From NCBI RefSeq assembly GCF_011682145.1, contig NZ_WHJH01000003.1, positions 186,001 through 250,000 of the forward strand: 64,000 nt of DNA, written 5' to 3'. Positions 1 through 64,000 of this stretch are shown here, in pieces. The position numbers and the translations under genes were made by a program. The notes below the pieces were generated by a model. That model saw only the letters and a list, made by a program, of their open reading frames with translations. It searched no databases and was not told the origin of the DNA. Numbering within the stretch: position 1 is the first letter of the stretch; every line of letters begins with the position of its first letter. This DNA comes from Massilia mucilaginosa. Its GTDB lineage: Bacteria; Pseudomonadota; Gammaproteobacteria; Burkholderiales; Burkholderiaceae_D.

Positions 1-1438
1 GCTCAACTCCTCCAACCAGGCCTGGTCGATGTACCCGGGCCTGTCGCACGGCGCCTACGAGTGCCTGCTGGAGCACGGCACCGAAGAACAGAAAAAAACC
101 TATCTGCCGAAACTGGTCTCGGGCGAATGGACCGGCACCATGTGCCTGACCGAATCGCACTGCGGCACCGACCTGGGCATGCTGCGCTCCAAGGCGCTGC
201 CGCAGGACGACGGTTCGTGGCTGATCACCGGCTCGAAGATCTTCATCTCGGCCGGCGAACATGACGTCGCCGAAAACATCCTGCACCTGGTGCTGGCCCG
301 CGTGCCGGACGCACCGGAAGGCTCGAAAGGCATCTCGCTGTTCCTGGTACCGAAGTTCCTGCCGAACGCGGACGGCACTCTGGGCGAGCGCAATCCGATT
401 TTCTGCGGCGCGATCGAAGAAAAGATGGGCATCCACGGTAACTCGACCTGCCAGATGAACCTGGACGGCGCCAAGGGCTGGATCATCGGCCAGCCGAACA
501 AGGGCCTCAACGCCATGTTCGTGTTCATGAACGCGGCCCGCCTGGGCGTGGGCATGCAGTCGCTCGGCCTGACCGAAGTGGCGTACCAGAACGCGCTGGT
601 GTATGCGAAGGACCGCATCCAGATGCGCAGCCTGTCGGGCGTCAAAGCCCCTGAAAAGCAAGCCGACCCGATCATCGTGCACGCCGACGTGCGCCGCATG
701 CTGCTCACCGCCAAGGCCTACGCCGAAGGCGCGCGCGCATTCACGTCCTACGCCGCGCTGCAGATCGACCGCGAACTGCATCACCCTGACGAAGAAGTGC
801 GCAAAGAAGCGGCCGACGAAGTCGCGCTGCTCACCCCAATCATCAAGGCCTTCATCACCGACAACGGCTGGATCGCGACCTCGGAAGCGATGCAGGTCTA
901 CGGCGGCCACGGCTACATCTCCGAGTGGGGCATGGAGCAGTACGTGCGCGACGCCCGCATCAACCTGATTTACGAAGGCACCAACACGATCCAGTCGCTC
1001 GACCTGCTGGGCCGCAAGGTCCTGATGGACAACGGCGCCAAGCTGCGCAAGTTCGGCGAGAAGATCAAGAACTTCGTCGAAGAAAACGGCACCGACGAAG
1101 CGCTGTCGGAATTCGTCACGCCGCTGGGCGACCTGGGCGACAAGGTCACCAAGCTGACCATGGAAATCGGCATGAAGGCCTTCCAGAATCCGGATGAAGT
1201 GGGCGCGGCGGCGGTTCCTTACCTGCGCGTTGTCGGTCACCTGATCTACAGCTACTTCTTCGCGCAGATGGCGAAGATCGCGCTGGCCAAGGAAGACTCG
1301 GGCGACAACTTCTACAAAGCCAAGCTGGCGACCGCGCGTTTCTACTTCGCGCGCCTGCAGCCGGAAACCGCAATGCTGATCCGCCAGGCGCGTTCCGGCT
1401 CGGCCAACCTGATGGCGCTCGACGCCGACTTGTTCTAA
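1..1438 (+). CDS. Acyl-CoA dehydrogenase, 5' end cut by window
   Basis: FAD-dependent acyl-CoA dehydrogenase that introduces the first double bond in beta-oxidation. The reading frame is already open at base 2 (LNSSNQAWSMYPGLSHGAYE), so the true start lies upstream and the first ATG at 29 is internal. Visible landmarks are the CLTESHCGTDLG substrate/FAD segment, the helical C-terminal half with VYGGHGYISEWGMEQYVRDA, and IYEGTNTIQSLDLLGRKV carrying the probable catalytic Glu. An extra C-terminal helical region of about 120 residues after this point fits the long, roughly 600-residue acyl-CoA dehydrogenases rather than the 380-residue short-chain type. It is followed 115 bp later by the bifunctional enzyme, consistent with one beta-oxidation operon. 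Confident in family, not in chain-length specificity. Confidence 0.95.
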   Translation, partial: LNSSNQAWSMYPGLSHGAYECLLEHGTEEQKKTYLPKLVSGEWTGTMCLTESHCGTDLGMLRSKALPQDDGSWLITGSKIFISAGEHDVAENILHLVLARVPDAPEGSKGISLFLVPKFLPNADGTLGERNPIFCGAIEEKMGIHGNSTCQMNLDGAKGWIIGQPNKGLNAMFVFMNAARLGVGMQSLGLTEVAYQNALVYAKDRIQMRSLSGVKAPEKQADPIIVHADVRRMLLTAKAYAEGARAFTSYAALQIDRELHHPDEEVRKEAADEVALLTPIIKAFITDNGWIATSEAMQVYGGHGYISEWGMEQYVRDARINLIYEGTNTIQSLDLLGRKVLMDNGAKLRKFGEKIKNFVEENGTDEALSEFVTPLGDLGDKVTKLTMEIGMKAFQNPDEVGAAAVPYLRVVGHLIYSYFFAQMAKIALAKEDSGDNFYKAKLATARFYFARLQPETAMLIRQARSGSANLMALDADLF

Positions 1439-1552
1439 TACGCCAAGTGCTCCCCGCTCTCCCGTCGTCCCCGCCGAGTGCCACCTTGGTGCGGGGACGA
1501 CGCTAGTGGCAGCGGGATGCGCAGTCAGTACATTGAAAAACAAAGGAAAGCC

Positions 1553-3949
1553 ATGACCAATTTCATCGTTAAAAAAGTCGCCGTGCTCGGCGCCGGCGTG
1601 ATGGGTGCGCAGATCGCCGCCCACTGCGTCAACGCCAAGGTACCGGTCGTCCTGTTCGACCTGCCGGCCAAAGACGGCAACAAGAACGGCATCGTCCAGC
1701 GCGCCATCGACAACCTGAAAAAACTCAGCCCTGCGCCACTCGGCAACAAGGACGACGCTGCGCTGATCGAAATCGCCAACTACGAAGACAACCTCGAACT
1801 GCTGGCCGGCTGCGACCTGATTATCGAAGCCATCGCCGAGCGCATGGACTGGAAGCACGACCTGTACAAGAAGGTCGCACCGCACATCGCGCCGAACGCG
1901 ATCTTCGCTTCGAACACGTCGGGCCTGTCGATCACCACCCTGTCCGACGGCTTCGACGCCGAACTGAAAGCGCGCTTCTGCGGCGTGCACTTCTTCAACC
2001 CGCCGCGCTACATGCACCTGGTCGAAATCATCCCGACCGAGTCGACCAGGCCCGAAATCGTCGACCAGCTCGAAGGCTTCCTGACCACCACCCTGGGCAA
2101 GGGCGTCGTGCGCGCCAAGGACACCCCTAACTTCATCGCCAACCGCGTCGGTATCTTCGGCATGCTGGCGATCATCCACGAAGCCGAAAAATTCGGCCTG
2201 ACCGTGGACGTGGTCGACGACCTGACCGGCGCCAAGCTCGGTCGCGCCAAGTCGGGCACCTTCCGTACCGCCGACGTGGTCGGGCTGGACACGATGGGCC
2301 ATGTGATCAAGACCATGCAGGACAACCTGGCCGACGATCCGTTCTTCTCCGTCTACAAAACCCCGGAGGTGCTGGCCAAGCTGGTCGCCGCCGGTGCGCT
2401 CGGCCAGAAAGCCGGCGCCGGTTTCTACAAAAAAGTCGGCAAGGAGATCTTGCGCTTCGACTTCGCCACCGGTGCCTACGTCGCCGGCGGCGGCAAGGCT
2501 GCCGACATCGTCGCCCGCATCCTGAAAGAAAAGGATCCGGTCAAGAAGATGAAAGCGCTGCGCGAGTCGACCAACCCGCAAGGCCAGTTCCTGTGGGCGA
2601 TCTTCCGCGACGCCTTCCACTACATCGCCGTGCATCTCGGTTCGATCGCCGATAACGCGCGCGACGTCGACTTCGCGATGCGCTGGGGCTTCGGCTGGAA
2701 CGTCGGTCCTTTCGAAACCTGGCAGGCATCGGGCTGGACCCAGATCGCCAACTGGGTCAAGGAAGACATCGACGCCGGCACCGCACTGTGCTCGGCTCCG
2801 CTGCCGGCATGGGTGTTCGAAGGCCAGGTCGCCGAGAAGGGCGTGCACACGCCTGAAGGTTCGTTCTCCGCATCGAAAAACGCTTACGTGCCGCGTTCCA
2901 CGCTGGCCGTGTACGAGCGCCAGCCGTTCCGCGCACCGGTGCTGGGCGCCGGCGCTGTCGACGGCAAGACCGCCGGCGTGACCTTCCACGAAGACGACTC
3001 GGTGCGCATCTGGCACCAGAACGACGACGTGCTGATCATCTCGCTCAAGACCAAGATGCACGTCATCGGCGAAGGCGTGATCAACGGCCTGAAAATGGCG
3101 CAAGCCGAGGCTGAGAAAAACTTCAAGGGCCTGGTCATCTGGAATACCGACGCAGCCGAAGGCGGTGCCTTCTCGGCCGGCGCCGACCTGCAAGCCGCAC
3201 TGCCGCTGTTCATGCAAGGCGGGGCCAAGGCCATGGAGCCGGGTATCGCGCTGCTGCAGGATACCTTCATGGCGATGAAATATTCGAGCATTCCGGTGGT
3301 CGCCGCGGTGGCGGGCCTGGCACTGGGCGGCGGCTGCGAAATGGCGCTGCACGCGTCCAAGCGCGTCGCTTCGATCGAATCGTACATCGGCCTCGTTGAA
3401 GTCGGCGTGGGCCTGATTCCCGCCGGCGGCGGCCTGAAAGAAGCGGCTGCGCGCGCTTCCGGCGAAGCCAAGGGTTCGGACGTCCTGCACTTCCTGAAAA
3501 CCGGCTTCACCAACGCGGCAACGGCCAACGTGTCGAAATCGGCGCTGGAAGCCAAAGCGATGGGCTATCTGAAAGAAGACGACGTCATCGTCTTCAACCC
3601 GTACGAACTGCTGCACGTGGCGAAAGTCGAAGCGCGCGCCATGTTCGACGCCGGCTACCGTCCTCCGATGAAGAAGACGATCACCGCGACCGGCCGCTAC
3701 GGCTGGGCGACCATCCGCGCGCAGCTGGTCAACATGCGCGACGGCGGCTTCATCTCCGCGCACGACTACAAGCTGGGCGACATGATCGCCGAGATCGTGA
3801 GCGGTGGCGACATCGACCAGGGCAGCCAGTTGAGCGAGCAGTGGTTCCTCGACATGGAGCGCAAGGCATTCCTCGAACTGCTGAACCATCCGAAATCCCA
3901 GGAACGGATCATGGGCATGATGCAGACCGGTAAACCGGTCCGCAACTGA
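1553..3949 (+). CDS. fadN: 3-hydroxyacyl-CoA dehydrogenase/enoyl-CoA hydratase, FadN-type
   Basis: Bifunctional beta-oxidation enzyme of 798 residues catalysing hydration and then NAD-dependent dehydrogenation. The order is the reverse of FadB/FadJ: the Rossmann dehydrogenase comes first (GAGVMG at residues 13-18, catalytic-type His in CGVHFFNPPRYMHLVE), then the HCDH C-terminal domains, then a crotonase domain (AGLALGGGCEMALH and LVEVGVGLIPAGGG) in the last third. That order is typical of Bacillus FadN and its proteobacterial relatives. The frame is open from 1478, but ATG 1553 follows AAAGGAAAG at a good distance and begins MTNFIVKKVAVLG as family members do. It sits between the acyl-CoA dehydrogenase and thioesterase/thiolase genes on the same strand. 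Confidence 0.95.
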   Translation: MTNFIVKKVAVLGAGVMGAQIAAHCVNAKVPVVLFDLPAKDGNKNGIVQRAIDNLKKLSPAPLGNKDDAALIEIANYEDNLELLAGCDLIIEAIAERMDWKHDLYKKVAPHIAPNAIFASNTSGLSITTLSDGFDAELKARFCGVHFFNPPRYMHLVEIIPTESTRPEIVDQLEGFLTTTLGKGVVRAKDTPNFIANRVGIFGMLAIIHEAEKFGLTVDVVDDLTGAKLGRAKSGTFRTADVVGLDTMGHVIKTMQDNLADDPFFSVYKTPEVLAKLVAAGALGQKAGAGFYKKVGKEILRFDFATGAYVAGGGKAADIVARILKEKDPVKKMKALRESTNPQGQFLWAIFRDAFHYIAVHLGSIADNARDVDFAMRWGFGWNVGPFETWQASGWTQIANWVKEDIDAGTALCSAPLPAWVFEGQVAEKGVHTPEGSFSASKNAYVPRSTLAVYERQPFRAPVLGAGAVDGKTAGVTFHEDDSVRIWHQNDDVLIISLKTKMHVIGEGVINGLKMAQAEAEKNFKGLVIWNTDAAEGGAFSAGADLQAALPLFMQGGAKAMEPGIALLQDTFMAMKYSSIPVVAAVAGLALGGGCEMALHASKRVASIESYIGLVEVGVGLIPAGGGLKEAAARASGEAKGSDVLHFLKTGFTNAATANVSKSALEAKAMGYLKEDDVIVFNPYELLHVAKVEARAMFDAGYRPPMKKTITATGRYGWATIRAQLVNMRDGGFISAHDYKLGDMIAEIVSGGDIDQGSQLSEQWFLDMERKAFLELLNHPKSQERIMGMMQTGKPVRN

Positions 3950-4007
3950 TCGGCCAATGTCGATCCTTAACCTGGCGTTCCGATGTTTACTGCGAGTGAG
4001 GCCGAGC

Positions 4008-4454
4008 ATGGTGTATGACCGTATCAAGCAGCAAATGATGGACACGCTGCCGTTTGTGCAGCTGCTGGGAATCCGGATCGATGCGATCGGCAACGGCACC
4101 TCCGAGGTGTCGATGCCGGCCGACCCGAAACTGAACAACCACCTCGGCACGCAGCACGCCGGGGCCCTGTTTACGCTGGCCGAAACGGCCTCCGGCGCGG
4201 CCATGGCGGGCGCGTTCGCCGACCTGATTCTCGGTCTGCGGCCGGTGGCCAAGGAGTCGCGCATCCAGTACCAGAAAGTGGCCAAGGGCGCGACGCGCGC
4301 CAGCGGCCGCGTTCCGGGCGATGTGGCGGCGCTCAAGGCCACTTTGACAGCGGAAGGCAAGGTGGCGTTTCCGGTGGAAGTCGACGTGTTCGACGAACAC
4401 GGCACCCTGGCGGCGCAGGTACAGGTTGACTGGTATTTGTCCGAAAAACGATAG
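4008..4454 (+). CDS. Hotdog-fold thioesterase (PaaI/DUF4442-like)
   Basis: Small protein of about 148 residues with the hotdog thioesterase pattern: a conserved NNHLGTQHAGALFTLAET helix with the Asn/His/Gly segment used by PaaI-like enzymes, then beta strands rich in Val. Such enzymes hydrolyse acyl-CoA to free acid and CoA. The frame is open from 3957, only 8 bases after the previous stop, but that ATG has no ribosome site; ATG 4008 follows GTGAGG and is preferred. Position between fadN and the thiolase suggests a housekeeping role in releasing CoA from stalled beta-oxidation intermediates (inference). The alternative is a DUF4442 protein of unknown substrate. Confidence 0.8.
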   Translation: MVYDRIKQQMMDTLPFVQLLGIRIDAIGNGTSEVSMPADPKLNNHLGTQHAGALFTLAETASGAAMAGAFADLILGLRPVAKESRIQYQKVAKGATRASGRVPGDVAALKATLTAEGKVAFPVEVDVFDEHGTLAAQVQVDWYLSEKR

Positions 4455-4458
4455 GGAA

Positions 4459-4568
4459 CCTCAAAAACCTACTGCGCGGCGCAATTTTCGCCCTGCGATG
4501 CTCACCGTACCTTCGTACGGCTGCGCTTCTCGGACGAAACTTGCACCGCTCGCTACGGTTTTTCGAGG
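4459..4568. repeat. 110-bp imperfect palindromic intergenic repeat
   Basis: The whole stretch between the thioesterase stop and the thiolase leader is an imperfect palindrome. The outer arms are CCTCAAAAACC (from 4459) and GGTTTTTCGAGG (to 4568). The core CCGTAC-CTTC-GTACGG (4505-4520) lies almost exactly at the centre, and the bases in between also pair with mismatches. The transcript could fold into a long hairpin. This is the appearance of a dispersed intergenic repeat, and it could also dampen read-through between the two genes. No second copy is present in the window. Confidence 0.7.
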
Positions 4569-4623
4569 CCCCCGGTGATCAGTGCATCCCCATTTCGAAC
4601 CACAGAATTTTTGAGAGAACACT

Positions 4624-5820
4624 ATGAGCAAACAACTTCAAGACGCCTACATCGTCTCCGCAACCCGCACCCCGATCGGCAAGGCGCCGCGCGGCATGTT
4701 CAAGTCCATGCGTCCGGACGACCTGCTGGTGCGCGTGCTGCAAAACGCCATGGCGCAGGCACCCGGCCTCGATCCGGCGCTGATCAACGACGCCATCATC
4801 GGCTGCTCGTTCCCGGAAGCCGAACAAGGCTTCAACATCGCCCGTATGTCGGTGCTGCTGGCCGGCCTGCCTAAAACCGTCGGCGGCGTGACCGTCAACC
4901 GTTACTGCGCCTCGGGCATCACCGCGATCGCCATGGCGGCCGACCGCATCCGCGTCGGCGAAGCCGATGTGATGATCGCCGGCGGCGTCGAATCGATGTC
5001 GATGGTGCCGATGATGGGCCACCACCCATCGATGAACATGAATATGTTCACCGACGAAAACGTCGGCATGGCCTACGGCATGGGCCTGACCGCGGAAAAC
5101 GTGGCCAAGCAGTGGAAAGTGACGCGCGAACAGCAGGACGCGTTCTCGGTCGAGTCGCACCGCCGCGCCATCGCCGCGCAGCAGGCCGGCTTCTTCAAGG
5201 ACGAGACCACCCCGGTCGAGATCATCACGCGCACCCCGAACCTGGCCACCGGCCAGGTCGACATCAAGACCCGCACGGTCGATACCGACGAAGGCGCGCG
5301 CGCCGATTCGACCATCGAATCGCTCGGCAAACTCAAGCCGGTGTTCGCGGCCAAGGGTTCCGTCACCGCCGCCAACAGCTCGCAGATGTCGGACGGCGCC
5401 GGTGCGCTGCTGATCGTCAGCGAAAAAATCCTGCGCGAGCATAACCTGACCCCGCTGGCCAAGTTCTCCTCGTTCGCGGTGCGCGGCGTGCCGCCTGAAA
5501 TCATGGGCATCGGCCCGAAGGTGGCCATTCCCGCCGCCTGCGCCGCCGCCGGCATCACCCAGGATCAACTGGACTGGATCGAACTGAACGAAGCCTTCGC
5601 CGCGCAGGCGCTGGCGGTCATCGGCGACCTGGGCCTCGATCCGGCCAAGGTCAACCCGATGGGCGGCGCGATTGCGCTGGGCCACCCGCTGGGCGCGACC
5701 GGTGCGATCCGCGCCGCGACCGTGGTGCACGCACTGCGCCGCAATAACCTGAAGTACGGCATGGTCACCATGTGCGTCGGTACCGGCATGGGCGCGGCAG
5801 GCATTTTCGAACGCGTGTAA
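4624..5820 (+). CDS. fadA: Acetyl-CoA C-acyltransferase (thiolase)
   Basis: Thiolase of 398 residues performing the last step of beta-oxidation, the CoA-dependent cleavage of 3-ketoacyl-CoA. The acylated Cys is in VNRYCASGITAIAM (about residue 95). The second catalytic pair is visible as GGAIALGHPLGATGA (His) and MVTMCVGTGMGAAGIFERV (Cys) at the C-terminus. Length and both ends match the degradative thiolase family, beginning with the usual DAYIVSATRTPIGK. It lies downstream of acyl-CoA dehydrogenase, fadN and thioesterase on the same strand, the composition of the Bacillus fadNAE set in a different order. A terminator-like hairpin follows. Biosynthetic acetyl-CoA acetyltransferase is less likely given the neighbours. 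Confidence 0.95.
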   Translation: MSKQLQDAYIVSATRTPIGKAPRGMFKSMRPDDLLVRVLQNAMAQAPGLDPALINDAIIGCSFPEAEQGFNIARMSVLLAGLPKTVGGVTVNRYCASGITAIAMAADRIRVGEADVMIAGGVESMSMVPMMGHHPSMNMNMFTDENVGMAYGMGLTAENVAKQWKVTREQQDAFSVESHRRAIAAQQAGFFKDETTPVEIITRTPNLATGQVDIKTRTVDTDEGARADSTIESLGKLKPVFAAKGSVTAANSSQMSDGAGALLIVSEKILREHNLTPLAKFSSFAVRGVPPEIMGIGPKVAIPAACAAAGITQDQLDWIELNEAFAAQALAVIGDLGLDPAKVNPMGGAIALGHPLGATGAIRAATVVHALRRNNLKYGMVTMCVGTGMGAAGIFERV

Positions 5821-5845
5821 GCGTCGGTTAAACTATCGTTATCGA

Positions 5846-5876
5846 GGGCGCTGTGGATTATCCCCGGCGCCCTTTT
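5846..5876 (+). terminator. Rho-independent terminator after thiolase
   Basis: GGGCGC (5846-5851) and GCGCCC (5867-5872) pair around a 15-base loop and are followed directly by TTTT and, after CAC, a second T run. It lies 25 bases past the thiolase stop and just before the ribosome site of the next gene, so the hydratase gene may be read from partial read-through or from its own promoter. Confidence 0.6.
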
Positions 5877-5893
5877 CACTTTTTGGAGAATGC

Positions 5894-6673
5894 ATGGATA
5901 TTTTGACGAGCAAGGCCGAGGGCATCCTGACGATCGAATTCAACCGCGTCGAGCGCAAGAACGCGATCACCGGCGTGATGTACCAGGCCATGGCCGACGC
6001 CCTGGTCGACGCCGAAACCGACGACGCGGTGCGCGCGATCCTCATCGTGGGCAAGCCCGAGATTTTCACGGCCGGGAACGACCTGGACGACTTCATGAAA
6101 AATTCGGCCCCGGTCGACGGCGTGCCGGCCGACATGCGCCCGGTGTTCCAGTTCATGCGCGCGCTCTCCGGCAGCACCAAGCCGGTGGTGGCGGCGGTGT
6201 CGGGTGCGGCGGTCGGCATCGGCACCACCTTGCTGATGCACTGCGACCTGGTCTACGCTGCCGACAACGCCAAGTTCTCGATGCCGTTCTCGCAGCTCGG
6301 ACTGTGCCCGGAATTCGCATCGAGCCTGCTGCTGCCGCAGCTGGCCGGTTTTCCGCGCGCGGCCGAAAAGCTGCTGCTCGGCGAAGCGTTCCTGGCGCAG
6401 GAAGCCTACGACATGGGCCTGGTGTCGAAAGTGCTGCCATTGGAAGAACTGCGTCCGTACGCGGCGCGCCAGGCCGCCAAGCTGGTGGCGCTGCCGGCCG
6501 CCTCGATCCGCGCGACCAAGTCGCTGATGAAGCGCTCGCGCAATGCGGCCATCACCGAGACCATGGGCGCCGAAAACGCCTTGTTCGGCGCCATGCTGCT
6601 CGCGCCCGAAGCGAAGGAAGCGTTCACCGCGTTCTTTGAAAAGCGCAAGCCGGATTTTTCGAAGTTTGCGTGA
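5894..6673 (+). CDS. Enoyl-CoA hydratase/isomerase family protein
   Basis: Crotonase-fold enzyme of 259 residues. The oxyanion-hole segments IFTAGNDLDDFM and SGAAVGIGTTLLMHCDLVYA are present, followed by FSMPFSQLGLCPEFASS carrying the acidic residue expected in the active site. It hydrates 2-enoyl-CoA or isomerises double bonds. ATG 5894 follows GGAG with 6-base spacing. As the last gene of the beta-oxidation block it probably supplements the hydratase domain of the FadN-type enzyme, perhaps for unsaturated or short chains (inference). C-terminal Lys-rich residues KRKPDFSKF end the protein. Immediately downstream begins the accessory island. Confidence 0.9.
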   Translation: MDILTSKAEGILTIEFNRVERKNAITGVMYQAMADALVDAETDDAVRAILIVGKPEIFTAGNDLDDFMKNSAPVDGVPADMRPVFQFMRALSGSTKPVVAAVSGAAVGIGTTLLMHCDLVYAADNAKFSMPFSQLGLCPEFASSLLLPQLAGFPRAAEKLLLGEAFLAQEAYDMGLVSKVLPLEELRPYAARQAAKLVALPAASIRATKSLMKRSRNAAITETMGAENALFGAMLLAPEAKEAFTAFFEKRKPDFSKFA

Positions 6674-6701
6674 TACCTTGTTTTGACAGCGCGCCTGCGC
6701 C

Positions 6702-6810
6702 GTTGACTGTCACAGAAGTCGGGATTTTTCTCGCATAAGTCGGGATTTTTTCGCATAAGTTGAACAAAAGTTATTCATGGGGAACTTTTTTTGCATTAGT
6801 TCAAGTATGC
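6702..6810 (+). repeat. Left-end repeat array of island
   Basis: The terminal copy CACAGAAGTCGGGATTTTT (6711-6729) is followed by CGCATAAGTCGGGATTTTTT (6732-6751) and weaker copies beginning CGCATAAGTTGAAC (6753) and GCATTAGTTCAAG (6793). The first three start about 21 bases apart. The same motif occurs inverted at 20195-20330. Confidence 0.7.
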
Positions 6811-7155
6811 GGAGCAAAGACAATCCGCGCCACTAACCACGCCTGAGCCGTGTTGTTGGAAAAGACATCAAACGTTGATGCCCCGAGCTGCTTGCCAATG
6901 ACCTGGCGCCCAACAGCAGCTCGTTTTTGTGCACCATCTGGTGCTGGATCCACGCCGGTGAGCACCTGCAGGTTGACCTGGGCGCCGGCCAGGCGCCAGC
7001 CACCAGCTGGTGCGCATCATCACCAGGTGCAGGCCAATGCGGCGATTGCGCGCGGCGCGCCGCCGGCAGTCCACCATACGAAGAGTAGAGCTACCGTGGC
7101 CAGTTAGATGTATAAGGGCTGGTACTATTGAAAACAAAGGTCCCGTTCATAGCAC
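6811..7155. other. Gene-free stretch inside the left island end
   Basis: No convincing gene. Short open frames exist on both strands, but they have no ribosome site and unnatural, Arg/Ala-rich composition. The region is GC-rich with many short inverted repeats (for example around 6880-7030), unlike the AT-rich terminal repeats beside it, so it may be a remnant of a deleted gene. The 3' end of the minus-strand gene abuts it. Confidence 0.4.
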
Positions 7156-8418
7156 CTAGATATCCCAAATCTCCCCGTTGAAAAGCTGTTCGTCTATCTC
7201 GGGCGGATTCTTCTTGACCGCAGGATGGTTGGCGAACGCTTGGCGGATGGTTCGGACGGAGTCGTACGCCTCGATCACGATGTCCCGCTGCTTCCGGAAT
7301 ATTTCCTGGTCGAACGCGTCGGCATTCACCTTGTGCGCCGGCGCTTGGCGGAGCTTCCGGACTTTCTTGAAGCTGGCGATCATGGCTTTCATGGGGCCTT
7401 CGTCGGCTGCTCGGAACAGCTTGGCGAACCACGCTTCCAGTATCTGCACCGTTCCCTTGGGCTTGACCACGATCTTGCCATCGGCGCGTACCTCGTCGGT
7501 TTCGATTTCCACGTCGTTGCCGAAGAAGGCCTTGTCAATGTTGTCGGACATCATTTTGTCCAGGAGCAGGATGAAGTCGTTGAATTCCGCGACCGTCGGT
7601 CGGAGGAGAAATCCGAACTCCTTGGGGCGGTCCTCGCTGAACGAATTCCGGAACAGCGGGGGGCGTTTCATGAGCGCGCACATCTCATTTATCGTTTGCA
7701 ATTCCATCACGAACGCTTCGAAGATCGAGATCCGCGTTCCCCAAGAACCCTCGATGGAAGACGCATAGTAATCGGGGTGGAGCTTGATGTTCCCGGAGAC
7801 CTCCTTGGCATGCCATACCCGCTGGTGTTCCGGGCTGAGTTTCGAGAGGTAACGCAGGAAGACCGCCACGTACCGGTTCAGGTCGTCGTCGTACGCGAAG
7901 CCGAAGGTTTCGAGAAGTATCTGGTCGTGTTCGGCCATCTTTCCGGATTCGTAGTATGCATCTTCGATGCAGATCTGGCCGTGGATAAAGTCCGTGCTGT
8001 ACGAGTAACGCGGATCGTTCCGGTAGTGTTCCAGGACCGACAGGTCGAACGTCCTGTAGTCGAGCTGCCCCCCGCCCTTGGCCAGCTCCAGCTCGTATGG
8101 GGCCTGCGCGTAGCCGGAGAGGCGAGGTGAACTTGCCAGCTTGCTGGGATGCGGGTAAAGGCAAGTATGGGACGGGTACTCGGCGGAATCGAAGACTTCA
8201 AGCACCTTCGCCGTCGGCATTTTGGAAAAGGGCTTGATGTGGGTGTTGCCGTGGAAGTTGGCGGTCAGGACCTCGTTCTCTATCCCCTTGCGCAGGACGG
8301 AGCGGAACTCGGGCGTATCCACGTCGAAAAAACCTTTTAACGCGTAGATCGGCATGCCGTTGAAATCTCCGGATTCGAAGTATTTCCGTTCCACGGCTTC
8401 GTAGATTTGGTCGATCAT
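7156..8418 (-). CDS. Uncharacterised 420-residue protein
   Basis: I do not recognise a function. The protein is soluble, acidic and apparently helical, without signal peptide or membrane segment. Segments include MIDQIYEAVERKYFESGDF at the start, a Tyr-rich middle (DPRYSYSTDFIHGQ), and a C-terminal charged helix KSFKKVRKLRQAPAHK-like region. Its ATG overlaps the stop of the upstream ribbon-helix-helix-type gene (ATGA), so the two are translationally coupled. Position in the island, directly behind a relic toxin-antitoxin pair, suggests accessory or defence cargo, but that is only context. Codon use is close to the GC-rich host average, unlike the AT-rich genes at 18-20 kb. Confidence 0.75.
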   Translation of the reverse strand: MIDQIYEAVERKYFESGDFNGMPIYALKGFFDVDTPEFRSVLRKGIENEVLTANFHGNTHIKPFSKMPTAKVLEVFDSAEYPSHTCLYPHPSKLASSPRLSGYAQAPYELELAKGGGQLDYRTFDLSVLEHYRNDPRYSYSTDFIHGQICIEDAYYESGKMAEHDQILLETFGFAYDDDLNRYVAVFLRYLSKLSPEHQRVWHAKEVSGNIKLHPDYYASSIEGSWGTRISIFEAFVMELQTINEMCALMKRPPLFRNSFSEDRPKEFGFLLRPTVAEFNDFILLLDKMMSDNIDKAFFGNDVEIETDEVRADGKIVVKPKGTVQILEAWFAKLFRAADEGPMKAMIASFKKVRKLRQAPAHKVNADAFDQEIFRKQRDIVIEAYDSVRTIRQAFANHPAVKKNPPEIDEQLFNGEIWDI

Positions 8419-8816
8419 TTTTCAGTCCTGGTTAGATGCGAAAGTCGCGTGCGGTAGTCGCGGCATCCAATGATACCCGCCGCGCGCGGCAAGACTCCAG
8501 CATTCCCAATCTGATTCTTTAGCGCTGCTGCGCGGTGTGCCAGCCCTGGATCGAGAGGCGCGACCACTTGAGTTCGATTCAATGCTCCATATCGCGCGAA
8601 TACCGCATCTACTTCGTCGTCGGTCGCGAATTCGCCACGGTCCGCAGCGGCAATGGCTAGCTGGAGATCGTCGATCTGCGGGACCCGCCATCCGGTGTAC
8701 TCTCTCAGCGCATCTTCGGTAATCGAGGAGAGCGACTGTCCGGGGACCTTCGAGAGCGCGGAGACGGTGGCCCCGAAGTCGTCGGGCAGGCGCGCGCTTA
8801 CGGTAGCTGTTTTCAT
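8415..8816 (-). CDS. Ribbon-helix-helix antitoxin-like protein with abnormal C-terminus
   Basis: The N-terminal 80 residues look like a CopG/RelB-type antitoxin: a beta strand and two helices (MKTATVSARLPDDFGATVSA, then SITEDALREYTGW), followed by the common LAIAAADRGEFATDDEVDAVFARYG linker that normally ends the protein near residue 80. Here the frame runs on for about 50 residues of unrelated sequence, and a relic of a RelE/ParE-like toxin is found in another frame in the same place. The most likely history is that toxin decay fused the antitoxin to junk. The stop overlaps the start of the next gene (ATGA). DNA-binding autoregulation is expected for the family but was not tested. Confidence 0.7.
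   Translation of the reverse strand: MKTATVSARLPDDFGATVSALSKVPGQSLSSITEDALREYTGWRVPQIDDLQLAIAAADRGEFATDDEVDAVFARYGALNRTQVVAPLDPGLAHRAAALKNQIGNAGVLPRAAGIIGCRDYRTRLSHLTRTEK
8519..8578 (-). pseudogene. Relic N-terminus of a RelE/ParE-like toxin
   Basis: On the minus strand, one frame off the antitoxin, the bases read IELKWSRLSIQGW...QQR and then stop (TAA at 8521-8519). The xELxWSxxAxxD-type start is what RelE/ParE toxins show just after their antitoxin gene, and the position right after ARYGA of the antitoxin is the expected one. There is no start codon left and only 19 residues before the stop, so the toxin is dead. Short match, so moderate confidence. Confidence 0.4.
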
Positions 8817-8913
8817 ACTGGTTGTCTTACAATGTACTACAGGAAACTATAAGCACGGCCCTATTAATTGCAAGGCCGGACTCAGCCAACATTCACAGCC
8901 GGAGCCGCACCGC

Positions 8914-9364
8914 ATGAATTTCCCCTTGGGGCACCGCCCGCTCGGAAAACGGCCGAACGTCCGCAATGAGATAGCGAGGATCAAGCGCGATCCCCTGGAG
9001 CCTTGGTTCGAAGGGTTGGGACACGACTTGAATCCGGTAATCAGTACCGGGTACAGACATATCCCGCTACCGCGACGCGTACCACCTCTACTTCCTCTCG
9101 GCACGACGCTTCCTAACGAACATGTCGGTCGTCGCGCGCTACATGGCTTCGGCGCACTCCGCCAGGAAATACCGGGTGGCTTACACGCCCCACGAGCGGA
9201 AGATTGCCGACAAGTACCGGGAGATAGCGCCATATACCGAACTGGAAATCATCAACTGCTTGATCCATGCAAGGATACTGCTGGACCGCGTAGCCGCCAT
9301 GTCGAGCCGTCACCCGCCGCGCATAACGCTGCCGAAAGGTGGCTTGAAAAGGAAATGCGGTTGA
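8914..9364 (+). pseudogene. Frameshifted small hypothetical gene
   Basis: ATG 8914 follows GGAG at 9-base spacing and opens a plausible protein (MNFPLGHRPLGKRPN...WFEGLGHDLNPVI). Near 9035-9060 the sensible sequence jumps frame: from about 9041 another frame reads RYRDAYHLYFLSARRFLT and NMSVVARYMASAH, ending KGGLKRKCG at 9364, while the first frame turns into Pro/Leu-rich nonsense. Together this would be a basic protein of about 150 residues. Either a one- or two-base indel has broken the gene or two fragments have been fused. Function unknown. The second segment could also be a short independent gene starting at ATG 9122. Confidence 0.4.
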
Positions 9365-9504
9365 GCTATTCTCCACATACGGGCCGTCTGGGCCTGACCT
9401 GCCGCCGGGTCAAAGCAGACGTAGCAAAAAATCTAATCGATCCTTCAATCGAAGGTCGGTGTGTAATCGGTGGACACCGGCCATTTATTGATTGGAGTTT
9501 CGTT

Positions 9505-10272
9505 ATGTCGTCCCTTCCCTTCGTCAAAGCGTCTGTCGCGTCTGTCAAAAATGCACTGCGCGATGAATTTCCCACTGTAGGTTCTGCCCATCTGAGTGAA
9601 GCATTAGCCGCGTCACTTGGTTTCGGCACCCACGCAGCATTGTTGGCCGCATTGCCTAAATTTGAGGCTGATCCGGACTTTGTACTACTCGATGACGAAA
9701 AGTTCGATGCCAAATTATTAGCGCTGGGTCATCAGGCGGACATTGAATTTAGTTTTGAACTGCTGGATCTTCCTGTTCTGCTCATCACGACATGCAAACG
9801 GGCCTACGAGATCGAATATAAGAGTTCGCGGGATAGAGCGTGGCGCAATTTGATTACTTGCGCCGTTAATGAAGGACTGCGTCGGCGCCTGTTTAGTTTG
9901 CGGGCGCATGACAATCGCTGGCCCGGCTGGACTGAACAGCGCGACCAAAGCACGGTCCGCGGGATTGTCTTCGATTTCGAACTGCCAGGCGGGCTTCCTG
10001 CAAAAGCGTATGTCGCTGACGCAGGATTTTCAGAGCTGGCCATAAACGTGGCAGTGTTGCCGACGGAACGCGCAGAGAGTTGGGTGCGCTCATATGACGC
10101 CGGATTTTCCGCTGGAGACGCTTTTGCGGCGAGCTGGCTGGAAAGGGAGCGGGGTGCGTGGATTCAATCATCGACCACCAGTTTCAAGTGCAGGAAGGCG
10201 CTTCTAAGTCAGCTCGCCTCAATTGATGTGAGGCCCGCCGGCTTCGGGGACCGAGGCCGCGTGATCATGTAG
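9505..10272 (+). CDS. Uncharacterised 255-residue protein
   Basis: No function recognised. ATG 9505 has GGAG 7 bases upstream; the frame is open further upstream, but that part belongs to older sequence and lacks natural protein character. The N-terminus SSLPFVKASVASVKNALRDE followed by SAHLSEALAASLGFGTHAAL resembles the start of small accessory-region proteins that begin with a helical pair; the rest mixes beta strands with acidic turns. No signal peptide or membrane helix. A strong perfect hairpin 10 bases past the stop probably ends the transcript. Base composition is moderately lower in GC than the flanking core genes. Confidence 0.65.
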   Translation: MSSLPFVKASVASVKNALRDEFPTVGSAHLSEALAASLGFGTHAALLAALPKFEADPDFVLLDDEKFDAKLLALGHQADIEFSFELLDLPVLLITTCKRAYEIEYKSSRDRAWRNLITCAVNEGLRRRLFSLRAHDNRWPGWTEQRDQSTVRGIVFDFELPGGLPAKAYVADAGFSELAINVAVLPTERAESWVRSYDAGFSAGDAFAASWLERERGAWIQSSTTSFKCRKALLSQLASIDVRPAGFGDRGRVIM

Positions 10273-10281
10273 AGGACACGT

Positions 10282-10318
10282 GACGAAGACGGTGCTGGAT
10301 CCCAGCACCGTCTTCGTC
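10282..10318 (+). terminator. Strong perfect hairpin, probable terminator
   Basis: A 17-base perfect inverted repeat: GACGAAGACGGTGCTGG (10282-10298), 3-base loop, CCAGCACCGTCTTCGTC (10302-10318). It follows the stop at 10272 by 9 bases. There is no T run after it, so it may act as a transcript-stabilising end or a bidirectional weak terminator. Confidence 0.6.
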
Positions 10319-10513
10319 GCATTCAGTCATCGCAGTCGCCCCCATGTCGCGAAGCATTCTGAAAAATCTTGTAGTTCCGAGCGGAGATACTAAGCTCACG
10401 TTGCGATTGGAAATGATTTGACGAGCTAGCATCCAGCGACGCCGGCTGCCAGAGGTGACCAGGCGCGCGTGGAAATTTTTCCCCATGGTTGCAATCCTTT
10501 ATAAGGCACGACA

Positions 10514-11320
10514 ATGAACGAAAATACCCATGATGAAAATCCAGTTGGATCCCCCGGATACCATGCCCTCGATGCTGTTCGATTGCATGGCCGGCTCTAC
10601 CATGCATACCAGAATTGCGTGGGTTTTCGCACTTTGAAAGTGGCTTTTGTCCCACCTGTTCTGCACTGGTACAACTACCTACTTTGGATCACCACCGTAG
10701 TGCCGCCCTTCATCCTCTTTACGCTACTTTATCTTGACTGGAGATTCGCATGGCTAAACCCATTTATACAGGGGGTGGTGATGTACGTCTGTGTCCGCCC
10801 AATCGTCAATAAATGCTTAAGGATGGGGCTTCCAGAAGACTATCGTTCGGTCGGTATCACTGGGAGCGGTACTTCTCAGCCGAGTTACCTTCATTCTTCC
10901 TTGCTGCGTCTCAAGTGGTTCCAGGACAAAATCTTTGCAACTGAAAAGCCGACAAAAGCCCAGATAGAATCATGTATTTCGTTTATTGAACTCGTTGAAA
11001 AGGACTTGCCGACAACAGGTGTCGCGTACTTTCGGCACCCAATCGCCCTTCTGTTGCTAGGCATAGTGGTCTATCTCGTGAATGCGAAAGTCGGGTCAAT
11101 GATCACACTCGCCATCGTGAGCTTCGAAAGGCTTTCAATTTTGATCGGAATTTCTGTGGCTTGGATCTTCGGGATGGGATGGTTAGTCTTCTCGTTGAAG
11201 CATGCAAGGGCAGAAACTCGCTGGATTTTCTTGCGCTATTTGCGTTGGACAGCGCTTTCCATGAGCATGGAAGATGAGTCAAAACCATCGAGCGCTACTT
11301 TGATCTCGGTGGCGGCGTAG
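10514..11320 (+). CDS. Uncharacterised membrane protein, 268 residues
   Basis: Inner-membrane protein with two hydrophobic pairs: WYNYLLWITTVVPPFILF and the following WLNPFIQGVVMYVCV at about residues 55-100, and HPIALLLLGIVVYLV plus LSILIGISVAWIFGMGWL at about 175-230. The loop between the pairs (about 100-170) is charged and probably cytoplasmic. ATG 10514 is preceded by TAAGGCACGACA. No family recognised. GC is clearly below the core genome. A lone two-by-two helix protein in an island could be defence-related, but nothing in the sequence shows it. Confidence 0.6.
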   Translation: MNENTHDENPVGSPGYHALDAVRLHGRLYHAYQNCVGFRTLKVAFVPPVLHWYNYLLWITTVVPPFILFTLLYLDWRFAWLNPFIQGVVMYVCVRPIVNKCLRMGLPEDYRSVGITGSGTSQPSYLHSSLLRLKWFQDKIFATEKPTKAQIESCISFIELVEKDLPTTGVAYFRHPIALLLLGIVVYLVNAKVGSMITLAIVSFERLSILIGISVAWIFGMGWLVFSLKHARAETRWIFLRYLRWTALSMSMEDESKPSSATLISVAA

Positions 11321-11385
11321 CCAGCCAAAGTCGAGACAACCAATTCGTAATCATTACTAGAGCAGTGAAATCCGTATCGGCGGGC

Positions 11386-12550
11386 ATGGATTGTCATGCT
11401 TACGCCTGGTATAAGACGCAAGCAACCGAAATGGAGATCGTGTTGAAGAAGACGGAAATACTTGAGGTGTTCGCGCGTGCCGTTCCTTCGGATCAGCACA
11501 TGCTTCAGATGTTCGCCGCTGCCGCAACAAAAGGCGTGGCTTTGCCATACACGGAAGGTCTCTGTGAAGCGTTGGCATGCATAGATTTTGCCGTACCTGG
11601 GTATGCAGCGGAGATGATTTCTCGAATTGCAAGTGTAAAAGGCATAGGTGAGTCACAGTACGAAAGTCTGGTCCAAATAGCTTCAGAAATATATGCAACG
11701 TGCGGAGCAGTTCAATCGGCCGATGCAGACGAATTTGGCTCTCCCCTTTTTACCCATGAGCCACGGCTAAAAAAAGGGAAGAATCCGGAGTTCGAAGCGT
11801 GTGCGGAAGGCTTATGGTATGCAGTTGAGGTAAAGGCCCCGTAACTGTTCAGCCTCTATGACAGGTAGGGAAAAGGCCTGAAATTTTGCTGAAAAATTAA
11901 GCGAATAAAGGCGTTTTTGCACATTTTTTAAGCAAAATTTGCTGATTTTTGATAGTCCTTCATAGGGGCTGAACAGTTACAAGGCCCCTAGCTTGGTAGC
12001 CCACGGTCGGCGTCGAGCGGTCGCAAATTGGCAACTCACGGCTCGATTGCCAGAGGGCGTTGTTCAACCCGTCGAGGCACCGATGCTACCGCGGGATAAC
12101 CCAGTAAAAGACTTTCTAATTTCCGCAAACGAGAAATTCACTGCATATGAGGAGCTTCGTCCCGATGCCGTTCGGATCCTGACAGTTGTCTGGGACGATC
12201 ATGTCCAAGAAGTACTCGCGGCGCTCCTAAACCCGATGTCTGGACTGCTGACAGAAAATTCGTTTCACAAGGATCCTAACGGAGAGGCAGTAAGATTTCC
12301 GATGGTCGATGCGATCCTCCTGTGCCGGTACCAAATTCAGCTTCATGCATTGATGAGGGATCAGCCACTGATCGATAATGAGCTGCCGTTCGGTTACCAT
12401 CACTACGAGTTTCCGCCTAAGGCCTTGATTCAGAATCCGCATGGACGGCGGTTCCCGCCTGAGCTTCTGCATCCGTTGAACGCGACAAGGATAGATGACT
12501 GTCTTGGCGCGGAATACAGCCCCAACATCGATATTGTGATGTGGGTCTAG
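11386..12550 (+). pseudogene. PD-(D/E)xK-like protein gene split by a MITE
   Basis: Two open segments (to 11844 and from about 11989) become one continuous frame of about 338 residues if the MITE at 11841-11980 and one copy of its 8-bp duplication are removed. The insertion falls just after EVKAP in ACAEGLWYAVEVKAP, a Glu-x-Lys strand of the type seen in PD-(D/E)xK nucleases; an Asp-Glu-Phe-Gly segment lies about 40 residues earlier. The downstream half (WDDHVQEVLAALLNPMSG, HHYEFPPKALIQNPHGRRF) has no family I recognise. As it stands the upstream part stops within the MITE at TAA 11842-11844. Start could be GTG 11365, ATG 11386 or ATG 11431. Confidence 0.7.
11841..11980. mobile_element. 140-bp MITE with IS66-like ends and 8-bp target duplication
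   Basis: The ends are inverted repeats beginning GTAACTGTTCAGCC and agreeing at 21 of 22 positions (one T/C difference). The flanks are the same 8 bases, AAGGCCCC, at 11833-11840 and 11981-11988. GTAA-type ends and an 8-bp duplication fit the IS66 family, so this is probably a non-autonomous derivative of such an element. A second inverted pair inside (AAATTTTGCT and AGCAAAATTT) makes the whole unit fold on itself. There is no coding capacity. Confidence 0.85.
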
Positions 12551-12569
12551 AGGTTAGGTTGTTCTGTCG

Positions 12570-12590
12570 AAAGTCTAGTAAAGACTTTTT
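12570..12590 (+). terminator. Rho-independent terminator after split gene
   Basis: AAAGTCT (12570-12576) pairs with AGACTTT (12582-12588) and the T run continues to 12590. It lies 20 bases past the stop at 12550 and just outside the IS3 element end. Confidence 0.65.
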
Positions 12591-12630
12591 GGAGGTCTGA
12601 GGTGTACTGTCAATAGCGGACACTCTTGTT

Positions 12631-13492
12631 TCAGGCCGCCTGTCGCTGTTTGCTGAATTTTTCGGCAAACAGCGCTGGCGGAACATTGCCGAGGCCCGAG
12701 TGGCGCCGCTGGCGGTTATAGAAGCTTTCGATATATTCCTGAATGGCCGCTTTAGCGTCGGCCCTTGTCGCGTAGCGCTGGTGATGTACCAGCTCGTTTT
12801 TCAGGCTGCCCCAGAAGCTTTCCATCGGCGCATTGTCGTAGCAATTCCCCCTGCGCGACATGGAGGACTGCATGCCGAATTGCTTCACCAGTTTTTGATA
12901 GTCGTGAGCGCAGTACTGGGTGCCACGGTCGGAGTGGTGGATCAGCCCAGGCGCGGGGCGCTTGTTGCGCACGGCCTTCCAGAGCGCCGTTGCCGTCAGC
13001 GTTTGCGTCATGCGTTCGTCCATCGCGTAGCCCACCAGCTCGCAGGTGAAGACGTCCTTGATACCGGCCAGGTAGAGCCAGCCCTCGCCGGTGGCGACAT
13101 ACGTAATATCAGTCACCCAGGCTTCATTCGGCCGGGTTGGCGCGAAGGTCTGGTTCAGCAAATTCTCGGCCACGGGCAAGGTCATGGTTTGAATTGGTGG
13201 TGGCCTTGAATTTGCGCTTCTGCTTGCAGCGCAAGGCGAGCTCGCGGCGCAGTCGCACAATGCGGTCCCGGCCTGCTGGAAAGCCCTGCGCTTCCAGTTC
13301 CGGCTGCATGCGCAGCGGCCCGTAGGTCTGGCGGCTTTGCGCATGGACGGCCTCGATGGCGACCTTCAGGCGCGCATCATCCTGCGCCCGCTGCGACAAC
13401 TTGCCCTGCGTCCATGCATAGAAGCCGCTGCGCGAAACCTCAAAGACGCGGCACAGAACGGTGACGGGATACTCGAGTCGTAGTTGTTTCAT
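12631..13492 (-). pseudogene. IS3-family transposase OrfB, frameshifted
   Basis: DDE transposase of the IS3 family, about 286 residues if intact. The N-terminal part is MKQLRLEYPVTVLCRVFEVS, and the HTH_21-like region YGPLRMQPELEAQGF follows. The catalytic core is in a different frame: WVTDITYVATGEGWLYLAGI (first Asp), HHSDRGTQYCAHDYQ (second Asp) and NCYDNAPMESFWGSLKNEL (Glu). The shift occurs at about 13185, around KFKATTNSNHD, where the gene has one base too many. OrfB starts at 13492 with an ATGA overlap to orfA. The frameshift means this copy cannot make a normal transposase. Confidence 0.85.
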
Positions 13493-13705
13493 GACCGCGT
13501 ACTTGGCAGCGACTCCCGCGCAAAGTACGCTGCCGCCTTTTTTACGATATCGCGCTCCATACGCGCCTCTGCGAGCTCCTTGCGCAGCTTGGTGACCTCG
13601 GCCTCGAGCTCCGGTGCGTATTCCGGCGAACGTGACCGGTCATTCCGGGGAACGTGACCGCTGCGCATGAGATGGCGTTACGCGGTCAAATTCTAATCCC
13701 TGCGG

Positions 13706-14479
13706 TCACGATGGGTCGATATTTTTCTCCTTTTTAGCCGCTTTTGGCCGTTGGGCGCGTAGGGAATCACCGGTCAGCGTGAAGCGGTGGTTGCGCTGCA
13801 TGACGCGGTCCAGGATGGCGTCGGCGATGGTGGCGTCGCCGATCCAGGCATGCCAGTGTTCGACCGGCAATTGGCTGGTGATGATGGTGGCCTTGTTGCC
13901 TGCGCGGTCGTCGATGATCTCCAGCAGATCCGAGCGCGTCATGCCGTCAATGGTCCCCATGCCCCAATCGTCCAGGACCAACACGTCAGTCTTGGCCAGT
14001 TGCAGCAGCCATTTGCCGAAGGCGCCACTGCCGTGCCGGATGCGCAGTTCTTCCTGCAAGCGGGGTACACGCTGATAGATCGCGGAGTATCCACGCCGGC
14101 AGGCGTACTGCGCCAATGCGCAGGCCAGCCACGACTTGCCGGCGCCGGTTGGGCCGGTGACCAGGACGCTGTGGCCGGCGCTGACCCAGTCACACAGGGC
14201 CAGACTCATCACCTCGCGCCGGTCGATGCCACGGCCAGCACGCGCGTCGATGTCCTCGATCGCGGCCTGTCCATATTTGAGGTGCGCGTTCTTGAGTAGT
14301 CGCACCAGCTTGCGGTCATTGCGGGCGTGGACCTCGCGGTCGACCAACAGCGCCACGCGCTCTTCGAAGCTCAACGCGGTCATGCCGGGTTGGGCCAGTT
14401 GTTCTTCCAATCCTGCTGCCAGGCCATCCAGTTTCAGGGTGCGCAGTTGCGCCAGGGTGGTGTGCATCATCATCGCCAT
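13706..14479 (-). CDS. istB: IS21 helper ATPase IstB
   Basis: AAA+ ATPase of 257 residues that assembles with the IstA transposase and target DNA. Walker A is VTGPTGAGKSWLACALAQ (about residues 107-124); Walker B is VLVLDDWG, and the sensor region is ATIITSQLPVEHWHAWIGD. The N-terminal helical domain MHTTLAQLRTLKLDGLAAGL is the usual IstB start. It lies 30 bases downstream of istA, the standard IS21 order. The frame is intact from start to stop, with a basic C-terminus. Identification is secure from motifs and partner gene. Confidence 0.97.
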   Translation of the reverse strand: MAMMMHTTLAQLRTLKLDGLAAGLEEQLAQPGMTALSFEERVALLVDREVHARNDRKLVRLLKNAHLKYGQAAIEDIDARAGRGIDRREVMSLALCDWVSAGHSVLVTGPTGAGKSWLACALAQYACRRGYSAIYQRVPRLQEELRIRHGSGAFGKWLLQLAKTDVLVLDDWGMGTIDGMTRSDLLEIIDDRAGNKATIITSQLPVEHWHAWIGDATIADAILDRVMQRNHRFTLTGDSLRAQRPKAAKKEKNIDPS

Positions 14480-14509
14480 CTTCCTTATTATTTATATTGT
14501 TTATATTGT

Positions 14510-16012
14510 TTATTGGTAGTAGTCGGGGCCGCGCAGGTGCACGTGTTCTGGGCTGACCCATTCGTCGGCTACCACGGGCACGCTTTGGTCGCGGTTGTTT
14601 TTCAGGATGTCGTTCACGTGGCGGTACTGGCAGGCGCCGATCTGCAGGGCCAGCATGCAAGCCGCTTCGAGGCGCACCTTGCCATAGCGCTTGGCCAGCG
14701 ACAGCAGGCCAAGGCAGGCGCGGTAGCCGTGCTCTGGATGCCTGTTCTCGGCCATCAGCCGCGTCACCTCCTCGGCGGTCGCCGGGCCGATGCTCTCGCC
14801 CCGGTGGATCAGGCGCTGCGGCGTCCATTCCATGTGCGCGCGGTGCGCGGCCGGCATGTGCGCGGGCGTGGTTGTAAAGCCGCCGACGCGGGTGTTGCGG
14901 GCGTGGCTGGCGACCCGCTGGCCACGATGCAGAAGCTCGACCACGGCTGTGGTGATGCGTGCTTCCAGTACTTGACCGACCAAGGTTTGCGGCACGCTGT
15001 AGCGGTGGCGCTCGACCTCCACGTGATAGTCGATGTGGACCTTGACGGTCTTGAATCGAGCCATCTCGTAACGCTGTAGCGGGAGAGCCCACAAGGCTGG
15101 CGCATCGATCTCGGCGAAGGTGCTGGCACGGCTGCCAGGCAGCTTTTGGAAGGGCTTGTCGTTGAGCCGCGCGAGCAACGGCGCCATAGCCTGATTGACC
15201 TCGTGCACGCTGCCGAACTGCTGGTGGCGCAGACGCGCCATGATCCAGCGCTCGACGATCTGCACCGCCGATTCGGCCTTTGCCTTATCCTGTGGATGGT
15301 AAGGGCGTGCCGGCAGGATCGAGGTGCCGTAGTGGCGCCCGAAGTCGAGCACGGTGTCGTTGCCGCGCGGTTCATAGCGGTTGGCGTGCGAGATCATCGC
15401 CTTCGGGTTATCGGGAACGATGAGCTGCGTGACGCCGCCATAGAAGCTCAGCGCGCGTGCCGTCGACTCAAGCCAGTCGGCCATCGTTTCGCGCGGCGTG
15501 GCGCAGGCGTAGGTGTAGCTCGACGCCCCCATCGAAGCGACGAAGATGTGGGCACGTCCGCCGTCGGTGAGCGCGATGGTGGGGCCTGCGTAGTCGATGA
15601 ACAGCTTTTCACCGGCGCGGTGCACCTGCCGCATCGACCGCTTGAGTTGCTTGGCGAAGCGGCGGTAGTTTTCGCAGTATTGCGAGTACGCGTAGGTCTG
15701 ACAGTCCGCGTAGTCGGCGCGATGCTCCTCCCACAGCAGCATCAATGTCATGCCTTTGCGACGCAGCTCCTGGTGCAAGCGGCCATAGTCGGGTTGCACA
15801 TAGTCTCGTGCCTTTTGGGAGCCGACCAGCAGACGCCGCTCCAGCGCCGCCTCGTCCATGCCTTGCACTGTGGGCCAGTCCAAGCCCGCCGCAGCTGCCA
15901 GGCCCGCGTACTTTGTGACCACACCTTTCGACAGCCCCAGCGCGTCGGCGATCTGCTGGTGCGACAGTTTGGCATCAAGCTTGAGCCGTAGTACGTCCTT
16001 AATCTTACGCAT
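14510..16012 (-). CDS. istA: IS21 transposase IstA
   Basis: DDE transposase of about 500 residues. ATG 16012 follows AAGGA with 5-base spacing and gives MRKIKDVLRLKLDAKLSHQQ, an N-terminal helix-turn-helix that binds the end repeats. The open frame extends upstream to 16114, but that part is unlikely to be translated. The RNase-H-like core has LFIDYAGPTI (first Asp), LIVPDNPKAMISHANRYEPR (second Asp) and HPQDKAKAESAVQIVERW (Glu). The C-terminal beta-barrel and tail follow. All catalytic acids are present, so the enzyme looks functional, unlike the IS3 transposase it interrupts. Confidence 0.95.
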   Translation of the reverse strand: MRKIKDVLRLKLDAKLSHQQIADALGLSKGVVTKYAGLAAAAGLDWPTVQGMDEAALERRLLVGSQKARDYVQPDYGRLHQELRRKGMTLMLLWEEHRADYADCQTYAYSQYCENYRRFAKQLKRSMRQVHRAGEKLFIDYAGPTIALTDGGRAHIFVASMGASSYTYACATPRETMADWLESTARALSFYGGVTQLIVPDNPKAMISHANRYEPRGNDTVLDFGRHYGTSILPARPYHPQDKAKAESAVQIVERWIMARLRHQQFGSVHEVNQAMAPLLARLNDKPFQKLPGSRASTFAEIDAPALWALPLQRYEMARFKTVKVHIDYHVEVERHRYSVPQTLVGQVLEARITTAVVELLHRGQRVASHARNTRVGGFTTTPAHMPAAHRAHMEWTPQRLIHRGESIGPATAEEVTRLMAENRHPEHGYRACLGLLSLAKRYGKVRLEAACMLALQIGACQYRHVNDILKNNRDQSVPVVADEWVSPEHVHLRGPDYYQ

Positions 16013-16112
16013 ATTGATCCTTGGTGCGGGCACGCTGTTTCCAGTCAAAAAGCTGGGAGCGTACCCGTTAGGTTGCAAAATGCGTAACACCATTACTGCG
16101 CTGTACGACGCC

Positions 16113-16262
16113 ATTCCGGCATCGTGACCAGTGATTCCGGTATCGTGACCGCTGATTCCGGAAGATGCTCGAAATCGGTCACGTTCGCCCGGAATGGGTG
16201 GTCACGTTCAAACGGAATGACTGGTCACGATGCCGGAATCACTGGTCACGTTCGTCCGGAAT
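16113..16262. repeat. Array of IstA-type binding repeats at the IS21 right end
   Basis: Six copies of ATTCCGG-n-GTGACC are packed here: two pointing right (16113-16129, 16134-16150) and four pointing left (16177-16195, 16200-16218, 16223-16239, 16244-16262), starting about 21-23 bases apart. The left end of the element carries two copies (from 13618). Multiple terminal repeats are normal for IS21 elements; the opposed pair of arrays at this end is less usual. Confidence 0.75.
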
Positions 16263-16897
16263 ACCCACTCCGGAACGGAACGGCTGCCAGGGGCCACCTT
16301 GGGCGACGTGCCATGCCTCGCCGCCGCAACCCAGTTGGCCAACGTTCCTTTGGGAATCGTCAGGCGCAATGAGGCGTCTTCCAACGTGAGGCCCTGCGTC
16401 AGAACCAGTTTCACGGCTTCTTCCCGAAGCTCCGGGGTGTATGTTTTTGAGCGTGTCATAAAATTTCTCCAGTTGATGAAGTTTACCAAACCAGAGTGTC
16501 CGAAAAAGTCAGGTTACCTCAGTTTGTCGCGTCCAGTGCTGCCGTAAGTGCGTTGAGTTTTGCGGCAGCCTTCATGTCTTTTGCTAGTCGAGCGGAGTCC
16601 TTCCGCGCCACGGCCAACTGGGCGGATTGGAGCCTGAAAGCTACTAGCAGCCCCCAGACGGTAAAAAGTCCGATGAGGGGATTCAATGTCCCGCCCATGT
16701 AGTCACCGAATTGCCCCCATGTGGCTTGGTCCCCAACGCCTTGGCTACCGAACGTATGGAAGTATGCGTACGCGGTAACACCGAATGCGGTCACCAGCAC
16801 CGTAAAGATCATCGGCGGCACACTCTTCAACGCGAAGTTATAAATGAATCGCCCCGGGTTTGAAGGAGGCTCCAACATTTGAGAAAATGGAGCCACC

Positions 16898-17218
16898 ATG
16901 AAAAAATCGAAATACTCTCCTGAAGTGATGGAACGCGCCGTGCGCATGGTCGAAGAGGCTGGCAGCCAGTACGAGTCGCAGTGGGCGGCCATCACATCCA
17001 TCGCAGCCAAGATTGGCTGTACTGCGGAAACGCTCCGTCGCTGGGTCCGCCGGCACGAGCGGGACACTGGCCGACGAGAGGGTGTCACCACGTCCGAAAC
17101 GGAGCGGGTCAAAGCGCTGGAACGCGAGGTGCGCGAGTTGCGCAAGGCCAACGAGATCTTGCGGCTGGCCAGCGCGTTTTTTGCCCAGGCGGAGCTCGAC
17201 CGCCGCTTCAAATCGTGA
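16898..17218 (+). CDS. IS3-family OrfA
   Basis: 106-residue DNA-binding subunit. The helix-turn-helix begins [20 protein letters not shown], then [17 protein letters not shown], followed by a leucine-zipper-like helix [20 protein letters not shown] that mediates multimerisation in the family. ATG 16898 lies inside the left end of the element with GGAG-like bases upstream. The stop TGA overlaps the GTG start of orfB. A T6G run at about 17175-17181, close to the end of orfA, is a candidate -1 slippage site for making the OrfAB fusion. Confidence 0.93.
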
Positions 17219-18120
17219 GAGGTTTTATCGACCAGAACCGCCACGCTTACGGGGTCGAGTCGATCTGCAACGTGTTGCAGGTTGCCCCGTCCGGCTACTG
17301 GCGTTATGCCGCGCAGCGACGTAACCCTGACTTGCGCTGCCGGCGTGCCAAGATCGATGAGGCACTTGCACCTGAAATTGAGCGCGTCTGGAATGCCAAT
17401 ATGCAGGTCTACGGGGCCGACAAAGTCTGGCGGCAATTGCGCCGCGAAGGAACCGACGTTGCTCGATGCACGGTTGAGCGATTGATGCGCCGTGCTGGAC
17501 TGCGAGGCGTGATGCGGGGAAAAGTAGTTCGGACCACGATCGGCAATGCCGCGGCACCATGCCCGCTGGACCGCGTCAATCGTCAGTTCAAGGCACAACG
17601 GCCGAACCAACTCTGGGTGAGCGATTTTACTTATGTTTCGACTTGGCAGGGCTTCGTCTACGTGGCCTTCGTGATCGACGTGTTCGCACGGCGAATCGTG
17701 GGCTGGCGCGTGAGCAGCTCGATGCGTACCGACTTCGTCCTGGATGCCTTGGAACAGGCCCTTTATGATCGTCAGCCTGAACGGGATGACTCGTTGATTC
17801 ACCATAGCGACCGTGGTTCGCAATACGTCTCTATCCGCTACAGTGAGCGCCTTGCTGAAGCTGGCGTTGAACCGTCTGTGGGAAGCAAGGGCGACAGCTA
17901 TGACAACGCCCTGGCCGAGACCATTAACGGCTTGTACAAGGCAGAACTGATCCACCGCCGTGCTCCTTGGAAGACGCGCGAAGCCGTTGAACTGGCAACG
18001 CTGGAATGGGTATCTTGGTTCAACCACCACCGGCTGCTAGAACCACTAGGCTACATTCCGCCGGCTGAAGCTGAGGCAAACTACTTTCGACAACTTTCCG
18101 AGCAGGCCATGACGGTCTGA
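17215..18120 (+). CDS. IS3-family transposase OrfB
   Basis: 301-residue DDE catalytic subunit starting at GTG 17215 ([20 protein letters not shown]). The frame is open further upstream, but there it only overlaps orfA out of phase. The catalytic core shows [20 protein letters not shown] (Asp), [15 protein letters not shown] (Asp) and [19 protein letters not shown] (Glu). C-terminal [20 protein letters not shown] is typical of the IS3 family. The frame relation to orfA is -1, matching the programmed-frameshift expression used by this family. Appears intact and possibly active. Confidence 0.95.
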
Positions 18121-18443
18121 CTCACGCCAAAAGGCCTCCCATAATTTCGGGGCGATTCAAAAGAGTCATTGTCGGCATTTAGTTGCTAAAAACACCATGG
18201 CAGTACAAATTGCAGCGGTAGGGGGCAAACCATAGCGATCTTCACCTCACAGGACCGCGCTCTCGCTCTTTGCACACCGCGCGTTACAAAAACATGTTGA
18301 TATGTATCACTTCCGCAACAAACTGCATGATAAAAAAGAATTTTGAGAAAAATTGTGCGATCAGTAACGAATGGCTTTAATATCATATTGCCAATTACTC
18401 CCACCTTTGGGTAAATGTTTTTATAGGACAAATAGGAAATTAT

Positions 18444-19253
18444 ATGCATGATTGTCGATTTAGAATTCGAGCTGCATTGGCAGTTGCGTTGATTTGCGCA
18501 AGTTCTTTTTCTTGTGCGGCTGAAGTGCTGGATCCGGACGGTGCCCTTGCATCTTTCGTAAAACGACCATCGTTGACGATTAACGACTCGACACAGTGGT
18601 CGACCGCAATTAGCACCTTAGTGGGCTCTTACATTACCAAAGAGAACGGGGTGATAATGCTGCAAGGGAAGGGGATAGGAACGACCACTCCAGCCTTGCA
18701 AGTTGATCTAAAGGATGGCGAGGTGTACCGAGCGCTGATCAGCCAAAAGCAGACCGTCGGACTAGATATTGTTGCATTTTTTAAATTCAACAGAAGCAAG
18801 GAATTTCTTAACGAGTTGGTCATTACTGATTTGATTTCCGCTACGGATCCAACACTGAAACTGGATTCGTGCATTGCTAATCGTCCGGCTGCACTTGCTA
18901 GTTCTAAGTATTGGTGCATTACAGCCATTACATTGTCCAAAATAACTACGCGTAAGTATAAGAAAACAAATAACACGGCAAAAGGCACGTACACTATCGC
19001 TACGGCCGAAGGTACCTTTCAAACCGACAATAACGTCGGGGGAGTGGAGAAAATTGCGAGCATCAGCGTCTACGGTCCCATTTTGAATGGCGTATTAGCT
19101 CCGGTTGATCAACCTGTAGTGATTGCTCCGGCAGTTATCAACAAATCGTTTACTGGTCCAAAAACTGCTGCCAAGATAGATTCAAAGCTTTTTGTACCAA
19201 AAATTAACGAACTAGAAGGTGCAAAATTAATCGTGCCTGGAGTTTCTCGTTAA
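18444..19253 (+). CDS. Exported protein of unknown function, AT-rich
   Basis: 269 residues. A Sec signal peptide is clear: basic HDCRFRIR, hydrophobic AALAVALICASSFSC, cleavage probably after CAA. The mature part is rich in Thr, Ile and Lys with beta-strand character (KGTYTIATAEGTFQTDNN), and has two Cys-containing segments (LDSCIANRP, SKYWCITAI) that could form a disulfide. ATG 18444 follows AGGA in an AT-rich leader. No family recognised. Its base composition is far more AT-rich than the core genes, as is that of the next gene, pointing to recent acquisition. It may form a pair with the downstream lipoprotein, 129 bases away. Confidence 0.75.
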   Translation: MHDCRFRIRAALAVALICASSFSCAAEVLDPDGALASFVKRPSLTINDSTQWSTAISTLVGSYITKENGVIMLQGKGIGTTTPALQVDLKDGEVYRALISQKQTVGLDIVAFFKFNRSKEFLNELVITDLISATDPTLKLDSCIANRPAALASSKYWCITAITLSKITTRKYKKTNNTAKGTYTIATAEGTFQTDNNVGGVEKIASISVYGPILNGVLAPVDQPVVIAPAVINKSFTGPKTAAKIDSKLFVPKINELEGAKLIVPGVSR

Positions 19254-19382
19254 ACTGGTTCAGATATCAGCTGGCTTCGCGGCGATTTGTATAGCGGTGA
19301 GTATGATATCTTATTCAAATTCACCGGAATCCCGCGACTGATTCCTCGATCGGCTCATGAATAATTGAGATGAGACATTGCG

Positions 19383-20024
19383 ATGACAAAATTTTTCAGA
19401 ACCGCTCTAGGTGGAATCTGGCTTTCTTTTCTATTGATTAGCTCGGGATGCACGAGTAATCAAATTGCCAGCAAAACCTGCAGCAATTTGCATACAGAAA
19501 TTTGCGCTGGTAAAATAGTAGCACCACAGGCTTCCATTGAGAATATTCGCTCCGGTGTTCGGGTTGCAATAGACGCTATCTATTCTTTGCGATTTGAAAA
19601 AACGCTCAACGAATTTTACATAAAGAATGCAAAATCCGGACCGCATTCTGCTGCCTGGGTTGGATTTGATGCTGAAACCGTTGCAAACCAACTTAGGACA
19701 AGTATCAAAAATGTTGAAATCGTGACCTATGGCGGTCTTTGGGCTTTTGTGCTGCGCTTCGGCCCAGCACAGAATATAGCTTATGACGGTGATGGCAATG
19801 GACCGATTCGCCTTAATGAATGGGCTCTTCCGCGATCCATTCCATCACTCGGAAACACAGTTGGACATGAAGTGGCACATAAGGTAGGACTAACACATCC
19901 AAGCAGTAGCATCAATAGAGCTGTGGCCAATTGTGAACCACCCTATGTCATAGGTGCATTAATCGAAAAATTAGCCCAGGAAAATACTCTTCCGGACCTC
20001 GAAATTACGTGCAATTCCCTCTAG
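19383..20024 (+). CDS. Lipoprotein with HExxHxxGxxH metzincin-type motif
   Basis: 213 residues with a lipoprotein signal peptide (LISSGC, lipidated Cys about residue 23). Residues 162-172 read HEVAHKVGLTH: His162, Glu163, His166, Gly169 and His172 match the full HExxHxxGxxH zinc signature of metzincin peptidases. The upstream Asp-rich turn YDGDGNGPIRLNEW could bind calcium. A Met-turn is not evident after the motif, where PSSSINRAVAN follows, so this is a candidate peptidase rather than a known family. AT-rich like its neighbour. The TAG stop is part of the CTAG duplicated by the adjacent MITE. Likely anchored in the outer membrane or periplasm. Confidence 0.7.
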   Translation: MTKFFRTALGGIWLSFLLISSGCTSNQIASKTCSNLHTEICAGKIVAPQASIENIRSGVRVAIDAIYSLRFEKTLNEFYIKNAKSGPHSAAWVGFDAETVANQLRTSIKNVEIVTYGGLWAFVLRFGPAQNIAYDGDGNGPIRLNEWALPRSIPSLGNTVGHEVAHKVGLTHPSSSINRAVANCEPPYVIGALIEKLAQENTLPDLEITCNSL

Positions 20025-20122
20025 GGAAGTGCTGATTTATTCACTTTTCGAATATTCGCCCCCTTTAGAATCAAAGGGTTACACGCAAAATTCTTGAAAA
20101 TATTGAATAAATCAGCGCTTCC
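20025..20122. mobile_element. 98-bp MITE with IS5-like ends and CTAG duplication
   Basis: Inverted ends GGAAGTGCTGATTTATTCA (20025) and, from 20122, GGAAGCGCTGATTTATTCA differ at one position. CTAG flanks both sides (20021-20024, 20123-20126). A 4-bp YTAR duplication and GGAAG-type ends fit non-autonomous derivatives of the IS5 family. It sits exactly at the stop codon of the lipoprotein gene, so the protein is unchanged. Confidence 0.85.
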
Positions 20123-20194
20123 CTAGTGTTGCCGTTCAGTAATGGCGGCAAGCTTATACAGACCTGAGGGATGAGTGCCAAAAAATAGGCAATC

Positions 20195-20330
20195 TGAATA
20201 ATCCCGACTTATGTGAGATTTCGTTGAATAATCCCGACTTATGTGAGATTCAGTCCCAGCTTATGTGGGATTTTTCTTGTTAAGTTATTGATTTAGGTGA
20301 TTTCCGATCCCGACTTCTGTGAGACTCAAC
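20195..20330 (-). repeat. Right-end repeat array of island
   Basis: Two identical 26-base units at 20195-20220 and 20225-20250 contain ATCCCGACTTATGTGAGATT. A diverged copy lies at 20253-20272 (GTCCCAGCTTATGTGGGATT), and the terminal copy at 20307-20330 contains CCCGACTTCTGTGA. All face the opposite way to the left array at 6702-6810. The terminal copies on both sides have C where the internal copies have A. The rest of 20127-20544 shows no gene. Confidence 0.75.
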
Positions 20331-20544
20331 GTGCGCGGCCTGGCAAGGCAGGCGCCGCATAAAGTTATAAAAAATCTCACATTTCAATCGACTAATATTG
20401 CCAAATAGACTATTCTTATCAAACGGCTGAGCTAGCGTAGCGCGGCCGATCGGGGAGCGCTGCGAATCGCGCTCCGGCTTTCGGATAAGACGGTGTCGGG
20501 TGGACGCGTCATGCATCCACCGTCACGTTGAGGAAGCGCTGTTC

Positions 20545-21663
20545 ATGAAGATTGTCGTCGATTCCAAGCACCTGGCAGCCGATATTGCAGTGGCACTGGA
20601 CAATGCGGGGCGCGAGCACCTGGTCATCGTCGCCAAAAGCACCTGGTCGATTCCCGAACCTGGAGAACGTGCACGCCCGCTGCCGCCGCAGCCGCTGGTC
20701 CAGGCCGATATCTATGCCGGCCAGCCCGGCGCCAGCGCCATGCTGTACGGCGCCGACTTTGCGCGCTTCAAGGCGCGCTGCGATGTCCTGTTCAACGCCA
20801 GCGCGCATGCGCCCGATAACCTGCCGGTACCCGAACTGCTCGTGGCATGGCAAGTTGGCGCGCTGCGCAAAGGCTTGCGTGTCCTCGGGCCGCGCACCTG
20901 GCGCAGCAAGATGGGCTTGCTGTCGCTGAGCAAACCGGAAGCGTTTACGACCCAGCCGCTGCACTATGGCTTTGCCTTCGGGGGAACCCGTATTTTCCAG
21001 AAAGAGCAGGCCGAAGCCGTGTACGAAAGCTATCCGGATAACCCGGCCGGAATCGGCTGGGCCGGAGCGCGCACGCGCGCGCAGCTCGACGGCGCGCCTG
21101 CCGCGCAACTCGAAGCGATGGATGACCCGCTCCGCAGCGCCCAGGGAAAGCATGCCGCCGCCGCCTTTTCCGCCATCGGACGCCACTGGCCGCCGCGCAA
21201 GCAATATGGCGGTACCTACGATGCTGCCTGGCGGCGCGACGTGTTCCCCCTGCTGCCGGAAGATTTCGACGAACGCTTTCACCAGTGCGCCCCCGAGGAC
21301 CAGCAGATGGCCTACCCCGAGGGCGGCGAGCCGGTCGTCTTGCGCAACATGATGCGCGGCCGTCCCGATGTGCGTTTTGCGCTGCCGCGCATGAAACAGC
21401 AAACGGTGCGCGTACTGCGCACCGACTACAGCAGCAGCGTACTCGAAGCGCTTGCCGACACGCTGTATTTTGAACCGGACGAACAACGCTTTTCCGTGGT
21501 CTGGCGGATCAGCACCCCACTCAAGCGGCGCTTGCAGGAAATCGACACGGTGGCGGTCGGCCCGGTCGACCCCGGCTGGTGGCAAGAAAAATCGCTGGGC
21601 CTGGGAGCTGGCTGCGGCGGCTGCGGCGCTGCCGCGGCGGATGCCGGCGCGATGCCGGCATGA
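20545..21663 (+). CDS. DUF2169-type T6SS accessory protein
   Basis: 372 residues. The N-terminus (VIVAKSTWSIPEPGE, then ADIYAGQPGASAMLYGADFA) and ARFKARCDVLF match the DUF2169 family, found next to PAAR-domain effectors of type VI secretion systems and thought to help load effectors on the spike. ATG 20545 follows GAGGA with 10-base spacing; the frame is open from 20500 but without a ribosome site. It heads a five-gene operon with the next gene overlapping by ATGA. The end is an unusual Gly/Cys/Ala-rich stretch (GAGCGGCGAAAADAG). No signal peptide, so cytoplasmic. The structural T6SS genes are not in the window. Confidence 0.85.
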   Translation: MKIVVDSKHLAADIAVALDNAGREHLVIVAKSTWSIPEPGERARPLPPQPLVQADIYAGQPGASAMLYGADFARFKARCDVLFNASAHAPDNLPVPELLVAWQVGALRKGLRVLGPRTWRSKMGLLSLSKPEAFTTQPLHYGFAFGGTRIFQKEQAEAVYESYPDNPAGIGWAGARTRAQLDGAPAAQLEAMDDPLRSAQGKHAAAAFSAIGRHWPPRKQYGGTYDAAWRRDVFPLLPEDFDERFHQCAPEDQQMAYPEGGEPVVLRNMMRGRPDVRFALPRMKQQTVRVLRTDYSSSVLEALADTLYFEPDEQRFSVVWRISTPLKRRLQEIDTVAVGPVDPGWWQEKSLGLGAGCGGCGAAAADAGAMPA

Positions 21664-22763
21664 AGCTGTGGCCCCTTTCCCCCGCTACCGGCACGGACCA
21701 GTCAACGACGGCGCCCTGGATGCCGCTGCGGGTCGTCGCGCGCGCGATGTGCTGTGCGGTCGGCCACACGGCGCCGGCGGCCAGCGCCGCCATCAACGCC
21801 CGCATTAACCACTTTCGCGAAACCGGATTCGTGGCGCGGGGCGGCGCGCCGATCACCGGCGGCGCGCTGTACGAGGTCGGCGCCTGGGGCGCCGAGCGCC
21901 TCGGCCTGATGCTGCGCACGGTGCTTGCCGAAGCGATGGCCGGGCAGCCTGGCATCGATACGCGCACGGTGGCGATCCTGGTGCTGGGCGCCGAACCGGG
22001 GCGGCCCGGCATGTCCGGCAATTGCCTCGCCGAGGCCCTGGCCGCGATCCTGGAAGAGATGCGCGGCGAAGGCCGCCAGTTTCATGCGCGCGGCGCATTG
22101 TGCGTCGACGGCAAGGGCGGCGTCGGCAAGGCGCTGGCGCAGGCGTCGCTGTCGATGGCGCAGCGCGACGGGCCGGCGTATGTGTTGCTGGCGGCGGTCG
22201 ATAGCTTGCTCGATGCCGGGGCGATCGAGCACTACCTGGACCAGGAACGGCTGGCCACCAAAAGCAATGCCGACGGATTCATTCCGGCCGAGGGCGCCGC
22301 CGCTGTCTTGCTCAGCCGGGCGGAGGCGGCTGCGCCAGCCTTGTGGATCGACGCGCTTGCCAGCACCGAGGAAGCCTGGCGTTTCGGCGCCGATACGCCG
22401 GTACGCGCCCGCGCGCTCACGGACGCCATGCGCAACGCGGCGCAGGCCGCCGGCTGCGAGATCGCGGCGCTCGACTTTCATGCCAGCGGCATGACCGGCG
22501 AGGGCTGGTATGCCAGGGAAGTGAGCATGGCGCTGGCGCGCTGCATGGAACGCAAGAAGGCGCAGTTCCCGCACCTGATGGTGGCGCGCAGCGTCGGCGA
22601 AACCGGCGCCGCCAGTGCCCTGCTGACGCTGGCCTGGCTGGCTGCGCTGATGGGGCATCCGACGCACAGCCCCGGCCGCGCCGGACTACTGCATTTTGCC
22701 GGCGATGACGGCCGCCGTACGGCCATGGTGGTGCGCTACCGCGCGGCGCCGCCCGCCTCTTAG
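21660..22763 (+). CDS. Beta-ketoacyl-synthase-like protein in T6SS operon
   Basis: 367 residues starting at ATG 21660, overlapping the previous stop (ATGA). The middle reads AYVLLAAVDSLLDAGAIEHY, then FIPAEGAAAVLLSRAE, and later LDFHASGMTGEGWYAREVSM and RSVGETGAASALLTL. This is the pattern of the thiolase/ketosynthase fold, with the acidic, Gly-rich segments and an ETGAAS equivalent of the usual GHTxGAAG. The active-site Cys region is not obvious, so catalysis may be lost. Similar KAS-like proteins occur beside DUF2169 and PAAR genes. Role unknown; a scaffold or adaptor for the spike effector is an inference. Confidence 0.7.
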   Translation: MKLWPLSPATGTDQSTTAPWMPLRVVARAMCCAVGHTAPAASAAINARINHFRETGFVARGGAPITGGALYEVGAWGAERLGLMLRTVLAEAMAGQPGIDTRTVAILVLGAEPGRPGMSGNCLAEALAAILEEMRGEGRQFHARGALCVDGKGGVGKALAQASLSMAQRDGPAYVLLAAVDSLLDAGAIEHYLDQERLATKSNADGFIPAEGAAAVLLSRAEAAAPALWIDALASTEEAWRFGADTPVRARALTDAMRNAAQAAGCEIAALDFHASGMTGEGWYAREVSMALARCMERKKAQFPHLMVARSVGETGAASALLTLAWLAALMGHPTHSPGRAGLLHFAGDDGRRTAMVVRYRAAPPAS

Positions 22764-22774
22764 ACAGGAACACC

Positions 22775-24394
22775 ATGCAGACCCACGTCTACGCCAATAA
22801 TGAAGAAATCGCCTGCAAGGCCGTCGGCAACGATGGCGTGTCGCCGCAGGCCTTTCCCGATACCTGCTGGAGCCCGCCGGGTCCCCCGGCCGGCCCGGTG
22901 GCCATTCCCTATCCGAACACCTGTTTCGCCGGCAGTATCACGAATGGCACCCGCACGGTGTTCATTGGCGGGCAGGAAATTGCAATCGAGGATCACTCTT
23001 TCTTCGCGACCAGTACCGGCAATGAAGCGGCCACCGAGGCCTTCGGCCAAGGCGTGGCGACCGCTGTCATCACGGGCAAGGCGTATTTTACGCAGTGGTC
23101 TTTCGACGTGGTGTTCGAAGGCTTCGGGGTGCCGCGGCATACCGACCTGGTCAGCCATAACCATGGCTCGCAGCCTGGCAATACGGCGGTGTTTCCGTAC
23201 TTGTCGCGCGGATTCTGGGAATCGTTTCCCTGCAAGAAGGAAGAGGATGCCATTGAACGTGCATGCGGGCCCGAAGCGGACATGTCGGAGACCAAGCGCG
23301 AGATCAGAAGCAGAAGCCCGCTGCTCGATCTTCTGAGGCGCAAGAAAAACACCGGTGTTCGAACCGGCAAACGCGAAGAAGCGGACAGCTGGCACTGGAC
23401 GGACGACCATTGCGATGGCCTGCAGCTGCCGGTCGGGACAAGGCCGGGTGCGGTGGCCTACATCAAGGAGATGGAAGAGATCATGGCGGCGCTGCCCAAG
23501 GAAATCGATGCCATGAATCTGATCAAAGCCGAGCTGGAAGGCATGGTCGCCGATGCGGCCGCCTGGGCCGCCGGCAAGTGGGCTGCCAAGGCCGCAGTCA
23601 AGCAGGCCATCGGCAGCGCGGTGCCGCTGGCCGGAAACGTTGCGATGGCGGCGTGGTCGGTGTACGACGTCGTCGAATCGGTCGGCGATGTTACAGAAAT
23701 CAAAAAGGTAGCCGATGAGGCCCTGGAACAACTGAAGGAGCTCGAGAAACGGCTTCCCGATATGAACAGGCTGCGCGACGAGTTCGACAAATTCAAGCAG
23801 CTCAGTCCCAAGCAACAGGAAGACGCCGCCGTCAAGCTGGCCGCCGAGGCCCAGAGCTTGCTGGCGATGTTGAATGAATGCGTGCGCGCGCGCAAGTGCC
23901 ATCTGGTGCCGTTCGAAAATGCGACAGGAATCCCGCCCAACGAACTTAAGAGTCATGAGCCTGTGAAAAAAGGCGGCTGCTGTTTTGGACAGACCGGGCA
24001 CCATTTGCTTCCAGAGAAATCTCTGGCAGGTACTTGTTTGCAGTATAAGCACGCGGCGGCGCCCACGGTCTGCGCCGAAGGCACCAACCAGAACGCCGGC
24101 AGCCACCAGCAGGTGCATGTCGACCTGGCGAAGGAGCACGCCGCCCTGGTGTTGTCTGCGCTCCCCGGCACCATCGCTGCCGACGGCAGCATGAGCATGA
24201 GCGATGCCCTGGATGCGGCAGCCAGATCTCATCAAGCGGCATTTCCGTTTTCGAAGTGTTCGTTCGACTGCATTCGCGCTCAACTTGCGGCTTACTACGA
24301 CAAAGTGTGTGGCGCCAATGACAGGCCCAAGATGGTCAATGCACAGGGTAAACTTGCCACGCCTCCCGGCGTCGTGGGCGGCGATGTCAATTAA
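22775..24394 (+). CDS. PAAR-like (DUF4150) T6SS effector with C-terminal HNH/Endo VII-like toxin domain
   Basis: 539 residues. The first 130 are a DUF4150 PAAR-like spike tip: MQTHVYANNEEIACKAVG, then IPYPNTCFAGSITNGTRTVF and IEDHSFFATSTGNEA. A helical middle follows, with an Ala-rich amphipathic stretch at about 255-300 (WAAGKWAAKAAVKQAIGSAV), and a coiled coil at about 308-350. The last 130 residues start GQTGHHLLPEKSLAG and continue VCAEGTNQNAGSHQQVHVDL, matching HNH/Endo VII-type toxins with a GHH or SHH signature; the paired Cys of CSFDCIRAQLAAYYDKVCG come after. This would be a nuclease delivered to rival cells. The next gene probably supplies immunity. Confidence 0.8.
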   Translation: MQTHVYANNEEIACKAVGNDGVSPQAFPDTCWSPPGPPAGPVAIPYPNTCFAGSITNGTRTVFIGGQEIAIEDHSFFATSTGNEAATEAFGQGVATAVITGKAYFTQWSFDVVFEGFGVPRHTDLVSHNHGSQPGNTAVFPYLSRGFWESFPCKKEEDAIERACGPEADMSETKREIRSRSPLLDLLRRKKNTGVRTGKREEADSWHWTDDHCDGLQLPVGTRPGAVAYIKEMEEIMAALPKEIDAMNLIKAELEGMVADAAAWAAGKWAAKAAVKQAIGSAVPLAGNVAMAAWSVYDVVESVGDVTEIKKVADEALEQLKELEKRLPDMNRLRDEFDKFKQLSPKQQEDAAVKLAAEAQSLLAMLNECVRARKCHLVPFENATGIPPNELKSHEPVKKGGCCFGQTGHHLLPEKSLAGTCLQYKHAAAPTVCAEGTNQNAGSHQQVHVDLAKEHAALVLSALPGTIAADGSMSMSDALDAAARSHQAAFPFSKCSFDCIRAQLAAYYDKVCGANDRPKMVNAQGKLATPPGVVGGDVN

Positions 24395-24410
24395 TGAAGA
24401 GGAGTTGGCT

Positions 24411-25391
24411 GTGACTGTATTTCTGGACAAGAAGCGCTGGACCGAAGTGTTCTCCGGCTTTGTTATCTCCAGCGTGGCGCTGCTCGACCGGCGTGCCTTG
24501 CATTTTTGTGCGCGTCAGCGCATGTCGATCGAAGAATCGTCGCACTTGTTCGATCACGATATTGCGACCCGCCTGATCGTCCTGTACACCGACCGCGAGG
24601 CGGGGAGCAATTGCGGATTTCGCCAGTTGACCGGGATGGCCCATTCCGTGGTGGGCGTCTCGCGCCCGCCGTTCCCGCGACCGAGCGGCATGGTCTGCGC
24701 CATGAACATGGATGGCGATGTGTATCCGCGCGGCGGCGGCGTGGAAGGGCCGATGGAGCATATCGATCCGGGCAAGTGGCCAAGCACGCTCAGGCTCAAG
24801 TGCATTCGCGGCTATACCTTCGCTGTCGGCGTAGGAAGACGCGTCTACAAACGCGTCGACTCCGGGACGTGGCTGGCCGTCGACGCAGGACTGCCCAGGC
24901 CCGATGAAGTGACGACCAGGATGGGATTCGAGGATATCGATGCGTTTTCCGAATCGGACATGTATGCCGTCGGCGGACACGGCGACGTATGGCATTTCGA
25001 TGGCCAGGCCTGGAAGCAGATGGGTTTCCCGAGCAATGTGCAACTGGCGACCGTGACGTGCGCGGGGGATGGCAATGTGTACATTTCCGGCGAAGGGGGC
25101 AGTTTGTGGCTTGGACAAAAGTCGACTTGGAAATCCGTCTACCGGGGGACATCGACAGTGCCATGGAATGACGTACGCTGGTTCCAGGACAAGCTCTGGC
25201 TGGCCTCGAACTACCAGTTTTATCAGTGGGACGGCAGCGCGATGGCGCGCGCCAGCCACGAGGGCGAAGCGGTACCCATGTATGGCCGCATGGATGTGCA
25301 CGACGGCTTGCTGGTCATTGCCAGCCAGGACTCGGTGCGCACTTTCGATGGCGCCGCCTGGCGCCATCTGGTTGAACCGTATGACGAATGA
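24411..25391 (+). CDS. Beta-propeller-like protein, candidate immunity protein
   Basis: 326 residues from GTG 24411, which has a very good AGAGGAG 7 bases upstream; ATG 24384 in the same frame overlaps the effector gene but lacks such a site. The sequence has repeated beta blades with Trp/Gly turns: SDMYAVGGHGDVWHFDGQAW, then GDGNVYISGEGGSLWLGQ, then FQDKLWLASNYQFYQWDG and GLLVIASQDSVRTFDGAAW. No signal peptide. Its place straight after the toxin gene is where T6SS immunity genes lie, so immunity is the leading guess. A structural or adaptor propeller is the alternative. Confidence 0.65.
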   Translation: MTVFLDKKRWTEVFSGFVISSVALLDRRALHFCARQRMSIEESSHLFDHDIATRLIVLYTDREAGSNCGFRQLTGMAHSVVGVSRPPFPRPSGMVCAMNMDGDVYPRGGGVEGPMEHIDPGKWPSTLRLKCIRGYTFAVGVGRRVYKRVDSGTWLAVDAGLPRPDEVTTRMGFEDIDAFSESDMYAVGGHGDVWHFDGQAWKQMGFPSNVQLATVTCAGDGNVYISGEGGSLWLGQKSTWKSVYRGTSTVPWNDVRWFQDKLWLASNYQFYQWDGSAMARASHEGEAVPMYGRMDVHDGLLVIASQDSVRTFDGAAWRHLVEPYDE

Positions 25392-25407
25392 GCGGGAGCG
25401 CGCCACC

Positions 25408-26754
25408 ATGCCTGCTCACCTCATTCCTGGCGCGATCCCCCCTCTGGTCCGCCGCCATGCCGAAGACGCGGCATTTTACTGGAACCGGCATGACGCATCT
25501 GCCGACTCCCCCCGGCTCGGCCTGGCCGCGCTGGGCAGCTTCAGCCAGCTGCTGGTCGCTCATCTGGAGGGGCTGGCCGTTGCCGGTGCGCACGCCTGGC
25601 CGCACTGCCACGCCGCCCTGGAGCGCTGGAAAAAGCCGGCCGAGGCCTTCGTCTGCGCGTATGTCGCGTTTGCCATGGCCGAGCCGGCGTACAGCGAGGC
25701 CCTGCTCAAGCAGCTGCGCGCGCATCCGGACCAGTTGTTGCGCGGCGTTGTCAGTGCCCTGGCCTGGCTGCCCGCGGCCGACGCCGGCCGCGTGATCGCG
25801 CAATGGACCGGCACGGACAGCGACAGCGTCATGCAGGTTGCCGCCTTGCGCGCCATCGCCCTCATCGGGGGCGAGGCGGCGCTGGTCATGGCCCGGCCGC
25901 TGGCCATCTTTCTGGCCGATCCAGACCCGCATGTGCGCGCGGCGGCCTGCCGCGCCGCCGCCGCTTTGCCTGGCGCGAGCGGCCATTGGGACGGCGTGCA
26001 CGCGCTGCTGGACGATCCGGTCGCGGCGGTACGCGCGGAAGCGGCGATCGCGATCGGCAGCCTGGCCGGGCATGCGCGGCCAGGCGCGGCCTGGCCCTTC
26101 CTGCCCATCCTGTGGCACTGCGTGGCCACGCAGGCCGAGCTGGCCGCCGGCGCCAGCGGCTGGTACCGCATGCAAGCGCAGCGGCGGCTGGAGCGCTGGG
26201 TACAACAGCTGGCCTTGCTCCAGCCTCCCGGCGCGGTATGCGCGGCCGCCCTGGCGGCGCTGCCGGCGCGTGTCCGCCTGTGCTTCGTGGCCTGGCACGG
26301 CGATCCGTGCCATCTGCCGCTCGTCATCGAACACATGGATATGCCCGGGCTGGAGCGCTACGCCGGCTGGGTGTGGCAGACCATGACCGGTGTCGATCTG
26401 GTCGCCTCCGGCTTGGGTGGGTCCGAGCCGGAGCGCGACCAGCCCACGCCGCGCGTGAGCGGCGTGGGCACGGACGCCGATTTCGGCCTGGCGCTGCCGG
26501 ACGTGGCGGCAGTGCGGCACCATCCGTCCGGCGGGCTGTCGCATGGGCTGCGCTATCTGGCTGGCGCCGTGTTGACGCCGGCGCGTGCGCGCGAGCTGCT
26601 GCGCGATGCCCCGCAGGCGCTACGCAGCATTGCCGCAGCCAGCCTGCAGCAGAGTCATCCCGGACTGCGGGTGCACGTGCGGGCCAGCGCTCTGGTCCAG
26701 CAAGCCTGCATCGCCCGGATCGACGCCATGCTCGCGGGCGCAGCGGTACGCTGA
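25408..26754 (+). CDS. TIGR02270-type T6SS-associated protein
   Basis: 448 residues, starting at ATG 25408 (GGGAG 9 bases upstream) rather than ATG 25381 inside the previous gene. Alpha-helical, HEAT-like repeats are visible: VMQVAALRAIALIGGEAALV, DPDPHVRAAACRAAAALPG and DPVAAVRAEAAIAIGSLAG. The second half contains WVWQTMTGVDLVASGL and GLRYLAGAVLTPARARELLR, which match what I know of the TIGR02270 family encoded with DUF2169 and DUF4150 proteins. Function is not established; it closes the operon, and the next gene is on the other strand. No signal peptide. Confidence 0.8.
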   Translation: MPAHLIPGAIPPLVRRHAEDAAFYWNRHDASADSPRLGLAALGSFSQLLVAHLEGLAVAGAHAWPHCHAALERWKKPAEAFVCAYVAFAMAEPAYSEALLKQLRAHPDQLLRGVVSALAWLPAADAGRVIAQWTGTDSDSVMQVAALRAIALIGGEAALVMARPLAIFLADPDPHVRAAACRAAAALPGASGHWDGVHALLDDPVAAVRAEAAIAIGSLAGHARPGAAWPFLPILWHCVATQAELAAGASGWYRMQAQRRLERWVQQLALLQPPGAVCAAALAALPARVRLCFVAWHGDPCHLPLVIEHMDMPGLERYAGWVWQTMTGVDLVASGLGGSEPERDQPTPRVSGVGTDADFGLALPDVAAVRHHPSGGLSHGLRYLAGAVLTPARARELLRDAPQALRSIAAASLQQSHPGLRVHVRASALVQQACIARIDAMLAGAAVR

Positions 26755-26785
26755 GCGACCTGCGGCTGACCGGGCGCAGCGCTGC

Positions 26786-27160
26786 CTACGGCCAGCCAAT
26801 CGTCGGCCCATTCTGGATCGAGCGCACCAGGATCGGCGCCACGTGCTGGATCTTGTGCCAGTCAAAGTAATAGCGGTCCATGGTGGCCGGCGAGGCGATG
26901 TGGCGCTTGACGCCATTGTCGATCAGGTACACCGCCGCATCGCCCTGCGCCTGGGCCAGCACGGCCCCATGGCTGAGCGCGACGCCGGTGTCGATATTGT
27001 TCAGATGCGGGTCTTGCAAGATGCCGTTCCAGTCGCGGAACAGGTTGTTGTACGTGAGCGGATCGGGAATGTGCCGCTTCCTGCCCTGATCGATGAGATA
27101 GACGTGCGGTGCGCCGGGCATTTGCATCCGCAGTCCGTTGAGATCGTTTCTGATAGCCAT
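26786..27160 (-). CDS. Small protein with two YLIDxGxKRHI repeats
   Basis: 124 residues made almost wholly of two copies of one module: HVYLIDQGRKRHIPDPLTYN then LFRDWNGI, and AVYLIDNGVKRHIASPATMD then YYFDWHKI, about 50 residues apart. ATG 27160 follows AGGGGGAA. No signal peptide is apparent. VYLxxxGxKRxI modules occur singly or in series in many bacterial proteins of unknown function and probably form a small beta-rich unit. The gene lies tail-to-tail with the T6SS operon (31 bases apart), so it is not part of that transcript. Confidence 0.7.
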   Translation of the reverse strand: MAIRNDLNGLRMQMPGAPHVYLIDQGRKRHIPDPLTYNNLFRDWNGILQDPHLNNIDTGVALSHGAVLAQAQGDAAVYLIDNGVKRHIASPATMDRYYFDWHKIQHVAPILVRSIQNGPTIGWP

Positions 27161-27534
27161 GATATTCCCCCTGATGGGTTGCGCCGCAAACGTGTTGCCA
27201 GCTCCTCGCCACCCACCGCGCCGTTGCGGCAAGGCGGTGCGCTTGCTTGAGGCAAGGAAACGCCAGGCGCCGCGTCCGCGCGCACAGCACGCCGGCTGCC
27301 GCTCTGCCGCTCTGCCGCTGCGCCTGTCCGGCCAGACTACAAGCCGCCCGCCGTGGGGCGCTTGTGTCCGCTCAAGCGCCGGCTTGCTCTGGCGCCGGTG
27401 GCGCGCTCCGTTTCCCCGATGCAGCAACATGCTCCTCGATAAATACCTGCGGTAAGGAAAAATTGACGGGTTACAATCTGACGGTGTGGCGTCGACGCCA
27501 TCGTCGTACGCTGATCATTTCAGAGGAAACCCGC
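27161..27534. other. Divergent intergenic region, no gene seen
   Basis: Lies between the starts of a minus-strand and a plus-strand gene and should hold both promoters. GC-rich with no convincing coding frame; open frames here lack ribosome sites and have Arg/Ala-biased composition. A modest AGAGGAAA ribosome site stands just before 27535. Confidence 0.5.
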
Positions 27535-28539
27535 ATGTCCACCCCCGTTGCACGCTGCCTGGCGCTTGCCTGTGCTTTTACCGTCCTGCCTGCCGTTGCA
27601 GCCTGTCCCGACTACATCACGGCCGCCAATCCGCCGACCTTGGCCGGCCCGATCAAAAAGCCTTTCGCCAACCTCGGCAACCTGGTCCTGACGGGGAGGT
27701 ACGCGCCCTGGCACATGGCGCACGACGCCATCGTCAAGGTGGGAACGCCGGCTGGCATGAGCGCCAAATTCGACTACGACGGCGCGCTGCACAAGGACCT
27801 CGAAGGCGAGCGCGTGCATGCGTATCTGTACGGGACCGGCATGAGCGGCTGGCAGTATGTGGGCAATTACCTGACCGACAGCGACGGCAAGATCGACGTA
27901 CCGCTGGGCACGCAGCCGGTGGGCGAGTATGTCGTGCGCTTCGTGGTGGAAGGGGACCTGAGCGGCACCAGCGGCTACCTGAGCGTGGTCGACCCCGGGC
28001 GCGACACGATTGTCTTCGATATCGACGGCACCCTGACCACCAGCGACTTCGAGGCGTATGCCGATTACGTGGGCGTGAGGAACGCCAGGCCGTACCGGTA
28101 CGCCCCGGAGATGGTCAATGCCTACCGCGACAAGGGCTACCAGTTGATCTTTCTGAGCGCGCGGCCGTACTGGGTGACCAAGGATGGACGCGCGTGGCTG
28201 GAGCTGCACAATATCGCGCCCTGGCATTATCACAGCAATCCCTACAGCGGTGGCCCGGTGCCGCCCGATACCCAGAAGTTCAAAGGCGATTACGTGCGCC
28301 ATTTGCGCGATGCGGTCGGTCTCAATATCGTGCGCGTGTACGGCAATGCCCTCACCGATATCGGGGCGTATGCGGACGCCGGCATGGCCAAGGCCGATAC
28401 CTATATCATCGGGCCGCATGCCGGTGTCGCCGGCACCCGGCCGCTTCACGGCGAGTATGCGGAGCACTACCGCCTCTTGGTCAGGCCGGCGCCGCTGGCG
28501 CGCTGCCGGGCCGATGCGACCCTTCCCGCGCCATCCTGA
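27535..28539 (+). CDS. Exported lipin/LNS2-type HAD phosphatase, paralog 1
   Basis: 334 residues. Signal peptide MSTPVARCLALACAFTVLPA..., cleaved after VAA, giving a mature start at Cys. The N-terminal domain (about 40-155) is beta-rich (WQYVGNYLTDSDGKIDVPLG) and resembles an immunoglobulin-like fold. The C-terminal half is a HAD domain of the lipin/PITP LNS2 kind: VFDIDGTLTTSDFEAYADYV with Asp162 and Asp164, IFLSARPYWVTKDGR, and TYIIGPHAGVAG. DxDGT marks a Mg-dependent phosphatase; an exported phosphatidate phosphatase is a guess. ATG 27535 has AGAGGAAA upstream. The paralog at 29698 shares the same layout. Confidence 0.82.
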   Translation: MSTPVARCLALACAFTVLPAVAACPDYITAANPPTLAGPIKKPFANLGNLVLTGRYAPWHMAHDAIVKVGTPAGMSAKFDYDGALHKDLEGERVHAYLYGTGMSGWQYVGNYLTDSDGKIDVPLGTQPVGEYVVRFVVEGDLSGTSGYLSVVDPGRDTIVFDIDGTLTTSDFEAYADYVGVRNARPYRYAPEMVNAYRDKGYQLIFLSARPYWVTKDGRAWLELHNIAPWHYHSNPYSGGPVPPDTQKFKGDYVRHLRDAVGLNIVRVYGNALTDIGAYADAGMAKADTYIIGPHAGVAGTRPLHGEYAEHYRLLVRPAPLARCRADATLPAPS

Positions 28540-28570
28540 CCGTGGCTTGGGCGGGCCGCCTCGCCGGCAG

Positions 28571-29338
28571 TTACCTGGCGGCTTTGCGGCGGCGGGCGCA
28601 CAAGCCCACCATCGCCAGCCCGGCCAGCAGCATGGCGTAGGTTTCCGGCTCGGGCACTGCCGAAATGACCTCTGCTACGTTGTTGGTGTCAAACTCGAGA
28701 TGGCCATAGCCATCGGTGCTACCTGACGCCAGATAGGCGGAAACAGTGTACGTTTTCGTGCCGGTCAAGCGCGCGTAATAGGACTGGTAGAACGTCATTT
28801 CTTCACCGGGAGTCTGGCCTTCCTGGTCACCCAGCCTGCCCTTCAGGCTGAAATACGCCCATCCCCGCGAGTCGATGGCCGGATTGGATACGTCGTTGCT
28901 GACGGTGCCGATCGCGGAAATGATCATCCCCGTGTTCGGGCTCAGCCTGAATCTGTCGAGGTGGGAGGTGCCGGCCTGCATGGTGCCCCTGGTCGGCGCC
29001 GTGGCGTTGGCGAACGTTGTCGAACGCCAGTTGGCTGCGTCCGTACTGGTGCTCGCGGTGCCGCCAGCGTGGCTCGCCGAGGTGGTACCCAGGGTGCCGA
29101 TGCTCTGGGACGTGACTTTCCCGGTTTGCGCGTCGGTGAAGTAGCTGAAGCTGCTATCGGAGTGTTCCGTAAAAAAAATGCTCGGGGAGATGTTGTCGGT
29201 CAGGTCCAGGTCGACCAGTTGGTAGGAGAACTGTGAAATGGAGGCGGACGTGCTGATCGATTGCGCATGGGCGGAGCCGGTTGCGATCGCCGCAGCGGCG
29301 AGGACGCAATAAGCGAGCCTGGAAGAGGTGTTGGACAT
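28571..29338 (-). CDS. PEP-CTERM sorting domain protein
   Basis: 255 residues. Signal peptide ending SAHA (about residue 25), a Ser/Thr-rich mature part with beta strands, and a C-terminal AVPEPETYAMLLAGLAMVG helix followed by ARRRK. The PEP motif, hydrophobic helix and Arg-rich tail form the PEP-CTERM signal handled by exosortase (EpsH-type), which couples surface proteins to exopolysaccharide. No exosortase gene lies in the window. It is convergent with the phosphatase gene at 27535 and divergent from the one at 29698. The protein's own role, probably surface or biofilm matrix, is inferred. Confidence 0.9.
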   Translation of the reverse strand: MSNTSSRLAYCVLAAAAIATGSAHAQSISTSASISQFSYQLVDLDLTDNISPSIFFTEHSDSSFSYFTDAQTGKVTSQSIGTLGTTSASHAGGTASTSTDAANWRSTTFANATAPTRGTMQAGTSHLDRFRLSPNTGMIISAIGTVSNDVSNPAIDSRGWAYFSLKGRLGDQEGQTPGEEMTFYQSYYARLTGTKTYTVSAYLASGSTDGYGHLEFDTNNVAEVISAVPEPETYAMLLAGLAMVGLCARRRKAAR

Positions 29339-29697
29339 GGGGGTGCTTTCGCGAGAGGGCTGCCGGGTATCGGCTGGCTCGCCTCAGTATAAACCTGTCA
29401 ATCATGACATATTGTTAATAACGTATATGCATAGGGGATTTTGTTGTTTTTTTGGTCAATAAGATCGTTGTCGAGCATTTATTCGGGAACATGTTTTACC
29501 GGGCGCATGGCGCCGGCGCCGACAGCGGGGGTATCCGTACACGCGATACAACACTCATCCTTGTTTTTTGAACATCGCAGTCAAAAAGGTGACAATGTCA
29601 TTTTAGAAATGCTCACGGCAGGGTAATGTTGGCAAGACACAATCGTAAAGTTTGTGTCGTCGTCATCTGACTATCCCCTCATCCTGCGGAGACCTTC
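29339..29697. other. Divergent intergenic region, no gene seen
   Basis: Separates the divergent PEP-CTERM and phosphatase genes. It is AT-rich near 29395-29460 (TATTGTTAATAACGTATAT), a likely promoter area. No coding frame with a ribosome site was found. Confidence 0.5.
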
Positions 29698-30678
29698 ATG
29701 CTGAAACCCGTTGCGCGTTGCATTGCGATTGCCTGTGCTTGTTCCGCTTTGCCTGCCGTTGCCGCCTGTCCCGATTACACCACCGCAGCCAATCCGCCGG
29801 CTTTTTCCGGGCCGGCGAAGAAAACGTTTTCGAAGTTCGGCAATACCATCCTGGCCGGCTTGTACAAGCCCTGGCACATGGCGCACGACACCATCGTCAA
29901 GGCCGGAACGGCGGCGACCATCACCGGCAAGTTCGATTACGACGCCGTGCTGCACAAGGACCTGGAAGGCGAGCGGGTGCACGCGTATCTGTACGGGACC
30001 GGCATGAGCGGCTGGCAGTACGTCGGCAACTTCGTGACCGACAGCGACGGCAAGGTCAACGTGCCGCTGGGCGTGCGCCCGGTCGGCGACTATGTGGTGC
30101 GCTTTGTTGTTGAAGGCGACTTGAGCGGCACCACCGGCTACCTGAGCGTGGTTGACGCCGGGCGCGACGCGGTGCTGTTCGACATCGACGGCACGCTCAC
30201 CATCAACGACTTCGAAGCCTATGCCGATTACGTCGGCGTCAAGACCGCCACCGCGTATTACTACGCGCCGCAGGTGGTCAACGCCTACCGCGAGAAGGGC
30301 TACCAGGTGATCTTTTTGACGGCGCGCCCGTACTGGGTTACCAAGGATGGCCTGGAGTGGCTCGATATTCAAAAGGTCGGGCGCTGGCACTATCATTCCA
30401 ACCCGTACGGCGACGGTCCGATTCCGCCCGATACGCAAAAATTCAAGACCGATTACGTGCGCCACCTGCGCGATGTGGTGGGCCTGAACATCGTGCGCGC
30501 CTACGGTAACGCGACCACCGATATCGCGGCGTATGCCGACGGCGGGATCGCCAAGGCCAATACCTACATCATCGGCCCCAACGCGGGCGCCTCCGGCACC
30601 CAGCCGATCCACGGCGAGTACGGGTCGCACTTGTCGTTCGTGGTGACGCCGACGCCGGTGGCCAGTTGCCGCCGCTGA
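29698..30678 (+). CDS. Exported lipin/LNS2-type HAD phosphatase, paralog 2
   Basis: 326 residues, close relative of the protein at 27535: same signal peptide pattern (LKPVARCIAIACACSALPAV), same WHMAHDTIVKAG segment, same two-domain layout, and DxDGT in the same place (LFDIDGTLTINDFEAYADYV, Asp162/Asp164). Other HAD motifs are IFLTARPYWVTKDG and TYIIGPNAGASGTQ. The two are plainly duplicates. ATG 29698 follows GGAG. A role in phospholipid or phosphate turnover at the cell surface is inferred; the PEP-CTERM gene between the copies hints at an envelope context. Dephosphorylation of phosphatidic acid is unproven. Confidence 0.82.
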   Translation: MLKPVARCIAIACACSALPAVAACPDYTTAANPPAFSGPAKKTFSKFGNTILAGLYKPWHMAHDTIVKAGTAATITGKFDYDAVLHKDLEGERVHAYLYGTGMSGWQYVGNFVTDSDGKVNVPLGVRPVGDYVVRFVVEGDLSGTTGYLSVVDAGRDAVLFDIDGTLTINDFEAYADYVGVKTATAYYYAPQVVNAYREKGYQVIFLTARPYWVTKDGLEWLDIQKVGRWHYHSNPYGDGPIPPDTQKFKTDYVRHLRDVVGLNIVRAYGNATTDIAAYADGGIAKANTYIIGPNAGASGTQPIHGEYGSHLSFVVTPTPVASCRR

Positions 30679-30716
30679 TGCAGCAGGCGTGAGTGATCCG
30701 GCGCCATGCCGGGAGG

Positions 30717-31637
30717 CTAAGGAGCAACGTGGTCCTTGGTCGTGGCGCCAGCGTTGGCGAATACCTCGCTGCTGAGGAAGTCGATCAGCGCGCGCAGCTT
30801 CGGCGACAGATGCTTGCTTGATGGCCACAACACCTGAAATACCCCATTGTGACGGGTGTGCTCCGCCAGCACGGCGTGCAGGCGGCCATCGGCGAGTGCC
30901 GCGCCAACGGCGAAGTCGGGCAGGCAGGCGATGCCCATTCCCTGTTCGGCAAAGTACATCAGGGTGTCGATCGTGCTGCATTCGAGCACCGTCGGCAGGC
31001 CGGCGCCGACCAGCTGTTCCCACCCGCCGACCGGCCACGGCTCGATCTTGCCGGTGCTGGGGAACTTGTACAGCAGGCAGCGCTGGCGCGCCAGGTCGGC
31101 CGGCAGCAACGGCCAGCCATGCCGGCGCAGGTAGTCGGGCGAGGCCACCAGTTGCAAATGGAAGGTGCCCAGCTTGCGGCTCATCAGTCGCGAATCGGCG
31201 GTCTCGCCCACGCGTACCACCGCGTCGAAGCCTTCTTCGATCAGGTCGACGCGGCGGTCGGTGCAATCGATATCGAGCTCGATGTCCGGATAGCGCCGCG
31301 CAAACGCCACCAACACCGGATTGAGCAAGCCGCCCACCAGGGGCAGGCTGATCTTCAGGCGTCCGCGCGGCGCCATCCTGGTGCTGGACAACGCCTGCTC
31401 GGCTTGTTCGATCTCGAGCAAAATGCGGCGGCAACTTTCAAGGAATAGCGCGCCTTCGGCGGTCAGGGCGATACTGCGGGTACTGCGATGAAACAGGCGC
31501 ACGCCCACGCGCGATTCCAGGCGCGCGATGCTTTTGCCGATGGCCGAGGCCGACACGCCCAGCATGCGCCCTGCCGCGACAAAGCTGCGCGCCTCGGCCG
31601 CCTGCACGAAGGCGGCGATTCCTCCCAAATGATCCAT
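30717..31637 (-). CDS. LysR-family transcriptional regulator
   Basis: 306 residues. An N-terminal winged helix (MDHLGGIAAFVQAAEARSFV and MLGVSASAIGKSIARLESRV) is followed by the periplasmic-binding-like effector domain. ATG 31637 is preferred over an upstream in-frame GTG/ATG because MDHLxxxxAFVxxAEARSF is the classic start of the CrgA-like subgroup. It is divergent from the hydrolase and MFS genes (128 bases between the starts), so it probably controls them. Effector unknown. No in-window operator could be pinned down beyond the shared intergenic region. Confidence 0.92.
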   Translation of the reverse strand: MDHLGGIAAFVQAAEARSFVAAGRMLGVSASAIGKSIARLESRVGVRLFHRSTRSIALTAEGALFLESCRRILLEIEQAEQALSSTRMAPRGRLKISLPLVGGLLNPVLVAFARRYPDIELDIDCTDRRVDLIEEGFDAVVRVGETADSRLMSRKLGTFHLQLVASPDYLRRHGWPLLPADLARQRCLLYKFPSTGKIEPWPVGGWEQLVGAGLPTVLECSTIDTLMYFAEQGMGIACLPDFAVGAALADGRLHAVLAEHTRHNGVFQVLWPSSKHLSPKLRALIDFLSSEVFANAGATTKDHVAP

Positions 31638-31765
31638 GCTGTTCGATTCCCGATGCCCGATGCCCGATTGCGGATGGTGAAGTCCGTTATGAGCGGAACT
31701 GTAGCCCATTTTTCTTCAGTTCGTACAAGGCTAAGCTGGATTTCCCTCGTTAACAAGGAAATCCC

Positions 31766-32962
31766 ATGGTCGATTCCCCGCATACTTTCACTCATGCCGA
31801 CACGGCAATGCCGGCGCGCCTCGATGCCGTGATCGAACGTGCCCTGGCCGAACGGCGCCTGGTCGGCGCCGTGGTCCTGGTCGCCCAAGGCGCTCGCCTG
31901 ATCTACCGCAACGCCGCCGGGATGGCCGACCGCGAGCAGGGCCGGCCGATGGCGCCCGATACCCTGTTCCGCCTTGCCTCCGTGTCCAAGCCGATCGTCT
32001 CGGCGGCCGCGCTGGTGCTGGTCGCGCAGGGGCGCCTCGACCTCGATGCGCCGGTGGCCGCCTACCTGCCTTACTTCCAGCCGACCCTGGCGGACGGCGC
32101 GCCGGCCGTCATTACCATCGCCCAACTGATGACCCATACCGCCGGCCTGGGCTATCGCTTCTTCCAGGAAGAGGACGGTCCCTACGCGCGCGCCCAGGTC
32201 TCCGACGGCATGGATGACAGCGGCCTCACCCTGCGCGAGAACCTGGTGCGGCTGGCCAGCGTTCCGCTGTTGTACCCGCCGGGTACGCAATGGCGCTATT
32301 CGCTGGCGACCGATGTGCTGGGCGCGGTGATCGAGCAGGCCTGCGCGATGCCGCTGGCGCAGGCGGTTGCGGCACTGGTGTGCGAACCGCTGGCCATGCG
32401 CGACACGGGTTTTGGCGTGGCCGACCCGCAGCGGCTGGCGCAAGCCTACGCCAACGCCAGTCCGGCACCGCGCCTTCTGCGCGGTGCCGAGCGGCTTCCC
32501 TTCATCGACGGCAGTGCGGGTTTTCGGCTGGCGCCGGGACGCGCGCTGGACGCCGGCGCCTATCCGTCCGGCGGCGCCGGCATGGTGGGCTCGGCGCCCG
32601 ACCTGCTGCGTTTGCTGGAAATGCTGCGATGCGGCGGAGCGCCGCTGCTGCCGCCAGCGCTGGTGCGGCAAATGACCGGCAACCGGATTGGCGAGCTGCC
32701 GATGGCATACTGGCCTGGACGCGGCTTCGGCCTGGGCGTGACCGTGCTGAAAGACGCGCGCGCGGCCGCCAGCCCCGAGTCGCCCGGCACCTGGCGCATG
32801 GGTGGCACCTACGGCCACTCGTGGTTCGTCGATCCGCGGCGCGCGTTGAGCGTGGTTGCGTTCACCAACACCGCGCTCGAAGGCATGTCGGGCGCGTTCG
32901 TCGACCAGCTGTGCCAGGCGGTCTACGGCAGCACGGACAGCGCCGCCGGGGTGCGGCCATGA
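31766..32962 (+). CDS. Serine hydrolase, beta-lactamase class C fold
   Basis: 398 residues, with SVSK (Ser72-Lys75) as the SxxK nucleophile/base pair in TLFRLASVSKPIVSAAALVL, and the Tyr of QWRYSLATDVLGAVIEQA at the YxN position, where Asn is replaced. The KTG-like HTG region appears as YGHSW near the C-terminus. No signal peptide, so it is probably cytoplasmic. Substrates of this family include peptides, esters and lactams. ATG 31766 follows AAGGAAA. It overlaps the MFS gene by ATGA and lies opposite a LysR regulator; together these look like a hydrolase plus efflux pair responding to one compound. Confidence 0.88.
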   Translation: MVDSPHTFTHADTAMPARLDAVIERALAERRLVGAVVLVAQGARLIYRNAAGMADREQGRPMAPDTLFRLASVSKPIVSAAALVLVAQGRLDLDAPVAAYLPYFQPTLADGAPAVITIAQLMTHTAGLGYRFFQEEDGPYARAQVSDGMDDSGLTLRENLVRLASVPLLYPPGTQWRYSLATDVLGAVIEQACAMPLAQAVAALVCEPLAMRDTGFGVADPQRLAQAYANASPAPRLLRGAERLPFIDGSAGFRLAPGRALDAGAYPSGGAGMVGSAPDLLRLLEMLRCGGAPLLPPALVRQMTGNRIGELPMAYWPGRGFGLGVTVLKDARAAASPESPGTWRMGGTYGHSWFVDPRRALSVVAFTNTALEGMSGAFVDQLCQAVYGSTDSAAGVRP

Positions 32963-34155
32963 AGGGCCCGCATCCCATTTTCTTCCTCGCCCTTGGCCTG
33001 TTCGGCCTGTACTGCATCGAGTTCGGCGTGGTGGGGATCCTGCCACTGGTGATCGAGCGTTTCCACGTGTCGGCCGCGCGGGCCGGGCTGCTGGTCGGCC
33101 TGTTCGCCCTGGTGGTCGCGCTGGGCGGGCCGCTGCTGGTGCTGCTCGCTTCCCGATTCGACCGCAAGCGTTTGCTCGCCGGGGCGCTGCTGCTGTTCGC
33201 CGTCGTCAGCGCCCTGTGCGCCTACGCGCCGACGTTCGACACGCTGCTGGCGCTGCGCATGCTGGCGGCGCTGCTGCACCCGGTCTACTTTTCGTTGGCG
33301 ATGGTCGCCGCGGTCGCCATGTATCCCCCGCGCGAGGCCACCCGTGCCAGTGCGCGCGCCTTCATCGGCACCAGCATGGGCATGGTCTTGGGCATACCGC
33401 TGACCGCCTGGATTGCCGCCGCTGTCGGCTATGAGGCATCGTTCCTGTTCTGCGCCGCCGTGAACCTGGCTGCGGGCGCGGGACTGCTGGTGTGGCTGCC
33501 GCGCACGCACGGCGGCGCCATGCTCTCCTACGGCGCGCAATTGCGCATCCTGCGCAAGCCTGCGCTCTGGCTCAATATCGGCGCTGCCACGATGGTGTTT
33601 GCCGCCATGTTCTCGGTGTATGCCTACACGGCGCACTTGCTCAAACGCGCCGGCATGGACGGCAACACGATCAGCCTGATGCTGCTGGTGTTCGGGCTGG
33701 GCGGTTTGTCGGGCAATGCGCTGGCGGGACGCCTGCTGGCAAAACGCCTGGTCGCGACCGTACTGCTGCAGCCGCTGGTGCTGGCTGTGGCGTATGCCGC
33801 CTTGTATTTTTCCGGTACCGCCAGCGTGGCGGGGATGGCGGCGATCATGCTGTTCTGGGGAGCCGCGCATACCAGTGGCCTGGTCGTGACACAGGTATGG
33901 CTGAGTTCGGCGGCGCCGGAAGCGCCGGCGTTTGCGGCTGGCTTGTATATCGCCTTCATCAACCTGGGCGTGACCATCGGTTCCGTCGCCGGCGGCGTGT
34001 TCATCGCGCATGCCGGCATGCGCGGGAGTTTGTTGAGTGGTGTGCTGTTCGCGCTGCTGGCGATGCTGCTGGCAGGACTGAAGGTAGTGTTGTACGGCGG
34101 CGCGGGCGCCCGGCGCCGCGTCATCGCTGAGGAGGAGAGCGGCGCGGCGGCGTAG
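32959..34155 (+). CDS. MFS transporter, drug/sugar-efflux type
   Basis: 398 residues, about 12 membrane helices, beginning with a short leader MKGPHPIFFLALGLFGLYCI. The loop after helix 2 carries a motif-A-like sequence (VLLASRFDRKRLLAGALLLF), and IEFGVVGILPLVIERFHVS resembles AraJ/YdhP-type exporters. ATG 32959 overlaps the stop of the hydrolase gene (ATGA), so both are made together. The C-terminus is charged (EEESGAAA). Substrate unknown; export of a product or precursor of the hydrolase is an inference. LysR control from the divergent gene is likely. Confidence 0.9.
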   Translation: MKGPHPIFFLALGLFGLYCIEFGVVGILPLVIERFHVSAARAGLLVGLFALVVALGGPLLVLLASRFDRKRLLAGALLLFAVVSALCAYAPTFDTLLALRMLAALLHPVYFSLAMVAAVAMYPPREATRASARAFIGTSMGMVLGIPLTAWIAAAVGYEASFLFCAAVNLAAGAGLLVWLPRTHGGAMLSYGAQLRILRKPALWLNIGAATMVFAAMFSVYAYTAHLLKRAGMDGNTISLMLLVFGLGGLSGNALAGRLLAKRLVATVLLQPLVLAVAYAALYFSGTASVAGMAAIMLFWGAAHTSGLVVTQVWLSSAAPEAPAFAAGLYIAFINLGVTIGSVAGGVFIAHAGMRGSLLSGVLFALLAMLLAGLKVVLYGGAGARRRVIAEEESGAAA

Positions 34156-34333
34156 TTGTCCCTGTCGTGCCATACGCCGTCGTCCCTCACGTACCTGGTT
34201 GAACCAGCGGCCAGCGTTGCGCATCAGTGAGCGGAGATGGCCTTTTCGTTAATATTGCATCGGCTGCATCATGCGTGGCATACTGGTAACCATTGGAAAT
34301 CATTTCTTGGATGGGAAAGGCATGGGAGCGACG

Positions 34334-34741
34334 ATGTTGAAGAAACCCCTGGCCTGCGCGAGCATGGCACTGGCGTGCGTGGCGTGCGTGGCGTGCACCG
34401 TTCCGGCGGCGCGCACCACCGACAATACCAGTCATGGAGCCGCCAGCCTGGTCAGCGGGAACACGATGTTTGTGACGAACCGCTTCGGCCCGAGCGCGAT
34501 TTACTTCGACCCTTCCGGACGGGTTCGCCACACTGCCGGCAGCACCTTGTCGGAAGGCTCCTGGCGTGCCGACAAGGATCAGATTTGCACCACTGTCGAT
34601 CCCACGCCGGAGCGGGTGACGCCCGAATATTGCCTCGATCTGGCAGGCAAAAAGCTGGGCACGGAATGGACCGGAAACGATCCGAAAAACGGCAAGCTGG
34701 TGTTCCTGATCACGCCAGGGGAAAAGAGCGCACGCCATTAA
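34334..34741 (+). CDS. Small exported, probably lipidated protein
   Basis: 135 residues. The N-terminus LKKPLACASMALACVACVAC looks like a lipoprotein signal with several possible lipidated Cys, the best in VACVAC. The mature part has SGNTMFVTNRFGPSAIYFDP and a Cys pair (DQICTTV and EYCLDL) that may form a disulfide. ATG 34334 has GGGAG 4 bases upstream; the frame also has ATGs at 34271 and 34322. No family recognised. It stands alone between the MFS gene and a convergent large gene. Confidence 0.65.
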   Translation: MLKKPLACASMALACVACVACTVPAARTTDNTSHGAASLVSGNTMFVTNRFGPSAIYFDPSGRVRHTAGSTLSEGSWRADKDQICTTVDPTPERVTPEYCLDLAGKKLGTEWTGNDPKNGKLVFLITPGEKSARH

Positions 34742-34797
34742 TCGGCCTTCGCCGTGAACGCTGCCGGTATCGGGCGGCTGCCAGCGCTGGCGCGGCG

Positions 34798-37437
34798 TCA
34801 GTCGGCAGCGGCGTAGTCGTCCTGCTCCTGCCACAGGCCGTCGTCCCACCAGTGTTCGGCCAGGACAATGGCGACCTCGTACGCGTCGTCGTCATCATGG
34901 CGATAGATGTCGATGCCCAGGGACGCGGCCATGGCCTGGTCGAAGGCATGAAACGCGCGCAGCAGCGCTTCATTGGCGTTCGGCGGATAGACCGCGAAGC
35001 AGACCAGCCGGTCGCCTTCATCGATCGCCAGCAACTGGCGCGCCAGCACCCGGCCGGCGGCATCGCGCGCATACACCACCTGCTTGTTGGCGTCGAGCAG
35101 GCAGGCCACAGCGGAATAGTCGCACAAGCCGCCCAGGCCGAGGCAACTGCCCACGTGAGTGCCAAGCATCAGGATGTCGAGCGGATCGCTTGCCACCGTC
35201 AGTCGCGCGCCGGGCAGGCCGTCGACGTCCACGCATAGCGCGCCGCCTTGCCACGCCAGCGCGTCGATGCGCGGATGACGCGCGAACCAGGCGCGGTTAA
35301 GCGAGTGCTCAAGGTAGGCACCGGCGCGGCCCTCGGCCTGCTCGCGCAGAAAGCGCCGCAATCCCTTGCGGTTAGTGTCGATCCCGGCCGCCAGGCGCAC
35401 CGCGTGGCTGGCCGCGCCGGATCGGTCATGCAGCTTGAACGGCTGGTCGATACTGCGCAGGATTGCCTGCTCCAGCGCCGCCAGCAGCACGTGCGGCATA
35501 CGCGACATGGCGAGGTGGCAGTGACGCGCGATCTGCGCCTCGCTCAAGACCACCTTGCCTTCGAAGTGCTCGCGCAGGCGCCGTGGCACCGGGCTTTGCA
35601 CGCCGCAGTCGAGGCACAGCCGGTACAGCATGCGGCAGGCGTCGTCCGGCGCCAGCTCGGTCCAGCGCGTGGAAAACCAGACCGTATGCGCGCTCTCGGA
35701 CAGGAACTGGCGGCGGCGTTCCCATGCGATGTATCCCAGCAGCCGCGCGACGCGCATCAGGCTCTGTGGTGCCAAACTAAAGCTGCGCATGGTGAATGCG
35801 GGCCAGCATCGCGCGAGGCTGGCCAGGCCGCGTCCGATCATCCTGCCATCGTCCTCGCGCCGGCAGGCCCTTTCCACCGTCAGCCAGGTGCGCTCGCCAG
35901 CGGCGGCCAGTTGCCGCCAGCCTTCCACGGGAAAGGCGTCGGCCATGCTGGAAAGCGGAAACCCGATGTCGGTGTCCGCTGAAAACGGCGGGCTGCACAG
36001 CCGCCGCAGCAAGGGCGCCAGGTGCGCCACGCTATCACGCAAGGTGTCGCCATCGTCCCAACGGCTCGCATAGTCGCTCGTCAGGCGCACATATTTTTCT
36101 TGCCACACTCCCGACAGGGCGATCAGGTCGGCGTGCCAGGTCGGAAAAATCGCAAGGTGGGCACGCCAGCGTTTGTCATTCTGTTTTTCTGTCTGATCGT
36201 CGTCGTACCACACCGTGCTGGTGAAGATTGACAGCCAGGTGTCGGCCACGCCGGCGCTGAGCTTTTCCCAGCAGGTGTCGCGCAGCACCTGCGCCAGTCC
36301 AGGTGCGTGTGCGCAGTCTTCCCAGAGACGCAGATTGCGGTAATCGCCATCCGGACCAAGCGTGACGCGCATGCGGACAATATCGCTGACACGAAAGTCC
36401 GGGCACGCTTTGCCCGCTCTCAGCCTGGACCTCAACTCGTGCGGGCGAAGAGGAGTGACCCTCTGACTGGCCAGCAGGCAGCCTTCCAGGCTGTAGGCCA
36501 CGCTCACCTTGCGCTGAAGGTTATCGAGCACGGCGTCGAGGTAGGCGGCGAAACGCTCGTCGTCCGCGTCAAGCGCATCGATCGCGGCCAGTTGGCTTTG
36601 ATCCAGAACGCCCGGCGCCAGCAGGTACGCGCGCTGTTTCAGCACTGCCGTCAAGAAGACGATCTGGCGCGGCGGCGCCAGCGTGAGCGCCAGCGCGGCC
36701 CAGGCATGCTCGTGCGGGGCCAGTGCGCACAGGGTTGCGGGCACGATCAATGCGGGCCCGTGCGGCACGCCGCCGAGCCCACGCCAGAGCTGCAGCCAGG
36801 CCAGCAGCTCGCTCAATGGACGCGTGCGCAGCCGCCACAGGAAGGCGCGGCGGAAGGCCTCCGGGACAGCCGGCCACTGGCCCGCTCCCTGCGCCAGCAA
36901 GCTTGCCACGGTTGGCACCCGATCCGCAGCCCCAGCAAGTGCGAGCGGCGCGCCGTCGGCGCCGGGAAGCGGCAGGCGCGCGTGGTCGTGGCGCGCCAGA
37001 AAACCGTCGAACAGGCGGTCGTCCGCCAGCCAGGCGGCCAGGTCGAGCACCGGTGCCGCCTGTTTGGGCGGCTGGAATTTGGTGCCGCGAAAGGCGCGCG
37101 GGTGGGCGGCGGTGGCGATCGGGCGCGCGGCCGGCGTGACGCGCCGCGGCATCGGCGCGGCTTGGTCGCCGGACTCGGACAGCGTGGCCCGGAACACGCG
37201 CCACAGGGCCGGCCACGCGGCGCCCAGCTCGCGCGCCGCGCGGACCTGCCGCCAGTCGGCCAGCAAGGTGTCGCGCTGCGGATACAGGCCGGCGGGCAGC
37301 TCGGCCAGCGCCATGCGGCGCAGCGCCGGTGCCTGCGCGCCGTCGGACGCATCGGCGACCCACGCAAACAGGCCGTCGGCGCCGCGCATCAGAGCGAGAA
37401 GGAGGGGACGTTCAAGCGATTGCGTATCAGGCGGCAT
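34798..37437 (-). CDS. Large uncharacterised protein, 879 residues
   Basis: No signal peptide or membrane helix. The first 500 residues are Ala/Leu/Arg-rich and helical; the middle (AHLAIFPTWHADLIALSGVW) mentions no known family. The last 180 residues are the most family-like: DPLDILMLGTHVGSCLGLGG, then CLLDANKQVVYARDAAGRVL, ARQLLAIDEGDRLVCFAVYP, and a terminal acidic tail YRHDDDDAYEVAIVLAEHWW. A Gly-rich Cys segment followed by a beta-rich region with Arg and Asp recalls PcfJ-like or similar phage/plasmid domains, but not securely. It is convergent with the lipoprotein gene. Codon use is like the core genome. Confidence 0.7.
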   Translation of the reverse strand: MPPDTQSLERPLLLALMRGADGLFAWVADASDGAQAPALRRMALAELPAGLYPQRDTLLADWRQVRAARELGAAWPALWRVFRATLSESGDQAAPMPRRVTPAARPIATAAHPRAFRGTKFQPPKQAAPVLDLAAWLADDRLFDGFLARHDHARLPLPGADGAPLALAGAADRVPTVASLLAQGAGQWPAVPEAFRRAFLWRLRTRPLSELLAWLQLWRGLGGVPHGPALIVPATLCALAPHEHAWAALALTLAPPRQIVFLTAVLKQRAYLLAPGVLDQSQLAAIDALDADDERFAAYLDAVLDNLQRKVSVAYSLEGCLLASQRVTPLRPHELRSRLRAGKACPDFRVSDIVRMRVTLGPDGDYRNLRLWEDCAHAPGLAQVLRDTCWEKLSAGVADTWLSIFTSTVWYDDDQTEKQNDKRWRAHLAIFPTWHADLIALSGVWQEKYVRLTSDYASRWDDGDTLRDSVAHLAPLLRRLCSPPFSADTDIGFPLSSMADAFPVEGWRQLAAAGERTWLTVERACRREDDGRMIGRGLASLARCWPAFTMRSFSLAPQSLMRVARLLGYIAWERRRQFLSESAHTVWFSTRWTELAPDDACRMLYRLCLDCGVQSPVPRRLREHFEGKVVLSEAQIARHCHLAMSRMPHVLLAALEQAILRSIDQPFKLHDRSGAASHAVRLAAGIDTNRKGLRRFLREQAEGRAGAYLEHSLNRAWFARHPRIDALAWQGGALCVDVDGLPGARLTVASDPLDILMLGTHVGSCLGLGGLCDYSAVACLLDANKQVVYARDAAGRVLARQLLAIDEGDRLVCFAVYPPNANEALLRAFHAFDQAMAASLGIDIYRHDDDDAYEVAIVLAEHWWDDGLWQEQDDYAAAD

Positions 37438-37468
37438 GGAGACGCGTTCTTTCGTTACCTGGACAGGA

Positions 37469-38035
37469 TCAATCCTGGTCGCCCTGCGCAGGCGGCTTCT
37501 TTTTGCCGGTGATCATGGCAAGGATCAGGTTTTCACGATGCTGCAAGCTGGTAAACACCACGCCCGACACGTGTAGCACCACTAGTCCGACCAGGGTCCA
37601 GGCAAGCGCCACGTGCAGCCGCACCGGCCAGGCATAACCCCACAGCAGGTCGGTGCCGAGCGCCCAGCCGCTGACGGCCAGCAGGCCCACGCAGGAGAGC
37701 AGGGCGATCACCATCGCCCCGCCGAGCGGATTGTGGCCCAGGTGGCGCGCGGCGCGGCCCTGCGCCACCGCGCGCAGGTAGGCGACGGTGGGGCCGGGCG
37801 CGCGCACGAAGTGGGAAAAGCGGGCGTAGCGATTGCCGGCGAAGCCCCACAGCAGGCGCGCGGCCACGATGGCGGCCGAGGCGTAGCCGATGAGCTCGTG
37901 CGCCCCGTCGATCCGCTCGCTGGTCGCCCAGGCCGCGACGATGCTTGCGACCAGCGACCAGTGCAGCAGGCGCACCGGCACATCCCAGATTTTTTGCGAG
38001 GCTTTGCTCAGATTACTTCTCTTCGACGCGGGCAA
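37469..38035 (-). CDS. Cytochrome b561-like membrane protein
   Basis: 188 residues, four membrane helices, with His residues in each: RLLHWSLVASIVAAWA, GAHELIGYASAAIVAARLLW, the helix around MVIALLSCVGLLAVSGWALG, and RLHVALAWTLVGLVVLHVSG. This is the di-haem cytochrome b561 / Ni-Fe-hydrogenase b-subunit pattern of small electron carriers. It overlaps the upstream PepSY gene by 23 bases, so both are expressed together. Likely moves electrons from the quinone pool or an unknown periplasmic donor. The C-terminus is cytoplasmic and basic. Confidence 0.88.
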   Translation of the reverse strand: MPASKRSNLSKASQKIWDVPVRLLHWSLVASIVAAWATSERIDGAHELIGYASAAIVAARLLWGFAGNRYARFSHFVRAPGPTVAYLRAVAQGRAARHLGHNPLGGAMVIALLSCVGLLAVSGWALGTDLLWGYAWPVRLHVALAWTLVGLVVLHVSGVVFTSLQHRENLILAMITGKKKPPAQGDQD

Positions 38036-38285
38036 AGGTCACCGGGTCGAAAAACGCTTCGATGCGCTTGCCTTGCGGGTCCTTGGCATACACTTCGTAG
38101 CAGCTCGGGGTCTGTTCCATGCGGCGAATCACCCAGCCTTCCTTGGTCAGTTTTTCGTGCAGTTCGGTGTGCGGTTTCCACTCCGCTTTTGGGCGGGTGG
38201 TGCATTTCACGTCGCCGTGCGCCCAGGCGCCGTTGACGGCGAAGGCGAGGACGAGCGGTACCAGTTTGGCGAAGGTCGAAGTCAT
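38013..38285 (-). CDS. PepSY-domain periplasmic protein
   Basis: 90 residues. Signal peptide FAKLVPLVLAFAVNGAWA, mature start at HGDVKCTTRP. The rest is a single PepSY unit: LHEKLTKEGWVIRRMEQTPS, then CYEVYAKDPQGKRIEAFFDP. Small PepSY proteins often pair with b561-type cytochromes, as here, and are presumed to act as periplasmic partners or inhibitors. The two genes overlap. The Cys pair could form a disulfide or bind haem, but no CxxCH is present. Confidence 0.85.
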   Translation of the reverse strand: MTSTFAKLVPLVLAFAVNGAWAHGDVKCTTRPKAEWKPHTELHEKLTKEGWVIRRMEQTPSCYEVYAKDPQGKRIEAFFDPVTFARVEEK

Positions 38286-38333
38286 GTCGTTTCCTTGTTT
38301 ATTGAAAAATCGGATGAAAAATCAGATGAAAAA

Positions 38334-39017
38334 TCAGGTCGCCGCCCAGCGGCGCAGCAGGTTGTGGTAAATCCCGGTCAGCTTGAGCAGGTTGCGGTCG
38401 TCCGCCGCCAGGCCGGGGGTCAGGTTCTGGATCGTCTGGTCCAGGTCGAACAGCAAGGTGCGCTCGGCCTCGTCGCCGACCAGGCTCTCGATCCAGAAAA
38501 ACGAGGCAACCCGCGCCCCGCGCGTGACCGGCGTGACCCGGTGCAGGCTCGAGGCCGGATACAGCACCATGTCGCCGGCGCCCAGTTTAACGGTCTGGAC
38601 GCCGAATTCGGTATCGATTTCCAGCTCGCCGCCGTCGTATTCATCCGGCTCGGCCAGGAACAGGGTGGCGGCCAGGTCGCTGCGCAGGCTCAGATGGGTG
38701 CCGGGAATCTGCATCACAGCACTATCAACGTGCGTGCCATAGGTTTCGCCGACACTGTAGCGATTGAATTTTGGCGGATAGATCTTGCGCGGCAGGGCGG
38801 CGGCGATGAACAGCGGCGTATTGCCCAGCGTGCGCAGGATATGGTTGCCGAGGCTGACGGCCACTTCGGCCCCGTCGTCGATCTGGGCATTGTTCTTGGC
38901 CGAGCGCGCCAGGGTGCCGGCGGTGGCCGCGCCATCGCGCCACTCGGCCTTGTCGAGGTAGGCGCGACACTGCCGAACTTCGTCCTTGGAGAGGACCGCG
39001 TCGAGGGTGGTCAGCAT
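38334..39017 (-). CDS. piuC: PKHD-type Fe(II)/2-oxoglutarate dioxygenase (PiuC/YbiX-like)
   Basis: 227 residues. HxD appears in [13 protein letters not shown] (His and Asp ligands) and the distal His in [15 protein letters not shown], with Arg of the same segment for 2-oxoglutarate: the iron-binding triad is complete. The N-terminus [20 protein letters not shown] matches the PiuC/YbiX group, usually next to a catecholate siderophore receptor, as here (one gene away). Iron-starvation expression is expected for the family. ATG 39017 overlaps the end of the upstream oxidase gene by 7 bases. Confidence 0.92.
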
Positions 39018-40150
39018 GGCGCGTCCTGGCGGCGCAGAAGGGTGCCGCTGTCGATCTCGGCCACCGTGGCGCAGCCGGCCAGGGCCATGCACACTTCGAG
39101 TTCTTCGCGCAGCAGCTTGAGCATGTGCGCCACGCCGAGCGCGCCGGCCACGCTGAGCGCGTACATCTGCAGGCGCCCGACCAGCACCGCGTCGGCGCCC
39201 AGGGCCAGCGCCTTGAACACGTCGGCCCCGGAGCGGATGCCGCCGTCGAACAGCAGCGGAAACGCCGGGCCAACGGCGGCGCGGATGGCCGGCAGCACGT
39301 CCAGGCTGGCCGGGGCGCCGTCGAGGGTGCGCCCGCCGTGGTTCGATACCACCAGCCCGGCCACGCCGATGGCGCGCAGGGCAACGGCGTCGTCGGGATG
39401 CAGCACGCCCTTGACCAGCACCGGCAGGGTGGTCTGGCCCAGCAGCCAGCGCAGGTCGTCCCAGGTCGGGGCGCTGCTCATGATGCCCTGGAAGATGCGG
39501 CTCTGTTCGGGCGCGAGGGCGGGCGTGGCGGCCGGGGCGTAGCCGCGCAGGTTGGCCGCCACGCAGTCGGCCGGCATGCGGAAACCCGCATCCAGGGCGC
39601 GCTTGCTGGGCACCTGGATCGGGGCGTCGAGCGTGACCACGATGGCCGTGTAGCCGGCCTGCGCGGCGCGCGCGAGCAGGTCTTGCGTGTCTTCGCGGCG
39701 TAATTGGAAGTACAGCTGGAACCAGCGCTGCGGACCGGCACCGCGCGCCACGTCTTCCAGGGTGCAGGACGAGAGCGTGCTGCTGACCAGGCAACTGTCG
39801 ACCGCGTGGGCCGCGCGCGCGCTTTGCAGTTCGCCGGCGCCGTGCGCCAGGTTCTGGAAGGCGACCGGCGCCAGGAACACCGGATGGGCGAACTGCTGCC
39901 CGGCCACGGTAACGCGGGTGTGGCCGGCGCCGACGTCGCAGAGCAGGCGCGGATAGATATCCCAGCGCGCGAAGGCGGCCAGGTTGGCGGCTACGGTCAG
40001 GTCGCGCCCGCTGCCGCCGGCCACGTAATCGTAGCTGGGCGCGGCCATGAAGCGCTGCGCCAGCAATTCATAATCGGCGGCGCAGCCGATGTCGGCGGGG
40101 ATCTTGCCAAGAGGCGGCTGGGCGCCTGGGAGTGGTGGTGTCATCATCAA
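39011..40150 (-). CDS. FMN-dependent alpha-hydroxy-acid oxidase/dehydrogenase
   Basis: 379 residues of the lactate/glycolate oxidase family. Landmarks are [29 protein letters not shown]-like [20 protein letters not shown], the catalytic His and Arg in [20 protein letters not shown], and [20 protein letters not shown] as the FMN phosphate site. Expected to oxidise an L-2-hydroxy acid. It sits between piuC and the TonB receptor and overlaps piuC, so it is probably in an iron-responsive unit; why is unclear. TTG and ATG starts are crowded at 40150 (MMM). Confidence 0.9.
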
Positions 40151-40233
40151 ATGAAAAATGCCGGGGGGTACCCGGCATTGTAGCGAACTTGCGTGCCGCT
40201 CAAGCGACTTGACGCGGCGCGCGCTGACAGTTC

Positions 40234-42615
40234 TTACAGTTCGTAGTTCAGCGCCACGCGAACAGCGCGTGCGTCACCCTTGTACAGGAAGGCGCCCGAG
40301 CGGTACACGGCGGTGAAGTAGTCCTTGTTGCCGACGTTGAGCACGTTCAGGCGCAGGTCCAGCTTCTTCGAGAAGCGGTAGGTGGCAAACGCGTCATACA
40401 CGGTGAACGACGGCACCGGCTGCGCGCACTGGTTGCCGGCGGTGTAGCCGGCAGCGGTGTCGGGCTGGCCGCCGCAACGGCCGCTCTCGTAACGGGCCAC
40501 GGCGCCGAACGAGAAGGTGTCGGTCAGCTGGTACTTGGCCTGGGCCGAGAACGACTTTTCGGCGAAGTTGGCCAGTTCGCGGCCGATGCCCACAGGCGAG
40601 GCCGAACCGGTGATTTTCGACTTCATGATGGCCGCGCCGACCTGGGTTGACAGGGCTTCGGTGATGTTGCCGGTCAGGCCGAATTCGATACCCTGCACCT
40701 TGTTCTTGCCGGTGTTGAAGGTGCCGACGGTGTCGTAGTTCGCGCCTTCCATCACATCCTTCTTCTTGGTCTGGAAGATGGCGGCGGTGGCCAGCAGTTT
40801 GTCGTCAAGCAGGTTCCACTTGGTGCCCAGTTCCAGGTTGATCGAGGTTTCCGGCTTGGCGCCGGCGATCTTGTTCTGGTACAGCACTGCGCCGCCGTAG
40901 CCGCTGTTGGTGCCCGAATCGGCTTCGCCGCCGTTGATGTCCTGCGAGCTCGCCGCGCTGCCGTAGACGATCAGTTTCGGCAGGACCTTGAAGCTCACGC
41001 CGGCGTGGCCGTTGACCAGGGTGTCGGTGTAGCTGTATTCGCCCGTGACCAGGTTGGTGGCCGGGGTGCGGCGCGCCAGCGACAGGTCGAAGCGGTCGGC
41101 GCGGATGCCGGCAAAGGCGGTCACGCGGTCGCTCAGGTCGACCGTGTCCATCGCGGTCAGCGAGAAGGTCTTGACTTGCCAGTCCTGGTTCCAGCTGTTG
41201 CGGGTGCTGCTGCGGCCGGCGAAGTTGGTCAGGTCGGCCACCGGTACGCCATTGACGTTGAAGCAGCGCGCATTGTTCGGGCCGACGGCGGCCGCGCTGC
41301 GGCAGTTGAAGGCGCCGGTATTGGCGACCGTGAAGTTACCCGAGACGACTTGATGGTCGGTGTATTCGGCGCCGAAGATGAATTCGTGCTTCATGCCCAT
41401 GATCTGCTTGTCCCAGCGCAGGTTGCTCTGGTGGGCGAAATACTCGACATCCTGCCAGCCGGTGTGGCCGCCATCGAGCGCGGCGCTGACGAACGACGTG
41501 GTGTTGGCGACGCTGTTGCCGACATAACGCGTGCCGCTCGACGCGCCGGTGGTGACGTAGGCATTGTTCGACTGGCCGTAGCGGGTCAGGCTGGTCAGGG
41601 TCAGGTCGGGGGCGAGTTTCCAGTTGACGCGCGCGGTCATGGTGTCCACGTCCGAGCTCAGGAAGTCGTTCGACTGGGCGTACACCGGCACGTTGGTGGC
41701 AGGGACGCGGTTCGGCACGGCGCCGACCAGGAAGTGGCCCAGGTCGGGCAGCTTATCGTCGGTGCGCAAGCCGTAGTAGTCGAGCGTGACGGCCAGGTCC
41801 TTGTTGACTTCCCACAGGCCGGAAACGGCGATGCCCTTGCGGGTGCGGCTCGATGGCTTACGGTCAGGCACGTCTTCGTCGCCGTACAGCACGTTGGCGC
41901 GCAGGGCGAAGTTGTCGCCGAAGCCTTTGTTGAAATCGGCGGTGACGCGTTTGTGGCTGTCGGTGCCCACGCCCACGGTGACGCGCTGGAAGTCCTTGTC
42001 CAGGGTCGCTTGCTTGGTGATCGCGTTGATCGCGCCGCCGGCGGTGCCGCGGCCGGCGAAGCTCGAGTTCGGGCCTTTCGAGATTTCGAGCTGCTCGATG
42101 GCGAAGCTTTCGCGGGTGGTCATGCCCGGATCGCGCAAGCCGTCGACGAAGACGTCGCTGCGCGCTTCCTGGCCGCGGATGATGTAGCGGTCGCCGAAGG
42201 CATTGCCGTTTTCGCCGGTGCCGAGGGTGATGCCTGGCTGGGCGCTGAGAATTTGTTTGAGTTCGGTCATGCCCGAATCGTCGATCGCGGCCTTGGTGAT
42301 CACCGAGATGGTCTGCGGCGTTTCAGCCAGCGGACGGGTGTGGCGCGAATCGCCCGAGGTCTTGGCCTTGTACGGCGCGCCGACTTCGGCGTTCGGGTTC
42401 GGGTCGAGATACTTGCCGTAGACAACGACGTCCGGCAAGGTCTTGCTATCTTTTTCCGATGGCGCGGCTGGCGAGGTTTGCGCATGGGCGGCAAACGGCA
42501 TCATCAGCAGGGCGCTGGAAATGCCCATGGCGAGACTGGTTTTCTTCATTGAATTGAACGTCATGTCGCTCTTGCTACGAAGACTTTTTGGCTGTTGCGA
42601 TTGCTGTTGCTTCAA
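40234..42615 (-). CDS. TonB-dependent siderophore receptor
   Basis: 793 residues, outer membrane. Signal peptide SLAMGISSALLMMPFAAHAQ, plug domain with ETPQTISVITKAAIDDSGMT and GITLGTGENGNAFGDRYIIR, and a 22-strand barrel ending RAVRVALNYEL. Resembles catecholate receptors of the Fiu/PiuA group, consistent with piuC two genes away. TTG 42615 follows GGAG at 6 bases; ATG 42564 and ATG 42549 are alternatives. A possible Fur site lies upstream at 42672-42690. Plug and barrel are complete, so it should be functional. Confidence 0.93.
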   Translation of the reverse strand: MKQQQSQQPKSLRSKSDMTFNSMKKTSLAMGISSALLMMPFAAHAQTSPAAPSEKDSKTLPDVVVYGKYLDPNPNAEVGAPYKAKTSGDSRHTRPLAETPQTISVITKAAIDDSGMTELKQILSAQPGITLGTGENGNAFGDRYIIRGQEARSDVFVDGLRDPGMTTRESFAIEQLEISKGPNSSFAGRGTAGGAINAITKQATLDKDFQRVTVGVGTDSHKRVTADFNKGFGDNFALRANVLYGDEDVPDRKPSSRTRKGIAVSGLWEVNKDLAVTLDYYGLRTDDKLPDLGHFLVGAVPNRVPATNVPVYAQSNDFLSSDVDTMTARVNWKLAPDLTLTSLTRYGQSNNAYVTTGASSGTRYVGNSVANTTSFVSAALDGGHTGWQDVEYFAHQSNLRWDKQIMGMKHEFIFGAEYTDHQVVSGNFTVANTGAFNCRSAAAVGPNNARCFNVNGVPVADLTNFAGRSSTRNSWNQDWQVKTFSLTAMDTVDLSDRVTAFAGIRADRFDLSLARRTPATNLVTGEYSYTDTLVNGHAGVSFKVLPKLIVYGSAASSQDINGGEADSGTNSGYGGAVLYQNKIAGAKPETSINLELGTKWNLLDDKLLATAAIFQTKKKDVMEGANYDTVGTFNTGKNKVQGIEFGLTGNITEALSTQVGAAIMKSKITGSASPVGIGRELANFAEKSFSAQAKYQLTDTFSFGAVARYESGRCGGQPDTAAGYTAGNQCAQPVPSFTVYDAFATYRFSKKLDLRLNVLNVGNKDYFTAVYRSGAFLYKGDARAVRVALNYEL

Positions 42616-42671
42616 GATTAACTCCTCAGATAGATATGCCGATTATAGCCAAATCTCACAGGAGCGTAAAC

Positions 42672-42690
42672 GTTAATCAATCTCATTTGC
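42672..42690 (-). promoter_or_regulatory. Possible Fur box
   Basis: On the minus strand GCAAATGAGATTGATTAAC lies about 57 bases before the receptor start and resembles the 19-bp Fur consensus GATAATGATAATCATTATC in its AATGAGA-TTGATTA core. An iron-receptor gene is the expected place for one. Matches are partial. Confidence 0.4.
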
Positions 42691-42861
42691 ATTTACGGCA
42701 ACAGCATTTCTGTTGCGCAAATGATGCATTGCGGGGAGTGGAGGGGGGCGAAGGCGAATAAAGAATGGTTTGATTGCACAAGGACTAGAATTGCATCTTT
42801 CAATTCTTGCAACGTTGACTAACCTGCTCGGCGTGGCGCTGTTTGTCCCGGGATTTCCTCG

Positions 42862-43284
42862 ATGTTTTTTGCCAATCTCAACGTATTTACCTTGTTGTTC
42901 GCCTGCGCGTTTTACCTCGCGCTGTGGCTTCTGAACACGACGACCTCAGTGCTGCTCGTTCCCCGCAGCGGCATGGCGGCGATGACGCTGGCCGGCTGCG
43001 CGGGCGTGGCCCTGCTGCTCACGGCGATCTGGGTCAGGAAGGGAATGGCGCCCAGCGCGCCGGGCAAGCTTTACTGGGCCGGCCAGGCGCTGGTCGCGAT
43101 CGCCAATGTGGCGCTGGCCGGTGGCATGCGCCTGTCGCTGCACGCGGCCACGATCAGCAAGGAGGAAGAGGTCTGGTTCACGATGGTCATGCTGTATTAC
43201 CAAGGGCCATCCGCCGTCGTGCTCGCTGCGGTGGGGCTGGTCATGGTGATCGTTGCCGCCGAAAAGCGCCAGGGATGGCGCTGA
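42862..43284 (+). CDS. Uncharacterised membrane protein, 140 residues
   Basis: Four hydrophobic helices: VFTLLFACAFYLALWLL, AMTLAGCAGVALLLTAIWV, LVAIANVALAGGMRLSLHA and SAVVLAAVGLVMVIVAA, with short charged loops and a C-terminal KRQGWR. No motif tells a function. The ribosome site before ATG 42862 is weak. It lies divergent from the siderophore receptor, sharing the intergenic region with the possible Fur site, which could make it iron-responsive, but no transport motif is seen. The next gene is convergent. Confidence 0.65.
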   Translation: MFFANLNVFTLLFACAFYLALWLLNTTTSVLLVPRSGMAAMTLAGCAGVALLLTAIWVRKGMAPSAPGKLYWAGQALVAIANVALAGGMRLSLHAATISKEEEVWFTMVMLYYQGPSAVVLAAVGLVMVIVAAEKRQGWR

Positions 43285-43348
43285 TCGGCGGCGCCAGCCT
43301 CAGGCGGCGAGCGCTTCGGGGAATCCGCGCGCAGCCCCGTCCAGCCGC

Positions 43349-43810
43349 CTATTTTTTGTAGTAGCCCGCTGAAATGACGATGTCCTCGACTTTTTCAAAA
43401 TACGCCGACTTGGCTTGCATTTCCTTGGTTACCGGATTGACCCATTTGTAGTCGACCCAGCCGTTGCCCGGATTGGCGGCTTTGGTCATGATTTCCTTCA
43501 TGAAGTACTTGTCGTCGGCATCTTTCAACTCGATGATATTCTTGCCCGCCATCTTGGGATTGGCGCCGTGCGCCAGTACCTTGGCCTTGGTGTCCCACAC
43601 GCTCAGATACAAGTCCTTGCTGACGAACTGGCCCCTGGTATTGGCCACCTCGGCAATCAGCTTGTCCTTGCCGTTGGCCTTGAAGAAGGCCACGCCCTGC
43701 TTCACCAGCGCACTCGCTTCCTCGGCCGTTCCGGCGTCCGCCGCCAGCGCATTGGCCGCGAATGCCAGGGAAGCGGCGACGCCGATTACACCTTTGATCA
43801 ACATTGTCAT
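43349..43810 (-). CDS. Periplasmic single-Cache-domain protein
   Basis: 153 residues. ATG 43810 follows AAGGAG with 7-base spacing. Signal peptide LIKGVIGVAASLAFAANALA, then one Cache-like domain: ALVKQGVAFFKANGKDKLIA, DLYLSVWDTKAKVLAHGANP, then GNGWVDYKWVNPVTKEMQAK and FEKVEDIVISAGYYKK. Cache domains normally sense small ligands in receptors; as a free periplasmic protein this may present a ligand to a transmembrane partner. No receptor is adjacent. Similar stand-alone proteins are common in this bacterial order. Confidence 0.85.
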   Translation of the reverse strand: MTMLIKGVIGVAASLAFAANALAADAGTAEEASALVKQGVAFFKANGKDKLIAEVANTRGQFVSKDLYLSVWDTKAKVLAHGANPKMAGKNIIELKDADDKYFMKEIMTKAANPGNGWVDYKWVNPVTKEMQAKSAYFEKVEDIVISAGYYKK

Positions 43811-44103
43811 CAACTTACTCCTTCAAGCGTGGGAGGAACATGTGTCGGCAAGCATCCTGATGGTGTACCCGCCGCTGGCGAAAGTCAATCGCGACGGTTG
43901 CCCGGCGTATCCTGTCCCGCCTCTGCTGGTTCAGGTCGATCCGGCCGCTGCCCGCCACATCGAAGACCATATCGCACCAGCCTGAGCCGATTGTCGGACG
44001 CGCGCCACAGTCATGCCATCGTCACATTTCATCGTTACATTTTTACATTTCTTCCTTCGCGAACCAGCCATGCGGTGATCACCGCCGGCGTCACCCTGGA
44101 GTC

Positions 44104-45129
44104 ATGATGAAACCGACACTGCTCGCCGCCAGCCTCGCGCTGGCCCTGTTTGCCAGCGCACCCGCCCAGGCATGGCAACAAGAAACGCACCGCCGCATCG
44201 TGCTCGATGCGATCACCTTCATGAAGAACAATCCATCCTCCACCAACTACGCCAAGCTGGCCGCCGGTGTCGCCAAAGCCGGCTACACGATGGACCAGTT
44301 CGCCCAAGCCGTGGGCCAGGGCGCCTACGACGTCGATGATTTTGCCGACACCTACCTGTGCGGCGCCACCACCGGCAGTTGCCAGATGGCGCCGGTATGG
44401 GGCCTGGGCTCCTCGCTGGCCAACTACACCTCGTACTGGCACTTCCAGAACCACACGGGTGGACGCGATGTGCACGGCAACGCCTTCGGCGGCTACAACT
44501 ACGCCAGATTGACCCACCGCGGCGATATCGACAAGCTGGCCGCCGGCTGGCTGGTGGGCGACTATCTGGACGATGGCGCCGGCGGCCTGAAAGGCTGGTT
44601 CGGCGACAGCAGCAAGTACAACAGCTTCGGCGTGACCGAAGCGAACTACCGCATGGGCGGGACCTCCACCAGCAAGCAGTACGCCGACTTCGAATCGATG
44701 CCGTTCCAGCCGATCGACAACCTCGGGCAGTACTGGTGGCAGCAGTTCCTGGCGCGTCCGACCGCGCAGTCGCTCGGCTTCGTGCTGCACACCACCGACC
44801 TGGTCCAGCCGCACCACACCTGGGGCACCTCCGGCAATGGCCACTCGGGCTGGGAACAGTGGGTCGGCGACTACTACGACCGCGAACAGTTGAACGATGC
44901 CGCGCTGGTGCGCGGCGCGCTGGCCAGCTTTACCCCGCTCGCACCGGGCGCGGCCGATATCCGCGCGCTGCTGACCCAGGGCGGCAGTTATTCGTACGCC
45001 AACGGCGGCATCGTGCTGTCGTCGACCGATCACGCCGACCGCCGCGCGGTGGCGCGCGCCATGGTGCCGCATTCGATCGCCATGGTGGTGCACGTACTTA
45101 ACCGCGCCGCCGAGCGGCTGGCGATTTGA
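44104..45129 (+). CDS. Exported zinc phospholipase C/P1-nuclease-like protein
   Basis: 341 residues. Signal peptide MKPTLLAASLALALFASAP, cleavage before WQQETHRR. Mature N-terminal Trp followed by HRRIVLDA fits zinc-dependent phospholipase C and S1/P1 nucleases, in which the amino-terminal Trp binds zinc. Further ligands are likely in YDVDDFADTYL, SYWHFQNHTGGRDVHG, RGDIDKLAAGWLVGDYLDD, and the HxxxD-type FVLHTTDLVQPHHTWG. The stop overlaps the TTG start of the next gene (TTGA), and a third gene overlaps that, so the three are tightly coupled. Phospholipid hydrolysis outside the cell is the best guess. Confidence 0.75.
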   Translation: MMKPTLLAASLALALFASAPAQAWQQETHRRIVLDAITFMKNNPSSTNYAKLAAGVAKAGYTMDQFAQAVGQGAYDVDDFADTYLCGATTGSCQMAPVWGLGSSLANYTSYWHFQNHTGGRDVHGNAFGGYNYARLTHRGDIDKLAAGWLVGDYLDDGAGGLKGWFGDSSKYNSFGVTEANYRMGGTSTSKQYADFESMPFQPIDNLGQYWWQQFLARPTAQSLGFVLHTTDLVQPHHTWGTSGNGHSGWEQWVGDYYDREQLNDAALVRGALASFTPLAPGAADIRALLTQGGSYSYANGGIVLSSTDHADRRAVARAMVPHSIAMVVHVLNRAAERLAI

Positions 45130-46517
45130 AGCCGGCGCCGTTTGCGCGCCTGCTGCGCGCGCTGGCCGGCGCCGCCTGGGTGGCGTGCGCCTGGCCCGCC
45201 GCGGCTGCCCCGCTCCAGGCAGGGCCGCTCCAGGCTGCGCCGGCCAGCGTGCCGGCGGCGCGCATCGACGGTGCGCCGCTGCTCGCGTTCAGTGTCGAGA
45301 GCAGCTGGCGCATGGCGCGCGCCGGCGATCCGGACGCGCAGCGCAGCGCCACGCTCGATGTCCTCATCGCCAACCGCCTGCTGGCCGGGGAGGCGCGCAA
45401 GCGCTTTGGCGAAGCGGCGCTGTGGGCCGGCCAGCGGGTCGGCTTCGCGCGCGAGGTGAGCATCGACGACCAGCTGGTGAGCACCTTGCGCAGCCTGTAC
45501 GGCAAGGAGATGGAACAGGATTTGCAGCAACTGCCCGGCGCCGGCCTCGACAGCCTGCTGCGGCCCGCGCCGCCATTGGGCGACGCCGAGCTCGACGCGG
45601 TATTCGGCAAGCCCGGTGCGCTGCGGCTCGACGACAGCCTGGGCGAGGCGCAGCTGGCGCAGGCAGGCAAGCTGGTGCTGCTGCGCTTCGGCAAACCGGG
45701 CGGTGGCGAAGGCAGCATCAGCCTGGCCGATGTGGCGCGGCGCCAGAACGTCCAGGGCAGGGTGGCGCTGTTCGCGCGCCAGCGGGACTTCATGCAGCAG
45801 CAGGCCAGGCTGCAGGTCGCCTCGTGGTACGTGCTGGACTGGAGCGCGCGCCGCTTCGGCGCCGCGTCCGTGGCCGACCTGCGCCGGGTGCTGGCCGACC
45901 AGGCCGATGTACAGGCGCTGATGCGCCTGCACGGCATGGGCGACGACCAGCATGCCGGCAGCGGCCTGCTCGATACCCTGGCCGCGCAGGTCGGCGCCGG
46001 GCAGGTGCGTGCCTACTACGCGCGCCACCGCGAGGATTTCGTGCGCATCGAACGGGTGCGAGCGCGCCATATCCGCCTGCCCGATGAAGCGGCGGCGCGC
46101 AAGGTGGCGGCCGCGCTGGCCGGCGGCGCCGATTTTGCCGACCTGGCGCGGCGCCACTCGATCGCGCCCGACGCCGCCGCCGGCGGAGCGCTCGGCTGGG
46201 TGCAGCATGACAGCAAACCCGCAGGCAAACCCGGCTGGCTGGCGCATCTGCTGTTCACCCAGGCGCCAGGCCAGGTCTCGGCGCCGGTGCGCACCCCGGC
46301 CGGCCCCGGCCGTGATGCGCCATGGGAAATCGTGCTGGTCGAGGAACGGGTGCAAGGCTACCAGGCGGCCGATTCGGAATCGGTGCGCTACGTGGCCAGC
46401 CGCGCGGTGGCGCGCGAGATGGCAGCGGCGCAGTTGGCGGCGCTGCGGTCTGAACTGCTGCGCAAGGCGCGCATCGAGATCACCAGGGCCGGGATGGCAG
46501 GGGCGGGGCCGGCATGA
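45126..46517 (+). CDS. Parvulin-type peptidyl-prolyl isomerase, exported
   Basis: 463 residues from TTG 45126, coupled to the phospholipase gene. Signal peptide-like LLRALAGAAWVACAWPAAAA, a SurA/PpiD-like helical N-domain (about 60-290), and a parvulin core near 300-400: RVRARHIRLPDEAAARKVAA, then ADFADLARRHSIAPDAAAGG and ALGWVQHDSK. The C-terminal helix EMAAAQLAALRSELLRKARI closes the fold. A folding catalyst in the periplasm. Tight coupling suggests it serves the phospholipase, as dedicated foldases do for other secreted hydrolases (inference). It also overlaps the next gene by ATGA. Confidence 0.85.
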   Translation: MKPAPFARLLRALAGAAWVACAWPAAAAPLQAGPLQAAPASVPAARIDGAPLLAFSVESSWRMARAGDPDAQRSATLDVLIANRLLAGEARKRFGEAALWAGQRVGFAREVSIDDQLVSTLRSLYGKEMEQDLQQLPGAGLDSLLRPAPPLGDAELDAVFGKPGALRLDDSLGEAQLAQAGKLVLLRFGKPGGGEGSISLADVARRQNVQGRVALFARQRDFMQQQARLQVASWYVLDWSARRFGAASVADLRRVLADQADVQALMRLHGMGDDQHAGSGLLDTLAAQVGAGQVRAYYARHREDFVRIERVRARHIRLPDEAAARKVAAALAGGADFADLARRHSIAPDAAAGGALGWVQHDSKPAGKPGWLAHLLFTQAPGQVSAPVRTPAGPGRDAPWEIVLVEERVQGYQAADSESVRYVASRAVAREMAAAQLAALRSELLRKARIEITRAGMAGAGPA

Positions 46518-47047
46518 AGGGCGGCGCCCTGCTCGCGGCGCTGGTGGTCGCCGCTGCCGCCTCCCTGCTGGCGCGCCCGCCTGGCGCGGCACCGTCCGCG
46601 GCTGCGCCACCGGACGCGGCTGCGGCCGGGCCGCCTGCCGCGGCCCAGCCCGCCCGCACCGTCCAGGCGGCGGGGCCGGGATGGTTCGGCGAGGTGGCGC
46701 GCGCCGCGCCCGTCACGGCAGCCGACAGCATGGCCGCTGCGCGCCTGCATGGCGACCCGCGCACGCCGCCGCTGGCGCCACCGGCGGCTGCTTGGGCGGG
46801 ACCGAGCCCCGCCCAATTGGCCGACCGCCACGCGTACCGGGCCTACGAAGCGGGCCAGGATGCGCGCGTCATGGCCGCCTTCGCCAGCGCCGCGCAGCGC
46901 GAAGTGCCGCGCTTGCAGGCTGACGTCGAGCGTGCCCGCGCCAGCGGGATTCCGGCGGCGCAGATCGCCAGGGTCGAAGAGAAGATCCGGCGCCTGGAAC
47001 AGCTGCGCCGCGAGATCGCCGAGCCCGCAGCCGCAATACCCAACTGA
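46514..47047 (+). CDS. Membrane-anchored Ala/Pro-rich coiled-coil protein
   Basis: 177 residues. N-terminal anchor KGGALLAALVVAAAASLLA, an Ala/Pro-rich linker to about residue 95, and a helical C-terminal domain with YRAYEAGQDARVMAAFASAA and IARVEEKIRRLEQLRREIAE. ATG 46514 overlaps the previous stop (ATGA). The build (anchor, Ala/Pro linker, long helices) recalls lipase-specific foldases (Lif) of Burkholderia and Pseudomonas, but it is shorter and the Lif motif RxxFDY is not seen. It is the third gene of the phospholipase trio. Function inferred from layout only. Confidence 0.65.
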   Translation: MKGGALLAALVVAAAASLLARPPGAAPSAAAPPDAAAAGPPAAAQPARTVQAAGPGWFGEVARAAPVTAADSMAAARLHGDPRTPPLAPPAAAWAGPSPAQLADRHAYRAYEAGQDARVMAAFASAAQREVPRLQADVERARASGIPAAQIARVEEKIRRLEQLRREIAEPAAAIPN

Positions 47048-47128
47048 GCGCTGGGCAAGGCGCGGCACGCCCTTGCGCACGTTTGAGCCAGCGCAAAGGC
47101 GGGGCAGGGGTGCTGGCTAAGATGCGCC

Positions 47129-48175
47129 ATGACTGCTCATCACGACCTCGGCTACCGCGCCTTGTTTGCCCACCCGGAAATGGTGCGCGAACTGATCACG
47201 GGCTTTACTTCCTTCACCCTGCTTGACGGCGTCGCCCTGTCGGCCCTCGAACGGGTCAATGCGGACTATGTGAGCGAGCGGCCGTCGGCGCGCCAGGGCG
47301 ACGTCGTCTGGCGCGTGCGGCTCGGCGAGCAGGTCCACGACGTGGTCATCCTGCTCGAATTCCAGTCCGGCGTGGACCACTGCATGGCGCTGCGCATGCA
47401 GACCTACGTCGGCTTGCTGTGCCAGGACCTGGTCAAGCGCCATGAACTGTCACCACAATTGCGTTTGCCGCCGGTGCTGCCGCTGGTGTTCTACAACGGC
47501 GCGCCGCCCTGGAACGCGCCCCGCGATCTGAGCGGGTTGCTGATCGCGCCGACCGCCGAGCTGGCGCCCTTGCAGCCGTCCCAGCGCTACGCGCTGATCG
47601 ACCAGCGCCGCCTGGACCGGGCGGCGCTCGACGCGAATGGCGATTTGCTGGCGCTGCTGTTCCGGATTGAACTTTCGTCGTTCCCCGATGTCTTAACGAC
47701 GCATGTGCCGGCGCTGAAGACCTGGTTCAGGGACACGCCCCTGACCAGCCTGCGGACCTCGGTCTGGGCGTGGTGGAAAGCGCTGCTGGCGCGTAAGACT
47801 GACAATACCCAATTGTTTAACCTGGATACTGCAGAGGAGGGTGACATGGACGTCGACCTGTCAACATTGACCTGGGACGAGCAGATGCAAGAGGTGGGCT
47901 ATCAAAAAGCCCTGGCTCATTTTGAGAAAATCACGGAGAAGGCGAAGGAAGCAGTCAAGGAAGAAGGCAGGAAGGAAGGCATGGCTGACGGCCAGGTCAT
48001 CGCCCTGCGCAAGATGATCGGCGCCCTGCTGCGCAATCGCTTCGGCGACTTGCCGACGCCGGCGGCGCAGCGTATCTCCCAGGCCGCGAAGGACGAGCTT
48101 GAACTATGGTTCGCGCGCAGTCTCGACGCGCCCGGTCTGGCGGCTGTGTTTGGTGACGACAAGACGCCTGGCTAG
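47129..48175 (+). CDS. Rpn-family (YhgA-like) PD-(D/E)xK protein
   Basis: 348 residues. The N-terminal domain has YRALFAHPEMVRELITGFT and, after GDVVWRVRLGEQVHDVVILL, EFQSGVDHCMALRMQTYVG, the D...ExQ-like active site of recombination-promoting nuclease/putative transposase proteins. The C-terminal part (YQKALAHFEKITEKAKEAVK, then KMIGALLRNRFGDLPTPAAQ) is a DUF4351-like tail. Members promote recA-independent recombination in E. coli and vary rapidly; the E-x-Q form is standard for this family. A single gene with no evident operon partner. ATG 47129 has no strong ribosome site. Confidence 0.85.
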   Translation: MTAHHDLGYRALFAHPEMVRELITGFTSFTLLDGVALSALERVNADYVSERPSARQGDVVWRVRLGEQVHDVVILLEFQSGVDHCMALRMQTYVGLLCQDLVKRHELSPQLRLPPVLPLVFYNGAPPWNAPRDLSGLLIAPTAELAPLQPSQRYALIDQRRLDRAALDANGDLLALLFRIELSSFPDVLTTHVPALKTWFRDTPLTSLRTSVWAWWKALLARKTDNTQLFNLDTAEEGDMDVDLSTLTWDEQMQEVGYQKALAHFEKITEKAKEAVKEEGRKEGMADGQVIALRKMIGALLRNRFGDLPTPAAQRISQAAKDELELWFARSLDAPGLAAVFGDDKTPG

Positions 48176-48342
48176 ACGCGCTTGCGCGAACATCGGCGTC
48201 ATTGGTGCATTGGTGGAAGGCGTGGTAATCTGAAAAAGGCATCAGCGATACACGCGCTTGCGCGCGCTGTTCCTTACCTTGCGGCACTCTCCGAGCCATC
48301 TCACCAACGGCGCCGTGCGCGGCTCCAGAAAGGAAGCCACGC

Positions 48343-48972
48343 ATGAGCAACGCCTTCTTGAAGGGGATCGACGTCTCGCATTTCCAGGGCAAGATCGACT
48401 GGCCCACGGTCGCGCAGCAGGGCATTGCGTTTGCCTACGCCAAGGCCAGTGAAGGCGGCAGCGTCACCGATCCCCTGTTCAGCGCCAACTACCCGGCCAT
48501 GCGCGCCGCCGGCATCGCGCGCGGGGCGTATCACTTCCTGCATGCGGATGTGGATGCGGGCGAGCAGGCGCGCCATTTCCTGAGCGTGCTCGGTCCGGTG
48601 CAAGCAGGCGACCTGCCACCCATGCTCGATGTCGAAACCGCCTGCGGCATGCAATGCGCGGCCATCGACAGCGCTGCGCTGTCATGGCTGAGCGAGGTCC
48701 AACAGGCGCTCGGCTGCACACCGCTGATCTATTCCTCGCTCTCGTTCTGGAACAGCAACCTGGCCGGCAGCGCCGCGCTGTGCGCCTATCCGCTCTGGAT
48801 CGCCGAGTACACCAGCGCCGCCGCGCCCGTCCTGCCGCACGGCGTGAGCGGCTACGCCATCTGGCAGCACGCGCAAACCGGCAAGGTGGACGGTATTGCC
48901 GGCGCGGTCGACCTGGACCTGTTCAACGGCACCGCCCAGGCGCTGGCGCAGCTGGGCCGGCCAGCCTCCTGA
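48343..48972 (+). CDS. Glycoside hydrolase family 25 lysozyme-like protein
   Basis: 209 residues, a single GH25 (Chalaropsis-type muramidase) barrel: FLKGIDVSHFQGKIDWPTVA with the first Asp, PPMLDVETA with the catalytic DxE pair, then TPLIYSSLSFWNSNLAG and GYAIWQHAQTGKVDGIAG near the C-terminus. It should cut the beta-1,4 bond between N-acetylmuramic acid and N-acetylglucosamine. No signal peptide is visible, so export would need another route; it may be a prophage or T6SS-type relic, or act after lysis. ATG 48343 has AAGGAAG upstream. Free-standing between unrelated genes. Confidence 0.9.
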   Translation: MSNAFLKGIDVSHFQGKIDWPTVAQQGIAFAYAKASEGGSVTDPLFSANYPAMRAAGIARGAYHFLHADVDAGEQARHFLSVLGPVQAGDLPPMLDVETACGMQCAAIDSAALSWLSEVQQALGCTPLIYSSLSFWNSNLAGSAALCAYPLWIAEYTSAAAPVLPHGVSGYAIWQHAQTGKVDGIAGAVDLDLFNGTAQALAQLGRPAS

Positions 48973-48986
48973 GCGCTTCGCCAGCG

Positions 48987-50135
48987 TTACAGCGGCGCGC
49001 GCACGATCGCGCCTTTTTTCCAGATTGCCATCACTGCGCTGCTCAGGTTGATGCCTTCGTGATCATCTTCCGAGAACGGCTTGTTGTAGGTGGCAATCGC
49101 GCCCGGCACCGTGGTGCCCAGCCGTTCCAGCGCGGCCTTGATCTTGGCGCCGTCGGTGCTGTTGGCCTGGCGGATGGCGGCGGCCAGCAGCAGGATCGAG
49201 TCGTGCCCGCCGGCCACGGCGGTCGGGTTGGTCATGCGCGCGCGCTTGTACTGGCTGCGGTAGGCCGCTTCGAATTCGCGCCCGGCCGTCGAGGTGGCGC
49301 CTTCCACGAAGGTCTGCGGCGAGATCGCTCCCTCGGCATGGGCGGCGGCCACGTTGAGGAAGGAATCGGTGGCGTTGGCCCATGAGCCGATGATCGGCAG
49401 CTGCATGCCCAGCTTGGCGCCGCTGGCGGCGATATGGCCCTGCTCGGTGCCGATGCCGTACACCAGGAGCACGGTCGCACCCGCTTCCCTGGCCTTGGCC
49501 AGCTGGGCCGACATATCGGCGTCGCCGATCTTGAAGCTGCCAACCGACACCGCTTTCACATCATGGGTGAGCAACTGCTTGACCATGTCGTCGTGCCCGC
49601 CGGTGCCGTAGGGCGTGGTGTCGTGCAGCAGCGCGATTTTCTTGTGGCCCTTCTTGACCGCATAGTCGACCATCATCTGCGCCTGCAAGGTGTCCGACGC
49701 TTGCACGCGGAAGGTGAAATTGCCTTCCGGCGCGTTCTGGAAAGCCTTGGTCAGTTTGGTGCCGGCCGAGGCCGGCACGATATTCGGCAGCTTGGCTTTC
49801 TGCATCGCCGGCTGGTAGGCCAGCACCACGCCCGTGTTCACGCCGCAGGAACAGGCCACCACGCCCTTGGCCAGCAGCGACTGCATGTTCTTCTCCGCCA
49901 GTTCGGGTTTGCTTTCGTCGTTCAGCTCGACCAGTTCCAGATTGCGCCCCATCACGCCGCCCCGGGCATTGATGTTGGCCACCGCGAGGCGCTGGCCGTC
50001 GCGTACCGCCAGGCCCAGCGGGGCCGAGCCGCCCGTCAGCGGCAACAGCGCGCCGATCTTGATGGTGTCGGCCGCGAACGTGGCGCTGGCGAGGCACAGC
50101 GTGGCCGCTGCGAATCCGATATGGCTAAGTTTCAT
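48987..50135 (-). CDS. ABC substrate-binding protein, branched-chain amino acid type
   Basis: 382 residues. Signal peptide KLSHIGFAAATLCLASATFA, mature DTIKIGALLPLTGGSAPLGL. The pattern of LivJ/LivK-like type I periplasmic binding proteins continues with VELNDESKPELAEKNMQSLL, NIVPASAGTKLTKAFQNAPE and KIALLHDTTPYGTGG. ATG 50135 follows AAGGA; a longer in-frame start at 50234 is less likely. No permease or ATPase genes adjoin it, so it is an orphan binding protein that may share a transporter elsewhere. Divergent from the permease gene at 50454. Confidence 0.92.
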   Translation of the reverse strand: MKLSHIGFAAATLCLASATFAADTIKIGALLPLTGGSAPLGLAVRDGQRLAVANINARGGVMGRNLELVELNDESKPELAEKNMQSLLAKGVVACSCGVNTGVVLAYQPAMQKAKLPNIVPASAGTKLTKAFQNAPEGNFTFRVQASDTLQAQMMVDYAVKKGHKKIALLHDTTPYGTGGHDDMVKQLLTHDVKAVSVGSFKIGDADMSAQLAKAREAGATVLLVYGIGTEQGHIAASGAKLGMQLPIIGSWANATDSFLNVAAAHAEGAISPQTFVEGATSTAGREFEAAYRSQYKRARMTNPTAVAGGHDSILLLAAAIRQANSTDGAKIKAALERLGTTVPGAIATYNKPFSEDDHEGINLSSAVMAIWKKGAIVRAPL

Positions 50136-50453
50136 GCGTGATCCTTTTCCTTCTGTTCTGTAAGGGGCAAACTGCTGAGGGGGACTCCGGATACGGCCGC
50201 GCAGCATCATGGTCGCGCGCCCAACGTTGCGCAAATTAATAGCGTTCTTGGCAAGGGCGCTTTAGTTTAAGGCAAATTTGCGTTGATGCAACAATTGAAC
50301 TGTTGTATTTGCGTCAGCCCACGACACACGGCGGCGCTTGCCATGCACTTTGCATGCGAATGGCTGCTAGCGGGTACGATATGGCCCCCGGCAGTAAACC
50401 GGCTGCACTAACCGGCTGTACTATTTATCATGCAACTACACCAGGAGACCATC

Positions 50454-51755
50454 TTGTCCTTTCTTGAAAACCATTTCAAACTCAAGGAGCACGGAACCGA
50501 CGTCCGCACCGAGCTGCTGGCCGGGCTGACCACGTTCCTGACGATGGCCTACATCATCTTCGTCAACCCCTCGATCCTCGGCAGCGCCGGCATGCCGACC
50601 GATGCCGTGTTCGTGGCCACCTGCCTGGCCGCCGCCATCGGCAGCCTGATCATGGGCCTGTACGCCAACTATCCGATCGCGCTGGCGCCGGGGATGGGCT
50701 TGAACGCCTATTTCGCCTTCATCGTGGTCAAGCAGATGGGCTTGTCGTGGGAGGTGGCGCTGGGCGCGGTGTTCATTTCCGGCTGCCTGTTCTTGCTGGT
50801 GAGCCTGTTTCGCCTGCGCGAAATGATCATCAACGGCATTCCGGCCTCGATCCGGATCGCCATCGCGGTGGGGATCGGCCTGTTCCTCGGCCTGATCGCG
50901 CTGCACAATGCCGGCATCGTGGTGGCCAACAAGGACACCATGGTCACCATGGGCGACTTGCATTCGGCCCCGGCCTTGCTGGCGATCATCGGATTTTTCG
51001 CCATCGTCGCGCTCGACAAACTCAAGGTCAAAGGCGCGATCCTGATCGGCATCCTGCTGGTCACCTTGCTCAGTTTTTTCTTCGCCGGTAACAAGTTCGG
51101 CGGCCTGGTGTCGGTCCCGCCGTCGCTGGCGCCCACCCTGTTCAAGCTCGACATCATGGGTGCGCTCTCGGTCGGGATCTTGAACGTGGTGCTGGTGTTC
51201 TTCCTGGTCGAACTGTTCGACGCCACCGGCACCCTGATGGGCGTGGCCAGCCGCGCCGGCCTGCTGGTCGACGGCAAGATGGCGCGCATGAACAAGGCCC
51301 TGATGGCCGACAGCTGCGCCATCGTGGCCGGGGCCGCCCTGGGCACCTCGAGCACCACGGCCTACATCGAAAGCGCGGCCGGGGTCCAGGCCGGCGGACG
51401 CACCGGCCTGACCGCGGTGGCGGTCGCCATCCTGTTCCTCGGCTGCCTGTTCCTGTCGCCGCTGGCGGCGGTGGTGCCGGCCTACGCCACCGCCCCGGCG
51501 CTGCTGTACGTGGCCTGCCTGATGCTGCGCGAACTGGGCGAGATCGACTGGAACGACACCACCGAAAGCGTGCCCGCCGCGATCACCGCGCTGGCCATGC
51601 CGTTCACGTATTCGATCGCCACCGGCGTGGCTTTCGGTTTCATTTCCTACGCCGTGCTCAAGCTGCTGACCGGGCGCGCGCGCGACGTCAAGGCGGCCGT
51701 GTGGGTGATCGCGGCATTGTTCCTGTTCAAATTCATCTACCTCGGCGCAGGCTGA
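50454..51755 (+). CDS. NCS2/AzgA-type purine permease
   Basis: About 433 residues from TTG 50454, which has AGGAG 7 bases upstream; ATG 50430 in frame lacks a site. Starts LSFLENHFKLKEHGTDVRTE then LLAGLTTFLTMAYIIFVNPS, the hallmark of the adenine/guanine-hypoxanthine permeases (AzgA). Some 12-14 membrane helices. LFDATGTLMGVASRAGLLVD and SSTTAYIESAAGVQAGGRTG, in the middle, match the conserved purine-binding segments. A proton symporter for purine bases. Alone on its transcript, divergent from the binding protein. Confidence 0.92.
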   Translation: MSFLENHFKLKEHGTDVRTELLAGLTTFLTMAYIIFVNPSILGSAGMPTDAVFVATCLAAAIGSLIMGLYANYPIALAPGMGLNAYFAFIVVKQMGLSWEVALGAVFISGCLFLLVSLFRLREMIINGIPASIRIAIAVGIGLFLGLIALHNAGIVVANKDTMVTMGDLHSAPALLAIIGFFAIVALDKLKVKGAILIGILLVTLLSFFFAGNKFGGLVSVPPSLAPTLFKLDIMGALSVGILNVVLVFFLVELFDATGTLMGVASRAGLLVDGKMARMNKALMADSCAIVAGAALGTSSTTAYIESAAGVQAGGRTGLTAVAVAILFLGCLFLSPLAAVVPAYATAPALLYVACLMLRELGEIDWNDTTESVPAAITALAMPFTYSIATGVAFGFISYAVLKLLTGRARDVKAAVWVIAALFLFKFIYLGAG

Positions 51756-51903
51756 AAGATTGTGTGTTTGTCCAGCTTGCGACAGGCACGCAACACTTCC
51801 GCGGGGCGATAGCACGCCCGATTGCGTTTGGTCTTGACCCAGCGCAAGGCAGGCAGGAATATGTTCTTGTGTTGTGACTGCCTGTCACCGAAAGGACACT
51901 GCC

Positions 51904-53943
51904 TTGACCTTGCTGCGCCATCTCTCGATCCAGAAAAAACTCATGCTGAGCATGGCAGCCTGCCTGCTGTTGTTCGTTGTCATTTCCTCCACCCTGAGCG
52001 TCACCATGACCAGCCGCGCGATCCGCGAACGGGTCGTCGGGCAGGAACTGCCGTCGCTGGTGGGCGAGATCCGCAACGACGTGCTGCGCCAGATTTCGGT
52101 GCCGCTGGGCGCCTCGCTGGCGCTGGCCAACAACACCTACATTCACGCCTGGGAAGGCGAGGGCCTGCCCGAGACCGGCATCGATGCCTGGAAGGCCTAC
52201 GCCGGGAGCGTCAAGGCCAAGAACAAGGCCGTCACCGTATTCTGGGTCTCGAAGGCGACCGGCAAGTACATGAGCGAGCAGGGCCTGACCCGCACCGTGG
52301 ACAAGGAGGGCGGCAACGACCAGTGGTTCCACGGCTTCCTGGCCGAAGGCAAGCCCTACTCCCTGGTGCTGAACAAGGAAGGCGCGTCCGACATCATGTT
52401 GTTCATCAATGTGCGTGCCGACGCCGGGCCGGGCAAGCTGGGCGTGGCCGGAGTCGGCCTGTCGGTGGCGGCGCTGGCCGACACCATCCGCGCCTACAAG
52501 GTCGGCCAGACCGGGTTCGTGTCGCTGGTCAGTGCCAACGGCACCGTGCTGGTGCACCGCGACGCCGCCCTGGCCGACGGCAAGCACTTCCTCAAGGACT
52601 TGCCCGGCTATAGCGAACAACTGGGCAAGACCCTGCTGGGCGGCGCGCGCTTCGCGCATGCCGCCGGCACCGGCGCGGGCGGCGCGCGCATCCTGGCCTC
52701 GTCGTATGTGCCGGAACTGAACATGTATGTGGTGGCCGAAGTGCCGCAAGCCGAAGTGCTGGGCAACGTCGCGCGCGACGCCACCATTTCGGCCCTGGCG
52801 GCGGCCCTGGTCGGCGGCGGCATCGGCCTGTTCGGCATCTTCCTGATCAGCCGCGCGATCGCCGGCCCGGTGGCGCGCGCTAGCGCCATGCTGAGCGATA
52901 TCGCCAGCGGCAATGGCGACCTGAGCCGGCGGATGCCGGTCGAGAGCGGCGACGAGGTGGGCGAACTGGCCGACGCCTTCAACCGCTTCGTCTCGTCGCT
53001 CAACCTGACCATCAGCCAGGTGCGCGGCAGCACCGAAACCATCGCCGCCGCGTCGAGCGAAATCGCGGCCGGGAATATGGACTTGTCGGGCCGCACCGAA
53101 GCGCAAGCGTCGAGCCTGGAAGAAACCGCCGCCGCCATGGAGCAGATGACCTCGACCGTGAAGCAGAATGCCGAAAACGCCAGCCAGGCCAACCAGCTGG
53201 TCGTGTCGGCTTCCTCGCACGCCGTCAAGGGCGGCCAGGTGGTCGGGCAGGTGGTCAGCACGATGGGATCGATTACCGACAGTTCGCGCAAGATCGTCGA
53301 CATTATCGGCGTCATCGACGGCATCGCTTTCCAGACCAACATCCTGGCGCTGAATGCCGCCGTGGAAGCGGCGCGCGCCGGCGAGCAGGGCCGAGGCTTT
53401 GCCGTGGTCGCGTCCGAAGTGCGCAACCTGGCCCAGCGCTCGGCCGCCGCCGCCAAGGAAATCAAGACCCTGATCGACGACTCGGTGGCCAAGGTCGATG
53501 CCGGCAGCAGGCTGGTGGACGAAGCCGGCGTCACCATGCACCAGATCGTCACCTCGGTGCAGCAGGTGGCCGACCTGATGAGCGAAATCGCCGCCGCCAG
53601 TTTCGAGCAGAGCCAGGGCATCGGCCAGATCAACCATTCGATCAGCGCCATGGACGACGCCACCCAGCAGAACGCCGCGCTGGTGGAAGAAGCGGCCGCG
53701 GCCGCCAAGTCGCTGCAGGACCAGGCCGCGACCCTGGCCGAGGTGGTCAGCGTGTTCAAGCTCGACGAGAGCGTGGCGCCAGCCGCGCGCGCCGCCGCCG
53801 CGCGAGCGGCGCCGGCCACCCGCGGCGCGGCGCGCCCGGCCGCCAAACCTGGCGCCAGGCCGCTCGCCACACCGGCCGCCAGACCGGCCGCCAAAGCGCC
53901 AGCCAAGTCCGCCCCCGCCGGCGACGACTGGGAAGCGTTTTGA
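51904..53943 (+). CDS. Methyl-accepting chemotaxis protein
   Basis: 679 residues from TTG 51904, with AAAGGA 8 bases upstream (GTG 51874 is the other choice). First helix at about 14-36, then a 250-residue periplasmic Cache-like sensor ([19 protein letters not shown]...), second helix at about 292-316 ([20 protein letters not shown]), HAMP, and the cytoplasmic coiled coil with the conserved tip [20 protein letters not shown] and [20 protein letters not shown]. After about 620 comes an Ala/Pro/Lys-rich linker ending DDWEAF, which resembles the xWxxF CheR-tether. Ligand unknown; the porin gene follows. Confidence 0.93.
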
Positions 53944-53993
53944 ACGCCGCCCGCTTTTCGACTTCAACCTTTGACTTCAACCGGGGAATGACA

Positions 53994-54866
53994 ATGACCG
54001 CAACCAACCTGCGCCGCCTGCCCGCGGCGTGCTTTCTCGCGGCGGCCAGTGTCGCCGGCGGCGCCGCCCAGGCGGCCGACTGGAGCGACACCGCGATCAG
54101 CTGGCGCACCGGCGAGCGCTTTCGCGAACCATTCAACAGCCAGAACATCGGCAAGCACGTGTTCGCGCTGACCCACGCCAGCGGCTACCAGTACGGCCGC
54201 AATTTCTTCAATCTCGACATGCTCGTTTCCGACAGCAAGGACCCGGCCTCGCTCAAGCAGACCGACGGCGCCCAGGAAGCCTACGTGGTCTACCGCCACA
54301 CGCTCGACATTGGCAAGCTGCGCGGCGCCCCCATCAAGTTCGGCCCGGTCAGCGGGCTTGGTGCGACGCTCGGCTTCGACTGGAACACCAAGAACGACGT
54401 CGGCTACAACTCGCGCAAGCAGATGCTGGTGGCCGGCCCCACCTTGATGTGGGACGTGCCCGGTTTTCTGTCGACCAGCCTGTTGCTGCTACGCGAGAGC
54501 AACGCGCCGAGCGGCGCCTTTCCGCCGGTCTCCAACGTGCGCGGACGCACTACCTACGACCTGCATCCGATGCTCGCCGCCAGCTGGGGCATCCCGGTCG
54601 GCACCCTGTGGGCCTTCGAAGGCTACGCCAACGTCATCGCCTCCAAGGGCAAGAGCGAAACCGGGGCTGACACCGGTGCCGAAACCAACATCGACATGCA
54701 GCTCATGTTCGACGCCGGCGCCGCCATGGGCTACAAGAAGCGCACCTTCCGCGTCGGCCTCGAATACCAGTACTGGAACAACAAATTCGGCAATACCGCA
54801 GCCACCACGGGCGGCAAAGGCTACCGTGCCAAGACGCCGATGGTACGGGTGGCCTACCACTTCTGA
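53994..54866 (+). CDS. Tsx-like nucleoside-channel outer-membrane protein
   Basis: 290 residues. ATG 53994 has GGGGA 7 bases upstream. Signal peptide AACFLAAASVAGGAAQAADW, then DTAISWRTGERFREPFNSQN and NIGKHVFALTHASGYQYGRN, which match the Tsx/OmpK family of nucleoside-specific channels. Antiparallel strands continue to KTPMVRVAYHF with the terminal Phe typical of outer-membrane barrels. Likely lets nucleosides through the outer membrane, which fits the purine permease two genes upstream; the chemoreceptor gene lies between the two (inference: a nucleoside-response cluster). Confidence 0.88.
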   Translation: MTATNLRRLPAACFLAAASVAGGAAQAADWSDTAISWRTGERFREPFNSQNIGKHVFALTHASGYQYGRNFFNLDMLVSDSKDPASLKQTDGAQEAYVVYRHTLDIGKLRGAPIKFGPVSGLGATLGFDWNTKNDVGYNSRKQMLVAGPTLMWDVPGFLSTSLLLLRESNAPSGAFPPVSNVRGRTTYDLHPMLAASWGIPVGTLWAFEGYANVIASKGKSETGADTGAETNIDMQLMFDAGAAMGYKKRTFRVGLEYQYWNNKFGNTAATTGGKGYRAKTPMVRVAYHF

Positions 54867-54944
54867 TGGGGTGCCGGCAACGTTGCAAGTTCTACTATAA
54901 GATGAGCGGCTGACTTTCCAACCCATTTTGCCCCGGAGCCACTC

Positions 54945-55568
54945 ATGCAAGAATTGACCCTGTACGTCGACAGCCGTTTCACCAGCCCGTGGGCGCTGTC
55001 GGCGTTCCAGACCCTGGCCGAGAAAAAGCTGCCGTTCACGCTGCGCACGGTCGACCTGGACAAGGGCGAGCACAAGCAGGCCCCGTTCCGCGACCTGGGC
55101 TTGACTGGACGCGTGCCGCTGCTGGTGCACGGCGAGCTGGCGCTGGCCGAGTCGAGCGCCATCGTCGAATACCTGGAAGAAGCCTTTCCGCCGCCGGCCT
55201 ACGCGGCCGTGCTGCCGGCCGGAGTGGAACAGCGCGCCAGGGCGCGCCAGGTCATGGCCTGGTTGCGCAGCGACCTGATGGCCCTGCGCGCCGAGCGTTC
55301 GACCGAGGTGGTGTTTTATGCGCCGGTGGTCACGCCGCTGACGCAGGCCGCACAGGCTGCGGCCGAGCGCCTGATCGCGATTGCCGATCAACTGGTCAAG
55401 GGAGAGCATCTGTTCGGCCAATGGAGCATCGCCGACACCGAGCTGGCGCTGATGCTCAACCGCCTGATCTTGAACGGCGACCCGGTGCCGCAACGGCTCA
55501 CAGCCTGGTGCGCGGCGCAGTGGCAGCGCGACAGCGTGCGCCAGTGGATCGCCAAGTCAAGCGCCTAG
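54945..55568 (+). CDS. yfcF: Glutathione transferase, YfcF-type
   Basis: 207 residues: a thioredoxin-like N-domain (LYVDSRFTSPWALSAFQTLA, cis-Pro in GRVPLLVHGELALAESSAIV) and a helical C-domain (WSIADTELALMLNRLILNGD). Ser-Pro-Trp in place of the catalytic Ser/Tyr region and the ESSAIVEYLEE glutathione-binding loop match the YfcF group, which has GSH-conjugating and peroxide-reducing activity. Single gene, ATG 54945 after a plausible CGGAGCC site. Cytoplasmic. Confidence 0.9.
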   Translation: MQELTLYVDSRFTSPWALSAFQTLAEKKLPFTLRTVDLDKGEHKQAPFRDLGLTGRVPLLVHGELALAESSAIVEYLEEAFPPPAYAAVLPAGVEQRARARQVMAWLRSDLMALRAERSTEVVFYAPVVTPLTQAAQAAAERLIAIADQLVKGEHLFGQWSIADTELALMLNRLILNGDPVPQRLTAWCAAQWQRDSVRQWIAKSSA

Positions 55569-55660
55569 GACGGCGCCGGACGAGCTGACCCCGGGAAGTC
55601 GGCGGCAAGGATTGCGTTGAATTCCATCGGGCTGTATATTGTTGCCGAAAGGGAGCAGCA

Positions 55661-56173
55661 ATGGAAGAGCGACGCAAGAATCATGCAATGGCCGCGACGG
55701 TTGAGAAGGCAATCCTTCTCAAGGACACCGTATCGGTACACCAAGCCGCAATTTACCTGGCCTCGGGTGGCGTGCCGCTCGACGTGACCGGGCGCGTCCT
55801 CACGACCCCGTACCGGCGCGGCATGGTGCGCTCCGGGGTCAGCGACGAAGCCTATACCAATCTGCCCGCCACCCCGGTGCCGCCAGTACGCGCGCCTGCC
55901 GCGCCGCTGGCGCGCGCAGCGGCACCCGCTCCCGCTCCCGTCCCCGCAGCGCCGCCGGCACCTGCTCCCGCTCCCGCACCTGCTCCCGCCGCCGCCGTCC
56001 CTGCGCCGGAGCCGGCCGTGCAAGCCGCCGCTCCCGCGCTGCCGTCGCCCTTGCGCGACGCCGATGCCGAATCGGACATGGTCAGCGTGCCCCTGATGGT
56101 GCCTGGCGCGCCGCCGGCGGCGCCGTCGTCCTGGCGCGACATCATCCATTCGGCCGGTCCGACCTTCCGCTAA
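55661..56173 (+). CDS. Ala/Pro-rich protein of unknown function
   Basis: 170 residues. The first 65 look folded and helical (EERRKNHAMAATVEKAILLK, then VHQAAIYLASGGVPLDVTGR); the middle (70-125) is an Ala/Pro repeat (APAPAPAP type) and the end is short and hydrophobic. No signal peptide. ATG 55661 has GGGAGCAGCA upstream. The base run in the Ala/Pro part is GC-rich and repetitive, so slippage could vary its length. No family recognised; a DNA-binding or scaffolding role is possible but not shown. Just upstream of the sugar locus but separated by about 200 bases. Confidence 0.6.
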   Translation: MEERRKNHAMAATVEKAILLKDTVSVHQAAIYLASGGVPLDVTGRVLTTPYRRGMVRSGVSDEAYTNLPATPVPPVRAPAAPLARAAAPAPAPVPAAPPAPAPAPAPAPAAAVPAPEPAVQAAAPALPSPLRDADAESDMVSVPLMVPGAPPAAPSSWRDIIHSAGPTFR

Positions 56174-56196
56174 ACCTCCGCCGGCGCATTTGACTG

Positions 56197-56213
56197 TTGC
56201 AAAACGTTAACAA
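56197..56213. promoter_or_regulatory. Possible LacI-family operator
   Basis: TTGCAAAACGTTAACAA, centred on AACGTT at 56203-56208 and partly palindromic. Lies about 175 bases before the sugar-binding protein start. Weaker than the site at 56321. Confidence 0.4.
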
Positions 56214-56320
56214 TGCGTCGATGCGGCGGCGTATTTTTCATCCGCTCCTTTTGGTTTTCCGGCACGATGTTATTTCGTTGACACTGAAAATCGATGGGTG
56301 TTATATTCGTGTGCCCGAGA

Positions 56321-56334
56321 TGGTAACGTTTCCA
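56321..56334. promoter_or_regulatory. LacI-family operator before sugar ABC genes
   Basis: TGGTAACGTTTCCA is palindromic except for one pair, with the AACGTT core typical of LacI/GalR operators. It lies 51 bases before the binding-protein start. A closely similar site (TGGGAGCGTTTCCA) precedes the GH3 gene at 61707, and a LacI regulator is encoded between them. Confidence 0.65.
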
Positions 56335-56385
56335 ATTTAACGTTATCCCGGCCAGCGGACACAGATCCGCACACAAGGAGACAGG

Positions 56386-57651
56386 ATGCACAGAGCACAC
56401 AAGCTGGCGTTGGCGGCAGCGCTTGCGCTGGGCGCCTGCGCCACGGCGCACGCGGGGGCACCCACGGCCGGCGCGCCCCGGGCTGGCGCGCCCCGCGCCG
56501 AGGTCATTCACTGGTGGACCTCGGGCGGCGAATCGGCCGCCGTCAAGACCATCGCCGACGCCTACCGCGCCGCCGGCGGGGTCTGGGTCGATACCGCCGT
56601 CGCCGGCAACGAACAGGCGCGCGCGGTGGCGGTCAACCGCATCGTCGGCGGCAATCCGCCCACCGCCGCCCAGTTCAACGCCTCCATGCAGTTCCTCGAC
56701 ATCGTCGAACAGGGCATGCTCAATAACGTCGACGACATCGCCGCCAGGGAGCGCTGGGACACGACCCTGCCGGCGCCGATCCGCGACGTGATCAAGGTCA
56801 AGGGCCACTACTACGCGGTGCCGCTGAACGTCCACATGCCGACCTGGATCTGGTACTCGAAGGCGGCGTTTGCGAAAGCCGGCATCGCCAGGGAGCCGGC
56901 CAGCATGGACGAACTGTTCGCCGCGCTCGACAAGCTCAAGGCGGCCGGTTTGATTCCGCTGGCGCACGGCGGCCAGTCGTGGCAGGAGAACATCGTCTTC
57001 ATGGCGGTGCTGGCCAATGTGGGCGGCAAGGATCTGTACCTGAGCGTGTTCCGCGAGCGCGACCAGCGCGCCATCGCCTCCGAGCCGTTCAGGCAGGTGC
57101 TGGTCGCCTTCAAGCGCCTGAAATCCTACGTCGATCCCGGTTCGCCCGGGCGCAACTGGAACGACGCCAGCGCGCTGCTGGTCAATAACAAGGCCGGCGT
57201 GCAGATCATGGGCGACTGGGTCAAGGGCGAATTCAACGCCGCCAGACTCACCGCCGGCAAGGAATACGGCTGCATCACCGGCTTCGGCCCCAAGGCCCCG
57301 TTCCTGATCCAGGGCGACGCCTTCATCTTCCCGAAGAGCGCCAGCGGCGACACGCTCAAGGCGCAAAAGCTGCTGGGCGGCGTGATGACCGCACCAAGCA
57401 CGCTGGCCGCCTTCAACCGGGTCAAGGGCTCGCTGCCGGTGCGCACCGATGTCGACGCCTCCGCGCTCGACGCCTGCACCCAGGCCGCGATGACGGTGAT
57501 GAAAGACCGCACGCGCCACGTCGGCAACGGCGAGGTATACCTCACGCCCGACCAGAACGGCGCGCTGGTCGATGTGCTGACCGCCTACTGGAACACCGCC
57601 ATGCCGGTCGAAAAGGCGCAGAAGAACATCGCCGCCGCCTTGAAGCGCTGA
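56386..57651 (+). CDS. Sugar ABC transporter substrate-binding protein
   Basis: 421 residues of the carbohydrate-binding family 1 type. Signal peptide KLALAAALALGACATAHAG, then EVIHWWTSGGESAAVKTIAD, the WTSGGE opening used by CUT1 binding proteins. YAVPLNVHMPTWIWYSKAAF and GDWVKGEFNA follow the same pattern. First gene of a four-gene operon; the next starts 5 bases after its stop. Together with the GH3 enzyme it probably takes up an oligosaccharide or glucoside. Confidence 0.93.
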   Translation: MHRAHKLALAAALALGACATAHAGAPTAGAPRAGAPRAEVIHWWTSGGESAAVKTIADAYRAAGGVWVDTAVAGNEQARAVAVNRIVGGNPPTAAQFNASMQFLDIVEQGMLNNVDDIAARERWDTTLPAPIRDVIKVKGHYYAVPLNVHMPTWIWYSKAAFAKAGIAREPASMDELFAALDKLKAAGLIPLAHGGQSWQENIVFMAVLANVGGKDLYLSVFRERDQRAIASEPFRQVLVAFKRLKSYVDPGSPGRNWNDASALLVNNKAGVQIMGDWVKGEFNAARLTAGKEYGCITGFGPKAPFLIQGDAFIFPKSASGDTLKAQKLLGGVMTAPSTLAAFNRVKGSLPVRTDVDASALDACTQAAMTVMKDRTRHVGNGEVYLTPDQNGALVDVLTAYWNTAMPVEKAQKNIAAALKR

Positions 57652-57655
57652 CCCC

Positions 57656-58549
57656 ATGCGCCACCGCCATCCCCGGGTTCACAGATTCGCCAGGCAAGTC
57701 ACCCCGTTCGCCGCGCTGCTGCCGATGGCGCTGACCGTCATCGTCGGCTACCTCGGCACGGTGCTCTGGTCGCTGCGCATTTCGCTGACCAACTCGCGCA
57801 GCTTCCCGTCCGATACCTTGGTCGGCATGGCGCAGTACACGCGCCTGTTCGAGAACGAACGCTGGCTGCTCTCGCTCAATAACCTGGCCCTGTACGGCGT
57901 GCTGTTCATCGGCGCCTGCCTGGTGATCGGCTTCCTGCTGGCCGTGTTCATCGACCAGAACGTGACCGGCGAAGGCGTGCTGCGCACGATCTTCCTGTAT
58001 CCGTACGCGATGTCGTTCGTCGCCACGGGCCTGGTCTGGCAATGGATGCTCACGCCCGGCAACGGCATCGAACAAGCCGCGCACCAGTTCGGGTTCGCCG
58101 GTTTTTCGTTCGACTGGATCGTCGACCAGGACATGGTCATGTACACGGTGGTCATCGCCACCGTGTGGCAGGCCTCCGGCCTGGTGATGGCGATGATGCT
58201 GGCCGGCCTGCGCGGTATCGACGGCGAAATCTGGAAGGCCGCGCGGCTCGACGGCATTCCCGCCTGGCGCGTGTACCTGTCGATCGTGCTGCCGATGATG
58301 TGGCCGACCATCGCCACCGTGCTGCTGCTGCTCACGACCGCCGTGGTCAAGCTGTTCGACGCGGTCGTCGCCATGACCCAGGGCGGTCCCGGCACGGCCA
58401 GCGAAGTGCCGGCCAAGTTCATCATGGACCACCTGTTCGGGCGCGCCAACATCGCCCTGGCCTCGGCCGGCGCGGTGGTGCTGCTGGTGCCGGTGCTGGC
58501 CATGCTGGTGCCGTACGCGTATGCGCGCAGCCGCAAGGGGCGTGCATGA
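57656..58549 (+). CDS. Sugar ABC transporter permease, MalF-type
   Basis: 297 residues, six membrane helices. The EAA loop is ARLDGIPAWRVYLSIVLPMM (with LRGIDGEIWKA before it), which docks the ATPase. It pairs with the MalG-type permease whose ATG overlaps its stop (ATGA). Starts at ATG 57656, right after the binding-protein gene. N-terminal tail MRHRHPRVHRFARQ is basic and cytoplasmic. Family assignment is firm; the substrate is inferred from neighbours. Confidence 0.93.
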   Translation: MRHRHPRVHRFARQVTPFAALLPMALTVIVGYLGTVLWSLRISLTNSRSFPSDTLVGMAQYTRLFENERWLLSLNNLALYGVLFIGACLVIGFLLAVFIDQNVTGEGVLRTIFLYPYAMSFVATGLVWQWMLTPGNGIEQAAHQFGFAGFSFDWIVDQDMVMYTVVIATVWQASGLVMAMMLAGLRGIDGEIWKAARLDGIPAWRVYLSIVLPMMWPTIATVLLLLTTAVVKLFDAVVAMTQGGPGTASEVPAKFIMDHLFGRANIALASAGAVVLLVPVLAMLVPYAYARSRKGRA

Positions 58550-59418
58550 AGCGCCGCTCCTCGTACAAATTCGTCAACCCGGCGCGCGTCGGCATCTATG
58601 CCTTTCTGCTCACCGCCGCGCTGTTCTTCCTGCTGCCGCTGTACGTGATGCTGGTTACCTCGGTCAAGCCGATGGAAGAAATCCGGCTCGGGAACATCTT
58701 CGCGCTGCCGCTGCAGATCACCTTCGAGCCGTGGCGCAGCGCCTGGAGCGGCGCCTGCACCGGCGCCTCGTGCGAAGGCATCCGCGGCGGCTTCTGGAAT
58801 TCGGTGGCGATCACCGTGCCGAGCACCATTCTGCCGATCCTGCTCGGCGCCTTGAACGGCTATGCGCTCTCGTTCTGGAAGCCGCGCGGCGCCTCGCTGC
58901 TGTTCGGGATACTGATGATCGGCGCCTTCATCCCGCTGCAGGTGATGATCTATCCGCTGGTGCGGGTGCTGGCCGCGTTCGGGGTGTTCGGGTCGCTGCC
59001 GGGCATCGTGCTGGTGCACATGATCTTCGCCATGCCGGTGATGACCCTGCTGTTCCGGAACTACTACGCGGCCGTGCCGCACGAACTGTTCCAGGCCGCG
59101 CGCATCGACGGCGGCGGCTTCTTTCGCATCTTCGCCTGGGTGATGCTGCCGATGTCGCTGCCGATCATCGTGGTCGCCGCCATCATGCAGGTCACCGGCG
59201 TGTGGAACGATTACATCCTGGGACTGGTGTTCGCGGGGCGCGACAACGCGCCGATGACGGTGCAGCTCAATAACGTGATCAACACCACCACCGGCACGCG
59301 CCTGTACAACGTCAACATGGCCGCCACCATCCTCACATCGCTGGTGCCGCTGGCGATCTATTTCATCTCAGGGCGCTGGTTCGTGCGCGGAATCGCCGCC
59401 GGCGCGGTAAAAGGGTAA
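58546..59418 (+). CDS. Sugar ABC transporter permease, MalG-type
   Basis: 290 residues, six helices, beginning YAFLLTAALFFLLPLYVMLV then TSVKPMEEIRLG, the typical MalG-type opening. The EAA loop is AARIDGGGFFRIFAWVMLPM. ATG 58546 overlaps the MalF-type gene (ATGA), and the ATPase gene follows 3 bases after its stop, so all four genes are on one transcript. Forms the heterodimeric pore with the MalF-type subunit in the inner membrane. Confidence 0.93.
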   Translation: MKRRSSYKFVNPARVGIYAFLLTAALFFLLPLYVMLVTSVKPMEEIRLGNIFALPLQITFEPWRSAWSGACTGASCEGIRGGFWNSVAITVPSTILPILLGALNGYALSFWKPRGASLLFGILMIGAFIPLQVMIYPLVRVLAAFGVFGSLPGIVLVHMIFAMPVMTLLFRNYYAAVPHELFQAARIDGGGFFRIFAWVMLPMSLPIIVVAAIMQVTGVWNDYILGLVFAGRDNAPMTVQLNNVINTTTGTRLYNVNMAATILTSLVPLAIYFISGRWFVRGIAAGAVKG

Positions 59419-59421
59419 TCC

Positions 59422-60474
59422 ATGTCGAATGTCTGTATCCGCAAGCTGTGCATCACCCTGGGTGGCAACGAGATTATCAAGGACCTCGACCTGGCGGTGG
59501 AGGAGGGCGAATTCCTGGTGCTGCTGGGGCCTTCCGGCTGCGGAAAATCGACCCTGTTGCACAGCATCGCCGGGCTGATCGACGTCAGCGCCGGCACGGT
59601 GGAAATCGGCGGCGAAGACATGACCGATGCCGACCCGAGCGAGCGCCACATCGGCATGGTGTTCCAGTCGTACGCGCTGTATCCGACCATGACGGTGGAA
59701 AAGAACATGTCGTTCGGGCTGCGCATCAACGGCACGCCCAAGGCGGAGATTGCGCGCCGCGTCAAGCGCGCCGCCGACATGCTGCATCTGGGGCCGCTGC
59801 TGGCGCGCAAACCGGCGCAGCTGTCGGGCGGGCAGCGCCAGCGCGTGGCGATCGGGCGCGCGCTGGTGCGCGAAGCGGGCGTGTTCCTGTTCGACGAACC
59901 GCTCTCGAACCTGGACGCCAAGCTGCGCGCCGAACTGCGGCGCGAACTCAAACTGCTGCACCAGAACCTGCGCTCGACCATGATCTACGTGACCCACGAC
60001 CAGGTCGAGGCGATGACCCTGGCCACCCGCATCGTGGTCATGCGCGCCGGTAAAATCCAGCAGATCGGCGCCCCGGCCGACGTCTACGAACGGCCGGCCA
60101 ACCTGTTCGTGGCCGGCTTTCTCGGTTCGCCGTCGATGAATTTCATCGACGGCGCGCTCGACCTGGATGGCTGCTTTGCCGGCAACGGCTTTCGCCTGGA
60201 AGGCGGCGCGGCAGGGGCGGCGGCGGGCCAGGCGCTGGTGCTGGGCATCCGCCCCGAACACATTCGCATCGCCGACGACGGCGCGCTCGAAGGCAAGGTG
60301 GCGCTGGTCGAACCGATGGGCAACCACCAGATCGTGTGGGTCGCCACCGCCGGCCAGCAGCTTTCGGCCATCGTCAACGACACGCGCGTGTTCGCGCTGG
60401 GCGAGACGGTGCGCTTCGCGGTCGACGCGGCGCGCGTGTCGCTGTTCGACAAGGCCAGCGAACAGCGCCTGTGA
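59422..60474 (+). CDS. Sugar ABC transporter ATPase, UgpC/MsmK-type
   Basis: 350 residues. Walker A LLGPSGCGKSTLLHSIAG, signature LSGGQRQRVAIGRALV, Walker B VFLFDEPLSNLDAKLR, and switch His in MIYVTHDQVEAMTLATRIV. The C-terminal TOBE/OB domain (LGIRPEHIRIADDGALEGKV) marks the MalK/UgpC/MsmK subgroup, which can serve several importers. Starts at ATG 59422 directly after the MalG-type gene. The LacI-family regulator gene follows 131 bases later with its own AAAGGA site. Confidence 0.95.
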   Translation: MSNVCIRKLCITLGGNEIIKDLDLAVEEGEFLVLLGPSGCGKSTLLHSIAGLIDVSAGTVEIGGEDMTDADPSERHIGMVFQSYALYPTMTVEKNMSFGLRINGTPKAEIARRVKRAADMLHLGPLLARKPAQLSGGQRQRVAIGRALVREAGVFLFDEPLSNLDAKLRAELRRELKLLHQNLRSTMIYVTHDQVEAMTLATRIVVMRAGKIQQIGAPADVYERPANLFVAGFLGSPSMNFIDGALDLDGCFAGNGFRLEGGAAGAAAGQALVLGIRPEHIRIADDGALEGKVALVEPMGNHQIVWVATAGQQLSAIVNDTRVFALGETVRFAVDAARVSLFDKASEQRL

Positions 60475-60605
60475 TCGGGACTGGCACTGGGACTGCAATT
60501 CGGACTGGAAAGGCGGGCGCGGGCCATGCATAATTCGCCGTTTGCGGTATGCTTCCGCTGTATTTACTAAACTGATGGTCTTGAATTGAACAAGCAAAGG
60601 ATGCC

Positions 60606-61628
60606 GTGGCCAATATCAAAGACGTAGCACGCCTTGCCGGCGTAGGCCTGGGAACCGCGTCGCGCGTGGTCAGCGGCAAGGGCTCGGTCTCGCCGGCGAC
60701 GCTCGAACGGGTCAGGAAAGCCATCGCGGAACTCGATTTCCGGCCGTCGCACGCGGCGCGCTCGCTGTTGTCGGGCACCTCGCAAATGATCGGCGTGTAC
60801 ATTCCGGTCCTCAAGGGCACCTTCTACACCCCCATCCTGCAGTCGATCGACACGGCGCTGCGCGCGGCCGGCCTGCACATGGTGGTCGCGTTCGGGGTCG
60901 GCTCGGGCGATGCGCGGCGCCAGGCCATCGAAGGCATCGACTTCCTGATGGAGCGCGGTTGCGACGGCCTGATCTTGCTGACCAATCTCCTGACCGACGA
61001 CGACATCGCCGCGCTCGGACCCAAGCAGTCGCGCGTGGTGGTGCTGGGGCACAGTCACGAGAGCATTCCCGAACAGTGCTTTTCGGCCGACCACACGCAG
61101 GGCGGCATCGCGGCGGCGCGCGCGCTGCTGGAGCACCGCCACCGCAAGATCGCCGTGATCGCCGGGCCATCGACCTCGCCCGACAACGTCGAGCGCATCG
61201 CCGGCTTCATGGGCGAGTTGGAGCGCAACGGCATCGCCACCGACAAGATGTGGGTGGCCGAGAGCGACTTTTCGCCTCAGGGCGGGTGGGACGCGGCGGC
61301 CGAACTGGTCGCGTCCGGGCACACGTTCACGGCCCTGTTTTGCGCCAATGACGAAATGGCGGTCGGCGCCTTGTCGTACTTCCAGGACGCGGGGCTGTCG
61401 GTGCCGGGCGACGTCTCGGTGCTCGGCTACGACGATACGCCGAGCGCGCAGTTTTCGGCGCCGCGCCTGACGTCGGTGCACATTCCATGGCGCGACGTGA
61501 CCCTGAACGGGCTCAATGCGCTGCTCAATCGCTGCTACGGCAGCACGCATCCGGTGGCGCGCGAGTTTGCGATCAGCGTCACCGCGCGGGCCTCGCTGGG
61601 CAAGCCGGCCAAGCGCCGCGCGGAGTAG
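60606..61628 (+). CDS. LacI/GalR-family transcriptional regulator
   Basis: 340 residues from GTG 60606 (AAAGGA upstream). N-terminal helix-turn-helix ANIKDVARLAGVGLGTASRV and hinge helix SHAARSLLSG, followed by a ribose-binding-like effector domain (MIGVYIPVLKGTFYTPILQS, then ALFCANDEMAVGALSYFQDA, and SVLGYDDTPSAQFSAPRLTS). It lies between the transporter operon and the GH3 gene and very likely represses both by binding the AACGTT- or AGCGTT-centred palindromes at 56321 and 61707. Effector sugar unknown. Confidence 0.93.
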   Translation: MANIKDVARLAGVGLGTASRVVSGKGSVSPATLERVRKAIAELDFRPSHAARSLLSGTSQMIGVYIPVLKGTFYTPILQSIDTALRAAGLHMVVAFGVGSGDARRQAIEGIDFLMERGCDGLILLTNLLTDDDIAALGPKQSRVVVLGHSHESIPEQCFSADHTQGGIAAARALLEHRHRKIAVIAGPSTSPDNVERIAGFMGELERNGIATDKMWVAESDFSPQGGWDAAAELVASGHTFTALFCANDEMAVGALSYFQDAGLSVPGDVSVLGYDDTPSAQFSAPRLTSVHIPWRDVTLNGLNALLNRCYGSTHPVAREFAISVTARASLGKPAKRRAE

Positions 61629-61706
61629 GCCGGGGCGGCCTGGCCGCCGATTTACGCAATCTTATGATTGACAAAATTCCTTCATCATCGCACTATTGAT
61701 CTTCGG

Positions 61707-61722
61707 TTGGGAGCGTTTCCAA
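61707..61722. promoter_or_regulatory. LacI-family operator before GH3 gene
   Basis: TTGGGAGCGTTTCCAA is an imperfect palindrome, 12 of 14 inner bases matching the site at 56321. It lies 75 bases before the glycosidase start, where a promoter would be (TTGACA at about 61667). Confidence 0.65.
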
Positions 61723-61796
61723 CTTCTGGCAGCAGCAGAACGGACCCTGGTACCGGTTTCCACCGCCAGGCATTTCCACTTTTTCGCACTGACACC

Positions 61797-64000
<2,204 letters not shown>

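Follow-up and report, generated by a model that had tools for sequence, protein, structure and literature searches.

What is the island that lies behind a presumed fatty-acid gene of Massilia mucilaginosa, how did it come to be there, and what could have moved it? The preliminary description of the window (the whole 64-kb stretch of DNA analyzed here) had read it as a transposon without genes of its own, a reading supported by its multi-site ends, a 5-bp duplication, the absence of a cognate transposase, and kin elsewhere. Based on the evidence below, we posit that the island is very probably a non-autonomous Tn7-type element with ends of the I-F3 class, inserted at a putative attachment site and either mobilized in trans or deprived of the genes it once had. 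For movement in trans taken by itself, the chances seem evenly poised.

The boundaries are sharp. The island occupies 6701-20331 (13,631 bp, slightly refined from the first estimate), its inverted repeat (6701-6725 / 20307-20331) is 25 nt long and 92% complementary, and its terminus reads CGTTG, not TGT. An exact 5-bp duplication lies on both sides, and GC is 0.549 within versus 0.633 and 0.645 in outside DNA. The features of the ends are as follows:

6696..6700, no strand: left duplication copy, TGCGC, read in the flank
6701..20331, no strand: whole element, by inverted termini, flanking duplication, and GC
6701..6767, + strand: R-type end, terminus CGTTGA and three transposase-type sites (6710, 6731, 6751; offsets 9/30/50)
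20200..20331, - strand: L-type end, terminus CGTTGA and four sites (20306, 20252, 20230, 20200; offsets 9/63/85/115)
20281..20293, - strand: predicted IHF (integration host factor) site, a match to WATCARNNNNTTR at offset 38 of the L-type end (consensus from PMC10201428, in part)
20332..20336, no strand: right duplication copy, TGCGC, read in the flank

Thus, the inverted repeat, the multi-site ends (three sites in the left array, four in the right), and the target duplication that the preliminary description had claimed or sought are all present. Its claim that terminal and inner motif copies differ is also real: terminal copies read CAGAAG and inner ones CATAAG (on the opposite strand, C and A, respectively). 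As in Tn7-like elements, inverted transposase-type sites are arrayed at both ends with unequal spacing. Within the window, exact copies of AAGTCGGGAT are confined to the two arrays (6716 and 6737 on the + strand; 20201, 20231, and 20307 on the - strand), and each array has one match in the whole M. mucilaginosa genome. On its own, the count of this 10-mer is not significant (with one mismatch, 6 seen versus 2.84 expected; at least 6 in 10 of 100 shuffles); the significant part is the clustering and length of the array sites. With a 17-bp site matrix, seven window positions exceed a score of 14, every one inside the arrays, and no position of the reversed window does; because the matrix was handmade from the listed sites, partly including the window's own, the scores of those sites are circular. 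Independent of the matrix are the site spacing in genome G586, the L-end spacing on Massilia cavernae contig C196 (minus the last site), and all IHF offsets.

Does the island carry an enzyme that fits these ends? Its contents are as follows:

7156..8418, - strand: cargo open reading frame (ORF), 420 aa, no family match
8415..8816, - strand: cargo ORF, 133 aa, no family match
10514..11320, + strand: cargo ORF, 268 aa, no family match
11365..11844, + strand: cargo ORF, 159 aa, no family match
11993..12550, + strand: cargo ORF, 185 aa, no family match
12597..16522, - strand: presumed IS3-type element, interrupted by the next, by its ORFs and outer arms (12597-12631 / 16488-16522, 74% complementary)
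13627..16254, - strand: presumed IS21-type element with inverted arms, genes 13706-14479 and 14510-16114, the latter with Mu-transpos_C_2 and rve matches
16845..18159, + strand: second IS3-type element, with inverted arms and with rve and HTH_21 matches in 16981-18120
18444..19253, + strand: cargo ORF, 269 aa, no family match
19383..20024, + strand: cargo ORF, 213 aa, no family match

Both kinds of transposase gene are bounded by inverted repeats of their own and not by the island termini; the island is therefore not itself an IS21-type or IS3-type element, and the earlier statement that it has no matching transposase holds. Models for TnsA, TniQ, and Mu-transpos_C have no match anywhere in the M. 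mucilaginosa genome, and the Tn7-like core genes (tnsB and tnsC, with tnsA and tniQ/tnsD) were not found. A tniQ-cas8/5-cas7-cas6 set with a CRISPR array was judged by TniQ, which has no match in this genome.

Where the island sits is as telling as how it ends:

5894..6673, + strand: gene that we take to be an enoyl-CoA hydratase gene, the putative attachment gene, its stop codon lying 27 bp from the left end of the island

Across seven genomes from four genera, the distance from this stop codon to the terminus is 27, 24, 29, 25, 27, 26, and 26 bp, and the adjoining end is R-type in all carriers except G494, where it is L-type. Insertion 24-29 bp behind a conserved gene, R end nearest, is Tn7-like behavior. 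The spacer ahead of the terminus mostly varies between copies; the terminus is constant. Among the 30 best orthologue loci of the hydratase gene, 26 have no such end, three of them with possible traces. A clean empty site for the M. mucilaginosa insertion was not found, its right flank being absent behind the hydratase gene at 30 loci (~1.5 kb read). No 13-mer of the gene's 3' end occurs within four elements; a guide could sit on a missing partner. A plasmid search with this 3' end returned 68 records, and 10 of the 20 listed are annotated as enoyl-CoA hydratase type.

Kin of the island at other loci, as had been anticipated, do exist. A pattern demanding the terminus CGTTG, run on 392 genomes of the family, matches 14 places in 8 genomes (reversed control, 0), 11 of them belonging to elements behind the hydratase gene. 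This pattern presupposes the terminus, which had come to light before any pattern required it: six ends obtained in that way (two in the window, one in G469, two in G493, one in a plasmid copy) all read CGTTGA, and reading behind the hydratase gene gave three more termini (G471, G302, and M. cavernae). The ends read have CGT termini. Without the terminus, the pattern matches 17 of 392 genomes (reversed control, one place), with real ends only in G000, G469, and G493; the other 14 were dropped as single sites. Five two-ended elements span 1.7-13.6 kb, and exact 5-bp duplications flank three of them (window, G298, and G494); the G302 duplication is one base off, and the G586 flanks do not match. 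The IHF consensus lies at offset 38 in six L-type ends and in none of ten R-type ends, and site spacing agrees within 1 bp in five of the six L-type ends. G494 has an L-type end on each side; two left ends work poorly (PMC10201428, in part). M. cavernae has two sequence subtypes of end behind the hydratase gene, and no hydratase gene adjoins the copies of G586 and M. cavernae C196 in the stretches read.

The preliminary description had held that separate occurrence of the two arrays would speak against a single element. Lone R-type arrays are indeed present (a Janthinobacterium lividum plasmid, J. lividum HSC-65S10, Massilia frigida, and M. cavernae), yet they share the terminus and, except on the plasmid and contig C196, lie behind the hydratase gene; we read them as partial deletions or contig ends. 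In the plasmid record, of which 340 kb was read (all but ~17 kb), no L end accompanies the R-type array, and annotation tables covering 300 kb beyond this locus (L018) list no tns gene. Because tyrosine recombinases lie near that copy, a recombinase-in-trio reading was considered; it was dropped after the duplications and site arrays were read.

Wider searches gave little more: matches in 2 of 17 genomes of the genus, in the own genome only among 300 of the order (where the pattern was too strict), and in eight stretches of a genome collection, three of them real (M. frigida, M. cavernae, and J. lividum) and five with no second site. Viral contigs gave no strict match and six loose ones with no second site in the bases printed. 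G409 lacks a second site, and a Vibrio campbellii plasmid was set aside on an E-value of 3 and annotation only.

Could a partner be found in the carriers or the family? In five of the seven carrier genomes, TnsA, TniQ, and TnsB-type models match nothing, the TnsA and TniQ models reading through stops. Tn7-type genes are present in the other two, but the sequence read around these genes contains no such ends; TniQ matches several times in M. frigida, where the flanks read were short. The TniB model is unspecific (positive in 13 of 14 controls) and thus uninformative. PF08722 matches in 92 of the 392 family genomes, and we rejected the family's own Tn7-type genes as partner: around 110 TnsA-match loci, a subset of the listed matches (30 with ~1.5 kb and 80 with ~3 kb per side, fewer at contig ends), there is no array of these ends and only two single sites above score 15. 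Neither the full-length TnsABC-carrying relative sought earlier nor any autonomous partner was found in the genomes and loci searched.

In total, these observations are consistent with a mechanism in which a TnsB-like transposase would bind the three close sites of the R end and the four spread sites of the L end, and IHF would introduce a bend between the first two L sites. Cleavage would occur at CGTTG, and joining to the target would use a 5-bp stagger. Recognition of the hydratase 3' end would fall to a target selector (a TnsD-like protein or a guide RNA), which would direct insertion, with the R end leading, to a point 24-29 bp past the stop codon. The transposase genes would either never have been aboard or have been lost since. 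We tentatively suggest, as a somewhat doubtful proposal, that a class of short transposase-less Tn7-type betaproteobacterial elements with I-F3-class ends is moved in trans by an unseen I-F3-branch transposon with CG termini that homes, through a protein or a guide RNA, to the hydratase 3' end.

Is each copy instead a dead remnant of an autonomous I-F3-type transposon, its genes lost by deletion and insertion of IS elements, with no movement in trans? We give this nearly an even chance. Insertion sequences do lie within the element, several copies lack one half, and gene-free copies occur in genomes without Tn7-type genes. Against decay, five two-ended elements of varied size and cargo are all without such genes, three still keeping exact duplications; the G298 element, searched in six frames at E 0.01, gives only IS3-type Pfam matches; and even the stop-tolerant models match nothing in five carrier genomes. 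It is improbable that the ends belong to another multi-site DDE element (Tn5053/Tn402, IS481, or IS21) outside the Tn7/I-F3 branch: Tn5053-type elements share multi-site ends and 5-bp duplications, and an IS21-type element lies inside the island, but the IS21-type and IS3-type genes have their own flanking repeats, the distance behind one gene is constant, and IHF offset and spacing agree with an I-F3 element. That the arrays belong to a fatty-acid operon as conserved intergenic DNA, and are no transposon ends, is hardly credible, despite seven copies behind the same gene, given the 26 of 30 best orthologue loci without such an end (three with possible traces), the mostly variable spacer before a constant terminus, the 5-bp duplications, the plasmid copy, and the two subtypes in M. 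cavernae.

If the island is a Tn7-type element, what follows? A large survey of Tn7-like transposons begins at tnsB and then seeks ends around it (PMC8649781, in part), and gene-free elements therefore escape it. Here, a family spanning Massilia, Janthinobacterium, and related genera can be recognized from its ends alone; these have I-F3-class architecture and a CG terminus, and their stereotyped layout is an exact search key for the partner transposon. Should that partner exist, it would have an I-F3-branch transposase with an altered end rule and another target selector, and gene-free Tn7-type elements would be shown to spread cargo in nature.

How close is the likeness to known systems? The I-F3 comparison is with one annotated element, that of pAsmA (an Aeromonas salmonicida plasmid, L259); for two other annotated I-F3 plasmid elements, the 40 kb of sequence read did not yield a full L end. 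Its L sites lie at 9/65/88 versus 9/63/85/115 here and its R sites at 9/30 versus 9/30/50; in both, R sites are ~21 bp apart and an IHF consensus lies between the first and second L sites (offset 39 there, 38 here). The site cores are similar (CATAAGTTGACAT there, CATAAG(T/A)TGAGAT or CATAAGTCGGGAT here), and both have a 5-bp duplication (flanks ACAAC/ACAAC as printed in pAsmA). In contrast, the terminus is CG here and TG there, and no tnsA, tnsB, tnsC, tniQ, or, as judged by TniQ, cas genes were found in the island. The review PMC11406308 (in part) allows non-TGT ends in some I-F3 elements; it places such elements in gammaproteobacteria, whereas the hosts here are betaproteobacterial, and the landing gene of our family is not among the five it names (guaC, yciA, ffs, rsmJ, and parE). 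Tn7, compared in layout, likewise combines asymmetric multi-site ends with insertion close behind a conserved gene at a set distance. Tn7 inserts 25 bp from glmS. That gene is its target (PMC11406308, in part). The island differs from Tn7 in target gene, in terminus, and in its missing core genes. Tn5053/Tn402-type elements also have multi-site ends and a 5-bp duplication. Unlike the island, they target plasmid resolution sites (PMC11406308, in part), and the island has no tni genes. Thus, among the Tn7-, Tn5053-, and Mu-like affinities suggested at the outset, the evidence favors the Tn7 branch over the other two and, more narrowly, ends of the I-F3 type.

The island in the window is bounded by an inverted repeat of 25 nt (92% complementary), and the five bases outside its terminus are TGCGC on the left and right alike. 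Each end carries an array of transposase-type sites, laid out as an R-type end on the left and an L-type end on the right.

5894-6673 (+), gene to the left of the island that we take to encode an enoyl-CoA hydratase, the putative attachment gene
6701 and 20331, outer limits of the inverted repeat
6710, 6731 and 6751 (+), three sites of the left array
20306, 20252, 20230 and 20200 (-), four sites of the right array

Each array finds a single match in its own genome, and the GC content of the island is 0.549, versus 0.633 and 0.645 in the outside flanks. The interior holds what are presumably an IS3-type element broken by an IS21-type element and a second IS3-type element; the IS21-/IS3-type family was rejected as the owner of the island ends, given that these inner genes are bounded by repeats of their own. 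The seven cargo ORFs had no family match in Pfam, PADLOC, or NCBIfam. At 20021-20126, immediately within the L-type end, two 28-nt arms separated by 50 nt form an inverted repeat that may itself be a small mobile repeat, and the genes to the right of the island (20500-26870) resemble, by eye, a type VI secretion system accessory cluster.

Related ends occur in other genomes of the family. A genome scan led to J. lividum HSC-65S10 (G469), M. cavernae (G493), and M. frigida (G471), and a family-wide pattern search that omitted the terminus found a left-type end once in G469 and twice in G493. Among the copies that were read, homology begins at CGTTGA. A broader pattern that included the terminus matched 14 places, spread over 8 of the 392 genomes (none in the reversed control), and newly brought in G298, G494, and G586; it does not catch M. 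frigida. Eleven of the 14 places fall in elements at the hydratase gene, the exceptions being G586, M. cavernae contig C196, and G409, the last taken as a chance match. A plasmid search with a 151-base query also returned a left-type end (84% over 93% of the query) on J. lividum plasmid NZ_CP049829.1, which PLSDB types as non-mobilizable, yet its stretch 203294-229029 is annotated with a MobH relaxase and a long tra gene set.

Elements with two ends, with length and flanking bases
Window, 13,631 bp, duplication TGCGC
G298, 4,701 bp, duplication CCGCT
G494, 3,088 bp, duplication CCGGC
G302, 1,730 bp, ACCGG, one base off on the left
G586, 8,112 bp, flanks AAAAA and CAAGA, no match

The G494 element (L205:1415-4502, 3.1 kb) has an L-type end at either side and is flanked by an exact duplication; its cargo encodes a protein like ice-binding proteins with a PEP-CTERM tail, scoring under the model's curated cutoff. 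The G586 element (L208:1839-9950, 8.1 kb) belongs to the same family but lies away from the hydratase gene, and its ORFs resemble, by eye only, a secondary-metabolite cluster fragment.

The hydratase protein is present in 318 of the 392 genomes (E 1e-90). Ends lie behind its gene in 4 of the 30 best loci (window, M. frigida, G302, and M. cavernae), with possible traces of old ends in three more (G482, G681, and G361). These traces are CGTTGAGT, 26 bp past the stop codon (L093, G482); a single site (L112, G681); and GCGAAATTTCGCATAA (L113, G361). The carriers at this site number at least seven, in four genera, a lower bound because only a minority of the 318 loci were read. From hydratase stop codon to terminus, the distance is 24 bp in M. 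frigida, 25 bp in G298, 26 bp in M. cavernae and G494, 27 bp in the window and G302, and 29 bp in G469; the spacer sequence is unlike among most of the seven. In M. cavernae (L043 and L045, on contigs broken by insertion sequences), elements seem to have piled up at one site. R-type ends of two sequence subtypes stand 26 bp behind the gene and then ~360 and ~890 bp further out, and on another contig of this species an R end and an L end are set back to back, separated by AACAC, as if by successive insertions at one site. We read the ends behind the hydratase gene as repeated insertion rather than a single inherited event.

The ends are asymmetric. Complete R-type ends have sites at offsets of 9, 30, and 50-51 from the terminus, and 4 of 10 have lost the third site or the second and third. 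L-type sites stand at 9, 62-63, 84-85, and 114-115 in the window, G298, the G494 distal end, M. cavernae C196, and G586 (whose weak first site scores 8.0), and at 9, 63, and 93 in the G494 proximal end. The IHF consensus WATCARNNNNTTR is found at offset 38 in all six L-type ends and in none of the 10 R-type ends; the G302 L end has lost the part that would bear it.

Detectable transposition machinery is absent from five of the seven carriers at the hydratase site. TnsA had no match in the window's own genome or G493, and G469, G298, and G494 are outside the 92 matched genomes; Mu-transpos_C had none in these five, and TniQ none in these five or G302. The elements may have been built without such machinery or may have lost it. 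Tn7-type genes are present in G302, M. frigida, and G586, and no island-type ends were found around them in the stretches read (15-20 kb for one G302 locus and two M. frigida loci, ~3 kb for the others). Given the length of these stretches, M. frigida may hold a partner transposon for island-type ends. In G302, TnsA and TnsB match Tn7 structures (PDB), and tnsA, tnsB, and tnsC lie at L121:9335-13893, near a contig end, in a genome with no TniQ match.

By title or abstract start, in mostly non-subscription literature, we found no description of a hydratase-gene attachment site or of gene-free Tn7-type elements; "enoyl-CoA" is absent from the main texts of PMC10293859 and PMC8649781. A Tn5053-type origin is disfavored in that such elements target resolution sites, according to a table in a review (PMC11406308). 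From a plasmid search with a Tn6677 TnsB fragment, three records were taken that are annotated with tnsA, a Mu/DDE transposase, TniB, TniQ, and type I-F cas genes. In two of them, from Photobacterium and Vibrio penaeicida, the 40 kb that were read contained no complete L end, and the I-F3 comparison therefore consists of one element, on Aeromonas salmonicida plasmid pAsmA, plus papers. The pAsmA element has L sites at 9, 65, and 88, the IHF consensus at 39, and R sites at 9 and 30; ACAAC flanks each of its termini. Its site core is CATAAGTTGACAT, versus CATAAG(T/A)TGAGAT or CATAAGTCGGGAT in island-type ends, and its terminal first base is T, whereas that of the island-type ends read is C, a boundary fixed by exact duplications in three elements. 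Non-TGT ends are described for some I-F3 and I-D elements (PMC11406308), so a C terminus is unusual but not unheard of. PMC10201428 and PMC13370975 describe VchCAST as having an IHF site between L1 and L2, 8-bp termini, and poor function with two left ends (the last in PMC10201428); the G494 element, in contrast, has two L-type ends. Taken jointly, the fixed gene distance, asymmetric ends, and IHF consensus position point to the Tn7 branch and an I-F3 type of end. We liken the island to a CRISPR-associated transposon in the working of its ends and do not file it as one because no core genes or guide were found.
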